NCBI GenBank assembly: GCA_002067365.1
Contig: MVRK01000041.1
Location: forward strand, 1 to 39,008
DNA from: Methanosaeta sp. PtaU1.Bin060
GTDB taxonomy: Archaea; Halobacteriota; Methanosarcinia; Methanotrichales; Methanotrichaceae
DNA: 39,008 bases
Direction of reading: 5' to 3'
This document shows, piece by piece, positions 1 through 39,008 of the stretch (position 1 is its first letter; each line of letters begins with the position of its first letter). The position numbers were made by a program, and so were the translations under genes. The notes beneath the pieces were generated by a model. That model was not told the origin of the DNA. It searched no databases and worked only from the letters and a program-made list of their open reading frames with translations.

Positions 1-139
1 TGCCAGCCAAATACCGTCGGAGGATACGCCAAATCAAGATATAGGTCCAGCCAGATTCTGCTGATGCCAGATCTGCAGATCAGAGGAGAGTCAGCTATAT
101 CTATTCGTAAGGTTCTCCACAGCAGAGAGGAGTTGTGCG

Positions 140-805
140 ATGATCAAGCGTTGCCCTCAGCACGGGTTCTTCAGAGGAGAGCATTGTGAGTGTGGCTCCG
201 CAGGCCAGCTGCTTCTTGACGAGGCCAAGACAGAGCAGCTAGGGCGGCTCGTGGCAGGGGGTCTCAGGCATTTTCCAGATGACCTCGGCCTGGCCATGGA
301 CTCCAGGGGATGGGTGAGCCTCACGAGGCTGGCTGAAGTGGTCATGAGCAGGCACCGCTGGGCCAGCAAAGACCTGCTGATCGCCCTTGTCCAGTCCGAT
401 CCCAAACACAGATACGAGATCAGCGATGACAAGATCAGGGCCAGGTACGGCCACTCAGTTGACGTGGAGTTGGACCACCCGATGAATATGCATCCCAAGC
501 TCTTCTATGGCGCGAGCGAGGAGGAGGCAGACCGTATCCTGGAGATAGGCCTCAAGTCCGCCTCCCAAAGGTACGTCCACCTCTCGACGACGCCCGAGAA
601 GGCATGGCACGTTGCAACATTTCGCACGGGAAACCCCAGGGTCATCCAGGCTGACGCCGAGGCTGCCCAGAGAGAGGGCGTGAAGATGATGATCGTCAAT
701 GACGACATAGTCATCTCGGAGATGATCCCTCCAATCTTCCTTCGCATCCTCTCCGCCAAGGATATCCCTAAAAAGGAAGGGTCCGGCGAGGGAAGACCGG
801 ATTAG
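140..805 (+). CDS. kptA: RNA 2'-phosphotransferase (Tpt1/KptA family)
   Basis: This 221-residue protein belongs to the Tpt1/KptA family, which transfers the 2'-phosphate left at RNA ligation junctions to NAD+, giving ADP-ribose cyclic phosphate and nicotinamide. Family landmarks are visible in order: GGLRHFPDDLGL with the early Arg-His pair, RARYGHS (the IRAxxGHS motif), LFYGASEEEADRIL (the LYxGTS region), HLSTT and a C-terminal VISEMIPPIFL. The N-terminus carries Cys5, His8, Cys16 and Cys18, which look like the small zinc site common in archaeal members. A GAGGAG ribosome binding site lies 8 nt before the ATG. It is convergent with the next gene. The family assignment is secure; its physiological RNA substrate in archaea is not known. 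Confidence 0.93.
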   Translation: MIKRCPQHGFFRGEHCECGSAGQLLLDEAKTEQLGRLVAGGLRHFPDDLGLAMDSRGWVSLTRLAEVVMSRHRWASKDLLIALVQSDPKHRYEISDDKIRARYGHSVDVELDHPMNMHPKLFYGASEEEADRILEIGLKSASQRYVHLSTTPEKAWHVATFRTGNPRVIQADAEAAQREGVKMMIVNDDIVISEMIPPIFLRILSAKDIPKKEGSGEGRPD

Positions 806-875
806 TCCAAAATTCGGTTTTTGGATAAGGCCGGATGGGAGCATCGCAGACTGCGGGCCCTGGCAGCAAGCCAAG

Positions 876-1493
876 CTAGCGCCCAAAGCGCCTGTTCCTT
901 CGCTGGCAGTCCCTGATGGCTCTCAGGAAGTCTATTTTTCTGATCGCGGGCCAGTTGACATCTGTGAAATACAGCTCTGAATAGGCTGCCTGCCAGATCA
1001 TGAAGTCGCTGAGCTGCTTGCCGCCCGCCCTGATCACCATGTCGGGCTTCAGGCTGAACCTCAGGCAGGATTCAATCGCCTCTTCGTCTATCTCCTCAGG
1101 CTCAAGAGCGCCTTTTTCAACCTCGTACAGAAGCTTCCTGAATGCCTCAAGGACCTCTTCTTTGCCGCCGCACCCAAGAGAGATCGCCATCCTGATGCAC
1201 CCATTCCCACCCAATCCCATCATCCTCACCCCATCTCTGGTGTGAAGGCTGATCTCTGCGGGCGACTGGGAGAGAACAGATAGGATGCTTTCGTAGATCT
1301 CAGGGGCCTCGTCATCGATGTGAAGCACCAGTGAGCCCAGACCCAGGGACGCGCTCCATTCCAGGAGGTCCCGCACACGCAAAATGCCGTCCTCGTCTAG
1401 ATCCTCTGAGCCGAGGACGACTGCAACGCATCCAGGCAGGCTGCTTTTTGAGATCTGAGCCTCGAGAAGTCGTTCATACAGGTGGTGAAGCAT
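876..1493 (-). CDS. Divergent cis-prenyltransferase (UppS/NgBR-like) subunit
   Basis: The C-terminal half is clearly of the undecaprenyl/polyprenyl diphosphate synthase family: PDMVIRAGGKQLSDFMIWQ followed by AYSELYFTDVNWP and ending RNRRFGR. The N-terminal half has the spacing of the fold (AVVLGSEDLDEDG, then LEWSASLGLGSLVLHI) but lacks the DGNGRWA motif, whose Asp holds the magnesium-diphosphate of the allylic primer. At 205 residues it is shorter than active enzymes (about 240-300). Loss of the first motif with retention of the C-terminal RxG end resembles the non-catalytic partner subunits (NgBR/Nus1) of heteromeric cis-prenyltransferases, which are also known in methanogens. It is divergent from the DUF92 gene with 64 bp between starts. 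Family is confident; the regulatory-subunit role is inferred. Confidence 0.82.
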   Translation of the reverse strand: MLHHLYERLLEAQISKSSLPGCVAVVLGSEDLDEDGILRVRDLLEWSASLGLGSLVLHIDDEAPEIYESILSVLSQSPAEISLHTRDGVRMMGLGGNGCIRMAISLGCGGKEEVLEAFRKLLYEVEKGALEPEEIDEEAIESCLRFSLKPDMVIRAGGKQLSDFMIWQAAYSELYFTDVNWPAIRKIDFLRAIRDCQRRNRRFGR

Positions 1494-1557
1494 GGCGATC
1501 TCTGAATTGTTCCTCTAAGGCAAAGTATTTTTGCGGTGGGAGAGGTCTAGGTAGCTG

Positions 1558-2763
1558 ATGCGCAGGGAAGAACTCGCCCGCATGGCCATCGGGATGATGG
1601 CGCTGCTGCTGCCCTATGCTGGAGCCTTCACAGCTCTGCCGCTGGCGGTCATATTCATCCTGGACCCAGGCTCTCGCATGCTATCTGCAGCCATTGCCAT
1701 GCTCCTTGTCATGAGGCCGGCGCTCAGCGTGACGCACATCAACCTTCCGCTCTACGCCATAGCCATCTCCATTGTGGCCTCCACATTTGCACCCCTGGCA
1801 TTCAAGAAGTTCGATGTTCTGGCAGGGAGCATCATCTACCTCATGATCACTGTGGCCCTGGGCTATCCCATCGCTGCCGCGATCTCCGCGGGAGGGCTTT
1901 CGCCCGAGAGGATCCTTTTTCTTTCGCTCCTCGGCGGCCTTTCAGGCGCTTTTCTGCACCACGTCTCGAAGGAGCGCGACTTCACTGTTCCCTTCGGGAC
2001 TGCGATGGTGATATGGCTCTTCTCCTTTGATTACCCCCTGCCCGATCTGCAGCGCATCCTGCTCATATGCATCTTCGCCCTGGTTCTGGGCATCGGGGCC
2101 TACTGGGCCAGAGCAGCAGACTCCGACGCCGTCCTGAGCGAGACCATCATCTGCCTTCTGGTCATCCTCTTCGGAGGGCTGACCTGGTTCCTGCTTCTGC
2201 TGGCCTTCTACCTTCTCGGCGGGGCCTTCACGCACTACGGATACGCCCGCAAGAACAAGCTCGGGATCGCCCAGTCGCGGGGAGGAAGGCGGGGTTACAA
2301 GAATGTCTACAGCAACAGCCTCGTGCCCCTTATCATGGCCATCTGCTACGGGGTTTATGGGGGCGATATATTCGTCTATGCCTTCATAGGCTCCGTGGCG
2401 ACTGCCAACGGCGACACCCTGGCAAGCGAGATCGGCCAGACCAGCAGATCCAATCCGAGGATGATCACGACCATGAGGGAGACGGAGGCCGGAGTAGACG
2501 GCGGCGTCACTCCGCTGGGCGAGGCAGCGTCGCTGGCCGGGTCCCTCGTCATCGGCTTGCTCGCCACGGGCACCGGCATGATAGGGACCATGGGAATAGC
2601 CGTGGGCACCCTTGGCGGATTCCTCGGCACCAACTTTGATTCGCTCCTCGGAGCAACTATGCAGAGGAGGGGACTCTTGAGCAACAGCGGTGTGAACCTG
2701 GTGGCGACGGCATTCGGCGCTCTGGTGGGCGGCCTCCTCTGGTACATCCTTCAGCAGATCTAG
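1558..2763 (+). CDS. DUF92/TIGR00297 family integral membrane protein
   Basis: A 401-residue protein dominated by hydrophobic segments, with roughly ten or more predicted membrane helices. The most conserved part of the family is in the C-terminal half: ATANGDTLASEIGQ, then EAGVDGGVTPLGEAASLAGS and GTLGGFLGTNFDSLLGA. DUF92 includes the plant phytyl-phosphate kinase VTE6, so a role in phosphorylating an isoprenyl phosphate is plausible, and the neighbouring cis-prenyltransferase-like gene fits isoprenoid metabolism. That link is inference; no archaeal biochemistry can be read from the sequence. It is followed by aroE after 7 bp, so the two are probably co-transcribed. Confidence 0.85.
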   Translation: MRREELARMAIGMMALLLPYAGAFTALPLAVIFILDPGSRMLSAAIAMLLVMRPALSVTHINLPLYAIAISIVASTFAPLAFKKFDVLAGSIIYLMITVALGYPIAAAISAGGLSPERILFLSLLGGLSGAFLHHVSKERDFTVPFGTAMVIWLFSFDYPLPDLQRILLICIFALVLGIGAYWARAADSDAVLSETIICLLVILFGGLTWFLLLLAFYLLGGAFTHYGYARKNKLGIAQSRGGRRGYKNVYSNSLVPLIMAICYGVYGGDIFVYAFIGSVATANGDTLASEIGQTSRSNPRMITTMRETEAGVDGGVTPLGEAASLAGSLVIGLLATGTGMIGTMGIAVGTLGGFLGTNFDSLLGATMQRRGLLSNSGVNLVATAFGALVGGLLWYILQQI

Positions 2764-2770
2764 GTGGAAA

Positions 2771-3592
2771 ATGAGCTCAGCTCTCATGAGAATCTACGGG
2801 ATCTTCGGATCGCCCATCGAGCACAGCCTCTCCCCGGCTATGCAGAATGCGGCCTTCGGGGCGCTGGGATTGAACGCCTGCTACCATGCCTTCTGCGTGA
2901 GACAGGAGAGCCTGAAGGATGCGATCCTCGGGGCGAAGGCTATGGGATTTGGCGGCCTGAACCTGACGATACCCCTGAAGGAGAAGGCTCTGGAGATCGT
3001 GGAGCCCGACGCGCTCGCGAGAGAGATCGGTGCCGTGAACACAGTCTCCTTTCGCGATGGCATAGCAGGGCATAACACTGACGGGGTCGGCGCTCTCCTG
3101 GCGCTGAAAGCCTCGGGTGTTGATGTGAGGGGACGAAGCGTCCTCATCATCGGAGCCGGCGGAGCTGCCAGGGCGATTGCCTATACCTTTGCAGGGGAGG
3201 GGGCCAGGATTTCCATCGCGAACCGCAGCCCAAGGCGTGCTTCGGAGCTTGCTGCGAGCGTGGGCGGGGCGGGGCACGGCCTTGATGATCTGGAGGTGCT
3301 CGTTCCCTCGGCAGATGTGGTGATAAACGCCACATCTGTCGGCATGAATGAGGGCGATCCCAGGCTCTTAGAGGGCAGGCTGCTGCAAAAGGACCAGGCG
3401 GTCTTCGATATAGTTTACAACAGGGAGACTGAGCTCTTGAAGGATGCCCGAGAGGCAGGGGCTGTGGCAGTTGACGGCTTGATGATGCTCGTCTATCAGG
3501 GAGCGAAGGCGCTGGAGATCTGGACGGGAGAAAGGGCGCCTGTGGAAGTGATGGAGAGGGCAGTGCGAGAGGGGCTGGGTGCGAGAAGATGA
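2771..3592 (+). CDS. aroE: Shikimate dehydrogenase
   Basis: AroE reduces 3-dehydroshikimate to shikimate with NADPH in the cytosolic shikimate pathway. The 273 residues show the substrate-binding start GIFGSPIEHSLSPAMQNAAF, the catalytic region GLNLTIPLKEKAL (the NVTxPxK motif, with Leu for Val), the GHNTDGVGALLAL motif, the dinucleotide loop IIGAGGAARAIAYTF and the NR-S-R element that favours NADP. The C-terminal MLVYQGAKALEIWTG segment is also typical. The ATG at the stated start has an AGGTGG site 4 nt upstream; an internal ATG 15 nt later is possible. Its last codons overlap tyrA (ATGA), consistent with coupled expression of aromatic amino acid genes. Confidence 0.95.
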   Translation: MSSALMRIYGIFGSPIEHSLSPAMQNAAFGALGLNACYHAFCVRQESLKDAILGAKAMGFGGLNLTIPLKEKALEIVEPDALAREIGAVNTVSFRDGIAGHNTDGVGALLALKASGVDVRGRSVLIIGAGGAARAIAYTFAGEGARISIANRSPRRASELAASVGGAGHGLDDLEVLVPSADVVINATSVGMNEGDPRLLEGRLLQKDQAVFDIVYNRETELLKDAREAGAVAVDGLMMLVYQGAKALEIWTGERAPVEVMERAVREGLGARR

Positions 3593-4488
3593 CGCGAATG
3601 CTGATAATTGGAGGGACGGGCGAGACAGGCTCGTGGTTTGCCAGGTACTTCAGAAAGAGGGGCTTCGACGTCTCAGTCTGGGGGCCAAGCGGGAAGAGCG
3701 ACGTTGCTGCGGCGCTTGGCGTTCGCTTCGCCAGCGACCTGATGCAGGAGGTGGAGCAAAGCGATGTGGTCCTGGTGAGCGTTCCCATCGAGAGGACTGT
3801 GGAGGTCATAAGGGATGTAGCGCCCCACATGCGTTCAGGCAGCCTGCTGATGGATGTGACATCCCTCAAGGCAGAGCCCATGAAGGCCATGAGGACCTAT
3901 GCACCTGAGGGGGTCGAGATCATTGGGACTCATCCGATGTTCGGGCCGACTATGCCCTCCCTTCGGGGCCAGACCATCATCCTCACGCCTGCTTGGCGCG
4001 GACGCTGGCTTTCAGCTATGCGATCTTTGTTCGAGGAGGATGGCGCACACATAGAGATCCTGGATGCAGATGAGCACGATGAGATCATGGCAGTGGTACA
4101 GGCGCTCACGCATTTCGCCTACATCTCCATCGGGGCCACTCTGAGGATGCTCAACTTCGATGTCGAGAGGTCGAGGAGGTTCATGTCGCCCGTCTATGAG
4201 ATAATGATCGACTTCGTGGGCCGCATCCTCGACCAGAGTCCTGAGCTTTACGCATCCATCCAGATGAACCCGAAGGCATTAGCAGTGCGCAGGACATTCA
4301 TCGCAGAGTGCATGCGCTTGAGCGAGCGCGCCGAGCTGGGCGATCTGGTGGGGTTCAAGCAGATCATGGCTCAGGCTGCAGAGCACTTCGGCGACACGCA
4401 TGCGGCTCTGGAGAGGTCGGACAGGATGATAAACAGGAGGATCTGCGAGGAGAAGCGCGTTAATGCGAGCTTGATGAGCGATGATTGA
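3589..4488 (+). CDS. tyrA: Prephenate dehydrogenase
   Basis: TyrA oxidatively decarboxylates prephenate to 4-hydroxyphenylpyruvate on the way to tyrosine. The 299-residue protein starts with a Rossmann fold (MLIIGGTGETGSWFARYF), has DVVLVSVPIERT in the nucleotide-binding domain, and then the family motif GTHPMFGPTMPSLRGQ with the substrate-binding His. The helical C-terminal dimerisation domain contains VVQALTHFAYISIG. No fused chorismate mutase is present. The start overlaps the aroE stop by four bases (ATGA), so translation is probably coupled. NAD versus NADP preference cannot be decided from the sequence. Confidence 0.93.
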   Translation: MTRMLIIGGTGETGSWFARYFRKRGFDVSVWGPSGKSDVAAALGVRFASDLMQEVEQSDVVLVSVPIERTVEVIRDVAPHMRSGSLLMDVTSLKAEPMKAMRTYAPEGVEIIGTHPMFGPTMPSLRGQTIILTPAWRGRWLSAMRSLFEEDGAHIEILDADEHDEIMAVVQALTHFAYISIGATLRMLNFDVERSRRFMSPVYEIMIDFVGRILDQSPELYASIQMNPKALAVRRTFIAECMRLSERAELGDLVGFKQIMAQAAEHFGDTHAALERSDRMINRRICEEKRVNASLMSDD

Positions 4489-4550
4489 GTGGGCGACGAT
4501 GATAGCCCCCCCCGCCCTCAGTTGGGCCCATGATGGTACTGCCCGCCATT

Positions 4551-4562
4551 ACATTTAAATAG
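4551..4562 (+). promoter_or_regulatory. Archaeal TATA box for the cold-shock gene
   Basis: The A+T-rich element cattTAAATA sits in an otherwise GC-rich gap, about 36-46 nt before the cold-shock ATG. It would place the transcription start near 4583-4587, leaving a short leader that contains the TGAGGA ribosome binding site. Assignment is by pattern and spacing only. Confidence 0.5.
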
Positions 4563-4597
4563 ACGATTATAAGAGTAAACATCACTGAGGAATCAGA

Positions 4598-4792
4598 ATG
4601 GTAACCGGAACAGTAAAGTTCTTCAATAGAACCAAGCGCTTTGGGTTCATTGCAGGCGACGACGGAAAGGATTATTTTGTTCATGCAACCGGCCTCTTGC
4701 CGGATGTTACGATCACCGAGGGAGATAAGGTAAGCTTTGATGTGGTCGAGGGCGAGAAGGGCCCGAAGGCAGATAAAGTCAAAAAAGAGTAG
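4598..4792 (+). CDS. csp: Cold-shock domain protein (CspA family)
   Basis: A 64-residue single-domain cold-shock protein that binds single-stranded RNA/DNA and acts as an RNA chaperone. It matches the family almost end to end: MVTGTVKFFN, the RNP1 motif KRFGFIAG, the RNP2 motif DYFVHA and the closing GDKVSFDVVEGEKGPKA. Aromatic residues of the nucleic-acid face are present. A TGAGGA ribosome binding site lies about 8 nt before the ATG and a TATA box lies upstream, so it is a single-gene transcription unit. CspA proteins are patchily distributed in archaea and are usually viewed as acquired from bacteria; base composition here gives no clear sign of a recent transfer. Confidence 0.95.
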   Translation: MVTGTVKFFNRTKRFGFIAGDDGKDYFVHATGLLPDVTITEGDKVSFDVVEGEKGPKADKVKKE

Positions 4793-5029
4793 ATTTCCAA
4801 AAAAAAGAACAGATTTCTATAACCAGAGAGCATAAAGCGACTCTAGAGGCGCAGGGCTAGATACTCTGGCCTGCTCTTTGATTTTTCGGAAAAAGTAGTC
4901 CGCCGCTGATTTAGATCGCTCTTATTCGTGGGATTTCATCGACTAAATGCGCCCGCCTGAGATTCAACATATGAATCAGATCAGGGGCATCTGGTAACGT
5001 CTAGAACTCCAGAGGAAATCTTCTGGATG

Positions 5030-5040
5030 ACAAAAAAAGA
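5030..5040 (-). terminator. Oligo-T terminator of the MC1 gene
   Basis: On the minus strand a run of seven T (5032-5038) follows the MC1 stop codon by about 40 nt. Archaeal RNA polymerase terminates at such U-tracts without needing a hairpin. Assignment is by pattern alone. Confidence 0.45.
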
Positions 5041-5077
5041 GCGCGAGTTTGCGCCGCCGCTGATAAGCCCGGAAGGC

Positions 5078-5350
5078 CTAGATCTCTTCCAGCTTCTCGA
5101 CGCCTACCTTTTTCACCTTGGGCTTCCAGATCTTATCCGGCATCCAGGCCGGCGCGCCTTTTGGCTTTTTGACTTGAACCCTTTCCCCAGTGAAGACATG
5201 GACCTTCTTCGTGCCGCGCTCCCTGAGCCTGATATCGGTGACGCCTCTATTGGCAGCCTTAAGAGCCGCCTGCCTTGGCTGCTTTCCTGTGAAAACACCT
5301 ATCTCATTGCCGTTCTTGTCCCGTAGGGCGAAATTCCGCGTCTCTGCCAT
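5078..5350 (-). CDS. mc1: Chromosomal protein MC1 (archaeal DNA-bending protein)
   Basis: The 90-residue product matches methanogen chromosomal protein MC1, a monomeric basic nucleoid protein that bends DNA sharply and protects it. Recognisable blocks are TRNFALRDKNGNE, GVFTGKQPRQAALKAANRG, RLRERGTKKVHVF and APAWMPDKIWKP. Compared with the best-known Methanosarcina form, the loop after AANRG is shortened by a few residues and the segment before PAWMP is rewritten, as seen in other MC1 variants. A strong AGGAGGGA site lies 6 nt before the ATG and a TATA element lies about 65 nt upstream, as expected for an abundant protein. MC1 is typical of Methanosarcinales/Methanotrichales and haloarchaea, which supports the taxonomic guess. 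Confidence 0.95.
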   Translation of the reverse strand: MAETRNFALRDKNGNEIGVFTGKQPRQAALKAANRGVTDIRLRERGTKKVHVFTGERVQVKKPKGAPAWMPDKIWKPKVKKVGVEKLEEI

Positions 5351-5410
5351 CTAGTCCCTCCTAAGGTTTCCTCTGAAACAAACTTCAATGGATCAATATT
5401 GTACCAAATA

Positions 5411-5424
5411 CCATTATATTAATT
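5411..5424 (-). promoter_or_regulatory. TATA box of the MC1 gene
   Basis: On the minus strand the element TTAATATAAT lies about 63-72 nt before the MC1 ATG. The implied start near 5388 leaves a leader of about 38 nt that ends in the strong ribosome binding site. Pattern-based. Confidence 0.5.
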
Positions 5425-5799
5425 TTATCCAGATGGAGGCAAAGGCCAGGGAAAAATCCCAGTTATTGCTAGGACGCCAGCGTCCCGAAATGCCAAGGCG
5501 AACTTTATGCGGATTTTGGGCGTTCAGCCCTAACCATTTTAATAATCGACGGCCGTTGTCACTATCGCAGAACCCGCCAGTCATTTCTCGGCACATATGT
5601 TGGGGATTGCGGCGATGGAAAATCATCAGGAGGATTCCGACCCACTTGATCAGGATCGCGAAGCTTGCGCAGAAAAAGGGCGAATTCAATAGGACCCTGA
5701 GCGCGCCCTCTTTTGGATGAGAATAAGCCCCGACGATTGTGGGATTGAGCATCGAATGATCTATATTTCCCCTTCATCGCGACTACCGCCATCTATCGA
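5425..5799. other. Non-coding gap between MC1 and the formate dehydrogenase operon
   Basis: This stretch of about 375 bp separates two divergently read units. Short open frames occur on both strands, but they overlap each other, lack credible ribosome binding sites and resemble no family I know, so I do not call them genes. No tRNA cloverleaf, long inverted repeat or array is evident. It probably holds upstream regulatory sequence for both neighbours. Confidence 0.5.
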
Positions 5800-5811
5800 A
5801 TTTTAAATATG
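5798..5811 (+). promoter_or_regulatory. Probable TATA box of the fdhA operon
   Basis: The element ttTTAAATAT (5801-5810) is the best archaeal TATA match before fdhA. It would start transcription near 5833 and give a leader of about 90 nt before the preferred ATG. The length leaves room for leader control, but no recognisable riboswitch is seen. Confidence 0.45.
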
Positions 5812-5921
5812 CGATCTTGCGGGCTAAAACTCTTGCGGACTCGACAAAGCAATCGACGCAATCTCTTTACATCCAAAAGCTTGTTATAGCATACAACGGC
5901 AATAAAACCACCGAGATATTC

Positions 5922-7949
5922 ATGGAAAAGGTTCACACCACCTGCATTTATTGTGGCTGTGGCTGCGGCCTATTTCTGCACGTGGAGAACAATCGCGTGA
6001 TAGGAGCATCCCCCTCGCCATTGCATCCCATGTCGAGGGGAAGGCTCTGCATCAAGGGATGGCTCGCAGGCGAGTTCGTGGGCCATCCAGAGAGGCTCAG
6101 GCATCCCCTTGTCAGGCAGAGAGAGATGTTCGTCCGCGTCCCGTGGGAGGAGGCTCTCTCTCTGACCGCCACAAGGCTGAAAGAGATCAGCCGCGAGTCT
6201 GGATCCGAATCAGTGGGCATCCTGACATCGGCCAAGGGCACGAACGAGGAGAACTACCTCTTCATGAAGCTTGCGCGCGCAGGGCTCAAGACCAACAATA
6301 TCGATCATGTCGCCAGGCTCTGTCATGCTCCTACAGTGGCTGGTCTGGGATATGCCTTCGGCAGCGGAGCCATGACAAATCCCATCTCCAGCCTGAAAGA
6401 GGCCGATGCCATACTCGTGGTCGGATCGAACACCACAGAGCAGCATCCCCTTATAGCATCATATATCCTGAAGGCGAGGGCCAGGGGTGCCGAGCTGATA
6501 GTTGCTGACCCGCGAAGGACTCAGATAGCGGACCTGGCCTCTATCTGGCTTGCCCCAAGGCCTGGCACCGACATCGCCTGGATAAACGCCCTGCAAAACT
6601 TCATCATCCAGGAGGGCCTGACAGATGAGGATTTCATCTCCACCAGGACAGAGGGCTTCGAGGCTGTTCGCCAGGCGGTCTCTGTTTGCACCAGGGAGCT
6701 GTCCGAGAGGGTCTCAGGCATCCCCGCGAAGGACCTGAAGGAGGCGGCCCTGGCCTTCGGATCAGCAGAGCGTGGGGCTGTTGTCTATGCGATGGGCATA
6801 ACCCAGCACGCCGCTGGGACAGACAACGTCCAGGCTCTGGCAAATCTCGTCCTGATGACGGGGAACATCGGCAGAGAGGGGACCGGCCTCTACCCTCTTC
6901 GGGGACATCAGAATGTGCAGGGCGCATGTGACATGGGGGCCCTGCCAGATCTCTACTCAGGATACCAGAAGGTCGATCTTGCGCGCGAGAAGTTCGCGGA
7001 GGCTTGGTCCACGAGCCTTCCTGAAGAGCCGGGGCAGACTGCCCTTGAGATGCTCGAATCCGCACTTGAGGGCAGGCTGAAGGGCCTCCTCATCGTCGGC
7101 GAGAACCCCATGATGAGCTATCCTGACCGGACCAGGATCAAGAAGGCGCTGGAGGCCCTTGAGTTCCTGGCGGTCTGCGAGATATTTCCCACAGAGACGA
7201 CTGATCTGGCGGATGTGATCCTTCCTGCTGCCTCCTTTGCTGAGAAGGACGGGACATTCACATCGACTGAGAGGCGCATCCAGCGTGTCCGACGGGCTGT
7301 ACCGCCGCCAGGGGAGGCCCGGGCAGAGTGGAAGGTGGCGCGCGATCTGCTGCGAAGGATGGGGGTTGCAGCTGACTACTCATCGGCAGCGGACGTCATG
7401 GACGAGATAGCGAGGGTGACTCCCATCTACGGCGGCGTTGCATATGATCGCCTGGACCTAAAAGGCCTTCAGTGGCCCTGCCCCTCAAGAGATCATCCCG
7501 GCACAGGCATCCTTCATTCTGAGAAGTTCTCGATCGGCCGCGCCCGGTTCAGGGCTGTGGAGCACTGCGAGCCCTTCGAGGCACCAGATGAGGAGTACCC
7601 ATTGATCCTCACAACAGGGCGAAGCCTCTATCATTTTCATACAGGGACGATGACTCGCAGGACATCGCTGCTGGAGCGCGAGGTGCTGCAGCCGACTGTC
7701 GAGATCAGCCCGGATGATGCGAAGCGGATGAACATCAGGAACGGCCAGCGCGTAGAGGTGGAGACCCGCAGGGGCAGCATCTGCCTGGAGGCGAGGGTGA
7801 CGCAGAATGTACCTGCGGGCACAATCTTCGTGCCCTTCCATTTCTGCGAGGCTGCGGCCAATGCGCTCACCGCCCAGGCATTGGACCCCAAGTCCAAGAT
7901 CCCAGAGCTGAAGGCCTCTGCAGCCAGGATCAGGAGGGCTAAAGGGTGA
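5922..7949 (+). CDS. fdhA: Formate dehydrogenase catalytic subunit (molybdopterin, Cys-type)
   Basis: This is the molybdopterin oxidoreductase subunit that interconverts formate and CO2. Counting from the ATG at 5922 (675 residues), the [4Fe-4S] ligands are Cys8, Cys11, Cys15 and Cys43 (CIYCGCGCG and GRLCIKG). The metal-ligand/catalytic pair is Cys134-His135 in VARLCHAPTV, so it is the cysteine rather than the selenocysteine form. Further family marks are GSGAMTNPIS, VVGSNTTEQHP, ADPRRT and, near the C-terminus, LTTGRSLYHFHTGTMT for the pterin dinucleotide. An in-frame extension to 5817 exists but precedes the conserved start and is probably leader sequence. The next gene begins inside its stop (GTGA). 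Unlike classical methanogen enzymes it has no adjacent F420-reducing FdhB. Confidence 0.93.
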   Translation: MEKVHTTCIYCGCGCGLFLHVENNRVIGASPSPLHPMSRGRLCIKGWLAGEFVGHPERLRHPLVRQREMFVRVPWEEALSLTATRLKEISRESGSESVGILTSAKGTNEENYLFMKLARAGLKTNNIDHVARLCHAPTVAGLGYAFGSGAMTNPISSLKEADAILVVGSNTTEQHPLIASYILKARARGAELIVADPRRTQIADLASIWLAPRPGTDIAWINALQNFIIQEGLTDEDFISTRTEGFEAVRQAVSVCTRELSERVSGIPAKDLKEAALAFGSAERGAVVYAMGITQHAAGTDNVQALANLVLMTGNIGREGTGLYPLRGHQNVQGACDMGALPDLYSGYQKVDLAREKFAEAWSTSLPEEPGQTALEMLESALEGRLKGLLIVGENPMMSYPDRTRIKKALEALEFLAVCEIFPTETTDLADVILPAASFAEKDGTFTSTERRIQRVRRAVPPPGEARAEWKVARDLLRRMGVAADYSSAADVMDEIARVTPIYGGVAYDRLDLKGLQWPCPSRDHPGTGILHSEKFSIGRARFRAVEHCEPFEAPDEEYPLILTTGRSLYHFHTGTMTRRTSLLEREVLQPTVEISPDDAKRMNIRNGQRVEVETRRGSICLEARVTQNVPAGTIFVPFHFCEAAANALTAQALDPKSKIPELKASAARIRRAKG

Positions 7950-8929
7950 AAGTCCTTCTTCCGAAAAGAAATCTTCATTTGTTGCTCGAGGCCCTGGACC
8001 ATAGGATGGAGGTTGTGGCACCCATTCGGGCCGAGGGCGTTCCCGTCTTCGCTTCCTGGAGGGGCCAGCCCCTGGCACTGGCATCTAATCCGCTCATCCC
8101 ACCACAGGAGTTCCTCCTGCCCCAGAGGGACGTCCTCTTCAGGTATGTTCAGGACTGCGGCAGGTACACCTTTGAAAAGGTGAGTGCGAAGCCGAGGTTG
8201 ATCTTTGGAATCAGGCCATGTGACCTCAAGGCTGTCGCAGTCCTGGACAGGATCTTCGGCAAGGATCCCCTTGATAATCCCTATTTTGATAGGAGGCGAT
8301 CGACAGTCCTCGTGGGACTGAACTGCCTATGGCCAGAGCCGGGGTGCTCTTGTGCCGCCTTTGGGGCAGGCCCCGAGGTCGATGAGCTCTCCGATCTGCA
8401 GCTCACGGATCTCGGAAAAAATTATCTCGTCGAGACCGGATCGCCTGCAGGAGTGCTGATCTTGAGGGAGCACCCAGAGTTCTTCATCGAGGCCAGTGAG
8501 AAAGACCAGGCAGAGAAAAAGAAGGCCCTGCGAATAGCAGGGGAGAAGTTGCGTGGGGGGACGTCTCCCTCAGTGATCAAGGCAGCTATAGAGAAAGCTG
8601 ACTGGGATGCCCTGGGCAGGCAGTGCCTGCGCTGCGGCGGCTGCACCTTTGTCTGTCCTATCTGCCACTGCTTCACAATCATCGACGTCGGAGTCCCAGA
8701 TGGCGAGCGACTGCGCTGCAGGGACACATGCATCCTCTCGGGATTCTCCCGCATGACAAGCGGCGTGAACCCGAGGAAGAGCCAAGGCGAAAGACTGCGC
8801 AACTGGTTCCTCGATAAGTTCGAGTACATCCCAGAGAACATCGGCCTTCTGGGATGCGTCGGGTGTGGCCGCTGCAGCCGGTCCTGCCTGGCAGAGATCG
8901 ACAGGCAAAAACTGGAGGTCTTGAGATGA
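7946..8929 (+). CDS. Sulfhydrogenase-type beta subunit (4Fe-4S electron transfer)
   Basis: A 327-residue iron-sulfur protein of the HydB family known from the cytoplasmic sulfhydrogenases of Thermococcales, where it passes electrons between the catalytic and flavin subunits. It carries two ferredoxin-like cysteine sets: Cys227/230/233/237 (with Cys240 and Cys242 in PICHCF) and Cys304/307/310/314 in CVGCGRCSRSC. An upstream FGIRPCDLKAVAVLD segment is characteristic of this family. It starts with GTG overlapping the fdhA stop and ends overlapping the gamma gene (ATGA), so all three are translationally coupled. No hydrogenase large or small subunit is nearby, so the module serves the formate dehydrogenase here. 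Confidence 0.88.
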   Translation: MKVLLPKRNLHLLLEALDHRMEVVAPIRAEGVPVFASWRGQPLALASNPLIPPQEFLLPQRDVLFRYVQDCGRYTFEKVSAKPRLIFGIRPCDLKAVAVLDRIFGKDPLDNPYFDRRRSTVLVGLNCLWPEPGCSCAAFGAGPEVDELSDLQLTDLGKNYLVETGSPAGVLILREHPEFFIEASEKDQAEKKKALRIAGEKLRGGTSPSVIKAAIEKADWDALGRQCLRCGGCTFVCPICHCFTIIDVGVPDGERLRCRDTCILSGFSRMTSGVNPRKSQGERLRNWFLDKFEYIPENIGLLGCVGCGRCSRSCLAEIDRQKLEVLR

Positions 8930-9717
8930 ACGATTATATTCCCTGGCAGGCTGAGATCGTCGACATCGACATCGAGTCGCCCAACACGTACCTGATCTCG
9001 CTGAAGCCGCTGGAGGACGTGGATTTCAGCTACAAGCCCGGCCAGTTCGTGATGGTCTCTGTCTTCGGCCTAGGAGAGTGCCCGATATCAATCACATCAT
9101 CTCCCACAAGAGAGGCGCTGCAGCTGTGCGTCCGGCGCGCGGGAAGGATCACCAGCGGCATCATGGACTCACGGGTCGGCGATGTCCTTGGAATAAGAGG
9201 GCCTTGCGGAAACGGCTTTCCGCTGGAGAGGATGAAGAGGGACATCCTCATCGCGGGCGGTGGATCAGGCTTCGCGACATTGCGCTCGCTGATCAATTAT
9301 ATAGTCGATCGGCGCAGCGATTTTGGCGAGGTAGCAGTGGCCTACGGGGCAAGAACGACACGGGACCTCTACTTCATGCAGGAGTACAAGAGCTGGCAGC
9401 AGTCGGGTGTGGAGGTTGGAATCACTGTAGATATCGGGGACGAGAGCTGGAAGGGGAACGTGGGGCTTGTCACATCTCTGATGGACAAGTTCAGGCTACC
9501 CCCAGGGTCCGCGGCCATCTGCGGCCCGCCAGTCATGATCAATGCTGTGGCATCGAAGCTCATGGAGAGGGGCTTCGACCACTCGGAGATATATGTCTCC
9601 ATGGAGAGGCACATGAAGTGCGGTGTTGGGAAGTGCGAGCATTGCAACATCGGGCCATACCACACCTGTCAGGACGGCCCCGTCTTCAGCTACGACAAAG
9701 TCAAGTCAGTCCTCTGA
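8926..9717 (+). CDS. Sulfhydrogenase-type gamma subunit (FAD/NAD(P)-binding, 2Fe-2S)
   Basis: A 263-residue ferredoxin-NADP-reductase-like subunit of the HydG/dihydroorotate-dehydrogenase-K family. The FAD domain shows YKPGQFVMVSVFGLGE and PISITSSP. The nucleotide domain shows IAGGGSGFATLRSL and AICGPPVMINAV. A C-terminal [2Fe-2S] site is formed by Cys232, Cys237, Cys240 and Cys248 (CGVGKCEHC and HTC). The ATG at 8926 overlaps the previous stop; an in-frame extension to 8854 lies entirely inside the preceding gene and is rejected. In relatives this subunit reacts with NAD(P)(H), so the three-gene complex is predicted to link formate oxidation or CO2 reduction to NAD(P) or ferredoxin. A short palindrome (GTCCTC-T-GAGGAC) spans the stop codon. 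Confidence 0.9.
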   Translation: MNDYIPWQAEIVDIDIESPNTYLISLKPLEDVDFSYKPGQFVMVSVFGLGECPISITSSPTREALQLCVRRAGRITSGIMDSRVGDVLGIRGPCGNGFPLERMKRDILIAGGGSGFATLRSLINYIVDRRSDFGEVAVAYGARTTRDLYFMQEYKSWQQSGVEVGITVDIGDESWKGNVGLVTSLMDKFRLPPGSAAICGPPVMINAVASKLMERGFDHSEIYVSMERHMKCGVGKCEHCNIGPYHTCQDGPVFSYDKVKSVL

Positions 9718-9839
9718 GGACTTGCTCTGAGGGCTTTTAGAGATCCTCTGAGTCGCGCCGGGCATTGAATGCAATTTATCTCAAGCTCCCGCATTGCTGA
9801 CTGTGAGTTATGCGACATTTGGTGAGACACTGTGATCCT

Positions 9840-10952
9840 CTATTTCGATCTGATCTCTGGATAGACCAGGATCCGATCATTCGGAGCATCGAGGCCGAGC
9901 CGAGACATATATTCTTGGCTGATTTCATTCGGGTCCAGATCGATCTCAGGATGGAACATCTTGGCAAGGTAGGCTGCCCCCACAATGTTATCGAATCCGG
10001 ACAACAGGGAACTCCAGATAATATAAATCCGATTGTTTTTAGCGGCGTCGAGGGTATCAGCACCAGGGCGGCTCAAAATTTCATTAACAGTCTTCTCAAG
10101 GCCGACTGTATCTTGACTCGGGCCTTTGGCCCATCCATATGCATCAACTGAACCGGACTTAAAAACCACCTCCGGGTTCTGTGTGATCACCCATTCCCAT
10201 GAAACCTTAGAGTATACCTTTGTATCTTGATTCACGTTGAAGCCATTTGCAATCTCAATCAGTTTATTTACGCTAGATGATGTTCCATAGGTCGAAAGGT
10301 CTCCGGTCCCCTTGGATGCTATGAATTCATTGTAGACTTTCGTCTTCGACCTGCCACGCACTGCGCTCTCAACCTGAGCTATCTTCTCATTGTACCAGTC
10401 GATATTCTGTTTAACCTCGCTCTCTTTATCCAGAACAACACCAAGCTTCTCCAAATCTTGGGTGACATTTTCCATCTTATACGCATCTAGCCCTACTACA
10501 GATATATTTGAAAAACCTTCCAAGCCGGGAGCGATATCGCGCACCGGGTCCATTCCATTCACAGAGCATAAGACTATGAGATTTGGCGGAGTCTCAGCTC
10601 CTTCTTTTGCGAGTTCCCCGATCAGCTCATAATCCCACTCGGACCATTTACCAACAGATTGCTTTTCTTTTACATTAGGTAGATATCCGCTCCTTGATTT
10701 TACATCGTCACCCACAGCAATTATTTTATCATCTGCACCAAGCAGATACAGCATCTTGGCCACACCGCTATCGAGTGGGATTATCTTCTCCACAGGCATC
10801 TTTATGGTGATCTCTCTGCCAGCATCATCCACGATGGTTCTAGGATAGCCGGAGGCGTCAGCAGCAGTTGCCATGCTGCTGGCGGCAGCAATTATGAAAA
10901 TTGCCATCAATAGTCCCTTAACTCTGATCGTTTTGATGGATCCTTTATTCAT
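9840..10952 (-). CDS. BtuF/FepB-class ABC solute-binding protein (no dockerin)
   Basis: A 370-residue exported binding protein of the iron-complex/cobalamin (PF01497) class. A signal peptide covers residues 1-31 (hydrophobic LLMAIFIIAAASSMATAA). It is followed by RTIVDDAGREITIKMPVEKI, the YLLGADDKIIAVGDD segment and a C-terminal HPEIDLDPNEISQEYMSRL typical of this set. It begins directly with the binding fold and lacks the EF-hand pair of the other BtuF-class proteins in this window. A GAGGAGG site lies 7 nt before the ATG. It is the last gene of the minus-strand island and converges on the formate dehydrogenase operon. The ligand is unknown (ferric siderophore, corrinoid or another chelate). 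Confidence 0.88.
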   Translation of the reverse strand: MNKGSIKTIRVKGLLMAIFIIAAASSMATAADASGYPRTIVDDAGREITIKMPVEKIIPLDSGVAKMLYLLGADDKIIAVGDDVKSRSGYLPNVKEKQSVGKWSEWDYELIGELAKEGAETPPNLIVLCSVNGMDPVRDIAPGLEGFSNISVVGLDAYKMENVTQDLEKLGVVLDKESEVKQNIDWYNEKIAQVESAVRGRSKTKVYNEFIASKGTGDLSTYGTSSSVNKLIEIANGFNVNQDTKVYSKVSWEWVITQNPEVVFKSGSVDAYGWAKGPSQDTVGLEKTVNEILSRPGADTLDAAKNNRIYIIWSSLLSGFDNIVGAAYLAKMFHPEIDLDPNEISQEYMSRLGLDAPNDRILVYPEIRSK

Positions 10953-11347
10953 TAATAGCCTCCTCTCGATTTAACAAGTAATTTGGATATAACTAATGTT
11001 TATTGGATTTAAAGTTTTTTCCAAAATATCTCTTGCATGTTCAATCTGAATCCAAAACGAGTTTCTCGGCAACACAACGGATTTTTCTGTAATTTAATAA
11101 TAATGGTAATAGTAATAATAGTAATAATAATGATAATAAGGGGGATTATAATCGCTGTATCCTATCTCATAATTTAGAAGATGGGCTCAGGACAATGATA
11201 TATGGAAGATCACCTTACAGATCAAGACGAAGTGTAGAATTAAATGTGGGATAACAGGGCGGTGCAAATCGCAGAAGATCCGGCACACCACCTGCCTCCC
11301 GAATTACCACATCCTCCTTTATCGGATCGCTCTAATGGTAAAAATGT
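10953..11347. other. Gap between two binding-protein genes
   Basis: About 395 bp with no credible gene. It holds the upstream region of the 9840-10952 gene (a possible TATA, TTTAAATC on the minus strand, near 11009-11016), an imperfect trinucleotide repeat at 11095-11139 and a GC-richer stretch at 11230-11340 in which I recognise nothing. Confidence 0.5.
11095..11139. repeat. Imperfect TAA-type trinucleotide repeat
   Basis: About fifteen consecutive triplets made almost only of taa, with tag, tga and tgg variants, form a simple-sequence tract of about 45 bp. It lies in the gap upstream of the 9840-10952 gene on the minus strand, outside any supported gene. Confidence 0.8.
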
Positions 11348-12655
11348 TTAGCTGCTCCTCTTGGTCTGCCAGCCATCAGGCATGGGATACAAGAATAGAC
11401 CTTGCTTTGTGACATCGAAGTCAAGGTGCTGGAACCTCGTCAAGTATTCCTGATGAATCCCCATGGGGTCCAAATCGCCGAAGAGCTCAGGATGTATCAG
11501 CTTTGCCAGATAGACAGTCCCTATCCAGCTGTTATCTGAGAGTATGTTGACCGCAAGGATGTAGTCGTTTTTCTTCTTCACTGCATCGATATCGGCAAAT
11601 CCGCTCCTGTTTTCAAAGCTTCTGAGCCTCCGTTCAGCTGCTGTAGAGTTCTCGGCATCGTAACCCGATTCTAGGTACATGAGTTCTCTGATAGCAACAG
11701 ACGGGTTCTGCTTTAAAACCCACTCAGGGTCAGCTTCAATATACTCCCCAGGCAGTTCGGCGGCTAGGTCTCTAGCTCCAACAAAGCCGATGAGCTTGCT
11801 GACTGGACAATCCTTGCCGCTAGTCCCCAGAGGACCAGTTTCCTCTCCCCAGTTCCAGTAGTAGAAAACCCGGGGCTTCTCATCCTCTGACAGGCCTTTG
11901 ACCTTCTCGGATATCTCATCCAGGTACTTGCTGTACCAGCCTGTGTATTCCTCAGCGCCTTTGACAGTTCCGAGGACGTAGCCCAGGCGATTCGCAGCCG
12001 AAATGGCGTTCAGGAGGTCTCCATGACATTCTGTAGATACTACAGTTATGCCCGCCTCTTCAAGCTTATTTATCTGCTCCAATTTCTCGAACTCGTTTCC
12101 GAAGACCACATCAGGCTTCAAAGAGATGATCTTCTCTAGATCTGCCCTTTCAAGATTTGAACCGCCTACTGATGGAAGACGGCTCAAGTCGGGAAACAGA
12201 ACCGGCTGATTGATGGTATCCGTACCCACGCCCACTAGTTTACCTTCAGCTCCCATGGCCTTGATGGCCTCAGCTATGGGGAGCTTTACGGCCACAACTC
12301 TATTCACAGGCTCTTTGACCTTCACAGTGCGGTTGAGGGCATCTAGGACGAATATATAGCCCTCATCGCCCTTCATGATGCTCTCTATCTGAGCGACGTC
12401 CTCATCATCGACTTTGCCATCCTGGTTAGCATCTGACAGCTGTGTGGGTTTCTCTTTTCCATCAATCACACCCTTGACATAGTCTACGTCCGAATGGTCG
12501 ATGGTCTTATCCATGTTCGCATTTCCAAAGACTTTCAGGGTATACTCCGATGCAGCTGTTGATGTTACCGCCAGCAAAGCGCAAAGCATCAGCATTGCCG
12601 GTATCTTGATTGCTTGTTTAATATTTTCAACTCCGATTCCATTTTTTGCCAACAT
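11348..12655 (-). CDS. Dockerin-tagged BtuF-class solute-binding protein
   Basis: A 435-residue secreted protein with three parts: an N-terminal hydrophobic export segment (ending near TSTAASEY), a dockerin-like pair of EF-hand loops and a PF01497-type binding fold. The two calcium-loop patterns are GNANMDKTIDHSDV and DANQDGKVDDEDV, each followed by a short helix. The binding domain begins VKEPVNRVVAVKLPIAEAI and includes GSNLERADLEKIISLKPDVV. The C-terminus (LDPMGIHQEYLTRF) matches its paralogues in the window. Dockerins bind cohesin domains, so surface anchoring or assembly is inferred. No cohesin gene is seen here, and no BtuC- or BtuD-like partner is present. A TATA box lies about 60 nt upstream. 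Confidence 0.9.
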   Translation of the reverse strand: MLAKNGIGVENIKQAIKIPAMLMLCALLAVTSTAASEYTLKVFGNANMDKTIDHSDVDYVKGVIDGKEKPTQLSDANQDGKVDDEDVAQIESIMKGDEGYIFVLDALNRTVKVKEPVNRVVAVKLPIAEAIKAMGAEGKLVGVGTDTINQPVLFPDLSRLPSVGGSNLERADLEKIISLKPDVVFGNEFEKLEQINKLEEAGITVVSTECHGDLLNAISAANRLGYVLGTVKGAEEYTGWYSKYLDEISEKVKGLSEDEKPRVFYYWNWGEETGPLGTSGKDCPVSKLIGFVGARDLAAELPGEYIEADPEWVLKQNPSVAIRELMYLESGYDAENSTAAERRLRSFENRSGFADIDAVKKKNDYILAVNILSDNSWIGTVYLAKLIHPELFGDLDPMGIHQEYLTRFQHLDFDVTKQGLFLYPMPDGWQTKRSS

Positions 12656-12710
12656 TTGTCTCGAAAGGCATCATATGTGACACCTTGATCATGGATGTAC
12701 CTTATTGATA

Positions 12711-12725
12711 ATAAATACTTTTGCA
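12711..12725 (-). promoter_or_regulatory. BRE/TATA promoter of the dockerin binding-protein gene
   Basis: On the minus strand GCAAAAG (BRE-like) runs into TATTTAT about 57-70 nt before the start codon at 12655. Spacing predicts a transcript start near 12690. Pattern-based. Confidence 0.5.
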
Positions 12726-12816
12726 ATTGTAATACAAAAAAGCATAACTGAATTTTGTTGCACATTATGATAATTGATATATAATTAATTTTAAGGAGGC
12801 GGATGATTCTGCATCA

Positions 12817-13806
12817 TTATGCAGCATCACCGACCCTTATCCTCGGATCAAGCACTGCATAAATCACGTCCGCCATGAAATTCGCAGCCAGCACACAAAC
12901 AGCGATCACAAGGAAGCTTCCATGAAGCAGAGGATAGTCCCGCGCCAGCACTGCATCGTATACCAGCGTCCCCATGCCGCCCCAGGAGAAGACTATCTCC
13001 ACAAGCAACGCACCAGATACCATAAATCCGAAATCGAGGGCTATCACTGTAACCAGCGGAAGCAGGGAGTTCTTCAGCACATGCCGGAACAAGACATCCC
13101 TCTCAGAAAGCCCCTTGGCACGCGCTGTGAGAACGAAGCCCTCTCCCAGGACCTGAAGAACTGAGCCGCGCATGATCAGGGTATTGTAAGATATATTGAG
13201 AATGGTCAGGACGGAAACAGGCAGCACCATATGAACGAGGATATCCCAAAGCCTCTCTAGGCCTTGAGAGCTGGCTGAACAGATGCCAGAGAGAGGAAAT
13301 AGATCCAAGTGAAATGCGAATACGAGGACGAAGAGCATTGCCAGCCAGTAGTGGGGCATAGAGTAGATAAAGAGCAAGAAAGAGGTGACAGCTGAGTCCA
13401 GCCCTGAACCATGCTTCCAGCCTGCAAGTGCGCCGAAGCATATGCCGAAGAGGGCTCCTAAAATCATGGAGGGCGACAGAAGAAGCAGAGTCCATTTGAG
13501 CCTGAAAAGGATCAATTCGGAGATTGGCTGGTTATATTTATAAGAATAACCAAGATCAGCGTTCACCAGGGATGAGAGGTATATTATGAACTGCTCCGTC
13601 AGCGGCCTGTTCAGCCCATACTCCTCGTTCAATTCCTCTAGAGCCTGAGGATCCTGAGATAGCATCCTAAAGTAGGTCTCCTCTCCAAGGATGTTTTTCA
13701 GAGGGCTACCTGGCATGAGGTGAGATACAAAGAAGACCAATGCGACCATGATGAGAAGTGTTATGATGTATCTCAGAGCTTTGCGAAAGAGTAAGGCCCC
13801 AATCAT
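12817..13806 (-). CDS. Orphan DppB/NikB-type ABC permease
   Basis: A 329-residue inner-membrane permease with about six helices and the binding-protein-dependent transport signature in the loop VLTARAKGLSERDVLFRHVL, preceded by IMRGSVLQVLGEGF. It ends with LDPRIRVG, as in DppB/OppB/NikB. The ATG at 13806 (MIGALLFRKALRY) matches the start of its paralogue at 31064-32047; the longer frame to 13851 would need a TTG inside the upstream binding-protein gene. It follows a family-5 binding protein by 28 bp, but no second permease or ATPase follows, so it must share partners (perhaps NikC/NikD/NikE at 33-36 kb) or be a relic. Its 3' third is almost identical in DNA to the other permease. Confidence 0.9.
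   Translation of the reverse strand: MIGALLFRKALRYIITLLIMVALVFFVSHLMPGSPLKNILGEETYFRMLSQDPQALEELNEEYGLNRPLTEQFIIYLSSLVNADLGYSYKYNQPISELILFRLKWTLLLLSPSMILGALFGICFGALAGWKHGSGLDSAVTSFLLFIYSMPHYWLAMLFVLVFAFHLDLFPLSGICSASSQGLERLWDILVHMVLPVSVLTILNISYNTLIMRGSVLQVLGEGFVLTARAKGLSERDVLFRHVLKNSLLPLVTVIALDFGFMVSGALLVEIVFSWGGMGTLVYDAVLARDYPLLHGSFLVIAVCVLAANFMADVIYAVLDPRIRVGDAA
12843..13176 (-). repeat. Long direct repeat, permease 3' part (copy 1)
   Basis: This block of about 334 bp aligns without gaps and with only scattered substitutions to 31090-31423 (offset 18,247 bp). Both lie in the 3' parts of paralogous permease genes, while the 5' parts differ much more. The sharp change suggests gene conversion or a recent partial duplication. 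Confidence 0.8.
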
Positions 13807-13834
13807 CGAAATTCGATTCTCTAAAAATGGTAGT

Positions 13835-15454
13835 TCAGGCCTTTTCTTCAAGGCTGAACCAGGTATTCATGTTCATATTGCCATAGCCGTCCTGGATTGT
13901 CCAGTTCCCAAAGCGATCTGTTCGATAGGGGAATAGCACCCTGGCCCAGTCCAGGGCTATCATTGGAAGCTCCTCTGAGTAGTACTCCTGCAGTGCTTTC
14001 ACCGCTTTGCTCCGCGCCTCCGGGGTCTTTGAGCATCTCACATCCTCCACCAGCCCGATAAGCTTTGGATCGCTGCATGTGCCATCTGAGCCTGTCATAT
14101 TCGCACAGTTCACGCCGCCGCCATCATAGAGGATGGAGTATGGTGTGGAGTAGTATATGCAGATGTAGTAATCCCTGTCCTTGAAGATCCTCTGGTCGCA
14201 CAAATCCTCATTGCTCATGACTTCTTTATCGACATGGGCATCCATGCCAGCGTCTGAAAGCTGATTGCAGATGACCTCTGTTGCTCTCACGTTGTCCTGC
14301 TTCCAGGTTGGAGGTGTGACTGAGAAGCTTAGCTCGGACCCGTCAGGCAGGTTCCTAACTCCGTCTTTGTTTGTATCCAGGAATCCGAGATCATCCAGGA
14401 TCTGATTGGCCTTGGTGAGGTTGTGCTCAAGCTTGGGGATGTCCGGGTTATAGCCTTGAGCCGTAGGCGGCACATATCCCCTGCCCGGGACCTCTCCGTA
14501 GCCTGCTGAGATCATATCCACGATCTCTTGATAATCCACTGCATAGGATACCGCCTCTCTGAACCTCTTGAACTGGGACTCGTTCATCATCTCAAGGAAT
14601 CGCTTGTATCCAAATTCGAGGTTTAGAAGCACTCCAACATCCTTGACAGCTCCAATGCTGATATCGGAAGCGTCTGCAAGCGTCGCAGCATAGACTCCCG
14701 GCACAGGCATATAATAGTCGAATGTAGTGTCGATCTCGCTCTTCTTCAGAGCCAATAGCATGGAGTCCATGGTCCTATAGTACTTGTAGTTCACCGCATC
14801 AATGGACGGCTCTCCAAGGAAGAAATCCGCATTGGCCACAAATTCCGCCTCTGCTGCCACAGGGTCATATCTCTGGAAGACAAAAGGACCGCATCCGACC
14901 ATCCCATCTGTCCCGTCGTACTTCTCAGGATCGTCCACCTTCTCCCAGATGTGCTTGGGGATTATGTATGCGCTCTGTAGGCTGCTCAGAAGCGTAGCAC
15001 CTATCGGCTCAGTTGCATAGAGCGTCACAGTGTGATCATCGTTCACTTCAACGTGATCGTAATATTTTTTATATAAATATGCAATAGACAGATCGTGCTC
15101 CTTGTTGTAGTCAAAGGTGAACTTCACATCATCCGCAGTCACAGGCTTGCCATCATGCCATTTGGCATCTTCCACAAGGTGGAAGGCTATCGACTTGCCA
15201 TCGTCTGAGATCTTCCAGTCCTTGGCAAGGCATGGCAATACATTCAGATGCTCGTCATATCTGACCAGGCCCACATGAGTAAAACCTATGTAGTTTACGG
15301 CATTCCATGGTCTGTACTTGAAGAGGTTCATGGGATCGAAGCTGCTTATCGTCCCTGCCTTGATCGTCAAGTTTCCCGTCTCTTCTGCACTTGACAGCGG
15401 AACTGCAGCCAGCAGTACGAGGGACAATATGACAAAAACATTGATTGATCCCAT
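13835..15454 (-). CDS. Family-5 (NikA/DppA-type) solute-binding protein
   Basis: An exported binding protein of the SBP_bac_5 family, which carries peptides or nickel chelates to an ABC permease. After the signal sequence (VFVILSLVLLAAVPLSSA) it shows the family order: DPMNLFKYRP, PCLAKDWKISDDGKSIAFHL, WHDGKPVTADDVKFTFDY, GTDGMVGCGPFVFQRY and, later, QILDDLGFLDTNKDGVRN. The start is uncertain. The ATG at 15454 gives a compact signal peptide with a GGAGGA about 14 nt upstream; ATG 15502 and GTG 15517 are in-frame alternatives overlapping or abutting the methyltransferase. It sits between a methyltransferase and an orphan permease, an arrangement echoed elsewhere in the island. It is a close paralogue of 16768-18387. 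Confidence 0.9.
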   Translation of the reverse strand: MGSINVFVILSLVLLAAVPLSSAEETGNLTIKAGTISSFDPMNLFKYRPWNAVNYIGFTHVGLVRYDEHLNVLPCLAKDWKISDDGKSIAFHLVEDAKWHDGKPVTADDVKFTFDYNKEHDLSIAYLYKKYYDHVEVNDDHTVTLYATEPIGATLLSSLQSAYIIPKHIWEKVDDPEKYDGTDGMVGCGPFVFQRYDPVAAEAEFVANADFFLGEPSIDAVNYKYYRTMDSMLLALKKSEIDTTFDYYMPVPGVYAATLADASDISIGAVKDVGVLLNLEFGYKRFLEMMNESQFKRFREAVSYAVDYQEIVDMISAGYGEVPGRGYVPPTAQGYNPDIPKLEHNLTKANQILDDLGFLDTNKDGVRNLPDGSELSFSVTPPTWKQDNVRATEVICNQLSDAGMDAHVDKEVMSNEDLCDQRIFKDRDYYICIYYSTPYSILYDGGGVNCANMTGSDGTCSDPKLIGLVEDVRCSKTPEARSKAVKALQEYYSEELPMIALDWARVLFPYRTDRFGNWTIQDGYGNMNMNTWFSLEEKA

Positions 15455-15506
15455 CCTTGCGCTCAGATTCCTCCGGTCTATCACAAGCTTACACCTTTCC
15501 ATTTTT

Positions 15507-16325
15507 CTATTGGCCACTTTTTCTATACCAGATCATCGCGTCTTTGTAGTTTCTCTGAACCCACTGGCCGCTCTCTCTCTTCACAAGCCTCTTGGTTGCT
15601 GCCAGATGTGCCAGAAGCCTCTCCTCAAGCCCTGGCGTGAAGTCATAGCTGCTCTTCAAGATTCCAATCTGCTTCTCCAGGGGAAGCTGGTACCTTCTGT
15701 GGATGATCTCCACATCAGACGGATAGCCCATCTGAAGAAGCGCATTGTAGAGATAGATGTACTCTGGCTCCCCCTCGTGCTCTTGGAAGATGACCTCATA
15801 TACGTCCTTGAAACCGTGATCGGCTAAGGTCACAAGGGATAAGGCTCCTGTAGTCACATCAAGCATCTTCTGCAGCGCAGGCACTATCTCAGGGATATGA
15901 AAGCAGTAAGCTGCGTTGACCAGGTCATATCTCTCAAGATCTGAGCTCTCAACATCCTGCCAGCGATTGTTGATTATCTGGATGTTCTCAAGGCCATTCT
16001 TCCTGGCACGCTTCTGCAGCCTGGCGATCTGTCCCTTTGACGGCTCAACAACAGTTACAGATCTGGCGACCTTTGCCAGTGGAATGGTATAGGCTCCCGC
16101 CCCTGCCCCGATGTCAAGGACTGAAGAGTTCTCATTCAGGTAACGGAGCATCTTAACCAGGACAAGGCCAGGATATCCCGAGAGGCTGTCATACTCCTCG
16201 CTCGAATCTGCATACTTGTAGCTGTCCCAGAAGTCTTCACTGGAGATTCCCTTCTCCTTCAGCTTCTGCACCCAGGGAGAACTATCCCTGTGCTGCTTCC
16301 ATTCTGCTGCCCAATCGACCTTCAT
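15507..16325 (-). CDS. Class I SAM-dependent methyltransferase (transport-linked)
   Basis: A 272-residue soluble protein with the class I methyltransferase fold: motif I SVLDIGAGAGAYTIPLA, the acidic strand end VTVVEPSKGQIARL and YDLVNAAYCFHIPEI. The N-terminal KVDWAAEWKQHRDSSPW, followed by GISSEDFWDSYKYAD, and the C-terminal KDAMIWYRKSGQ are shared with the paralogue at 32055-32864. An N-terminal DFWD-Y-SEEYD pattern is typical of this small archaeal group found beside metal or peptide transporters. The substrate is unknown; methylating a chelator, a corrinoid or a ligand-bound metal are all possible. Start chosen at the ATG that aligns with the paralogue. The next gene follows or overlaps immediately. 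Confidence 0.88.
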   Translation of the reverse strand: MKVDWAAEWKQHRDSSPWVQKLKEKGISSEDFWDSYKYADSSEEYDSLSGYPGLVLVKMLRYLNENSSVLDIGAGAGAYTIPLAKVARSVTVVEPSKGQIARLQKRARKNGLENIQIINNRWQDVESSDLERYDLVNAAYCFHIPEIVPALQKMLDVTTGALSLVTLADHGFKDVYEVIFQEHEGEPEYIYLYNALLQMGYPSDVEIIHRRYQLPLEKQIGILKSSYDFTPGLEERLLAHLAATKRLVKRESGQWVQRNYKDAMIWYRKSGQ

Positions 16326-16386
16326 GACTATACACCAAACCACTCTTTTTTTTCAAGCTATCGACGTTTATCACCAGCATAGGATT

Positions 16387-16524
16387 AATCTGCAATTGGG
16401 GGTATACGAAAGTGCCATTTCTCCTTACATCCCACCAAGGCCCTTATGGAATATATCCAGATATTCTGAATGTATTTCCACTGGATCCAGATCCTTGAAT
16501 AGTTCTGGGTAAAAAAGCTCGGCC
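16387..16524 (-). pseudogene. C-terminal remnant of a dockerin/BtuF-class binding protein
   Basis: Translating the minus strand gives ELFYPELFKDLDPVEIHSEY and then LDIFHKGLG, a clear match to the C-terminus LFYPELFRDLDPVAIHQEYL of the intact binding proteins at 22-25 kb. After GLG a frame shift is needed to continue as WDVRRNGTFVYP, the usual last residues. There is no start codon and the fragment begins immediately where the radical SAM fragment ends, so this is a deletion scar joining two genes. Confidence 0.82.
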
Positions 16525-16749
16525 ATTCAGCGTTCGATATCTCTATAAAATCTGGTCTCAAAGAAGTTCTCCTCCACCGAGTTCTATTTCAAACGTCCCA
16601 AGTTCGTAAATATCTTTTAATGTAGTTCTTATTTCATCACAAGTTAATTCGTATCCAAGAGCATCTCCTGCACACGAGTAACAATGCTTACACCTGAGGT
16701 TGCAGGCGTTAGTCAATTCTAACGTACCAATTCTCGGAATATATTCCAC
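16525..16749 (-). pseudogene. Truncated, frameshifted radical SAM/SPASM enzyme
   Basis: The frame opens with a GTG (EYIPRIGTLELTNACNLRCK continuing HCYSCAG) and keeps the CxxxCxxC iron-sulfur motif. It runs as far as LGTFEIELGGGE, the GGEP motif of radical SAM proteins. A one-base loss then produces a stop at 16558; in the shifted frame the expected LRPDFIEIS continues for a few residues before the sequence changes into the end of a binding protein. It is therefore a relic of a third copy of the radical SAM enzyme intact at 29843-30862. It lies 18 bp after the binding-protein gene 16768-18387. Confidence 0.85.
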
Positions 16750-16767
16750 AACATCGCCTTAAAAAAT

Positions 16768-18387
16768 TTATATATTTTTGTTTCTTGCATCCATCGGCTT
16801 CATACTGAACCAAGACCAATAGTTGACAGGTCCATATCCGCTCATAAGGGTCCAGTTTTCCCACCTATCCGTCCTATAAGGATAAATGGCATCTCCCCAG
16901 ATAAGGGCAATGATAGGCTTCTGGCGAGCTACATACTCTTGGATGGCGGATCTCGCCGATGTCATCTCCTTTAGATCCTTTGAGTACATTGATTTATTGA
17001 CCAGATCTGCAATCTCCGGGTCCTTGCAGGTTCCATATAATCCTGGAAGGTCCGCGTAGTAAGTAGCTCCAGTGTCAGCACCGATATTCCCAGCAGGAGT
17101 AGACCATCCTACAAGCATGTAGTAGTCCCTATTCGTCCAGGCCTTTTCGCTAACCTTATCGCTGCTAAGGCTCTCTACATACGTATCGAGACCGACATCT
17201 GCAAGCTGTCGAGATATTACTTCTGCCGCCCTGACGACCTGCTGTTTGCTATTGGGAGTTATGGGGATCTTGAGTTTGCTTCCGTCTGGCGATTCACGCA
17301 GGCCATCACCATCTATATCAAGGAACCCCGAACGGTTCAATAGCTCTTTGGCCTTTGTTGAATTGTACTCCAGCTTAGGCAGATTTGGATTGAACCCGGG
17401 CAAGACGGGAGAACTGTATCCCTCACATGGGACTTCGCCATATCCTGCCGCGATCATATCAATCAGGGCTTGGTAATCTATAGCATAAGAGATCGCCTGT
17501 CTGAAGTTCGTGACATTCGTCGGATACTGTTTGAATCCAAATACCAGATGAAGCGGGACTCCGATATCGGGAACTATACCCAAATTAATATTTCCAGACT
17601 TTATCAGATCAGCTGCGTATACTCCCGGAACCGGCTGATAATAATCGAGCTTGGCATCAATCTCTCCTTTTTTGAGAGCCAGCAAAAGAGAATCCAAAGT
17701 CCTATAGTAGCGCCACTCAATCTTTTCAACAGAAGGCTTGCCGGCAAAATAATTGTGATTTGCCGTGAGATAAACTACTGCAGCATCTTTGTCGTAATTT
17801 TCGAAGATAAAAGGCCCGCATCCGACCATGGCATCCATTCCATCATATTCCTTGGGCTTTTCTACCTTTTCCCATACGTGTTTAGGAACAATATATGTGC
17901 CGGGGATCTGAGATGTTAGGGTCGTTGTAGCTACGGGTTCTTTGAACACCAATTCCACAGTATGTTCATCTATGACCTCCGCTGAATCCAGGTAACTCTC
18001 GAACCAGTGGCCTTGAGCATATAGATTATTCTTTTTCCAATAATCAAAGGAGAAGGCTACATCGTCAGCTGTCACAGGTTTTCCGTCGTGCCAGGTCGCG
18101 TTTTTGACCAAGTAGAACTTTATCGATTTACCATCCGGTGATATATCCCATTTTTCTGCCAAACAAGGAGCGACGCTCAGGTCAGGTTTGAAGGCGAGCA
18201 AAGAGACGTGGGTCATTCCAAGGAAATTAGCGCTATCATACCATGGTCTTACAAAGGCATTCATAAGCTTGAACTCGTCTCTTTGAAGGCCGAGGCTCAG
18301 TGTGCTAGCATCTGCAGCACTTGTAGCCATGATGCTTGTCGCCAAGAATAGCAGCATCAGGCAACATGCAACTAATCTCTTTATCAT
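16768..18387 (-). CDS. Family-5 (NikA/DppA-type) solute-binding protein
   Basis: A 539-residue exported SBP_bac_5 protein. The signal peptide (IKRLVACCLMLLFLATSIMA) is followed by LMNAFVRPWYDSANFLGMTH, PCLAEKWDISPDGKSIKFYL, WHDGKPVTADDVAFSFDYW, DGMDAMVGCGPFIFENYDKD and LLNRSGFLDIDGDGLRESPD. It is plainly a paralogue of 13835-15454 but has its own promoter. The ATG at 18387 has an AGGAGG 9 nt upstream; the ATG at 18405 has an AAGG only 3 nt away and is less likely. Ligand is unknown: oligopeptide, nickel complex or a modified peptide are all compatible with the family. No permease follows directly; a radical SAM relic does. Confidence 0.9.
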   Translation of the reverse strand: MIKRLVACCLMLLFLATSIMATSAADASTLSLGLQRDEFKLMNAFVRPWYDSANFLGMTHVSLLAFKPDLSVAPCLAEKWDISPDGKSIKFYLVKNATWHDGKPVTADDVAFSFDYWKKNNLYAQGHWFESYLDSAEVIDEHTVELVFKEPVATTTLTSQIPGTYIVPKHVWEKVEKPKEYDGMDAMVGCGPFIFENYDKDAAVVYLTANHNYFAGKPSVEKIEWRYYRTLDSLLLALKKGEIDAKLDYYQPVPGVYAADLIKSGNINLGIVPDIGVPLHLVFGFKQYPTNVTNFRQAISYAIDYQALIDMIAAGYGEVPCEGYSSPVLPGFNPNLPKLEYNSTKAKELLNRSGFLDIDGDGLRESPDGSKLKIPITPNSKQQVVRAAEVISRQLADVGLDTYVESLSSDKVSEKAWTNRDYYMLVGWSTPAGNIGADTGATYYADLPGLYGTCKDPEIADLVNKSMYSKDLKEMTSARSAIQEYVARQKPIIALIWGDAIYPYRTDRWENWTLMSGYGPVNYWSWFSMKPMDARNKNI

Positions 18388-18444
18388 TGACTCATTCCTC
18401 CTCATTCACCTTAATTGAGACCATTAGCACCTTTGAAGCATACA

Positions 18445-18458
18445 ACTATATAAATACT
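18445..18458 (-). promoter_or_regulatory. TATA box before the 16768-18387 binding-protein gene
   Basis: The minus strand reads GAAGTATTTATATAG, a good BRE/TATA match, about 60-70 nt before the ATG at 18387. It predicts a start near 18425. This breaks the binding-protein run into separate transcription units. Confidence 0.55.
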
Positions 18459-18546
18459 TCTTATTAAGTAACTGTTAAAGTTGAGATTTTAACAATAATT
18501 AATTTATTAAAATATAAAAAATTTAAAAATGGATTCTCCTAGAATA

Positions 18547-20151
18547 TTACTTGTTGATTTTCCACTGTTCTACGTTCCACCACACCTCGCCCGTAACGCC
18601 ACCACTAGTTCCCGCTCCATGAGGGCCGTTTCGGGGCATGATGCCTGTGATGTTATCGCGAATAGCGTAGATATAGTTATCAAACACCAGAAAGACCATG
18701 GGCATGTCCTCAATGATGATCTTTTGGAACTTGCCATAGATCTCCTTTCGCGTCTCTTTGTCGCTGGTTTTTCGCCCATATTCCAGCAATTTATCGACCT
18801 CTGGATTCGAGTAGACTGCTGGATTCCACCAGCTCTGATTTATGAACTCGGAGCTGAATATCTGGTAGTTGAGGTCATCGGGATCGAAGGGCGATCCCCA
18901 GCCGTTGATGAAAGCATTCACTCTCATTTCCTCAGGCGTTATCTCCATCACGCCTTTACAGAAGGGATCTACTGCAATGCCTATATCTGCAAGATCCGTC
19001 TTTATAGCAATGGCTATATCTTTCAGTTCAGCGCTTTTTCCGTATCTCATTGAGAACTCAAATTTTTTACCATCTTTCTCTAGGACACCATCTCCATTAG
19101 TGTCTTTGAACCCTGCTTCGGCCAATAGTTGTTTGGACTTCATGGGACTGTAGTTGTAGATTATCTCAGGATTATAAGCCCAGCTCTCGCTCCTATAAGG
19201 TCCGTAGGCTACCTCACCCTCTCCGTAAAATACAGCTTTCAATATTGCTGGTTTATTTATGGCATAGCCGATGGCCTGTCTAACTTTTTTCATATTGAAA
19301 GGCCATTTGTTATTGGGCAGGTTCAGACTATACCACTCACAAGAGGGGGTGGAGAAGACAGTGATTCCAGGTATTCCCTCCACAAGACTCTTTGCTCTTG
19401 GCGCAATCTTTATCGCATCCACTTCGCCTCTCTTCAACAAATCAATCCTAGCATTCTCATCGGGAACTATAACATACCTCAGAGTTGTAATTTGTGGAGG
19501 TCCATTATAGTAATCATTGTTGGCAACAAATACCAGATCTTCTCCTCGCTCCCAGTCCTTGAATATATAGGGCCCAGTTCCTACAGGTTTCTGCCAGAAC
19601 TCAGTCTTTAAAAGATCTTGACCTGAGAGAAGGTGCTTGGGCAGAATGGGCAGAGCGAATCGCTCTCTGAAGGAGATGACTCCTTCGCTAAGGCTGAACT
19701 TTATAGTGTACTCATCCAAGATAGAGATATCGTCGATGACGTTGTACTCAGAGGACGCTGGGAATATAGAGATCCAATCGCCACTTTTTAAGAGATCATA
19801 TGTGTACTTAACGTCTTCCGCTGTAAAGGCAATTCCATCGTGCCACTTCACATCCTTGCGAAGATGGAATATGTAGGTTTTGCCATCCGGAGATGCCTCC
19901 CAGGACTCGGCCAGGTCCGGAGCCATATCCAGGTTTCCATTTGACTTGAGTAGACCGCTGAAAACCTTAATAACGTCATAGAAATCACCATGACCTGTAT
20001 TGGCAATGGGGTCCAGATCATCCGGTTCGGATCCAATGGCGATGTTAAGCGTTTTTCCTGTATCCTCAGTGTTTGCGGCCACGATGCTTATTGTTAGAAT
20101 CAAGAGCACAAAGCCGTAAGCAAGTAGGCCTTTTGCTTTTAGTCCGTTCAT
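18547..20151 (-). CDS. Family-5 (NikA/DppA-type) solute-binding protein, divergent
   Basis: A 534-residue exported binding protein of SBP_bac_5. Features are a signal peptide (LLAYGFVLLILTISIVAA), LNIAIGSEPDDLDPIANTGH, APDLAESWEASPDGKTYIFH, WHDGIAFTAEDVKYTYDLLK, PVGTGPYIFKDWERGED and KQLLAEAGFKDTNGDGVLEK. It ends GEVWWNVEQWKINK. It is less similar to the two neighbouring family-5 proteins than they are to each other, so ligand specificity probably differs. The ATG at 20151 is preferred because AGAGGAG lies 8 nt upstream; the longer frame to 20208 lacks a site and precedes the signal peptide. It stands alone, downstream of a decayed methyltransferase-permease pair. Confidence 0.9.
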   Translation of the reverse strand: MNGLKAKGLLAYGFVLLILTISIVAANTEDTGKTLNIAIGSEPDDLDPIANTGHGDFYDVIKVFSGLLKSNGNLDMAPDLAESWEASPDGKTYIFHLRKDVKWHDGIAFTAEDVKYTYDLLKSGDWISIFPASSEYNVIDDISILDEYTIKFSLSEGVISFRERFALPILPKHLLSGQDLLKTEFWQKPVGTGPYIFKDWERGEDLVFVANNDYYNGPPQITTLRYVIVPDENARIDLLKRGEVDAIKIAPRAKSLVEGIPGITVFSTPSCEWYSLNLPNNKWPFNMKKVRQAIGYAINKPAILKAVFYGEGEVAYGPYRSESWAYNPEIIYNYSPMKSKQLLAEAGFKDTNGDGVLEKDGKKFEFSMRYGKSAELKDIAIAIKTDLADIGIAVDPFCKGVMEITPEEMRVNAFINGWGSPFDPDDLNYQIFSSEFINQSWWNPAVYSNPEVDKLLEYGRKTSDKETRKEIYGKFQKIIIEDMPMVFLVFDNYIYAIRDNITGIMPRNGPHGAGTSGGVTGEVWWNVEQWKINK

Positions 20152-20261
20152 ATTCTTGCTCCTCTTGAAATTGAGTTGCGTTCTCATTCTATCGAATCCT
20201 GTTTGCATTTTTGATGTTCAAAATTTAGAAGATACATCCCTCAAATCGATTACATCCCATT

Positions 20262-20567
20262 ACCTCCTCGTATCCCGGATCCGGAATCGCGTAGAGCATA
20301 TTCGCCAGAAAGTTTACTGCCGGCACACAAACCGCAATCACAAGAACGCCGACGTGCAGCAGCGGATAGTTCCCGGCCAGCACCGCATCGTAGCTCATTG
20401 TCCCCCATGCAGTCGCCCCAGAAGAGGACGATCTCCACCAACTGGACTGCGGAGACCATGAAGCCAAAGTCCATAGCGATCTTTATGACCAGCGAAAGAA
20501 TGGCATTCTGCAGCACATGCCGGAACAAGACGCCCTTCTCCGAAAGCCCCTTGGCCTTGCCGTGAGA
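20262..20567 (-). pseudogene. Remnant of a DppB/NikB-like permease (3' part)
   Basis: Fragments in shifted frames read FRHVLQNAILSLVIKIAMDF followed by GFMVSAVQLVEIV, matching FRHVLKNSLLPLVTVIALDF of the intact permeases at 12817 and 31064. Later pieces in another frame read NELRCGAGRELSA where the parents encode DAVLARDYPLLHGS. Several small insertions and deletions break the frame and the N-terminal two thirds are missing. Confidence 0.85.
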
Positions 20568-20766
20568 ACTCCTCGAATCCGTGATCGACTAAGGTCACAA
20601 GCGATAAGGCCAGAATATCCCGTAAGGCCGTCATACTCCTCGCTAGGATCAGCATACTTGTAGCTCTCCCAGAAGTCTTCACTGGAGATTCCCTTCTCTT
20701 CAGCTTCTACACCCAGAGAGAGCTCTGCCTGTGTTGCTTCCATTCTGCGGCCCAATCAACCTTCAC
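20568..20766 (-). pseudogene. Remnant of a transport-linked methyltransferase
   Basis: From a GTG at 20766 the minus strand reads VKVDWAAEWKQHR, then after a stop and frame shift GISSEDFWESYKYADPSEEY, the N-terminus of the methyltransferases at 15507 and 32055. It then jumps to LSLVTLVDHGFEE, which is about 110 codons further on in the parents. An internal deletion of roughly 330 bp is therefore present, and the permease relic follows directly. The order methyltransferase-permease is the same as at 32.9-31.1 kb. Confidence 0.85.
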
Positions 20767-20808
20767 TGCATTACACCCATAAATGATCTCAATTGCATTA
20801 GCAACAAT

Positions 20809-22053
20809 CTACAAACGGGGATACGCGAATGCTCCATGCTTTGCCAGATCGTAATCTAAATTCTGGAACCCGAGATATTCCCGATGAACCTCTTGGGGGT
20901 CCATATCCGAGAAGAGCTCCGGATAGAACATTTTGGCCATATAGGCGATGCCAATGATGTATGAGCCACTATAGCTCATGGACTTGGAATCGAGGAGAAA
21001 GACCCTGCCATTCTTAACTGCCTCAGTATTCACAAATCTAGAGTCATTCATGAACTTCTCTCTGTAGGCCTTCATCATTGAATAATCGTCCGTGTTGTAG
21101 CCACGTATGACCGACTCAGGAAAACCGAAGAGCAATATAACTTGAGGGTCTTGAGACAACACCCATTCTGGATCCAATTCCGGGTGCGTGCCCATTAGAG
21201 TATCGCCAAGCGTTTTTACACCGATCTCCTCCAAGATCTGGCCTGCGCCGCTCCGATTGGTATGAACATTGATCACGCCGCTGTCGTAGACAGAGATCAA
21301 TAGCAACTTTGGTAGGCTTTGTTGTGGAGATTTTCTAATCTTGTCTCGAATATTATCTATGACACTCTCATGCCATTGAATATATCGCTCTGCCTCTTTT
21401 CTCTTGTCAAAGACGTATCCGAGCTTCAATACGCGTTCCTCAAAACCCGCTGGTTCATATAATCTCAGGCTGAGAACGGCAACTTTGGGCAGATTTTTCT
21501 TGTCCTCTGAGACACTTGCAGGGGGACTTGTCAAATAGAGAGACGGTTTCAGCTGCAGTATCTTCTCATAGTCCGGATCTTTGCCGTATTCGCTTGCCAC
21601 GCTCGGCAACTTGCTAAGCTCAGGGAAGAATACAGGCTGATCTTCGATGCCCTTTGTCACAGCTATTATCTTGTCCGTGGCCTTGATCGCCCTCACCGCC
21701 TCTGCATGAGATCTATCCCCGGTTATGGCTGAAGCCACGGGCATGTCGATGGCAACTGTGTCGCCAGCATCGTCTTGAACAACAAGCTTCTTCTCTGTTC
21801 CATCAATGATCTGATTGATCTGATCTATGTCCTTTTCGTCGATCTTGCCATCATAGTTAGCATCGGTCAGATTCGTGGCAGACTTTGCTCCACTGAGGAC
21901 ATCCTTTACAAAAGCAATATCTTGATCATCTATCGTATCATCCATATTGGCGTTCCCATAGATGCCAAGTGTAAAGTCCGCTGCAGATGCGACCATAGAT
22001 GACAGGATTATGCATAAACCCAAGACCGTCAATATTTCCCGCAATATTCTCAT
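20809..22053 (-). CDS. Dockerin-tagged BtuF-class solute-binding protein
   Basis: A 414-residue secreted protein: signal peptide (VLGLCIILSSMVASAA), two EF-hand-like dockerin loops (GNANMDDTIDDQDI and DANYDGKIDEKDI), then a PF01497-like binding domain. The binding domain is the most divergent of the group: the first strand reads DDAGDTVAIDMPVASAITGD, and the central ligand region shares little with its neighbours. The start is the ATG at 22053, with AAGGAG 8 nt upstream; the open frame extends to 22191 but would overlap the previous gene. The first 100 bp and the upstream gap are nearly identical to those of the next gene upstream, showing descent by duplication. Ligand unknown. Confidence 0.88.
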   Translation of the reverse strand: MRILREILTVLGLCIILSSMVASAADFTLGIYGNANMDDTIDDQDIAFVKDVLSGAKSATNLTDANYDGKIDEKDIDQINQIIDGTEKKLVVQDDAGDTVAIDMPVASAITGDRSHAEAVRAIKATDKIIAVTKGIEDQPVFFPELSKLPSVASEYGKDPDYEKILQLKPSLYLTSPPASVSEDKKNLPKVAVLSLRLYEPAGFEERVLKLGYVFDKRKEAERYIQWHESVIDNIRDKIRKSPQQSLPKLLLISVYDSGVINVHTNRSGAGQILEEIGVKTLGDTLMGTHPELDPEWVLSQDPQVILLFGFPESVIRGYNTDDYSMMKAYREKFMNDSRFVNTEAVKNGRVFLLDSKSMSYSGSYIIGIAYMAKMFYPELFSDMDPQEVHREYLGFQNLDYDLAKHGAFAYPRL

Positions 22054-22505
22054 TCTATCAACTCCTTGCGACGCTATACGTAAAATCGGAGGACAATCTC
22101 CTCCGATTCTTCTTCCATGCATCAACTTCAACATAAGCACAGCCTCAATTTGCAATCGGCGGGTATACAAACGTGCCATGTTTCCCGACATCCCAGCCGA
22201 GGCTCTTATGGAATTTATCCAGATATTCTTGATGAATCGCCACGGGATCTAGATCCCTGAATAACTCTGGGTAGAACAGCTTGGCCAGGTAGGCTACAGA
22301 TATGACGTAATCCGGATTATAGGTGATGTCGTATGCTAGAATCTCCACGTTTCCATTCTCAACAGCTTTGACCTTGGCCAATTCCGGACGATTGAGGATA
22401 TAATCTCTCAAGGCCTTCATGCTCGTGAAATCATCGGTTTCATAGCCTGCGGTTGTGTTATCCCTGTTCCAGCCTGCCATCTTCACGATGATATCAGGAT
22501 TTTCC
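21947..22505 (-). repeat. Tandem-duplication block, copy 1
   Basis: This block of about 559 bp is nearly identical to 23289-23847 (offset 1,342 bp). It covers the start of one binding-protein gene, the intergenic gap and the last third of the gene before it. Only a handful of substitutions are visible in the gap and signal-peptide region. Confidence 0.85.
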
Positions 22506-23395
22506 GTGAGAATCCATTCAGGATCGACCTCAAGCCAGCCTGTGGCTCCCCCAATCATGTCCGCCGCAATGTTCTGACCTCCAGCCAGCTCGATCTGATA
22601 ACCTGAAGCGCCCATCTTGGTGTGGGTCACATAATCTCCCTGCGCTTCCACGTAGACTCTTGCCTTTTTATCGGACGGAAGTACCGCCGTCTTTTCTTTT
22701 ATCTCTTTGAAGATCGGCTCACAAAAGTCAATGTACTCCTGAACTCGCTCTTCTGCGCCCAAAACGTAACCAAGGATCTTCATCTCATTGATGGTGTTTC
22801 GGGCGCGATACATGTCTAAATTGAGAATGACCACTCCTGGCAGATTCTTTTCCTCTACCTTTTTGGCAGAGTATTTGAGGAGTAAATCGGGCTTGACGGC
22901 AAGGACCGCCTCACAATCGATCTCACTGCCTATGGATGGCAACTCCTGAAGCTCGGGGAAGAACGCCCTGTCATAGTCAAGAGTGAGCAGGTACTCTGAT
23001 ACGGCAACCACTCTGTCCATTGCTCCAAGGATGCGAATGGCAACTGCATCCTCCATTCCACCGACGGCAATTCTTTTAACAGGAAGCATCACAGTTACCG
23101 TTCTGTTTGCAGAATCTATGACTGTTATCTCCTTTTCTGTGCCGTTGATGATCTGCTCGATTTGAATTTCATCCAGATCATTGATCTTGCCATCATGGTT
23201 GGCATCGGCGAGATTGGTGGGAGCTTTTGTGCCCTTGATGACCTCCTTTACATAGGCCATGTCTTTATCATCAATCGTGTCATCCAGGTTGGCGTTCCCA
23301 TAGATGCCAAGTGTAAAGTCCGCTGCAGATGCGACCATAGATGACAGGATTATGCATAAACCCAAGACAGTCGATATTTCCTGCGATATTCTCAT
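22145..23395 (-). CDS. Dockerin-tagged BtuF-class solute-binding protein
   Basis: A 416-residue secreted protein with the same three-part plan: signal peptide, EF-hand pair (GNANLDDTIDDKDM and DANHDGKINDLDEI) and binding fold starting DSANRTVTVMLPVKRIAVGG. The ILGAMDRVVAVSE, LPSIGSEIDCEAVLAVKPDL and WLEVDPEWILTENPDIIVKM segments are typical of the BtuF/FepB class. The second EF-hand is slightly altered (DLDE instead of DEKD). The last 120 residues are almost the same as in 23487-24761 while the middle differs, a mosaic left by duplication or conversion. Start by the ATG at 23395 with an AAGGAG site. No membrane partner is adjacent. Confidence 0.9.
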   Translation of the reverse strand: MRISQEISTVLGLCIILSSMVASAADFTLGIYGNANLDDTIDDKDMAYVKEVIKGTKAPTNLADANHDGKINDLDEIQIEQIINGTEKEITVIDSANRTVTVMLPVKRIAVGGMEDAVAIRILGAMDRVVAVSEYLLTLDYDRAFFPELQELPSIGSEIDCEAVLAVKPDLLLKYSAKKVEEKNLPGVVILNLDMYRARNTINEMKILGYVLGAEERVQEYIDFCEPIFKEIKEKTAVLPSDKKARVYVEAQGDYVTHTKMGASGYQIELAGGQNIAADMIGGATGWLEVDPEWILTENPDIIVKMAGWNRDNTTAGYETDDFTSMKALRDYILNRPELAKVKAVENGNVEILAYDITYNPDYVISVAYLAKLFYPELFRDLDPVAIHQEYLDKFHKSLGWDVGKHGTFVYPPIAN

Positions 23396-23847
23396 TCTAT
23401 CAACTCCTTGCGACACTATACGTAAAATCGGAGGTGATTGGCCTCCGATTCATCTTCCATGCATCAACTTCAACATAAGCACAGCCTCAATTTGTAATAG
23501 ACGGGTATACAAACGTGCCATGTTTCCTGACATCCCAGCCGAGGCTCTTATGGAATTTATCCAGATATTCTTGATGAATCGCCACAGGATCTAGATCCCT
23601 GAATAACTCTGGGTAGAACAGCTTGGCCAGGTAGGCTACAGATATGACGTAATCCGGATTATAGGTGATGTCGTATGCTAAAATCTCCACGTTTCCATTC
23701 TCAACAGCTTTGACCTTGGACAATTCCGAGCGATTGAGGATATAATCTCTCAAGGCCTTCATGCTCGTGAAATCATCTGTTTCATAGCCTGCGGTTGTGT
23801 TATCCCTGTTCCAGCCTGCCATCTTCACGATGATATCAGGATTTTCC
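23289..23847 (-). repeat. Tandem-duplication block, copy 2
   Basis: Second copy of the block at 21947-22505. Identity ends abruptly inside both coding regions (after the codons for the PDIIVK region), which marks the recombination edges. Confidence 0.85.
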
Positions 23848-24761
23848 TTAATTACCCATTCCGGATCAACTTCTAACGATCCAGTGGCCCGGCTAGCCAT
23901 ATCGGCAGCCAGATTATTGCCGCCAGCCAGCTCGATCTGATAACCTGATGCCCCCATCTTGCTATGAGTCACATAGTCTCCCTGAGCTTCCAGGTAGACT
24001 CTTGTCTTCTTATCTGAAGAAATAGCATCAGTTTTTTCCCCTATATCTTTGAGGATAGGTCCACAGAAGTCAATGTACTCCTGAGCGTTCTCTTCTGCAC
24101 CCAAGACATAGCCCAAGGTCTTCATCTGATTGAATATAGTCCGAGCACGATAGAAATCGAACTTCAATACGGAAATTCCTGGAAGCTTCTTTTCATCACC
24201 CTCAGGAATAACATAGACATCGCTGAGGAAAACATCAGGCTTAAGTGAGAGAACCGCCTCATAGTCGACTTCTCCGTTTGCTACAGTAGGCAAATCCTTG
24301 AACTCAGGCAGGAACACCTGAGAGTATGTCTTTGTAGACTGCGAGAATTTTGAGACACCAATTACTCTGTCCATCGCCCCGAGAATCCTCAGGGCTACAG
24401 CAGGGTCACTTCCACAAACGACAATGCTCTTAACTGGTTCTTTTACGGTTACGGCTCTGTTGGCCCAATCCAGAATTGTGATCTCCTCTTCGGTCCCGTT
24501 TATGATCTGCCTAATTTGCGTTATATCCTTTTCATCGATATTACCGTCATGGTTGGCATCCGTCAGATTTGTAGGGGCTTGTGCTCCTTTGATGACATCC
24601 TGCACATAGGCAACATCTTGCTCGCTTATTGTGTCATCCATGTTGGCATTGCCGAAGACACTCAAAGTAAAATCCGCCGTACTTACAGCTATCGTGTTCG
24701 TCGCTAAAACCAATAGCAAAAGACCGCACAACAGGGGTCTTATTGTCCTAGATTTATTCAT
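23487..24761 (-). CDS. Dockerin-tagged BtuF-class solute-binding protein
   Basis: A 424-residue secreted protein. Signal peptide LLCGLLLLVLATNTIAVSTA, dockerin-like loops GNANMDDTISEQDV and DANHDGNIDEKDI, then the binding domain from DWANRAVTVKEPVKSIVVCG through ILGAMDRVIGVSKF, VDYEAVLSLKPDVF and GASGYQIELAGGNNLAADM to WDVRKHGTFVYP. The ATG has a GGAGGG site 6 nt upstream. Its 3' end shares the duplicated block with the next gene. It follows a methyltransferase gene by 87 bp. Dockerin tags imply attachment to a cohesin-bearing surface component, which is inferred only. Confidence 0.9.
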   Translation of the reverse strand: MNKSRTIRPLLCGLLLLVLATNTIAVSTADFTLSVFGNANMDDTISEQDVAYVQDVIKGAQAPTNLTDANHDGNIDEKDITQIRQIINGTEEEITILDWANRAVTVKEPVKSIVVCGSDPAVALRILGAMDRVIGVSKFSQSTKTYSQVFLPEFKDLPTVANGEVDYEAVLSLKPDVFLSDVYVIPEGDEKKLPGISVLKFDFYRARTIFNQMKTLGYVLGAEENAQEYIDFCGPILKDIGEKTDAISSDKKTRVYLEAQGDYVTHSKMGASGYQIELAGGNNLAADMASRATGSLEVDPEWVIKENPDIIVKMAGWNRDNTTAGYETDDFTSMKALRDYILNRSELSKVKAVENGNVEILAYDITYNPDYVISVAYLAKLFYPELFRDLDPVAIHQEYLDKFHKSLGWDVRKHGTFVYPSITN

Positions 24762-24848
24762 CTCATGCCCTCCATTTTTATAATATATGTTTCATCCAAC
24801 TGGGTCTCTGCTTTTTGATGTTATTATATTAATCTGTATATTATATGA

Positions 24849-25616
24849 TTATGACCTGTGGTTTTCATCTACATTATACCATATTAATGCGTCCTTATGC
24901 CAAGAATTAATCCAGTATCCATTATGGTCTCGCATAATTTGGCCATCTCTCTCAAGGCATTGGAATAAATTTAGCTCAGTATCATCGGAAATAGGATAGC
25001 TCAAACGCAAGATATCTATCATTAAGTCCCAAGGATGAGAGAACATTCTAATAATTATATTTACATTAGCAGGATAATTCAGTTGATATAGATAGTTATA
25101 TAAATTTATATAGTCGCATGAATTATTACAGTAATTTCTGAAAACTTGATCAAAGATCTCATTCAAACCATTTCCAGCCTTTGCGACTAGAAACAAAGTC
25201 TTCTTCGTGTGACATATCATCTTTTGTATTGCGGCCTTTATATCAGGCATTAAGAAGCAGTGCGATGCTATTACTACATCATACAGATCGAGATCTTTTT
25301 TGTTTACCTCCTCCCAACGTTTATTTATTACTTCGATATTATTAAGCTCAGATCTTTCTGCATTTTCTAATAGCCATGCGGTTTGTGCCAATGATGGCTC
25401 TACAATTGTAATATGCTGCACAATTTTTGCAAACGGAATCGTAAACGCTCTGTCACCCGCCCCAATATCAAGCACGCTCGTCATCGGCGGAACCAGTGAA
25501 AGCATACGCTCTAATATGGGCCCAGGATAATTTACATATTTATAATGTGCTTCAATTAATTCTACCGGCGAAAGTCTTTGAGCTTTTTTTATCATCTGAG
25601 TATTATCATTAGACAT
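24849..25616 (-). CDS. Class I SAM-dependent methyltransferase, AT-rich divergent paralogue
   Basis: A 255-residue methyltransferase with motif I SVLDIGAGDRAFTIPFA, the acidic strand ITIVEPSLAQTAWL and YDVVIASHCFLMPDI. It ends KDALIWYNVDENHRS, similar to the KDAMIWY/KDGMIWY endings of the other two intact copies. The third glycine of the SAM loop is replaced (GAGDRA for GAGAGA), and the N-terminal tryptophan-rich segment of the others is missing, so it is a divergent member. The gene is clearly richer in A+T than its neighbours, suggesting separate acquisition. It lies between dockerin-tagged binding-protein genes. Substrate unknown. Confidence 0.82.
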   Translation of the reverse strand: MSNDNTQMIKKAQRLSPVELIEAHYKYVNYPGPILERMLSLVPPMTSVLDIGAGDRAFTIPFAKIVQHITIVEPSLAQTAWLLENAERSELNNIEVINKRWEEVNKKDLDLYDVVIASHCFLMPDIKAAIQKMICHTKKTLFLVAKAGNGLNEIFDQVFRNYCNNSCDYINLYNYLYQLNYPANVNIIIRMFSHPWDLMIDILRLSYPISDDTELNLFQCLERDGQIMRDHNGYWINSWHKDALIWYNVDENHRS

Positions 25617-25659
25617 ATCTACCTATCGTTGTATGGCCCGACTGTAATTCTGCATCAGC

Positions 25660-25716
25660 TCACCAAATTAAATATAAACAGGAACTGATTAAACGCTCCT
25701 GCTTATTTTGATTCAT
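25660..25716 (-). CDS. Tiny ORF (18 codons) with good ribosome binding site
   Basis: Lying between a binding-protein stop and the methyltransferase, this frame has AGGAG 6 nt before its ATG and encodes MNQNKQERLISSCLYLIW. The basic start followed by a hydrophobic, Cys-containing stretch looks like a signal peptide cut short, so a binding-protein relic is the simplest reading. A genuine small peptide cannot be excluded. Confidence 0.3.
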   Translation of the reverse strand: MNQNKQERLISSCLYLIW

Positions 25717-25742
25717 GAATTCTCCTAGGTGCATTGTCCGCT

Positions 25743-26999
25743 TCAGCTTGCAGGTGGCGGATAGACGAATACGCCCTCTTTGGAGACATCCCATTTGAGC
25801 TTCTTGTGGAACTTTTCTATGAACTCCTGATGTATAGCCACAGGGTCCATGTCCTTGAACAGATCTGGATAGAACCATTTGGCCATATATGCTACAGATA
25901 TTATAAAGTCAGGATTGTATGTAATATCGAAAGAGATAACATGTACTCTGTTCTCCTGCACCGCCTTTGCCTTTGCCAGTTCTGGACGGTTCTTGATCTC
26001 ATCCCATACTTTCTGGACATCGCCGATGTCAGATGTCTCATAACCGGAGCTGATGTTTCCTCTGTTCCACCCAGCCATCTTGACTATAACCTGTGGATCC
26101 TCCTTTACAACCCATTCTGCGTCTACTTCCACCCAACCTGTGGCACTGCCTGCAAGATCAGCAGCCATATTGCGGCCGCCTGCCAATGCGATCTGGTAAC
26201 CAGTTGCACCATTGCTTGTATGAGTCACATAAGGATCTGCGGTCTCGATGTAAACGCGAGTTCTCTCATCCTCGGGAAACGTCTCAACCTTCGTTTTAAC
26301 ATCGTCCGTTATCTTCTCGCAAAAGTCAATGTACTTTTGAGCCTCATCTTCTTTGCCCAAAACATATCCCAGATTTTTCATTTGCGAGAAGGCTTGTCGT
26401 GCTCTATAGAAATCATATTTCAGAACTGTTATCCCAGGAAGATTCTTCTCATCTACCTCTTGTGCTGTATAAGCTATCACTACATCTGGTTTTACAGCCA
26501 GCACAGCCTCATAATCCACTTCCCATCCGCCTATGCTGGGAAGGCCTTTGTATTCTGGGAAGAAAACCTTTTCTTCCATACCCTTCTCTACTCCGACGAC
26601 CTTACCTTCTGCGCCAAGTATTCTCAAAGCATCGGCCACATCATTTCCGTAGACTGCAATCCTTTGGACGGGCTCATTTATGGTTACTGTTCTGTTTGCC
26701 GAATCTAAAACTGTGATCTCCTTTTCTGTGCCGTTTATAACCTCTTCGATCTGCTCTATGTCCTTTTCATCGATCTTGCCATCATAGTTGGCATCTGTCA
26801 GGTTTGTAGATGGTTTCGTTCCATGAATAACCTCTAGTGCATAGGCAATATCCCGCTCGTCTATCTTATCATCCATGTTCGCGTTACCATAGATACCTAG
26901 GGTAAAATCTGCAGGTCCATCTGCTAATGCTGATATCGGCATGAAAAGCAATAGCATCAAGATACAAGTAGTCCATATCCCGTTCCTAAGCCGTTTCAT
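25743..26999 (-). CDS. Dockerin-tagged BtuF-class solute-binding protein
   Basis: A 418-residue secreted protein. Signal peptide TTCILMLLLFMPISALADG, EF-hand-like loops GNANMDDKIDERDI and DANYDGKIDEKDI, and a BtuF/FepB-class domain with DSANRTVTINEPVQRIAVYG, ILGAEGKVVGVEKG, WEVDYEAVLAVKPDVV and GATGYQIALAGGRNMAADLA. It ends WDVSKEGVFVYPPPAS. It has not taken part in the near-identical duplication of the two genes downstream. It is the first binding-protein gene after the radical SAM gene at 27058-28110 (58 bp apart), so it could be co-transcribed with the putative peptide-modification locus and may be the receptor for its product. That last point is a guess. Confidence 0.9.
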   Translation of the reverse strand: MKRLRNGIWTTCILMLLLFMPISALADGPADFTLGIYGNANMDDKIDERDIAYALEVIHGTKPSTNLTDANYDGKIDEKDIEQIEEVINGTEKEITVLDSANRTVTINEPVQRIAVYGNDVADALRILGAEGKVVGVEKGMEEKVFFPEYKGLPSIGGWEVDYEAVLAVKPDVVIAYTAQEVDEKNLPGITVLKYDFYRARQAFSQMKNLGYVLGKEDEAQKYIDFCEKITDDVKTKVETFPEDERTRVYIETADPYVTHTSNGATGYQIALAGGRNMAADLAGSATGWVEVDAEWVVKEDPQVIVKMAGWNRGNISSGYETSDIGDVQKVWDEIKNRPELAKAKAVQENRVHVISFDITYNPDFIISVAYMAKWFYPDLFKDMDPVAIHQEFIEKFHKKLKWDVSKEGVFVYPPPAS

Positions 27000-27057
27000 T
27001 TTTATCCATCCACTGAAATGTCAATTTGCTTCGCTAAATCATTGATTATTAAACTTT

Positions 27058-28110
27058 TTATGCCTCGATTAAAGTAGGCGGTATTGACGACCTCAAAGGC
27101 GATTTAGATGCTTTCCAGCACATGGGATCTTCTCCATAAAAATTGCCATAGTACAAGAATGCTAATGCCCGGCATCCACCGCATATGACTCTTGATTCGC
27201 AGGCCCCGCAGGAACCTGTTAATAATCCTTGATTGAAATTACGAAATGCATTGATGACAGGAGACGTTCTCCAGATATCGTCTATTCTCTGCAAACGAAG
27301 GTTACCTGCATAGAAGTGGATTATGTCACATGGTGTTACAATCCCATTTGGGGAAATTGCACACCAATCGCCACGAAGAGCACCACATAAAATAGATCTT
27401 TTAGATTCGCCATATCTTTTTATATCTTCATTTTCTTCAAAACCACTATATGCATCACCTCTAATTAATAAATTGGAGCTGTGTTTTATACGAACTCGGT
27501 TTAATATATTTTGAAGAATTTCTTTTTCCTCGAAGCCCAACACGAGATCGTTTTTCCCCAATCCACGACCAATTGGTATAAATTCTGATGCAAGAAACGC
27601 ATCAACATCCATTTCAACGAGTAAATCAGCCAATGCTTCTATATCAGATAACGAGTTCTTTGTAATTGTTGTTCGAGCCTGAACATGCATGCCTGCGTCT
27701 TTTAATAGCTTAATAGCCATTAATGTCCTATCGAATGTGCCCCCGCCCCTTAATGTTTCATGCGTTTTTTTCAACCCTTCTATAGATATCTGAATAGTCC
27801 TAACACTCAAATTTTCTAATATTTTCACTATTTTATCATCAATAAGTGTGCCATTTGTAAGTATTTCAAGGGAAAAATCCATAGAATCTGCTAATTTTAA
27901 AATATCTAAAAAGTCTGGCCTCACAAAAGGCTCACCGCCGCTAAACTCTAACTCAAAAACGCCAAGACCGTATAAATCCCTTAGAAAACCGCTGATCTCT
28001 TTGAAGGTAAGTTCTCTTTCAAGAGGGACTCCAGAACTTGCAAAGCAATGTTCGCATCTCAAATTACATCCGTTTGTAACATTAAAAGAGACCTTCTTTA
28101 GCTCGAACAT
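27058..28110 (-). CDS. Radical SAM/SPASM peptide-modifying enzyme (second of two)
   Basis: A 350-residue radical SAM protein. The CxxxCxxC motif is Cys15, Cys19 and Cys22 (CNLRCEHC), followed by FSGGEPFVRPDF, LTNGTLIDDKIV and VRTIQISIEG. The C-terminal third holds SPASM-like cysteines for auxiliary clusters: LCGALRGDWCAISPNG, TPCDIIHFYAGN and CGACESRVICGGCRALAF, then DPMC. SPASM enzymes commonly install crosslinks or other changes in ribosomal peptides. The gene overlaps the PqqD-like gene by 13 bp, with GAGGAC before the ATG, so the two are translationally coupled. It is a paralogue of 29843-30862. An alternative role resembling tetrapyrrole-modifying AhbC/NirJ enzymes is possible, but the PqqD partner favours a peptide substrate. 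Confidence 0.88.
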   Translation of the reverse strand: MFELKKVSFNVTNGCNLRCEHCFASSGVPLERELTFKEISGFLRDLYGLGVFELEFSGGEPFVRPDFLDILKLADSMDFSLEILTNGTLIDDKIVKILENLSVRTIQISIEGLKKTHETLRGGGTFDRTLMAIKLLKDAGMHVQARTTITKNSLSDIEALADLLVEMDVDAFLASEFIPIGRGLGKNDLVLGFEEKEILQNILNRVRIKHSSNLLIRGDAYSGFEENEDIKRYGESKRSILCGALRGDWCAISPNGIVTPCDIIHFYAGNLRLQRIDDIWRTSPVINAFRNFNQGLLTGSCGACESRVICGGCRALAFLYYGNFYGEDPMCWKASKSPLRSSIPPTLIEA

Positions 28111-28382
28111 AATTCGTCCTCTTCTTCTATAAAATTCTTTGTTTTTAGATCAGCTATAACATTCGTCACATCATCCGTCGCCATAATGGGATCGATTCCA
28201 TAGTGTTGAGAATAATCGCTTATAATCTCTTCGAATGGCTTGGTTCCTATCAATAGCCAGATATACTTGGCACTTCCATTTAATTCCATAAGTAATCCTT
28301 CCTTGTAATCATAAAGTAGAAACTTCGTGTCTAGATCCCTTGTTTTTATACCATTTCTCTTTTTATATTTTTTGATACACAT
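28098..28382 (-). CDS. PqqD-like RiPP recognition protein
   Basis: A 94-residue stand-alone PqqD-family protein. Such winged-helix domains (RiPP recognition elements) hold the leader of a precursor peptide for a radical SAM partner. The match runs through TRDLDTKFLLYDYKEGLLME, then LNGSAKYIWLLIGTKPFEEI and DDVTNVIADLKTKNFIEE, which corresponds to the usual order of beta wing, LNxTAxxIW helix, and the late DV...L..L.....I helix. The N-terminal ten residues are very basic. It lies 47 bp after the small peptide gene and overlaps the radical SAM gene downstream, the classic precursor-recognition-enzyme order. Confidence 0.85.
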   Translation of the reverse strand: MCIKKYKKRNGIKTRDLDTKFLLYDYKEGLLMELNGSAKYIWLLIGTKPFEEIISDYSQHYGIDPIMATDDVTNVIADLKTKNFIEEEDELCSS

Positions 28383-28429
28383 GATTTATGCCCCCATATA
28401 AAAAAATTTGGTTATCTACCCATACCCTC

Positions 28430-28510
28430 CTATTTGACATTTACGCAGAGAGTATGGACAGAGCCGACTATGTAGCTCATTTTTATTTCGGGCTTAACGT
28501 ATTTCTCCAT
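28430..28510 (-). CDS. Putative RiPP precursor peptide (26 aa)
   Basis: This frame is too short for ordinary gene finders. A GAGGTG site lies 6 nt before the ATG and a strong BRE/TATA lies about 35-45 nt upstream, so it appears to be a real, well-expressed unit. The product begins MEKYVKPEIK, in which Tyr4, Pro7 and Ile9 reproduce the YxxPx(L/I) leader pattern known to bind PqqD-like recognition domains. The rest reads MSYIVGSVHTLCVNVK, with Tyr13, His19 and Cys22 as candidate targets of modification or metal ligands. It sits between the MFS exporter and the PqqD-like gene on the same strand. I know no described peptide with this sequence. Coding status is well supported by context; the nature of the product is inferred. 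Confidence 0.72.
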   Translation of the reverse strand: MEKYVKPEIKMSYIVGSVHTLCVNVK

Positions 28511-28542
28511 GCATTTCACCTCAAAGGTATGTAATCATCATA

Positions 28543-28557
28543 ACATATAAATCTTTC
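28543..28557 (-). promoter_or_regulatory. Strong BRE/TATA promoter of the peptide gene
   Basis: The minus strand reads CGAAAGATTTATATG, close to the archaeal BRE plus TATA consensus. The predicted start near 28525 gives a leader of about 15 nt carrying the ribosome binding site. A dedicated promoter for the small gene inside a gene cluster implies higher expression than for the enzymes, as is usual for precursor peptides. Confidence 0.6.
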
Positions 28558-28592
28558 GTAACATTAAGTGTGATAGTTATTAATATTAATAA

Positions 28593-29846
28593 TTATGCAT
28601 ATTGCGTTGTTGTGTGAGGCCTTTTGCTAAAATTCCCAAGAATAATTAATGAGATCATGAGAAATAATACAGATAAAATAAAAGGATAAAACGGATTGAT
28701 TTCAAAAAGCATCCCTCCGACCACAATACTTAACGCGCTTTCTATTCCAATTACTGTCTGCATTAATCCTAATGAGGTTCCCCTGTTCTCCTCTACAGTA
28801 ACATCCGCCATGAATATGAGGTGCATGTACTGTTCTAAAAAAATGGTGACTAGCATAATCACACAGAAAAACGCAACAATTAATAAATTATTGTTAAATA
28901 CATTAAAGAACATTGTGCTTAATAAAGTTAGAATCAAGAAGCTAGACAGTGCATGCGCTCTATCCACCTTATCGATCAAAGGACCAATAGCTATTTGTGA
29001 TACTAAATATATAACCATTGCAATGCTGAATACCATAGCTGCAAGAGCATCGCTGGCTTTAGAAACATGGACTAGAAAGAGAACATAATATGTGCTCAGA
29101 ATCATCCTGGCAGGGGTCTCCGCCAGATAATAAGCAAAAAAAAGACGATAATCGCGGCTGGATGCCCGTGCAGTCTTCCACAAACTTTCATGGAAATGGA
29201 TGAAGTTCGGCGATGAGCAGGGAAGGGGTTTTTTATCTTCAAGATAATAATTAAATAAAAATACAGTTATAATAGCGAGGATAAAATATACCATAAATCC
29301 AGATCTTACTCCTTGATAAAGTCCCATCGCAGAAGTGATAAATGCCAACATTGAAGAGGAGAGGATAGTCGTCGACGTAATTAATACCCACATAATTGAG
29401 TACACCTTGCCTCGCTCATCACTTGTTGTCTCGTCAGCAAGAAGAGCGTCTATCCCCGGCTCAGATAACGTTCTTGCTCCAAGAAGTATAATCCCTGGAA
29501 CCGCCCAAATCCAAGTGTCTGCAACTATAAACCAAGGAATTGAGAGGGATAAAATGAGGTATGATGCTACAATTATTTTTTTTCTTCCGAACATATCGGC
29601 CAAATATCCACCAATTAAAGTAACAAATAAAAGCAGGGAATTTCCACCTAATATATAACCGATAATGCTGGGTGTAGCACCCAATTCCTCAAGATATCTT
29701 GTAAATAGGGGAGCAGTAAGGCCGTTTCCTATTGCAATGAGGGTGTTACATACGATCAATATCGTTGTATTTCTCTTTATCGCTTTTATGGTTGCGCTAT
29801 ATGATTCAAAGTGCGATCTTATAATAGCCTTCATTGACACTTTCAT
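28593..29846 (-). CDS. MFS transporter, candidate peptide exporter
   Basis: A 417-residue major facilitator protein with about twelve membrane helices. It shows the family loop GGYLADMFGRKKII between helices 2 and 3 (the GxxxDxxGRK motif), LEELGATPSIIGYILGGNSL at the N-terminus and LIDKVDRAHALSS at the equivalent loop of the second half. The ATG at 29846 overlaps the stop of the radical SAM gene (ATGA); an upstream start at 29873 is less likely. Its place between a radical SAM enzyme and the peptide gene suggests export of the modified peptide, but MFS substrate cannot be read from sequence. Rich in A+T compared with the flanking chromosome. Confidence 0.88.
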   Translation of the reverse strand: MKVSMKAIIRSHFESYSATIKAIKRNTTILIVCNTLIAIGNGLTAPLFTRYLEELGATPSIIGYILGGNSLLLFVTLIGGYLADMFGRKKIIVASYLILSLSIPWFIVADTWIWAVPGIILLGARTLSEPGIDALLADETTSDERGKVYSIMWVLITSTTILSSSMLAFITSAMGLYQGVRSGFMVYFILAIITVFLFNYYLEDKKPLPCSSPNFIHFHESLWKTARASSRDYRLFFAYYLAETPARMILSTYYVLFLVHVSKASDALAAMVFSIAMVIYLVSQIAIGPLIDKVDRAHALSSFLILTLLSTMFFNVFNNNLLIVAFFCVIMLVTIFLEQYMHLIFMADVTVEENRGTSLGLMQTVIGIESALSIVVGGMLFEINPFYPFILSVLFLMISLIILGNFSKRPHTTTQYA

Positions 29847-30862
29847 AACATTTTCTTCATTACATGATAACATGTAAAGTCCTCAGAATATATATCTCCA
29901 GAGTGGAGTATGGCTAAAGCACGGCAGTATCCACCACACACACCTTTATGCTTGCAGGTACCGCAAGCACCCTTCAAAAGCTCTGGCTTAAACTCTCTAA
30001 AAAGCTTGAAAATAGGGGCATTCTCCCAAATCGTTTGGATTTTGTTTTTTCTCACGTTGCCGGCGTAGAAGGTCATTATCTCACATGGACTAACTACGCC
30101 ATTTGGCTTGATAAGGCACCATGTCTTTGCACACGGACACATTATCGTCCCGCTTTCTCTCAATTTCTGGAAAATATCTCCCTCAAAGGAGCCGCATGGG
30201 TCCGCGGTAATCTCTATTTTATGGCCGTAAATTTTATAAATATTTAATATTGTCCTATGCAAAGTGGACATCTCCACTGCGTTAAGCATTAAGTCATCCA
30301 TGTAAGCCATACCGCGGCCAGCAGGAAAGAACCTTACAACTCCAAATTTATATGCTCCTTTCTCAACTGCAATATCGGCAAGATCTTTTAGGTCTCCAAG
30401 AGATTCTCTCGTTGCCGTTGTCCTTACTGCAAATTTTATTCCGTGGTCTCGAAGAGCTTCCATGGCGGTTATTGCAGGCTCAAAGGTTCCTTTTCCTCTG
30501 AGGCGCTCATGAGCATTTGAAAGGCCATCGAGACTAATTTGTACATGTTTTATAGAATAATCAGATAGTCGACTTGCTTTTGCATCATCAATAAGTGTGC
30601 CGTTCGTGAGCAGCACTATCTCAAAGTCCAACGACTGAGTGGCATCGAGAACTTCCAAAAGATCAGGCCTTAAAAAAGGTTCGCCACCTCCGAAATCTAT
30701 CTCCATCGTACCCATGTCCTGCAACTCCTTTAGGACTCTTCTTATCTCCTCGTAACTAAGCTCGTCTGCAAAGCTCTCGCCTGCAAAAGAGAAGCAATGC
30801 TTGCATCTCAGATTGCAGGCATTAGTAAGTTCAAGGGTCACTGTGGCAGGACAATAGATCAT
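29843..30862 (-). CDS. Radical SAM/SPASM peptide-modifying enzyme (first of two)
   Basis: A 339-residue radical SAM protein: Cys16, Cys20 and Cys23 (CNLRCKHC) for the SAM cluster, then IDFGGGEPFLRPDLLEV, LLTNGTLIDDAKAS and HVQISLDGLSNAHERLRGKG. The SPASM-like C-terminus has CPCAKTWCLIKPNG, SPCEIMTFYAGN, CGTCKHKGVCGGYCRAL and a final Cys in DFTC. The ATG at 30862 (GGTGAT upstream) is preferred to a TTG at 30874. Its stop overlaps the MFS start. It is related to 27058-28110 but closer to the relic at 16525-16749. With the PqqD-like protein and the peptide gene it forms a compact RiPP-type locus; the chemistry (thioether, C-C crosslink or other) is unknown. Confidence 0.88.
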   Translation of the reverse strand: MIYCPATVTLELTNACNLRCKHCFSFAGESFADELSYEEIRRVLKELQDMGTMEIDFGGGEPFLRPDLLEVLDATQSLDFEIVLLTNGTLIDDAKASRLSDYSIKHVQISLDGLSNAHERLRGKGTFEPAITAMEALRDHGIKFAVRTTATRESLGDLKDLADIAVEKGAYKFGVVRFFPAGRGMAYMDDLMLNAVEMSTLHRTILNIYKIYGHKIEITADPCGSFEGDIFQKLRESGTIMCPCAKTWCLIKPNGVVSPCEIMTFYAGNVRKNKIQTIWENAPIFKLFREFKPELLKGACGTCKHKGVCGGYCRALAILHSGDIYSEDFTCYHVMKKML

Positions 30863-30901
30863 AATATCACCCAAATAGATTAATATTTATTTCTATAATT
30901 A

Positions 30902-30946
30902 TCATTTTTGTCTCAGACCATATACAGATCGTCTAGATTTATTCAT
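30902..30946 (-). CDS. 14-codon ORF in the leader of the radical SAM-MFS operon
   Basis: This frame has a very good GGAGGT site 6 nt before its ATG and encodes MNKSRRSVYGLRQK. Its first five codons (MNKSR) are the same as the start of the binding-protein gene at 24761, so the operon seems to have taken over the promoter and first codons of a lost binding-protein gene. It could act as a leader peptide, or be a relic. Confidence 0.35.
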   Translation of the reverse strand: MNKSRRSVYGLRQK

Positions 30947-30997
30947 CGAGAACCTCCGTTCTATCAAACAAATTTTAGGAGTATAAGTATGCCTTGG

Positions 30998-31011
30998 TTA
31001 TAAATCTTTCT
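30998..31011 (-). promoter_or_regulatory. BRE/TATA promoter of the radical SAM-MFS operon
   Basis: The minus strand reads GAAAGATTTATAAC, sharing the AAAGATTTATA core with the peptide-gene promoter at 28543-28557. The predicted start near 30975 precedes the 14-codon frame. The shared core may mean joint regulation. Confidence 0.55.
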
Positions 31012-31063
31012 ATAATAGTGACACAAAATTCCAATATTAATTTGCAAATTAATACGAAACAAA

Positions 31064-32047
31064 TTACGCCGCCTTACCACCCCGAATTCTCGGATCAAGT
31101 ACAGCATAGAGCGCATCAGCAATGAAATTCGCAGCCAGCACACAAACCGCGATCACAAGGAAGCTTCCGTGAAGCAGAGGATAGTCCCGCGCCAGCACTG
31201 CATCGTAGACGAGCGTCCCCATGCCACCCCAGGAGAAGACTATCTCCACGAGCAACGCCCCGGATACCATAAATCCGAAATCGAGGGCGATCACTGTAAC
31301 CAGCGGCAACAGAGAGTTCTTCAGCACATGCCGGAACAAGACGTCCCTCTCCGAAAGCCCCTTGGCACGCGCTGTGAGAACGAAGCCCTCTCCCAGGACC
31401 TGAAGAACTGAGCCGCGCATGATGAAGTAGTTATAGGAGGCGCCAAACAATGTCAGCACAAAAGTCGGCAGCGCCATGTGCCATAAGACATCTTTCAGCT
31501 TCTCTGCACCCGCCAGGCCGCCGCTCGTAATGCCGCTCAAAGGGAAAAGGCCCAGGTAGAAGGCGAAGAGGAGAACGAAGATCATGGCCAGCCAGTAGTG
31601 AGGCATGGAGTAGATGAATAGGAAGAGCGATGTGACTGCGGTGTCCATGCCCCTCCCGTGCCTCCAGCCAGCCACCGAGCCGAGAACAATGCCAAGTATT
31701 GCGCCCAGAATAACCGAGGGTATCAGCAGAACGAAGGTCCACCCCATCTTGTAGGCGATCACATCCCATACCGGCTGAGAGTAGTGAAAGGAGTAGCCGA
31801 AGTTGCCCTGCACCAGGTTCTGCAGGTAAGAGATGTACTGCTCAGGCAGAGGGCGATCGAGGCCGTACTGGGCCTTCAGCTCTGCCACAAGCTCAGGCGA
31901 GCGGTAGTAGACCTCCTCTCCCAGCACGCTTATGAAGGGATCACCCGGCATCATCCTCGGAATGATGAAGAGAAGTGTCACTATGATGAACAGGGAGACG
32001 GAGTACCGAATAGCCTGGCGGGCTATATAGCCTGTGCGGTCAGCCAT
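31064..32047 (-). CDS. Orphan DppB/NikB-type ABC permease
   Basis: A 327-residue permease with about six membrane helices. It begins MADRTGYIARQAIRYSVSLF, has MMPGDPF in the first periplasmic loop, the transport signature GFVLTARAKGLSERDVLFRH and ends LDPRIRGG. An AAGGAT site lies 7 nt before the ATG, which follows the methyltransferase stop by 7 bp. There is no NikC-like partner of its own; the complete NikABCDE set upstream could supply ATPases. The 3' third is a near copy of the permease at 12817-13806. Confidence 0.9.
   Translation of the reverse strand: MADRTGYIARQAIRYSVSLFIIVTLLFIIPRMMPGDPFISVLGEEVYYRSPELVAELKAQYGLDRPLPEQYISYLQNLVQGNFGYSFHYSQPVWDVIAYKMGWTFVLLIPSVILGAILGIVLGSVAGWRHGRGMDTAVTSLFLFIYSMPHYWLAMIFVLLFAFYLGLFPLSGITSGGLAGAEKLKDVLWHMALPTFVLTLFGASYNYFIMRGSVLQVLGEGFVLTARAKGLSERDVLFRHVLKNSLLPLVTVIALDFGFMVSGALLVEIVFSWGGMGTLVYDAVLARDYPLLHGSFLVIAVCVLAANFIADALYAVLDPRIRGGKAA
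31090..31423 (-). repeat. Long direct repeat, permease 3' part (copy 2)
   Basis: Partner of 12843-13176. Similarity falls off sharply beyond the ATG-like codon after AGTCCTTCAGG-type signature DNA, although the proteins stay related. A degraded third copy is recognisable at 20262-20567. Confidence 0.75.
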
Positions 32048-32054
32048 TATCCAT

Positions 32055-32864
32055 TCAATCCTTCTGGTACCAGATCATCCCATCTTTATATCTTCTTTTC
32101 ACCCAAACACCATTATCCAGTTTTACAAGCCGACCAGTTGCAGCCAGATAATCCATCAGCCTCTGCTCCAGCCCCCGCGTGAAATCGTAGCTGCTCCTCA
32201 GTATCTCCATCTGCATCTCCAGGGGAATCTGGTAGATTCGGGTCATGATCTCCAAGTTGGCGGTATAGCCCATCTGATGCAACATGTTGTAAAGATAGAT
32301 GTACTCAGAATCGGATTTCTCCTGGCCGAAGACTTTCTCGTAAACGTCAGCAAAGCCATGGTCCACAAGAGAGACCAGGAAGAGAGACCCCTTTGTCACA
32401 TCAAGCATCTTCTGCAGCGCTTCCCCGATTTCGGGCATATGGAAGCAGTAGGCAGCGTTGACCAGATTGTAGCTCTCCAGCTCTGCCTGTCCCACGTCCT
32501 GCCAGCGCTTGTTGATGATCTCAATGTTCTCAAGGCCCTCACGATCCGCCAGCCTCATCATCCGGGCGATTTGACCTTTCGAGGGCTCTACCACTGTCAC
32601 CTTTCGTGCCTCTTTGGCTAAAGGGATAGCATAGGCTCCGGCCCCGGCTCCTATGTCCAGGACCGATGAGTCTGAGCTAACGAGCCTGAGCATACGACCT
32701 ATGAGGTGGCCTGGGTAGCCAGCTAGTCGGTTATATTCCTCGTTTCTGTCGCCAAATTTGTAGTTGTCCCAATATTCCTCACTGGTGATGCCCTTATTCA
32801 TCAATTCCTGAGACCAGGAGGAGCTTTCGCGGAATTTCTTCCATTCATCAGACCAATTGATCAT
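32055..32864 (-). CDS. Class I SAM-dependent methyltransferase (transport-linked)
   Basis: A 269-residue class I methyltransferase: INWSDEWKKFRESSSW, GITSEEYWDNYKFGDRNEEY, motif I SVLDIGAGAGAYAIPLA, VTVVEPSKGQIARM, YNLVNAAYCFHMPEI, and the ending KDGMIWYQKD. The ATG at 32864 has TGAGGTG 6 nt upstream; a GTG three codons earlier is unlikely. It lies 37 bp after the NikE-like ATPase gene and 7 bp before a permease, so it belongs to the nickel-type transporter operon. A methyltransferase inside such an operon points to modification of a chelator or of the transported ligand, but the substrate is not known. Confidence 0.88.
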   Translation of the reverse strand: MINWSDEWKKFRESSSWSQELMNKGITSEEYWDNYKFGDRNEEYNRLAGYPGHLIGRMLRLVSSDSSVLDIGAGAGAYAIPLAKEARKVTVVEPSKGQIARMMRLADREGLENIEIINKRWQDVGQAELESYNLVNAAYCFHMPEIGEALQKMLDVTKGSLFLVSLVDHGFADVYEKVFGQEKSDSEYIYLYNMLHQMGYTANLEIMTRIYQIPLEMQMEILRSSYDFTRGLEQRLMDYLAATGRLVKLDNGVWVKRRYKDGMIWYQKD

Positions 32865-32901
32865 GTTAGTCACCTCAGTGTCATCATCACTGACTATCCC
32901 G

Positions 32902-33843
32902 CTAGCCGGTATCGCAAACTAAATGGCAAGAGACGCAATGGCCAGATGAAATCTCCGTTGTCGTCGGAATTGTTGTCTCACATATCCTTTTTTTAAGAGG
33001 GCATCTCGTGTGAAATCTACAGCCCTTAGGAATTTCGCTCTGGCTTGGCATTTCGCCTTTCAGAATAATCCTTTTCCTTCTATCACTGCCAATAGCCGGA
33101 ATTGCGGATAGCAAAGCTTGAGTATATGGATGCGCAGACCTTTCAAAGATATCTTCAGTACGCCCCATCTCCACGATCTTGCCCATATTCATTACCGCTA
33201 TTCTGTCAGCCATCATCCGGACTATATTCAAGTTATGAGATATGAATAGATAGCTTACACCATAATCCCTTTGTATCTTCTTAAGCAAATATAGAATCTG
33301 CGCTTGCACTGAGAAGTCCAGAGATGATGCGGGCTCATCGGCTACGATCAGCTCGGGCTTCAATGCTATGGCTCTTGCCACTCCGATTCTCTGTCTCTGT
33401 CCGCCCGATAATTCATGAGGATATCTCTCAAGCAATTCCTCATTCAGATCGACCTTCTCCATTAGTTCCCGGATTGTATCCCCGTTAAAAAAGATCCGAT
33501 TCGCTCGAAACGGCTCTGTAATCAGATTACGAACGCTCATCCTTGGATCCAGAGACGAATCAGCGTTTTGAAATATAATTTGCATTTTTCTTTTTAGTTC
33601 TCCATATCGTTTACCTCTAAGATTCATGATGTTCAAACCTTTAAAAAGAATCTCCCCGCTAGTCGGCTCAATTAAGCGGAGGATTGACCAACCAACTACA
33701 GTTTTTCCGCATCCGCTTTCCCCCACAATTGCAAGTGTCTCGCCCTTGTCCAGCCTCAAAGATACTCCATCCACTGCATGAATGTAATGCTTATTGAATA
33801 ATCCAACTGAGAAGCTCTTTTTCAGGTCTTTAACCTCAAGCAG
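32902..33843 (-). CDS. nikE: Nickel/peptide ABC transporter ATPase (NikE/DppF-like)
   Basis: ABC ATPase with Walker A GESGCGKT, signature LSGGQRQRIGVARAI, Walker B LIVADEPASSLD and the switch His in FISHNLN. The Cys-containing C-terminal extension of the oligopeptide/nickel group follows (CRFHTRCPLKKRICE and GHCVSCHLVC). The first usual start is a GTG at 33774, but it would remove the conserved first strand and A-loop, which are encoded in frame upstream (LLEVKDLKKSFSV, then YIHAVDGVSL). Between the in-frame stop at 33859-33861 and that strand there are only ATC, ATT or CTG codons. A non-standard start (CTG 33843 or ATT 33846), coupled to the overlapping nikD stop and preceded by GAGGTG, is therefore likely. 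It pairs with NikD to power the permease. Confidence 0.87.
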   Translation of the reverse strand: MLEVKDLKKSFSVGLFNKHYIHAVDGVSLRLDKGETLAIVGESGCGKTVVGWSILRLIEPTSGEILFKGLNIMNLRGKRYGELKRKMQIIFQNADSSLDPRMSVRNLITEPFRANRIFFNGDTIRELMEKVDLNEELLERYPHELSGGQRQRIGVARAIALKPELIVADEPASSLDFSVQAQILYLLKKIQRDYGVSYLFISHNLNIVRMMADRIAVMNMGKIVEMGRTEDIFERSAHPYTQALLSAIPAIGSDRRKRIILKGEMPSQSEIPKGCRFHTRCPLKKRICETTIPTTTEISSGHCVSCHLVCDTG

Positions 33844-34777
33844 AATAGTGATGGCACCTCACCCCCCGTGTGCTAAAATAGGTCATTTTTGGCCTCAATT
33901 TTTTGCAAATATCACTGCATTTATCGCACCTAGGATGGAATCTGCACCCATCAAGGAGGTCGGTCAGATTGGGAACAGATCCGCCGATCGGGTGAAATCC
34001 CGACTTAGATATTGAGCCAAGCAGGGCCTTTGAATATGGATGCATGGGTGAATGGAAGAATTCGTAAATGGGCGCGCGCTCAACTATCTCTCCCGCATAC
34101 ATTACAGCCAGAGAATCGCACATCTCCCAGACCACTCCAAGGTCATGAGTTATCAGGAACAGGGATATGTTGTTCTCTTGTGAGACCTTTTTTAGCAGGT
34201 CCAGTATCTGTGCCTGAGTAATAAGATCTAAGGAGGTAGTAGGCTCATCTGCAACTATGATCGAAGGCCTGAATGCTAGTGCCATAGCAATCATCACCCT
34301 TTGCTGCATTCCTCCACTGAACTGATGAGGATACTCGCCGTATCTTTGGGGAGAAATGCCCACATGTACCATAAGCTCTACTGCCTTCTCTTTCGCCTCA
34401 TTTTTTCGCAAATGCTCATGAATTCTCAGCGCTTCAGCGATCTGATCTCCTATAGGGAATACGGGATTAAGACAAGTTCCAGGTTGCTCGAATATCATGG
34501 AGATCTCATTACCCCTTACGCCCCTCATCTCCTTTTCATTCAAGTTCAGGAGATCTCGTCCTTTGAATATCACTTCACCACTGATAATAGCATTCTCTGG
34601 CAGCAAATTAAGAATAGCGAGGGCAACCACAGATTTTCCACATCCGCTTTCCCCTATGAGACAAAGTGATTCCCGTTCCCGAATCATAAGATCAATGCCA
34701 TTACATGCATCCACCAAACCGGCATCTGTTCTGAACTTAACATTCAAATCGCGTATCTCAAGCAAAGACGCAGCCAT
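33836..34777 (-). CDS. nikD: Nickel/peptide ABC transporter ATPase (NikD/DppD-like)
   Basis: A 313-residue ATPase: SLLEIRDLNVKFRTDAG, Walker A at residues 42-49 (GESGCGKS), Q-loop MIFEQPGTCLNP, signature FSGGMQQRVMIAMAL, Walker B IIVADEPTTSLD and LITHDLG. The C-terminal oligopeptide-type extension includes CRFHPRCDKCSDICKKLRP. Its ATG overlaps the nikC stop (TGATG). It is the partner of the NikE-like ATPase in a heteromeric ABC importer. Confidence 0.92.
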   Translation of the reverse strand: MAASLLEIRDLNVKFRTDAGLVDACNGIDLMIRERESLCLIGESGCGKSVVALAILNLLPENAIISGEVIFKGRDLLNLNEKEMRGVRGNEISMIFEQPGTCLNPVFPIGDQIAEALRIHEHLRKNEAKEKAVELMVHVGISPQRYGEYPHQFSGGMQQRVMIAMALAFRPSIIVADEPTTSLDLITQAQILDLLKKVSQENNISLFLITHDLGVVWEMCDSLAVMYAGEIVERAPIYEFFHSPMHPYSKALLGSISKSGFHPIGGSVPNLTDLLDGCRFHPRCDKCSDICKKLRPKMTYFSTRGVRCHHYSA

Positions 34778-35619
34778 CAGATCTCCACCTTGGCTTTTAT
34801 CCGCGGGTCTAGGGCATCTCTCAATCCGTCTCCCAGAAAGTTGAATGCCATTACGGTTATCATAATCATCAGCCCCGGAAAGATCATCAAAGTAGGCATC
34901 GATTCCATGAAAGGCTTACCTGCTTCTAACATTGACCCCCATTCGGGCGTTGGAGGCTGCGCCCCAAGGCCGAGAAAGCTCATCCCACATAGCCCCAGGA
35001 TAACATTTCCCATATCAAGTGTGGCCAGAACGACTATCGGAGCTATTGCATTAGGTACTATATGATCAAAGACAACTCGGAGATCACTGCACCCTATCGC
35101 CTTAGAAGAGACGACGAAGTCTTGTTCCTTTACCAGAAGAACTGAAGATCTAATCAGCCTAGAATATCCCACCCAACCAGTCACAGTCATTGCAATAATA
35201 AGATTTTCAAATGTCGGGCCTAAGATTCCCGCAATGGCTATAGTTATGATCAAGCTGGGAAATGCGAGCATTATATCGACGATTCTCATGAGTGTCTCAT
35301 CGACGATGCCACCGAAATAGCCAGATGCTGTCCCCACAATAAGTCCGATGATCAGGCTGATCATAGTTATTAAGGCTGCAGCAGTCATGGATATACGTGT
35401 GCCATAAATGATCCGACTCAGATAGTCTCTGCCCAAATCATCTGTTCCCATGGGATGTTCAAGTGACGGAGGAGACAAACGTTCTTGCAGGTTGATCTTC
35501 ATTGGATCATAGGGGGATACGCTAGGCGCGCAGATGGCAATCACCAACAGTATGATTATTGTAGATAGACCAATCAATGCCAATTTGTCGTCCAAGATCG
35601 ATCGAGCACTTTTAAACAA
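34777..35619 (-). CDS. nikC: Nickel-type ABC permease (NikC-like)
   Basis: A 280-residue permease with the N-terminal OppC-type helix, then HPMGTDDLGRDYLSRIIYGT and six or so membrane spans. The segment VLATLDMGNVILGLCGMSFL followed by GLGAQPPTPEWG closely follows the corresponding stretch of E. coli NikC (LATLDIG, GMSFLGLG, PTAEWG), which favours the nickel branch over the general peptide branch. It ends FLGDGLRDALDPRIKA. It lies 2 bp after nikB and overlaps nikD, so the genes form one transcript. Confidence 0.9.
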   Translation of the reverse strand: MFKSARSILDDKLALIGLSTIIILLVIAICAPSVSPYDPMKINLQERLSPPSLEHPMGTDDLGRDYLSRIIYGTRISMTAAALITMISLIIGLIVGTASGYFGGIVDETLMRIVDIMLAFPSLIITIAIAGILGPTFENLIIAMTVTGWVGYSRLIRSSVLLVKEQDFVVSSKAIGCSDLRVVFDHIVPNAIAPIVVLATLDMGNVILGLCGMSFLGLGAQPPTPEWGSMLEAGKPFMESMPTLMIFPGLMIMITVMAFNFLGDGLRDALDPRIKAKVEI

Positions 35620-35621
35620 CG

Positions 35622-36575
35622 CTATCTCTCCAGCTTAGGAACATCATATCTTATCCGAGGATCAAAGACCGAATATGCGATATCTATTGATAAGCTTATT
35701 AATAAAAATATTAATGATATCAAAAATACGAAACCTTGGATGACCGGGAAATCCCGGGCATAAATGGAATCAACCAAGAAACGTCCAACACCTGGCCATG
35801 AGAATATCGTCTCTACAATGACTGTTCCACCAGCGAGATGACCAAGATGGATCCCGAAGATGGTGATCACAGGTATCAATGCATTTCTGAACGCGTGATG
35901 CCAGATCACTTGAACCTCATTCACTCCTTTGGCCCTAGCAGTTCGTATATAATTTTGGCGCAAGACCTCAAGCATGCTCGCCCTGGTCAGTCTCATTATA
36001 GATGCGGCAGAGCCTATGCATAAAGTCGTGATTGGAAGAACTAGGCTCATAGAGCTTCCATAACTGAGGACAGGAATCAGGCGGAGATGAAGCGATATAA
36101 AAAATATCAGCAATAGGCCTAACCAGAAGCTTGGCATAGATACGCCTATCAAAGCGAAAAATCTTAAGATGTGATCAACAACCGAGTTATGCATGCTGCT
36201 TGATACAATGCCTAAGGGAACGGCAATAAGCAATGCCAAAATCTCTGCGATCAGAACCAGCTGAAACGTAAGAGGGAACCTGGCAAAAAATTCTTCTATC
36301 ACCGGTCTGCCCGTTCTAAATGAGCGCCCCATGTCACCTTTCAAGACATTCCCGAGCCAATTGCCATATTGAATGTATATCGGATCGTTGAGACCGTGCT
36401 CAGCACGAAAAGCCTCTACAGCAGCCGCATCAGGATTTACGGTTCCTAACTGCAGCCTCAACAGGATCTCAGCAGGGTCTCCGGGCGAAATATAAAGCAA
36501 AGAGTAAGAGAGCAGTGAAATCCCAATCATCACAGGCACGGCTGCCAGCATCCTCTTTATTATGTACGAATTCAT
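35622..36575 (-). CDS. nikB: Nickel-type ABC permease (NikB-like)
   Basis: A 317-residue permease beginning MNSYIIKRMLAAVPVMIGIS, with ISPGDPAEILLRLQLG in the first external loop, GVSMPSFWLGLLL, the transport signature YIRTARAKGVNEVQVIWHHA and ETIFSWPGVGRFLVDSIYAR followed by DFPVIQGF. These blocks line up with E. coli NikB (GVSMPNFWLA, IFAWPGVGRY, DYPVIQ). The ATG at 36575 has GAGG upstream; a TTG at 36587 is not needed. It is distinct from the two orphan permeases in the island. Confidence 0.9.
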   Translation of the reverse strand: MNSYIIKRMLAAVPVMIGISLLSYSLLYISPGDPAEILLRLQLGTVNPDAAAVEAFRAEHGLNDPIYIQYGNWLGNVLKGDMGRSFRTGRPVIEEFFARFPLTFQLVLIAEILALLIAVPLGIVSSSMHNSVVDHILRFFALIGVSMPSFWLGLLLIFFISLHLRLIPVLSYGSSMSLVLPITTLCIGSAASIMRLTRASMLEVLRQNYIRTARAKGVNEVQVIWHHAFRNALIPVITIFGIHLGHLAGGTVIVETIFSWPGVGRFLVDSIYARDFPVIQGFVFLISLIFLLISLSIDIAYSVFDPRIRYDVPKLER

Positions 36576-36706
36576 TTTGTGCCTCAAATGGCTCTAAATA
36601 GCGGATCTAGGAAAACTCACAGGCATTGATATGAAAGGCAGAGAACATGAGAAAAAGACCATTGGCCGGCCTTCACTCATGCCTCGTCTACCTTTCCCCA
36701 ACGCAT

Positions 36707-38335
36707 TTAGACCTGTACTTTATTCAGGTTGAGGATGTCTTCGGTGGGTGGTATCTCAAATCCCTTTATATTTGAACTCATGGCATAGATCCTCGCATCC
36801 TGGTACAGAGGAATCACCAGGGCATTCTCATCCATATACGAAAAGATGCGGTCGTATATCTCTTGGCGCGTGGTCTCATCAGTGCTCGCGATCACTTCAT
36901 CGATCATTTTATCAAACGATGGATCCGAATACCCGAGTTCTCCTCCTGTATACCAATTTCCTCTCAGAGTACATGGCGGATCATATATCGATCCCCATGG
37001 GCTGTATATGTACATATCATAATCATGGGTAGTGGTCACGGCATCCCACCATGCTCCACTCTCAACAGATACGATATTTACCTTGATGCCAACATCTTTG
37101 AGGTAGGATTGAATAATTTCTGCCAGAGGCTGCTGATTGGATACACCCAGGCCCGCAGACGGCGTTACTGATGGCGCGGGGATAATTAATTTTGCCTCAA
37201 GGGATTTTCCATCATGCTCTCGGATTCCATCGCCATTATCGTCCTTCCATCCAGCCTCTTCCAGAAGTTGTCTGGCTTTATCTGGATCATATTGATAGCC
37301 TTTCACGACTCCCTTTTCATAGGACTCTCGATAATATGGCACAGTTGTTGAAAAAGGCCCTTTCGCCTCAGTGTAAATTCCTTCAAAGATAGTCTTGCAG
37401 ATCTCTTCTTTATTCAGGGCATAGCCTATTGCTTGGCGCACATTGGCATCGTTGTAGGGCTCATGATTGTAATTTGGAACGACATAGTAGACCATGTCAC
37501 CTTCGTTTGTGACTACAGAAATATCCGACATCTTTTCTAAATCATCCACGTCGCCGGGATCAATCGTAGATAATCCGGATCCTTCAAGGTCGATCTCCCC
37601 TGACTTAAGGGCCATTAGCCTCGTAGCATCATCTGGGACCAGCTTGAAGATCAGATTTTGGAGCTTTGGCTTGTCGCCCCAATAATTCTCGTTTCTGACC
37701 AAGGTATACTCCTGATCTCTTTTATATTCCTGGAATTGAAATGACCCAGTGCCCACGGGTCTTATGAGTGTGCCATTCGGGTCACCATATGGCTCCACAG
37801 AACTGGGACTCATGAGTCTTTGCGGTCGGCACAGCATGAGTTCCTGCAAAATGGGATAAGACGGTTTTGCATATTGGAATGTGATAGTGTAAGGGTCTGC
37901 GATAACTATATCAGTAAAATCATCCATGCTCATCCAGTTGGCTGAACTCTTTGCCTTCATCCTCTCCATGGAAAATTTCACCGCAGTTGCATTAAATGGC
38001 GTGCCGTCTGAAAATTCCACGCCTTTCTTCAGATGAAATGTATAGGATTTTCCATCCGGTGAGATCTCCCATGATTCAGCAAGACCTGGAAGTGGTTTCC
38101 CATATGCACCATACTCGACAAGAGCATCATAAATAAAACCATATATTGGCATGGGCGCATCATACGCATTTGCATCCAGGCCACCTGTATTTTCTTGTTC
38201 CTCGTTTACGTTCATATGACGTTCTGCCAAGCCGATCACCAATGTGCCATCAGAACTCCCACCAGCGCCGGAGAAGCAAGTTAGCATTAGTCCGACTAAG
38301 ACAATTCCAACAAACAAACTGACCTTAGCTCTCAT
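36707..38335 (-). CDS. nikA: Nickel-type solute-binding protein (NikA-like)
   Basis: A 542-residue exported family-5 binding protein. After a signal peptide (FVGIVLVGLMLTCFSGAGG) it reads TLVIGLAERHMNVNEE, FHLKKGVEFSDGTPFNATAV, RPVGTGSFQFQEYKRDQE, VRQAIGYALNKEEICKTIFE and YDMYIYSPWGSIYDPPCTL. FSDGTPF and the PWG-YDP segment resemble NikA proteins that bind nickel complexed with small organic chelators. It is the first gene of the nikABCDE operon, 130 bp before nikB, with GGTGGA 6 nt before its ATG. Nickel is needed for coenzyme F430 and CO dehydrogenase/acetyl-CoA synthase in methanogens, which makes such a transporter sensible; peptide transport is the alternative. Confidence 0.88.
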   Translation of the reverse strand: MRAKVSLFVGIVLVGLMLTCFSGAGGSSDGTLVIGLAERHMNVNEEQENTGGLDANAYDAPMPIYGFIYDALVEYGAYGKPLPGLAESWEISPDGKSYTFHLKKGVEFSDGTPFNATAVKFSMERMKAKSSANWMSMDDFTDIVIADPYTITFQYAKPSYPILQELMLCRPQRLMSPSSVEPYGDPNGTLIRPVGTGSFQFQEYKRDQEYTLVRNENYWGDKPKLQNLIFKLVPDDATRLMALKSGEIDLEGSGLSTIDPGDVDDLEKMSDISVVTNEGDMVYYVVPNYNHEPYNDANVRQAIGYALNKEEICKTIFEGIYTEAKGPFSTTVPYYRESYEKGVVKGYQYDPDKARQLLEEAGWKDDNGDGIREHDGKSLEAKLIIPAPSVTPSAGLGVSNQQPLAEIIQSYLKDVGIKVNIVSVESGAWWDAVTTTHDYDMYIYSPWGSIYDPPCTLRGNWYTGGELGYSDPSFDKMIDEVIASTDETTRQEIYDRIFSYMDENALVIPLYQDARIYAMSSNIKGFEIPPTEDILNLNKVQV

Positions 38336-38362
38336 ATTTTTCCACCTTTATTCTTCGATGAC

Positions 38363-38485
38363 TCATCTCATTCGATCTCCGTTTCGAGGGAAGACGCCGC
38401 CCCTACAGCCACTTTTAAGGTGCTCAAGCAAACTCTGAGTCAGATGACCCATTTGTTCCATAATCCGGAGATCTCCGAAGACCAT
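38363..38485 (-). CDS. Small ORF (40 aa) directly before nikA
   Basis: The frame ends 27 bp before the nikA ATG and reads MVFGDLRIMEQMGHLTQSLL, continuing EHLKSGCRGG to a stop. The first half could be an amphipathic helix. There is only a weak ribosome binding site (TTAGAG). I recognise no family; it may be the tail of a decayed gene or a leader peptide. Confidence 0.25.
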   Translation of the reverse strand: MVFGDLRIMEQMGHLTQSLLEHLKSGCRGGVFPRNGDRMR

Positions 38486-38623
38486 GTACTCTAAAGTCTC
38501 TATCAATCGAGGTCACATGCCTTTGCTTGCCACAATTTTCTTTACATCGCCGTCGAGGCCTATAATTTTGCATATAACTATATTTTTCTAAATTAATTAA
38601 TATCACGGAGAGATGATGCCAGA

Positions 38624-38734
38624 TCACATTATTCGACCACTTTTCCTCACAGCGCCGATTACTTCTACACTCACCACCTTGCCGCCAGGCTTCGGAATGC
38701 GTGCCCATTCGGATCTGACATCAATGGTTTTCAT
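38624..38734 (-). CDS. Small ORF (36 aa), unknown, possibly the start of a decayed gene
   Basis: The frame begins MKTIDVRSEWARIPKPGG and continues KVVSVEVIGAVRKSGRIM. The residue pattern (alternating beta-type KVVSVEVIGAV) looks like real protein rather than random translation, and a GAGATGAG lies upstream of the ATG. I do not recognise the family. Confidence 0.3.
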   Translation of the reverse strand: MKTIDVRSEWARIPKPGGKVVSVEVIGAVRKSGRIM

Positions 38735-39008
38735 AATTATTTCTCATCTCATGATATTTTCCAAAAAATCGATAATACATATTCTTATATCTTTCGGATA
38801 ATAGTCTCTATTTAAGAGTCTTGAAATTTTATAATCTCATGCATATCAATTTAGCATGATCAAGGGCAGAAGGTGTAGCGTTGATGGATAGTTAAATATC
38901 ATAGATATTATTATTTATTGTGGATAGAAGATGTGAATGGAGAAAATGAACCGAACAGACGTGATGGCGAGAGTATGATGAGTCTCCAGTCAAACGCGGC
39001 GAGACGTA

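Follow-up and report, generated by a model that had tools for sequence, protein, structure and literature searches.

Natural products of the RiPP class modified by radical SAM/SPASM enzymes are already known as a kind, and several described systems resemble the locus considered here. The cofactor pathways of PQQ and mycofactocin combine a PqqD/RRE chaperone with a radical SAM/SPASM maturase and a short precursor. In the GeoRSP and SynChlorMet (Scm) systems a PqqD-family protein likewise lies beside radical SAM/SPASM proteins, which in SynChlorMet are of two types. Precursors of actinobacterial lasso peptides carry a conserved leader motif, YxxPxL (PMC6784204). In triceptides, the three-residue cyclophane RiPPs associated with radical SAM/SPASM enzymes, the spacing of the crosslinks is that of a His and a Leu two residues further on (PMC11002830). 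The staphylopine gene set comprises biosynthesis genes, a gene for an export protein (CntE) and an importer of the NikA/Opp family (PMC9598555).

The window, the whole stretch of 39,008 nucleotides that was analyzed from a Methanosaeta genome, contains a 26-codon frame on the minus strand which is almost certainly a genuine coding gene. Its product is very probably the precursor of a new RiPP modified by the neighboring radical SAM/SPASM enzymes, a variant of the kind named above whose chemistry and function are unproven. What would be new is a precursor family without an NCBIfam model together with a two-enzyme maturation system, in a methanogen of the Methanotrichales and with matching copies in Firmicutes. 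The initial annotation knew of no described archaeal RiPP with this arrangement, and we too found no published description of it in the open-access literature, outside which most subscription papers lie. The features of the central part of the locus are the following.

28430..28510, minus strand: precursor peptide gene, 26 aa, MEKYVKPEIKMSYIVGSVHTLCVNVK; an open frame conserved in the bacterial loci L169 and L063
28517..28522, minus strand: ribosome-binding site GAGGTG, 6 nt 5' of the precursor ATG
28546..28557, minus strand: BRE/TATA-like box GAAAGATTTATA of the precursor-PqqD-rSAM1 unit
28098..28382, minus strand: discrete RRE/PqqD-like protein, predicted to bind the leader (PF05402, E 1.8e-10)
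27058..28110, minus strand: rSAM1, radical SAM/SPASM maturase 1 (PF04055 and PF13186; CX3CX2C and SPASM cysteines)
28593..29873, minus strand: MFS transporter, probable exporter (PF07690, E 1.5e-31)
29843..30862, minus strand: rSAM2, radical SAM/SPASM maturase 2 (PF04055 and PF13186)
30999..31010, minus strand: second copy of the GAAAGATTTATA box, upstream of rSAM2-MFS

The coding span of MEKYVKPEIKMSYIVGSVHTLCVNVK runs over 28433-28510 on the minus strand, with its ATG at 28510 and its stop at 28430-28432; a start at the in-frame GTG of 28519 would lengthen the product by three residues, but this codon is located within the GAGGTG site. The frame lies between the MFS gene upstream and the PqqD gene downstream, and the latter overlaps the rSAM1 gene by 13 bases. 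Both the coordinates and the Pfam matches agree with the initial annotation, which had described a frame with its own promoter and a correctly spaced GAGGTG, flanked on one side by a gene for an MFS exporter and on the other by a PqqD-like gene, which overlaps one for a radical SAM/SPASM protein. The window has 287 ATG-initiated ORFs of 18-60 aa, and among them the precursor alone has the pattern Y..P.[ILVM] within its first 14 residues; its leader motif reads YVKPEI and its conserved core HTL(C/G)V. The two radical SAM enzymes share 42% identity, and the CX3CX2C of the radical SAM core and the SPASM cysteine patterns are intact in them. The GAAAGATTTATA box occurs exactly twice in the window, while none of 100 dinucleotide shuffles had two copies. 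Since the same box precedes both the precursor and rSAM2, we infer that the precursor-PqqD-rSAM1 and rSAM2-MFS transcription units are probably under promoters of one type. Between the second box and rSAM2 there is also a 14-codon frame, MNKSRRSVYGLRQK (30902-30946, minus strand), with a GGAGGT site; inspection by eye showed no counterpart ahead of rSAM2 in the bacterial loci L063 and L167, and it may thus be a chance frame or a leader ORF. Rfam gave no match at the gathering score.

The counterparts outside archaea were recovered by scanning GTDB genomes with a three-sequence radical SAM alignment, an earlier scan with the single rSAM1 sequence having returned nothing. The scan led to L063, a locus of a Peptococcaceae MAG (JAILZP010000020.1), in which the order is rSAM2, MFS, substrate-binding protein (SBP), a 26-aa frame, PqqD, rSAM1, methyltransferase, permeases and SBP. 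Its peptide is MMRGYIKPVVRIRRVACTPHTLGVSR, with the site GGAGGAGGTGAG. Identity to the window is 49% for rSAM1, 41% for the MFS protein, 41% for the methyltransferase and 53% for the permease, with rSAM2 in the range of about 40-53%. Relative to the window, an SBP is inserted between MFS and precursor, and the methyltransferase and permease lie on the opposite side. A phylum search around this MAG yielded two further genomes of the same phylum, G828 and G728. The G828 peptide, MRKYVKPVIKVTRVLAAPHTLGVSDV, is encoded on the short contig L169, where an SBP and a partial rSAM2 precede it and the start of PqqD follows; another contig of this genome (L168) has the 3' part of PqqD and rSAM1 at its end. 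In this genome PqqD is thereby divided over two contigs, the 5' part terminating one (at the start of L169) and the 3' part lying near the end of the other (L168), and the gene may have been interrupted by a mobile element or by an assembly break. G728 keeps rSAM2, MFS, SBP, methyltransferase and ABC genes, and neither precursor nor PqqD nor rSAM1 was found in it (its locus is L167), a joint absence that is expected if these three form one unit. A KYIKPPS stretch in G728 was considered as a precursor and rejected; it is antisense to the SBP of that genome and was taken as a chance occurrence.

In a tree of the radical SAM enzymes, rSAM1 of the window groups with those of L063 and L168 (support 100/99), and rSAM2 with those of L063, L167 and L169 (support 91/94). 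As each of the two types spans the archaeon and the bacteria, their distribution implies, by inference from the sequences, horizontal transfer of a cluster holding both. Members of the precursor family are rare. The closest relatives of the system are in Firmicutes, so that it is not specifically archaeal.

Two other features of the bacterial loci were observed. Upstream of rSAM2 in L063 (1065-1131, plus strand) and L167 (8829-8887, minus strand) a hairpin of similar form stands before a U-run, with z-scores of -5.3 and -6.5; the hairpins share the letters CGAAGGTTT..CCTGCCG..AAGGCA, found once per genome in those two genomes, and may represent an attenuator, with no match in Rfam. A toxin-antitoxin-like pair (AbrB-like and PIN-like, by sequence only) flanks the cluster on one and the same side in both G728 (L167:5647-6329) and G828 (L168:6781-7460).

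With merely 26 codons, and no sequence relative in 49 other genomes of its order, the frame might be suspected to have arisen by chance, as an ORF within the 5' leader of a PqqD-radical SAM transcript, the enzymes acting on another substrate. The comparison of the peptides leaves very little room for this proposal. Ungapped local scores are 62 between window and L169, 44 between window and L063 and 87 between L063 and L169, and in each case none of 5000 shuffles scored as high (shuffle means about 16-17 in the two comparisons with the window). In a separate scan of whole loci L169 was again strong (57, the highest shuffle reaching 30) and L063 alone was weak (35, the highest shuffle reaching 32), so that the case of L063 is carried by its position and by its link through L169. 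Between the window and L169 ORFs, 12 of 26 residues are identical, eight of these 12 have silently different codons, and the differences by codon position number 10/9/17; these distributions and silent changes indicate a coding pattern. The frame is therefore real: two bacterial genomes with a matching gene set encode cognate peptides in the corresponding position, and strong ribosome-binding sites also speak against chance. The initial annotation would have been refuted by a lack of conservation of the frame or by substitutions without protein constraint, and the L063 and L169 peptides speak against the first of these, the 10/9/17 pattern of the comparison with L169 against the second.

Only four loci carry a precursor (window, L063, L169 and the archaeal G021, discussed below), and a YxKPx(I/V) leader is kept in four of four, the final position being Ile in the window and Ile or Val in the other three peptides. 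The window motif YVKPEI differs from the actinobacterial lasso motif in having Ile in place of Leu. The PqqD-like protein was modeled with AlphaFold2 from a three-sequence alignment (mean pLDDT 92.3). A Foldseek search of the PDB with this model had as its top match TbiB1 with leader peptide (5V1V, TM 0.80/0.85), followed by TfuB1 with leader (6JX3) and PqqD (5SXY). A sequence profile of the protein finds the same proteins, and the lasso PqqD model gives a weak match (E 1.4e-4). The PqqD-like protein is thus predicted to fold like the lasso RREs that have been solved with bound leader; there are no binding data. Together with the motif in all four loci, this predicted fold is consistent with the earlier proposal of YVKPEI as the leader recognition motif, its binding being inferred. 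Of the three tail residues that had been singled out along with it, His19 belongs to the conserved HTL, and Tyr13 and Cys22 are not conserved.

The YxxPx(I/L) leader, the weak match to the lasso model and the structural proximity of the PqqD-like protein to the lasso B1 proteins (TbiB1 and TfuB1, TM 0.80-0.85 to 5V1V) could be taken to mean that the locus is itself a lasso peptide system. This is scarcely credible, as two radical SAM enzymes are present and no asparagine-synthetase-like cyclase or B2 peptidase was seen among the window ORFs of at least 100 aa (read from the translations, not all of which were run against Pfam).

The curated families of NCBIfam do not accommodate the system. 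The four precursor peptides have no match in NCBIfam at E up to 10, and no curated NCBIfam model reaches its cut-off with the radical SAM or PqqD proteins. Against the GeoRSP models (TIGR04302/TIGR04303) the PqqD-like protein scores 23.5 of 100 and the radical SAM enzymes 121 and 154 of 400; against ScmD, ScmE and ScmF of SynChlorMet (TIGR04248/04250/04251) the values are 15.5 of 100, 143 and 157 of 400, and 99 and 112 of 400. Despite the similar association of proteins in these two systems, the window proteins therefore miss every curated cut-off widely. The corresponding bit scores for PQQ are 18.6 against 46 for PqqD (TIGR03859), and 103 and 128 against 381 for PqqE (TIGR02109). For the mycofactocin maturase MftC (TIGR03962) they are 132 and, for rSAM2, 183.5 against 265.

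The discrete PqqD-like protein, the PqqE/MftC-like character of the radical SAM/SPASM enzymes and the 183.5 bits of rSAM2 against the mycofactocin model leave the alternative that the product is an intracellular redox cofactor like PQQ or mycofactocin, in which PqqD would present the peptide, the radical SAM enzymes would crosslink it and hydrolysis would free the cofactor. We regard this as improbable: every one of the curated cut-offs just given is missed, PqqB/PqqC, MftE and dedicated dehydrogenases are not seen in the window or in L063, and the partners that are conserved are instead genes for Opp/Nik import and for an MFS protein. Nor is a Glu-Tyr or Val-Tyr pair conserved in the core. 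Compared with PQQ and mycofactocin the window thus has another precursor and conserved transport genes, and no cofactor-processing partners were seen.

The locus does have the sequence features that characterize a radical SAM/SPASM RiPP, namely a conserved short precursor, radical SAM cores with SPASM cysteines, and an RRE/PqqD-like protein, of which the binding is inferred. Because a conserved coding gene with a YxKPx(I/V) leader lies beside a predicted RRE/PqqD protein and two radical SAM/SPASM enzymes, an RiPP precursor, as first proposed, remains the best-supported reading of the frame, with neither transcript nor peptide nor product observed as yet. In the mechanism that we propose, the PqqD-like protein would hold the leader through Y4-x-K6-P7-x-I9, and rSAM1, from the transcription unit of the precursor, and rSAM2, behind the identical promoter box, would modify C-H bonds, by one or two crosslinks or otherwise, in a short core around His19-Thr20-Leu21. 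The conserved His-x-x (H-T-L) in a short core recalls the triceptides, whose mark is a bond from an aromatic residue to the third residue made by a 3-CyFE enzyme and in which Leu at the third position is unusual; of this the window shows the HTL motif only, and no triceptide maturase family was among the matches reported. Because of this atypical Leu, a triceptide-type crosslink at HTL is speculation. No dedicated leader peptidase was seen at the cluster, and the leader may be removed by a host protease encoded outside it. The MFS protein would then export the product, the direction of transport not being known from sequence. Its return may involve the genes further upstream.

31064..32047, minus strand: Opp/Nik-type ABC permease (PF00528; 53% identity to the L063 permease)
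32055..32873, minus strand: class I SAM-dependent methyltransferase (PF13649; 41% identity to the L063 methyltransferase)
32902..33774, minus strand: ABC ATPase, probably OppF-type (from translated sequence and position, no Pfam run)
33836..34777, minus strand: OppD-type ABC ATPase (PF00005 and PF08352)
34777..35619, minus strand: Opp/Nik-type ABC permease C (from translated sequence and position, no Pfam run)
35622..36587, minus strand: Opp/Nik-type ABC permease B (from translated sequence and position, no Pfam run)
36707..38335, minus strand: NikA/CntA-like SBP (TIGR02294 nikA 326.7 bits, CntA 278.5 bits)

These Opp/Nik-family ABC transporters might retrieve the product, probably in metal-bound form (with nickel or cobalt, for example). 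As in staphylopine, biosynthesis genes are combined with a probable exporter and a NikA/Opp-family ABC importer with a CntA-like SBP; unlike the opine chemistry of CntKLM, that of the window would be radical SAM chemistry on a ribosomal peptide. The SBP at 36707-38335 reaches neither the NikA cut-off (326.7 of 393 bits) nor that of CntA (278.5 of 800). In the bacterial clusters whose flanks were examined (L063/L177 and L167) there are OppD/F-like ATPases and ExbB-like and CobN-like genes, and DUF2149 is matched in G728 and similar by sequence in the L063 MAG. On account of the staphylopine-like gene set, the NikA/CntA-like SBP, the Peripla_BP_2 SBPs and the metal-related neighbors, a metal carrier is the leading guess as to function. 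That the product is a metallophore with a staphylopine-like cycle of export and import is an inference which we put forward as a real possibility, falling short of an even chance. More tentative still, and as a whole rather unlikely, is the full scheme of a ribosomal metallophore with two radical SAM/SPASM enzymes, a crosslinked His-Thr-Leu core, MFS export, recovery of the product together with nickel or cobalt through an ABC transporter of NikA/CntA-like type, and horizontal transfer between a methanogen and anaerobic Firmicutes. Should the product carry nickel or cobalt, it would bear on metal acquisition by methanogens that depend on nickel enzymes and compete with neighboring bacteria.

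The tie of the SBP and methyltransferase to the peptide rests on position and co-conservation only, since the same families also occur in ABC groups of the window without radical SAM genes. Over 9840-26999 (minus strand) the window has an array of Peripla_BP_2 SBPs, five matched by Pfam and at least one further SBP resembling them in sequence; two of the SBPs have weak dockerin-like matches. SBP_bac_5 proteins, class I methyltransferases and a permease are interspersed in the array.

SBPs and permeases of the Opp family also import peptides in signaling systems. The RiPP could accordingly be an extracellular signal or an antimicrobial, with the Opp-type importer taking up a pheromone or being a mere neighbor, and the patchy spread over archaea and bacteria of common anoxic habitats would fit such a role. 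We consider it unlikely without dismissing it. No regulator or immunity gene common to the clusters was seen, the core is kept between the archaeon and the bacteria, as would be unusual if it served as a weapon or as a private signal, and the neighbors are genes of metal- and cobalamin-type transport and CobN-like genes.

A peptide search of 49 other genomes of the Methanotrichales gave no significant match outside the genome itself; the conservation for which the initial annotation had proposed to look there was not found by this means, and it was through PqqD that a locus sharing only the leader emerged. A non-significant match in G036 (E 0.43) was rejected, having an internal stop and no matching neighbors. 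Within the order, the one further genome with a PqqD of clearly similar sequence is G021 (Methanothrix sp. bin.308), of the same genus, and an alignment of PqqD run against 238 genomes of the class gave only distant PqqDs apart from those of the window and G021. G021 has a 31-aa frame, MDKKYIKPSVTDISSAAKFGCTISHGHSGGF, with a strong AGGAGGA site, nearly touching the PqqD start codon. Its cluster is shorter, PqqD abutting a radical SAM gene that is followed by an MFS gene; the MFS protein is not a close relative of that of the window, and the radical SAM enzyme falls outside both the rSAM1 and rSAM2 clades. Its peptide shares the leader (KKYIKPSV) and not the core, and 13 of 5000 shuffles reach its score, so that its membership in the family is not established by sequence.

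Among the 113 genomes of the class of G238 only G238 itself was found. A plasmid search gave only radical SAM relatives below 60% identity (the best match listed had 32%), and a scan of IMG/VR only distant radical SAMs. In a phylum search, six other archaeal genomes had radical SAMs at 261-282 bits, with longer frames (479-554 aa).

Elsewhere in the order we observed PqqD followed by a long asparagine-synthetase-like protein (e.g. MSAICGI..HRGPD) at L039, L040 and L037 (G009:C11, G036:C237 and G021:C178, respectively), neighbors which suggest archaeal lasso-type clusters. Upstream of another PqqD, a 60-aa Cys-containing frame with PYVPPKAVF (L044:1065-1247, minus strand; G038:C229) is a candidate precursor of a different kind.
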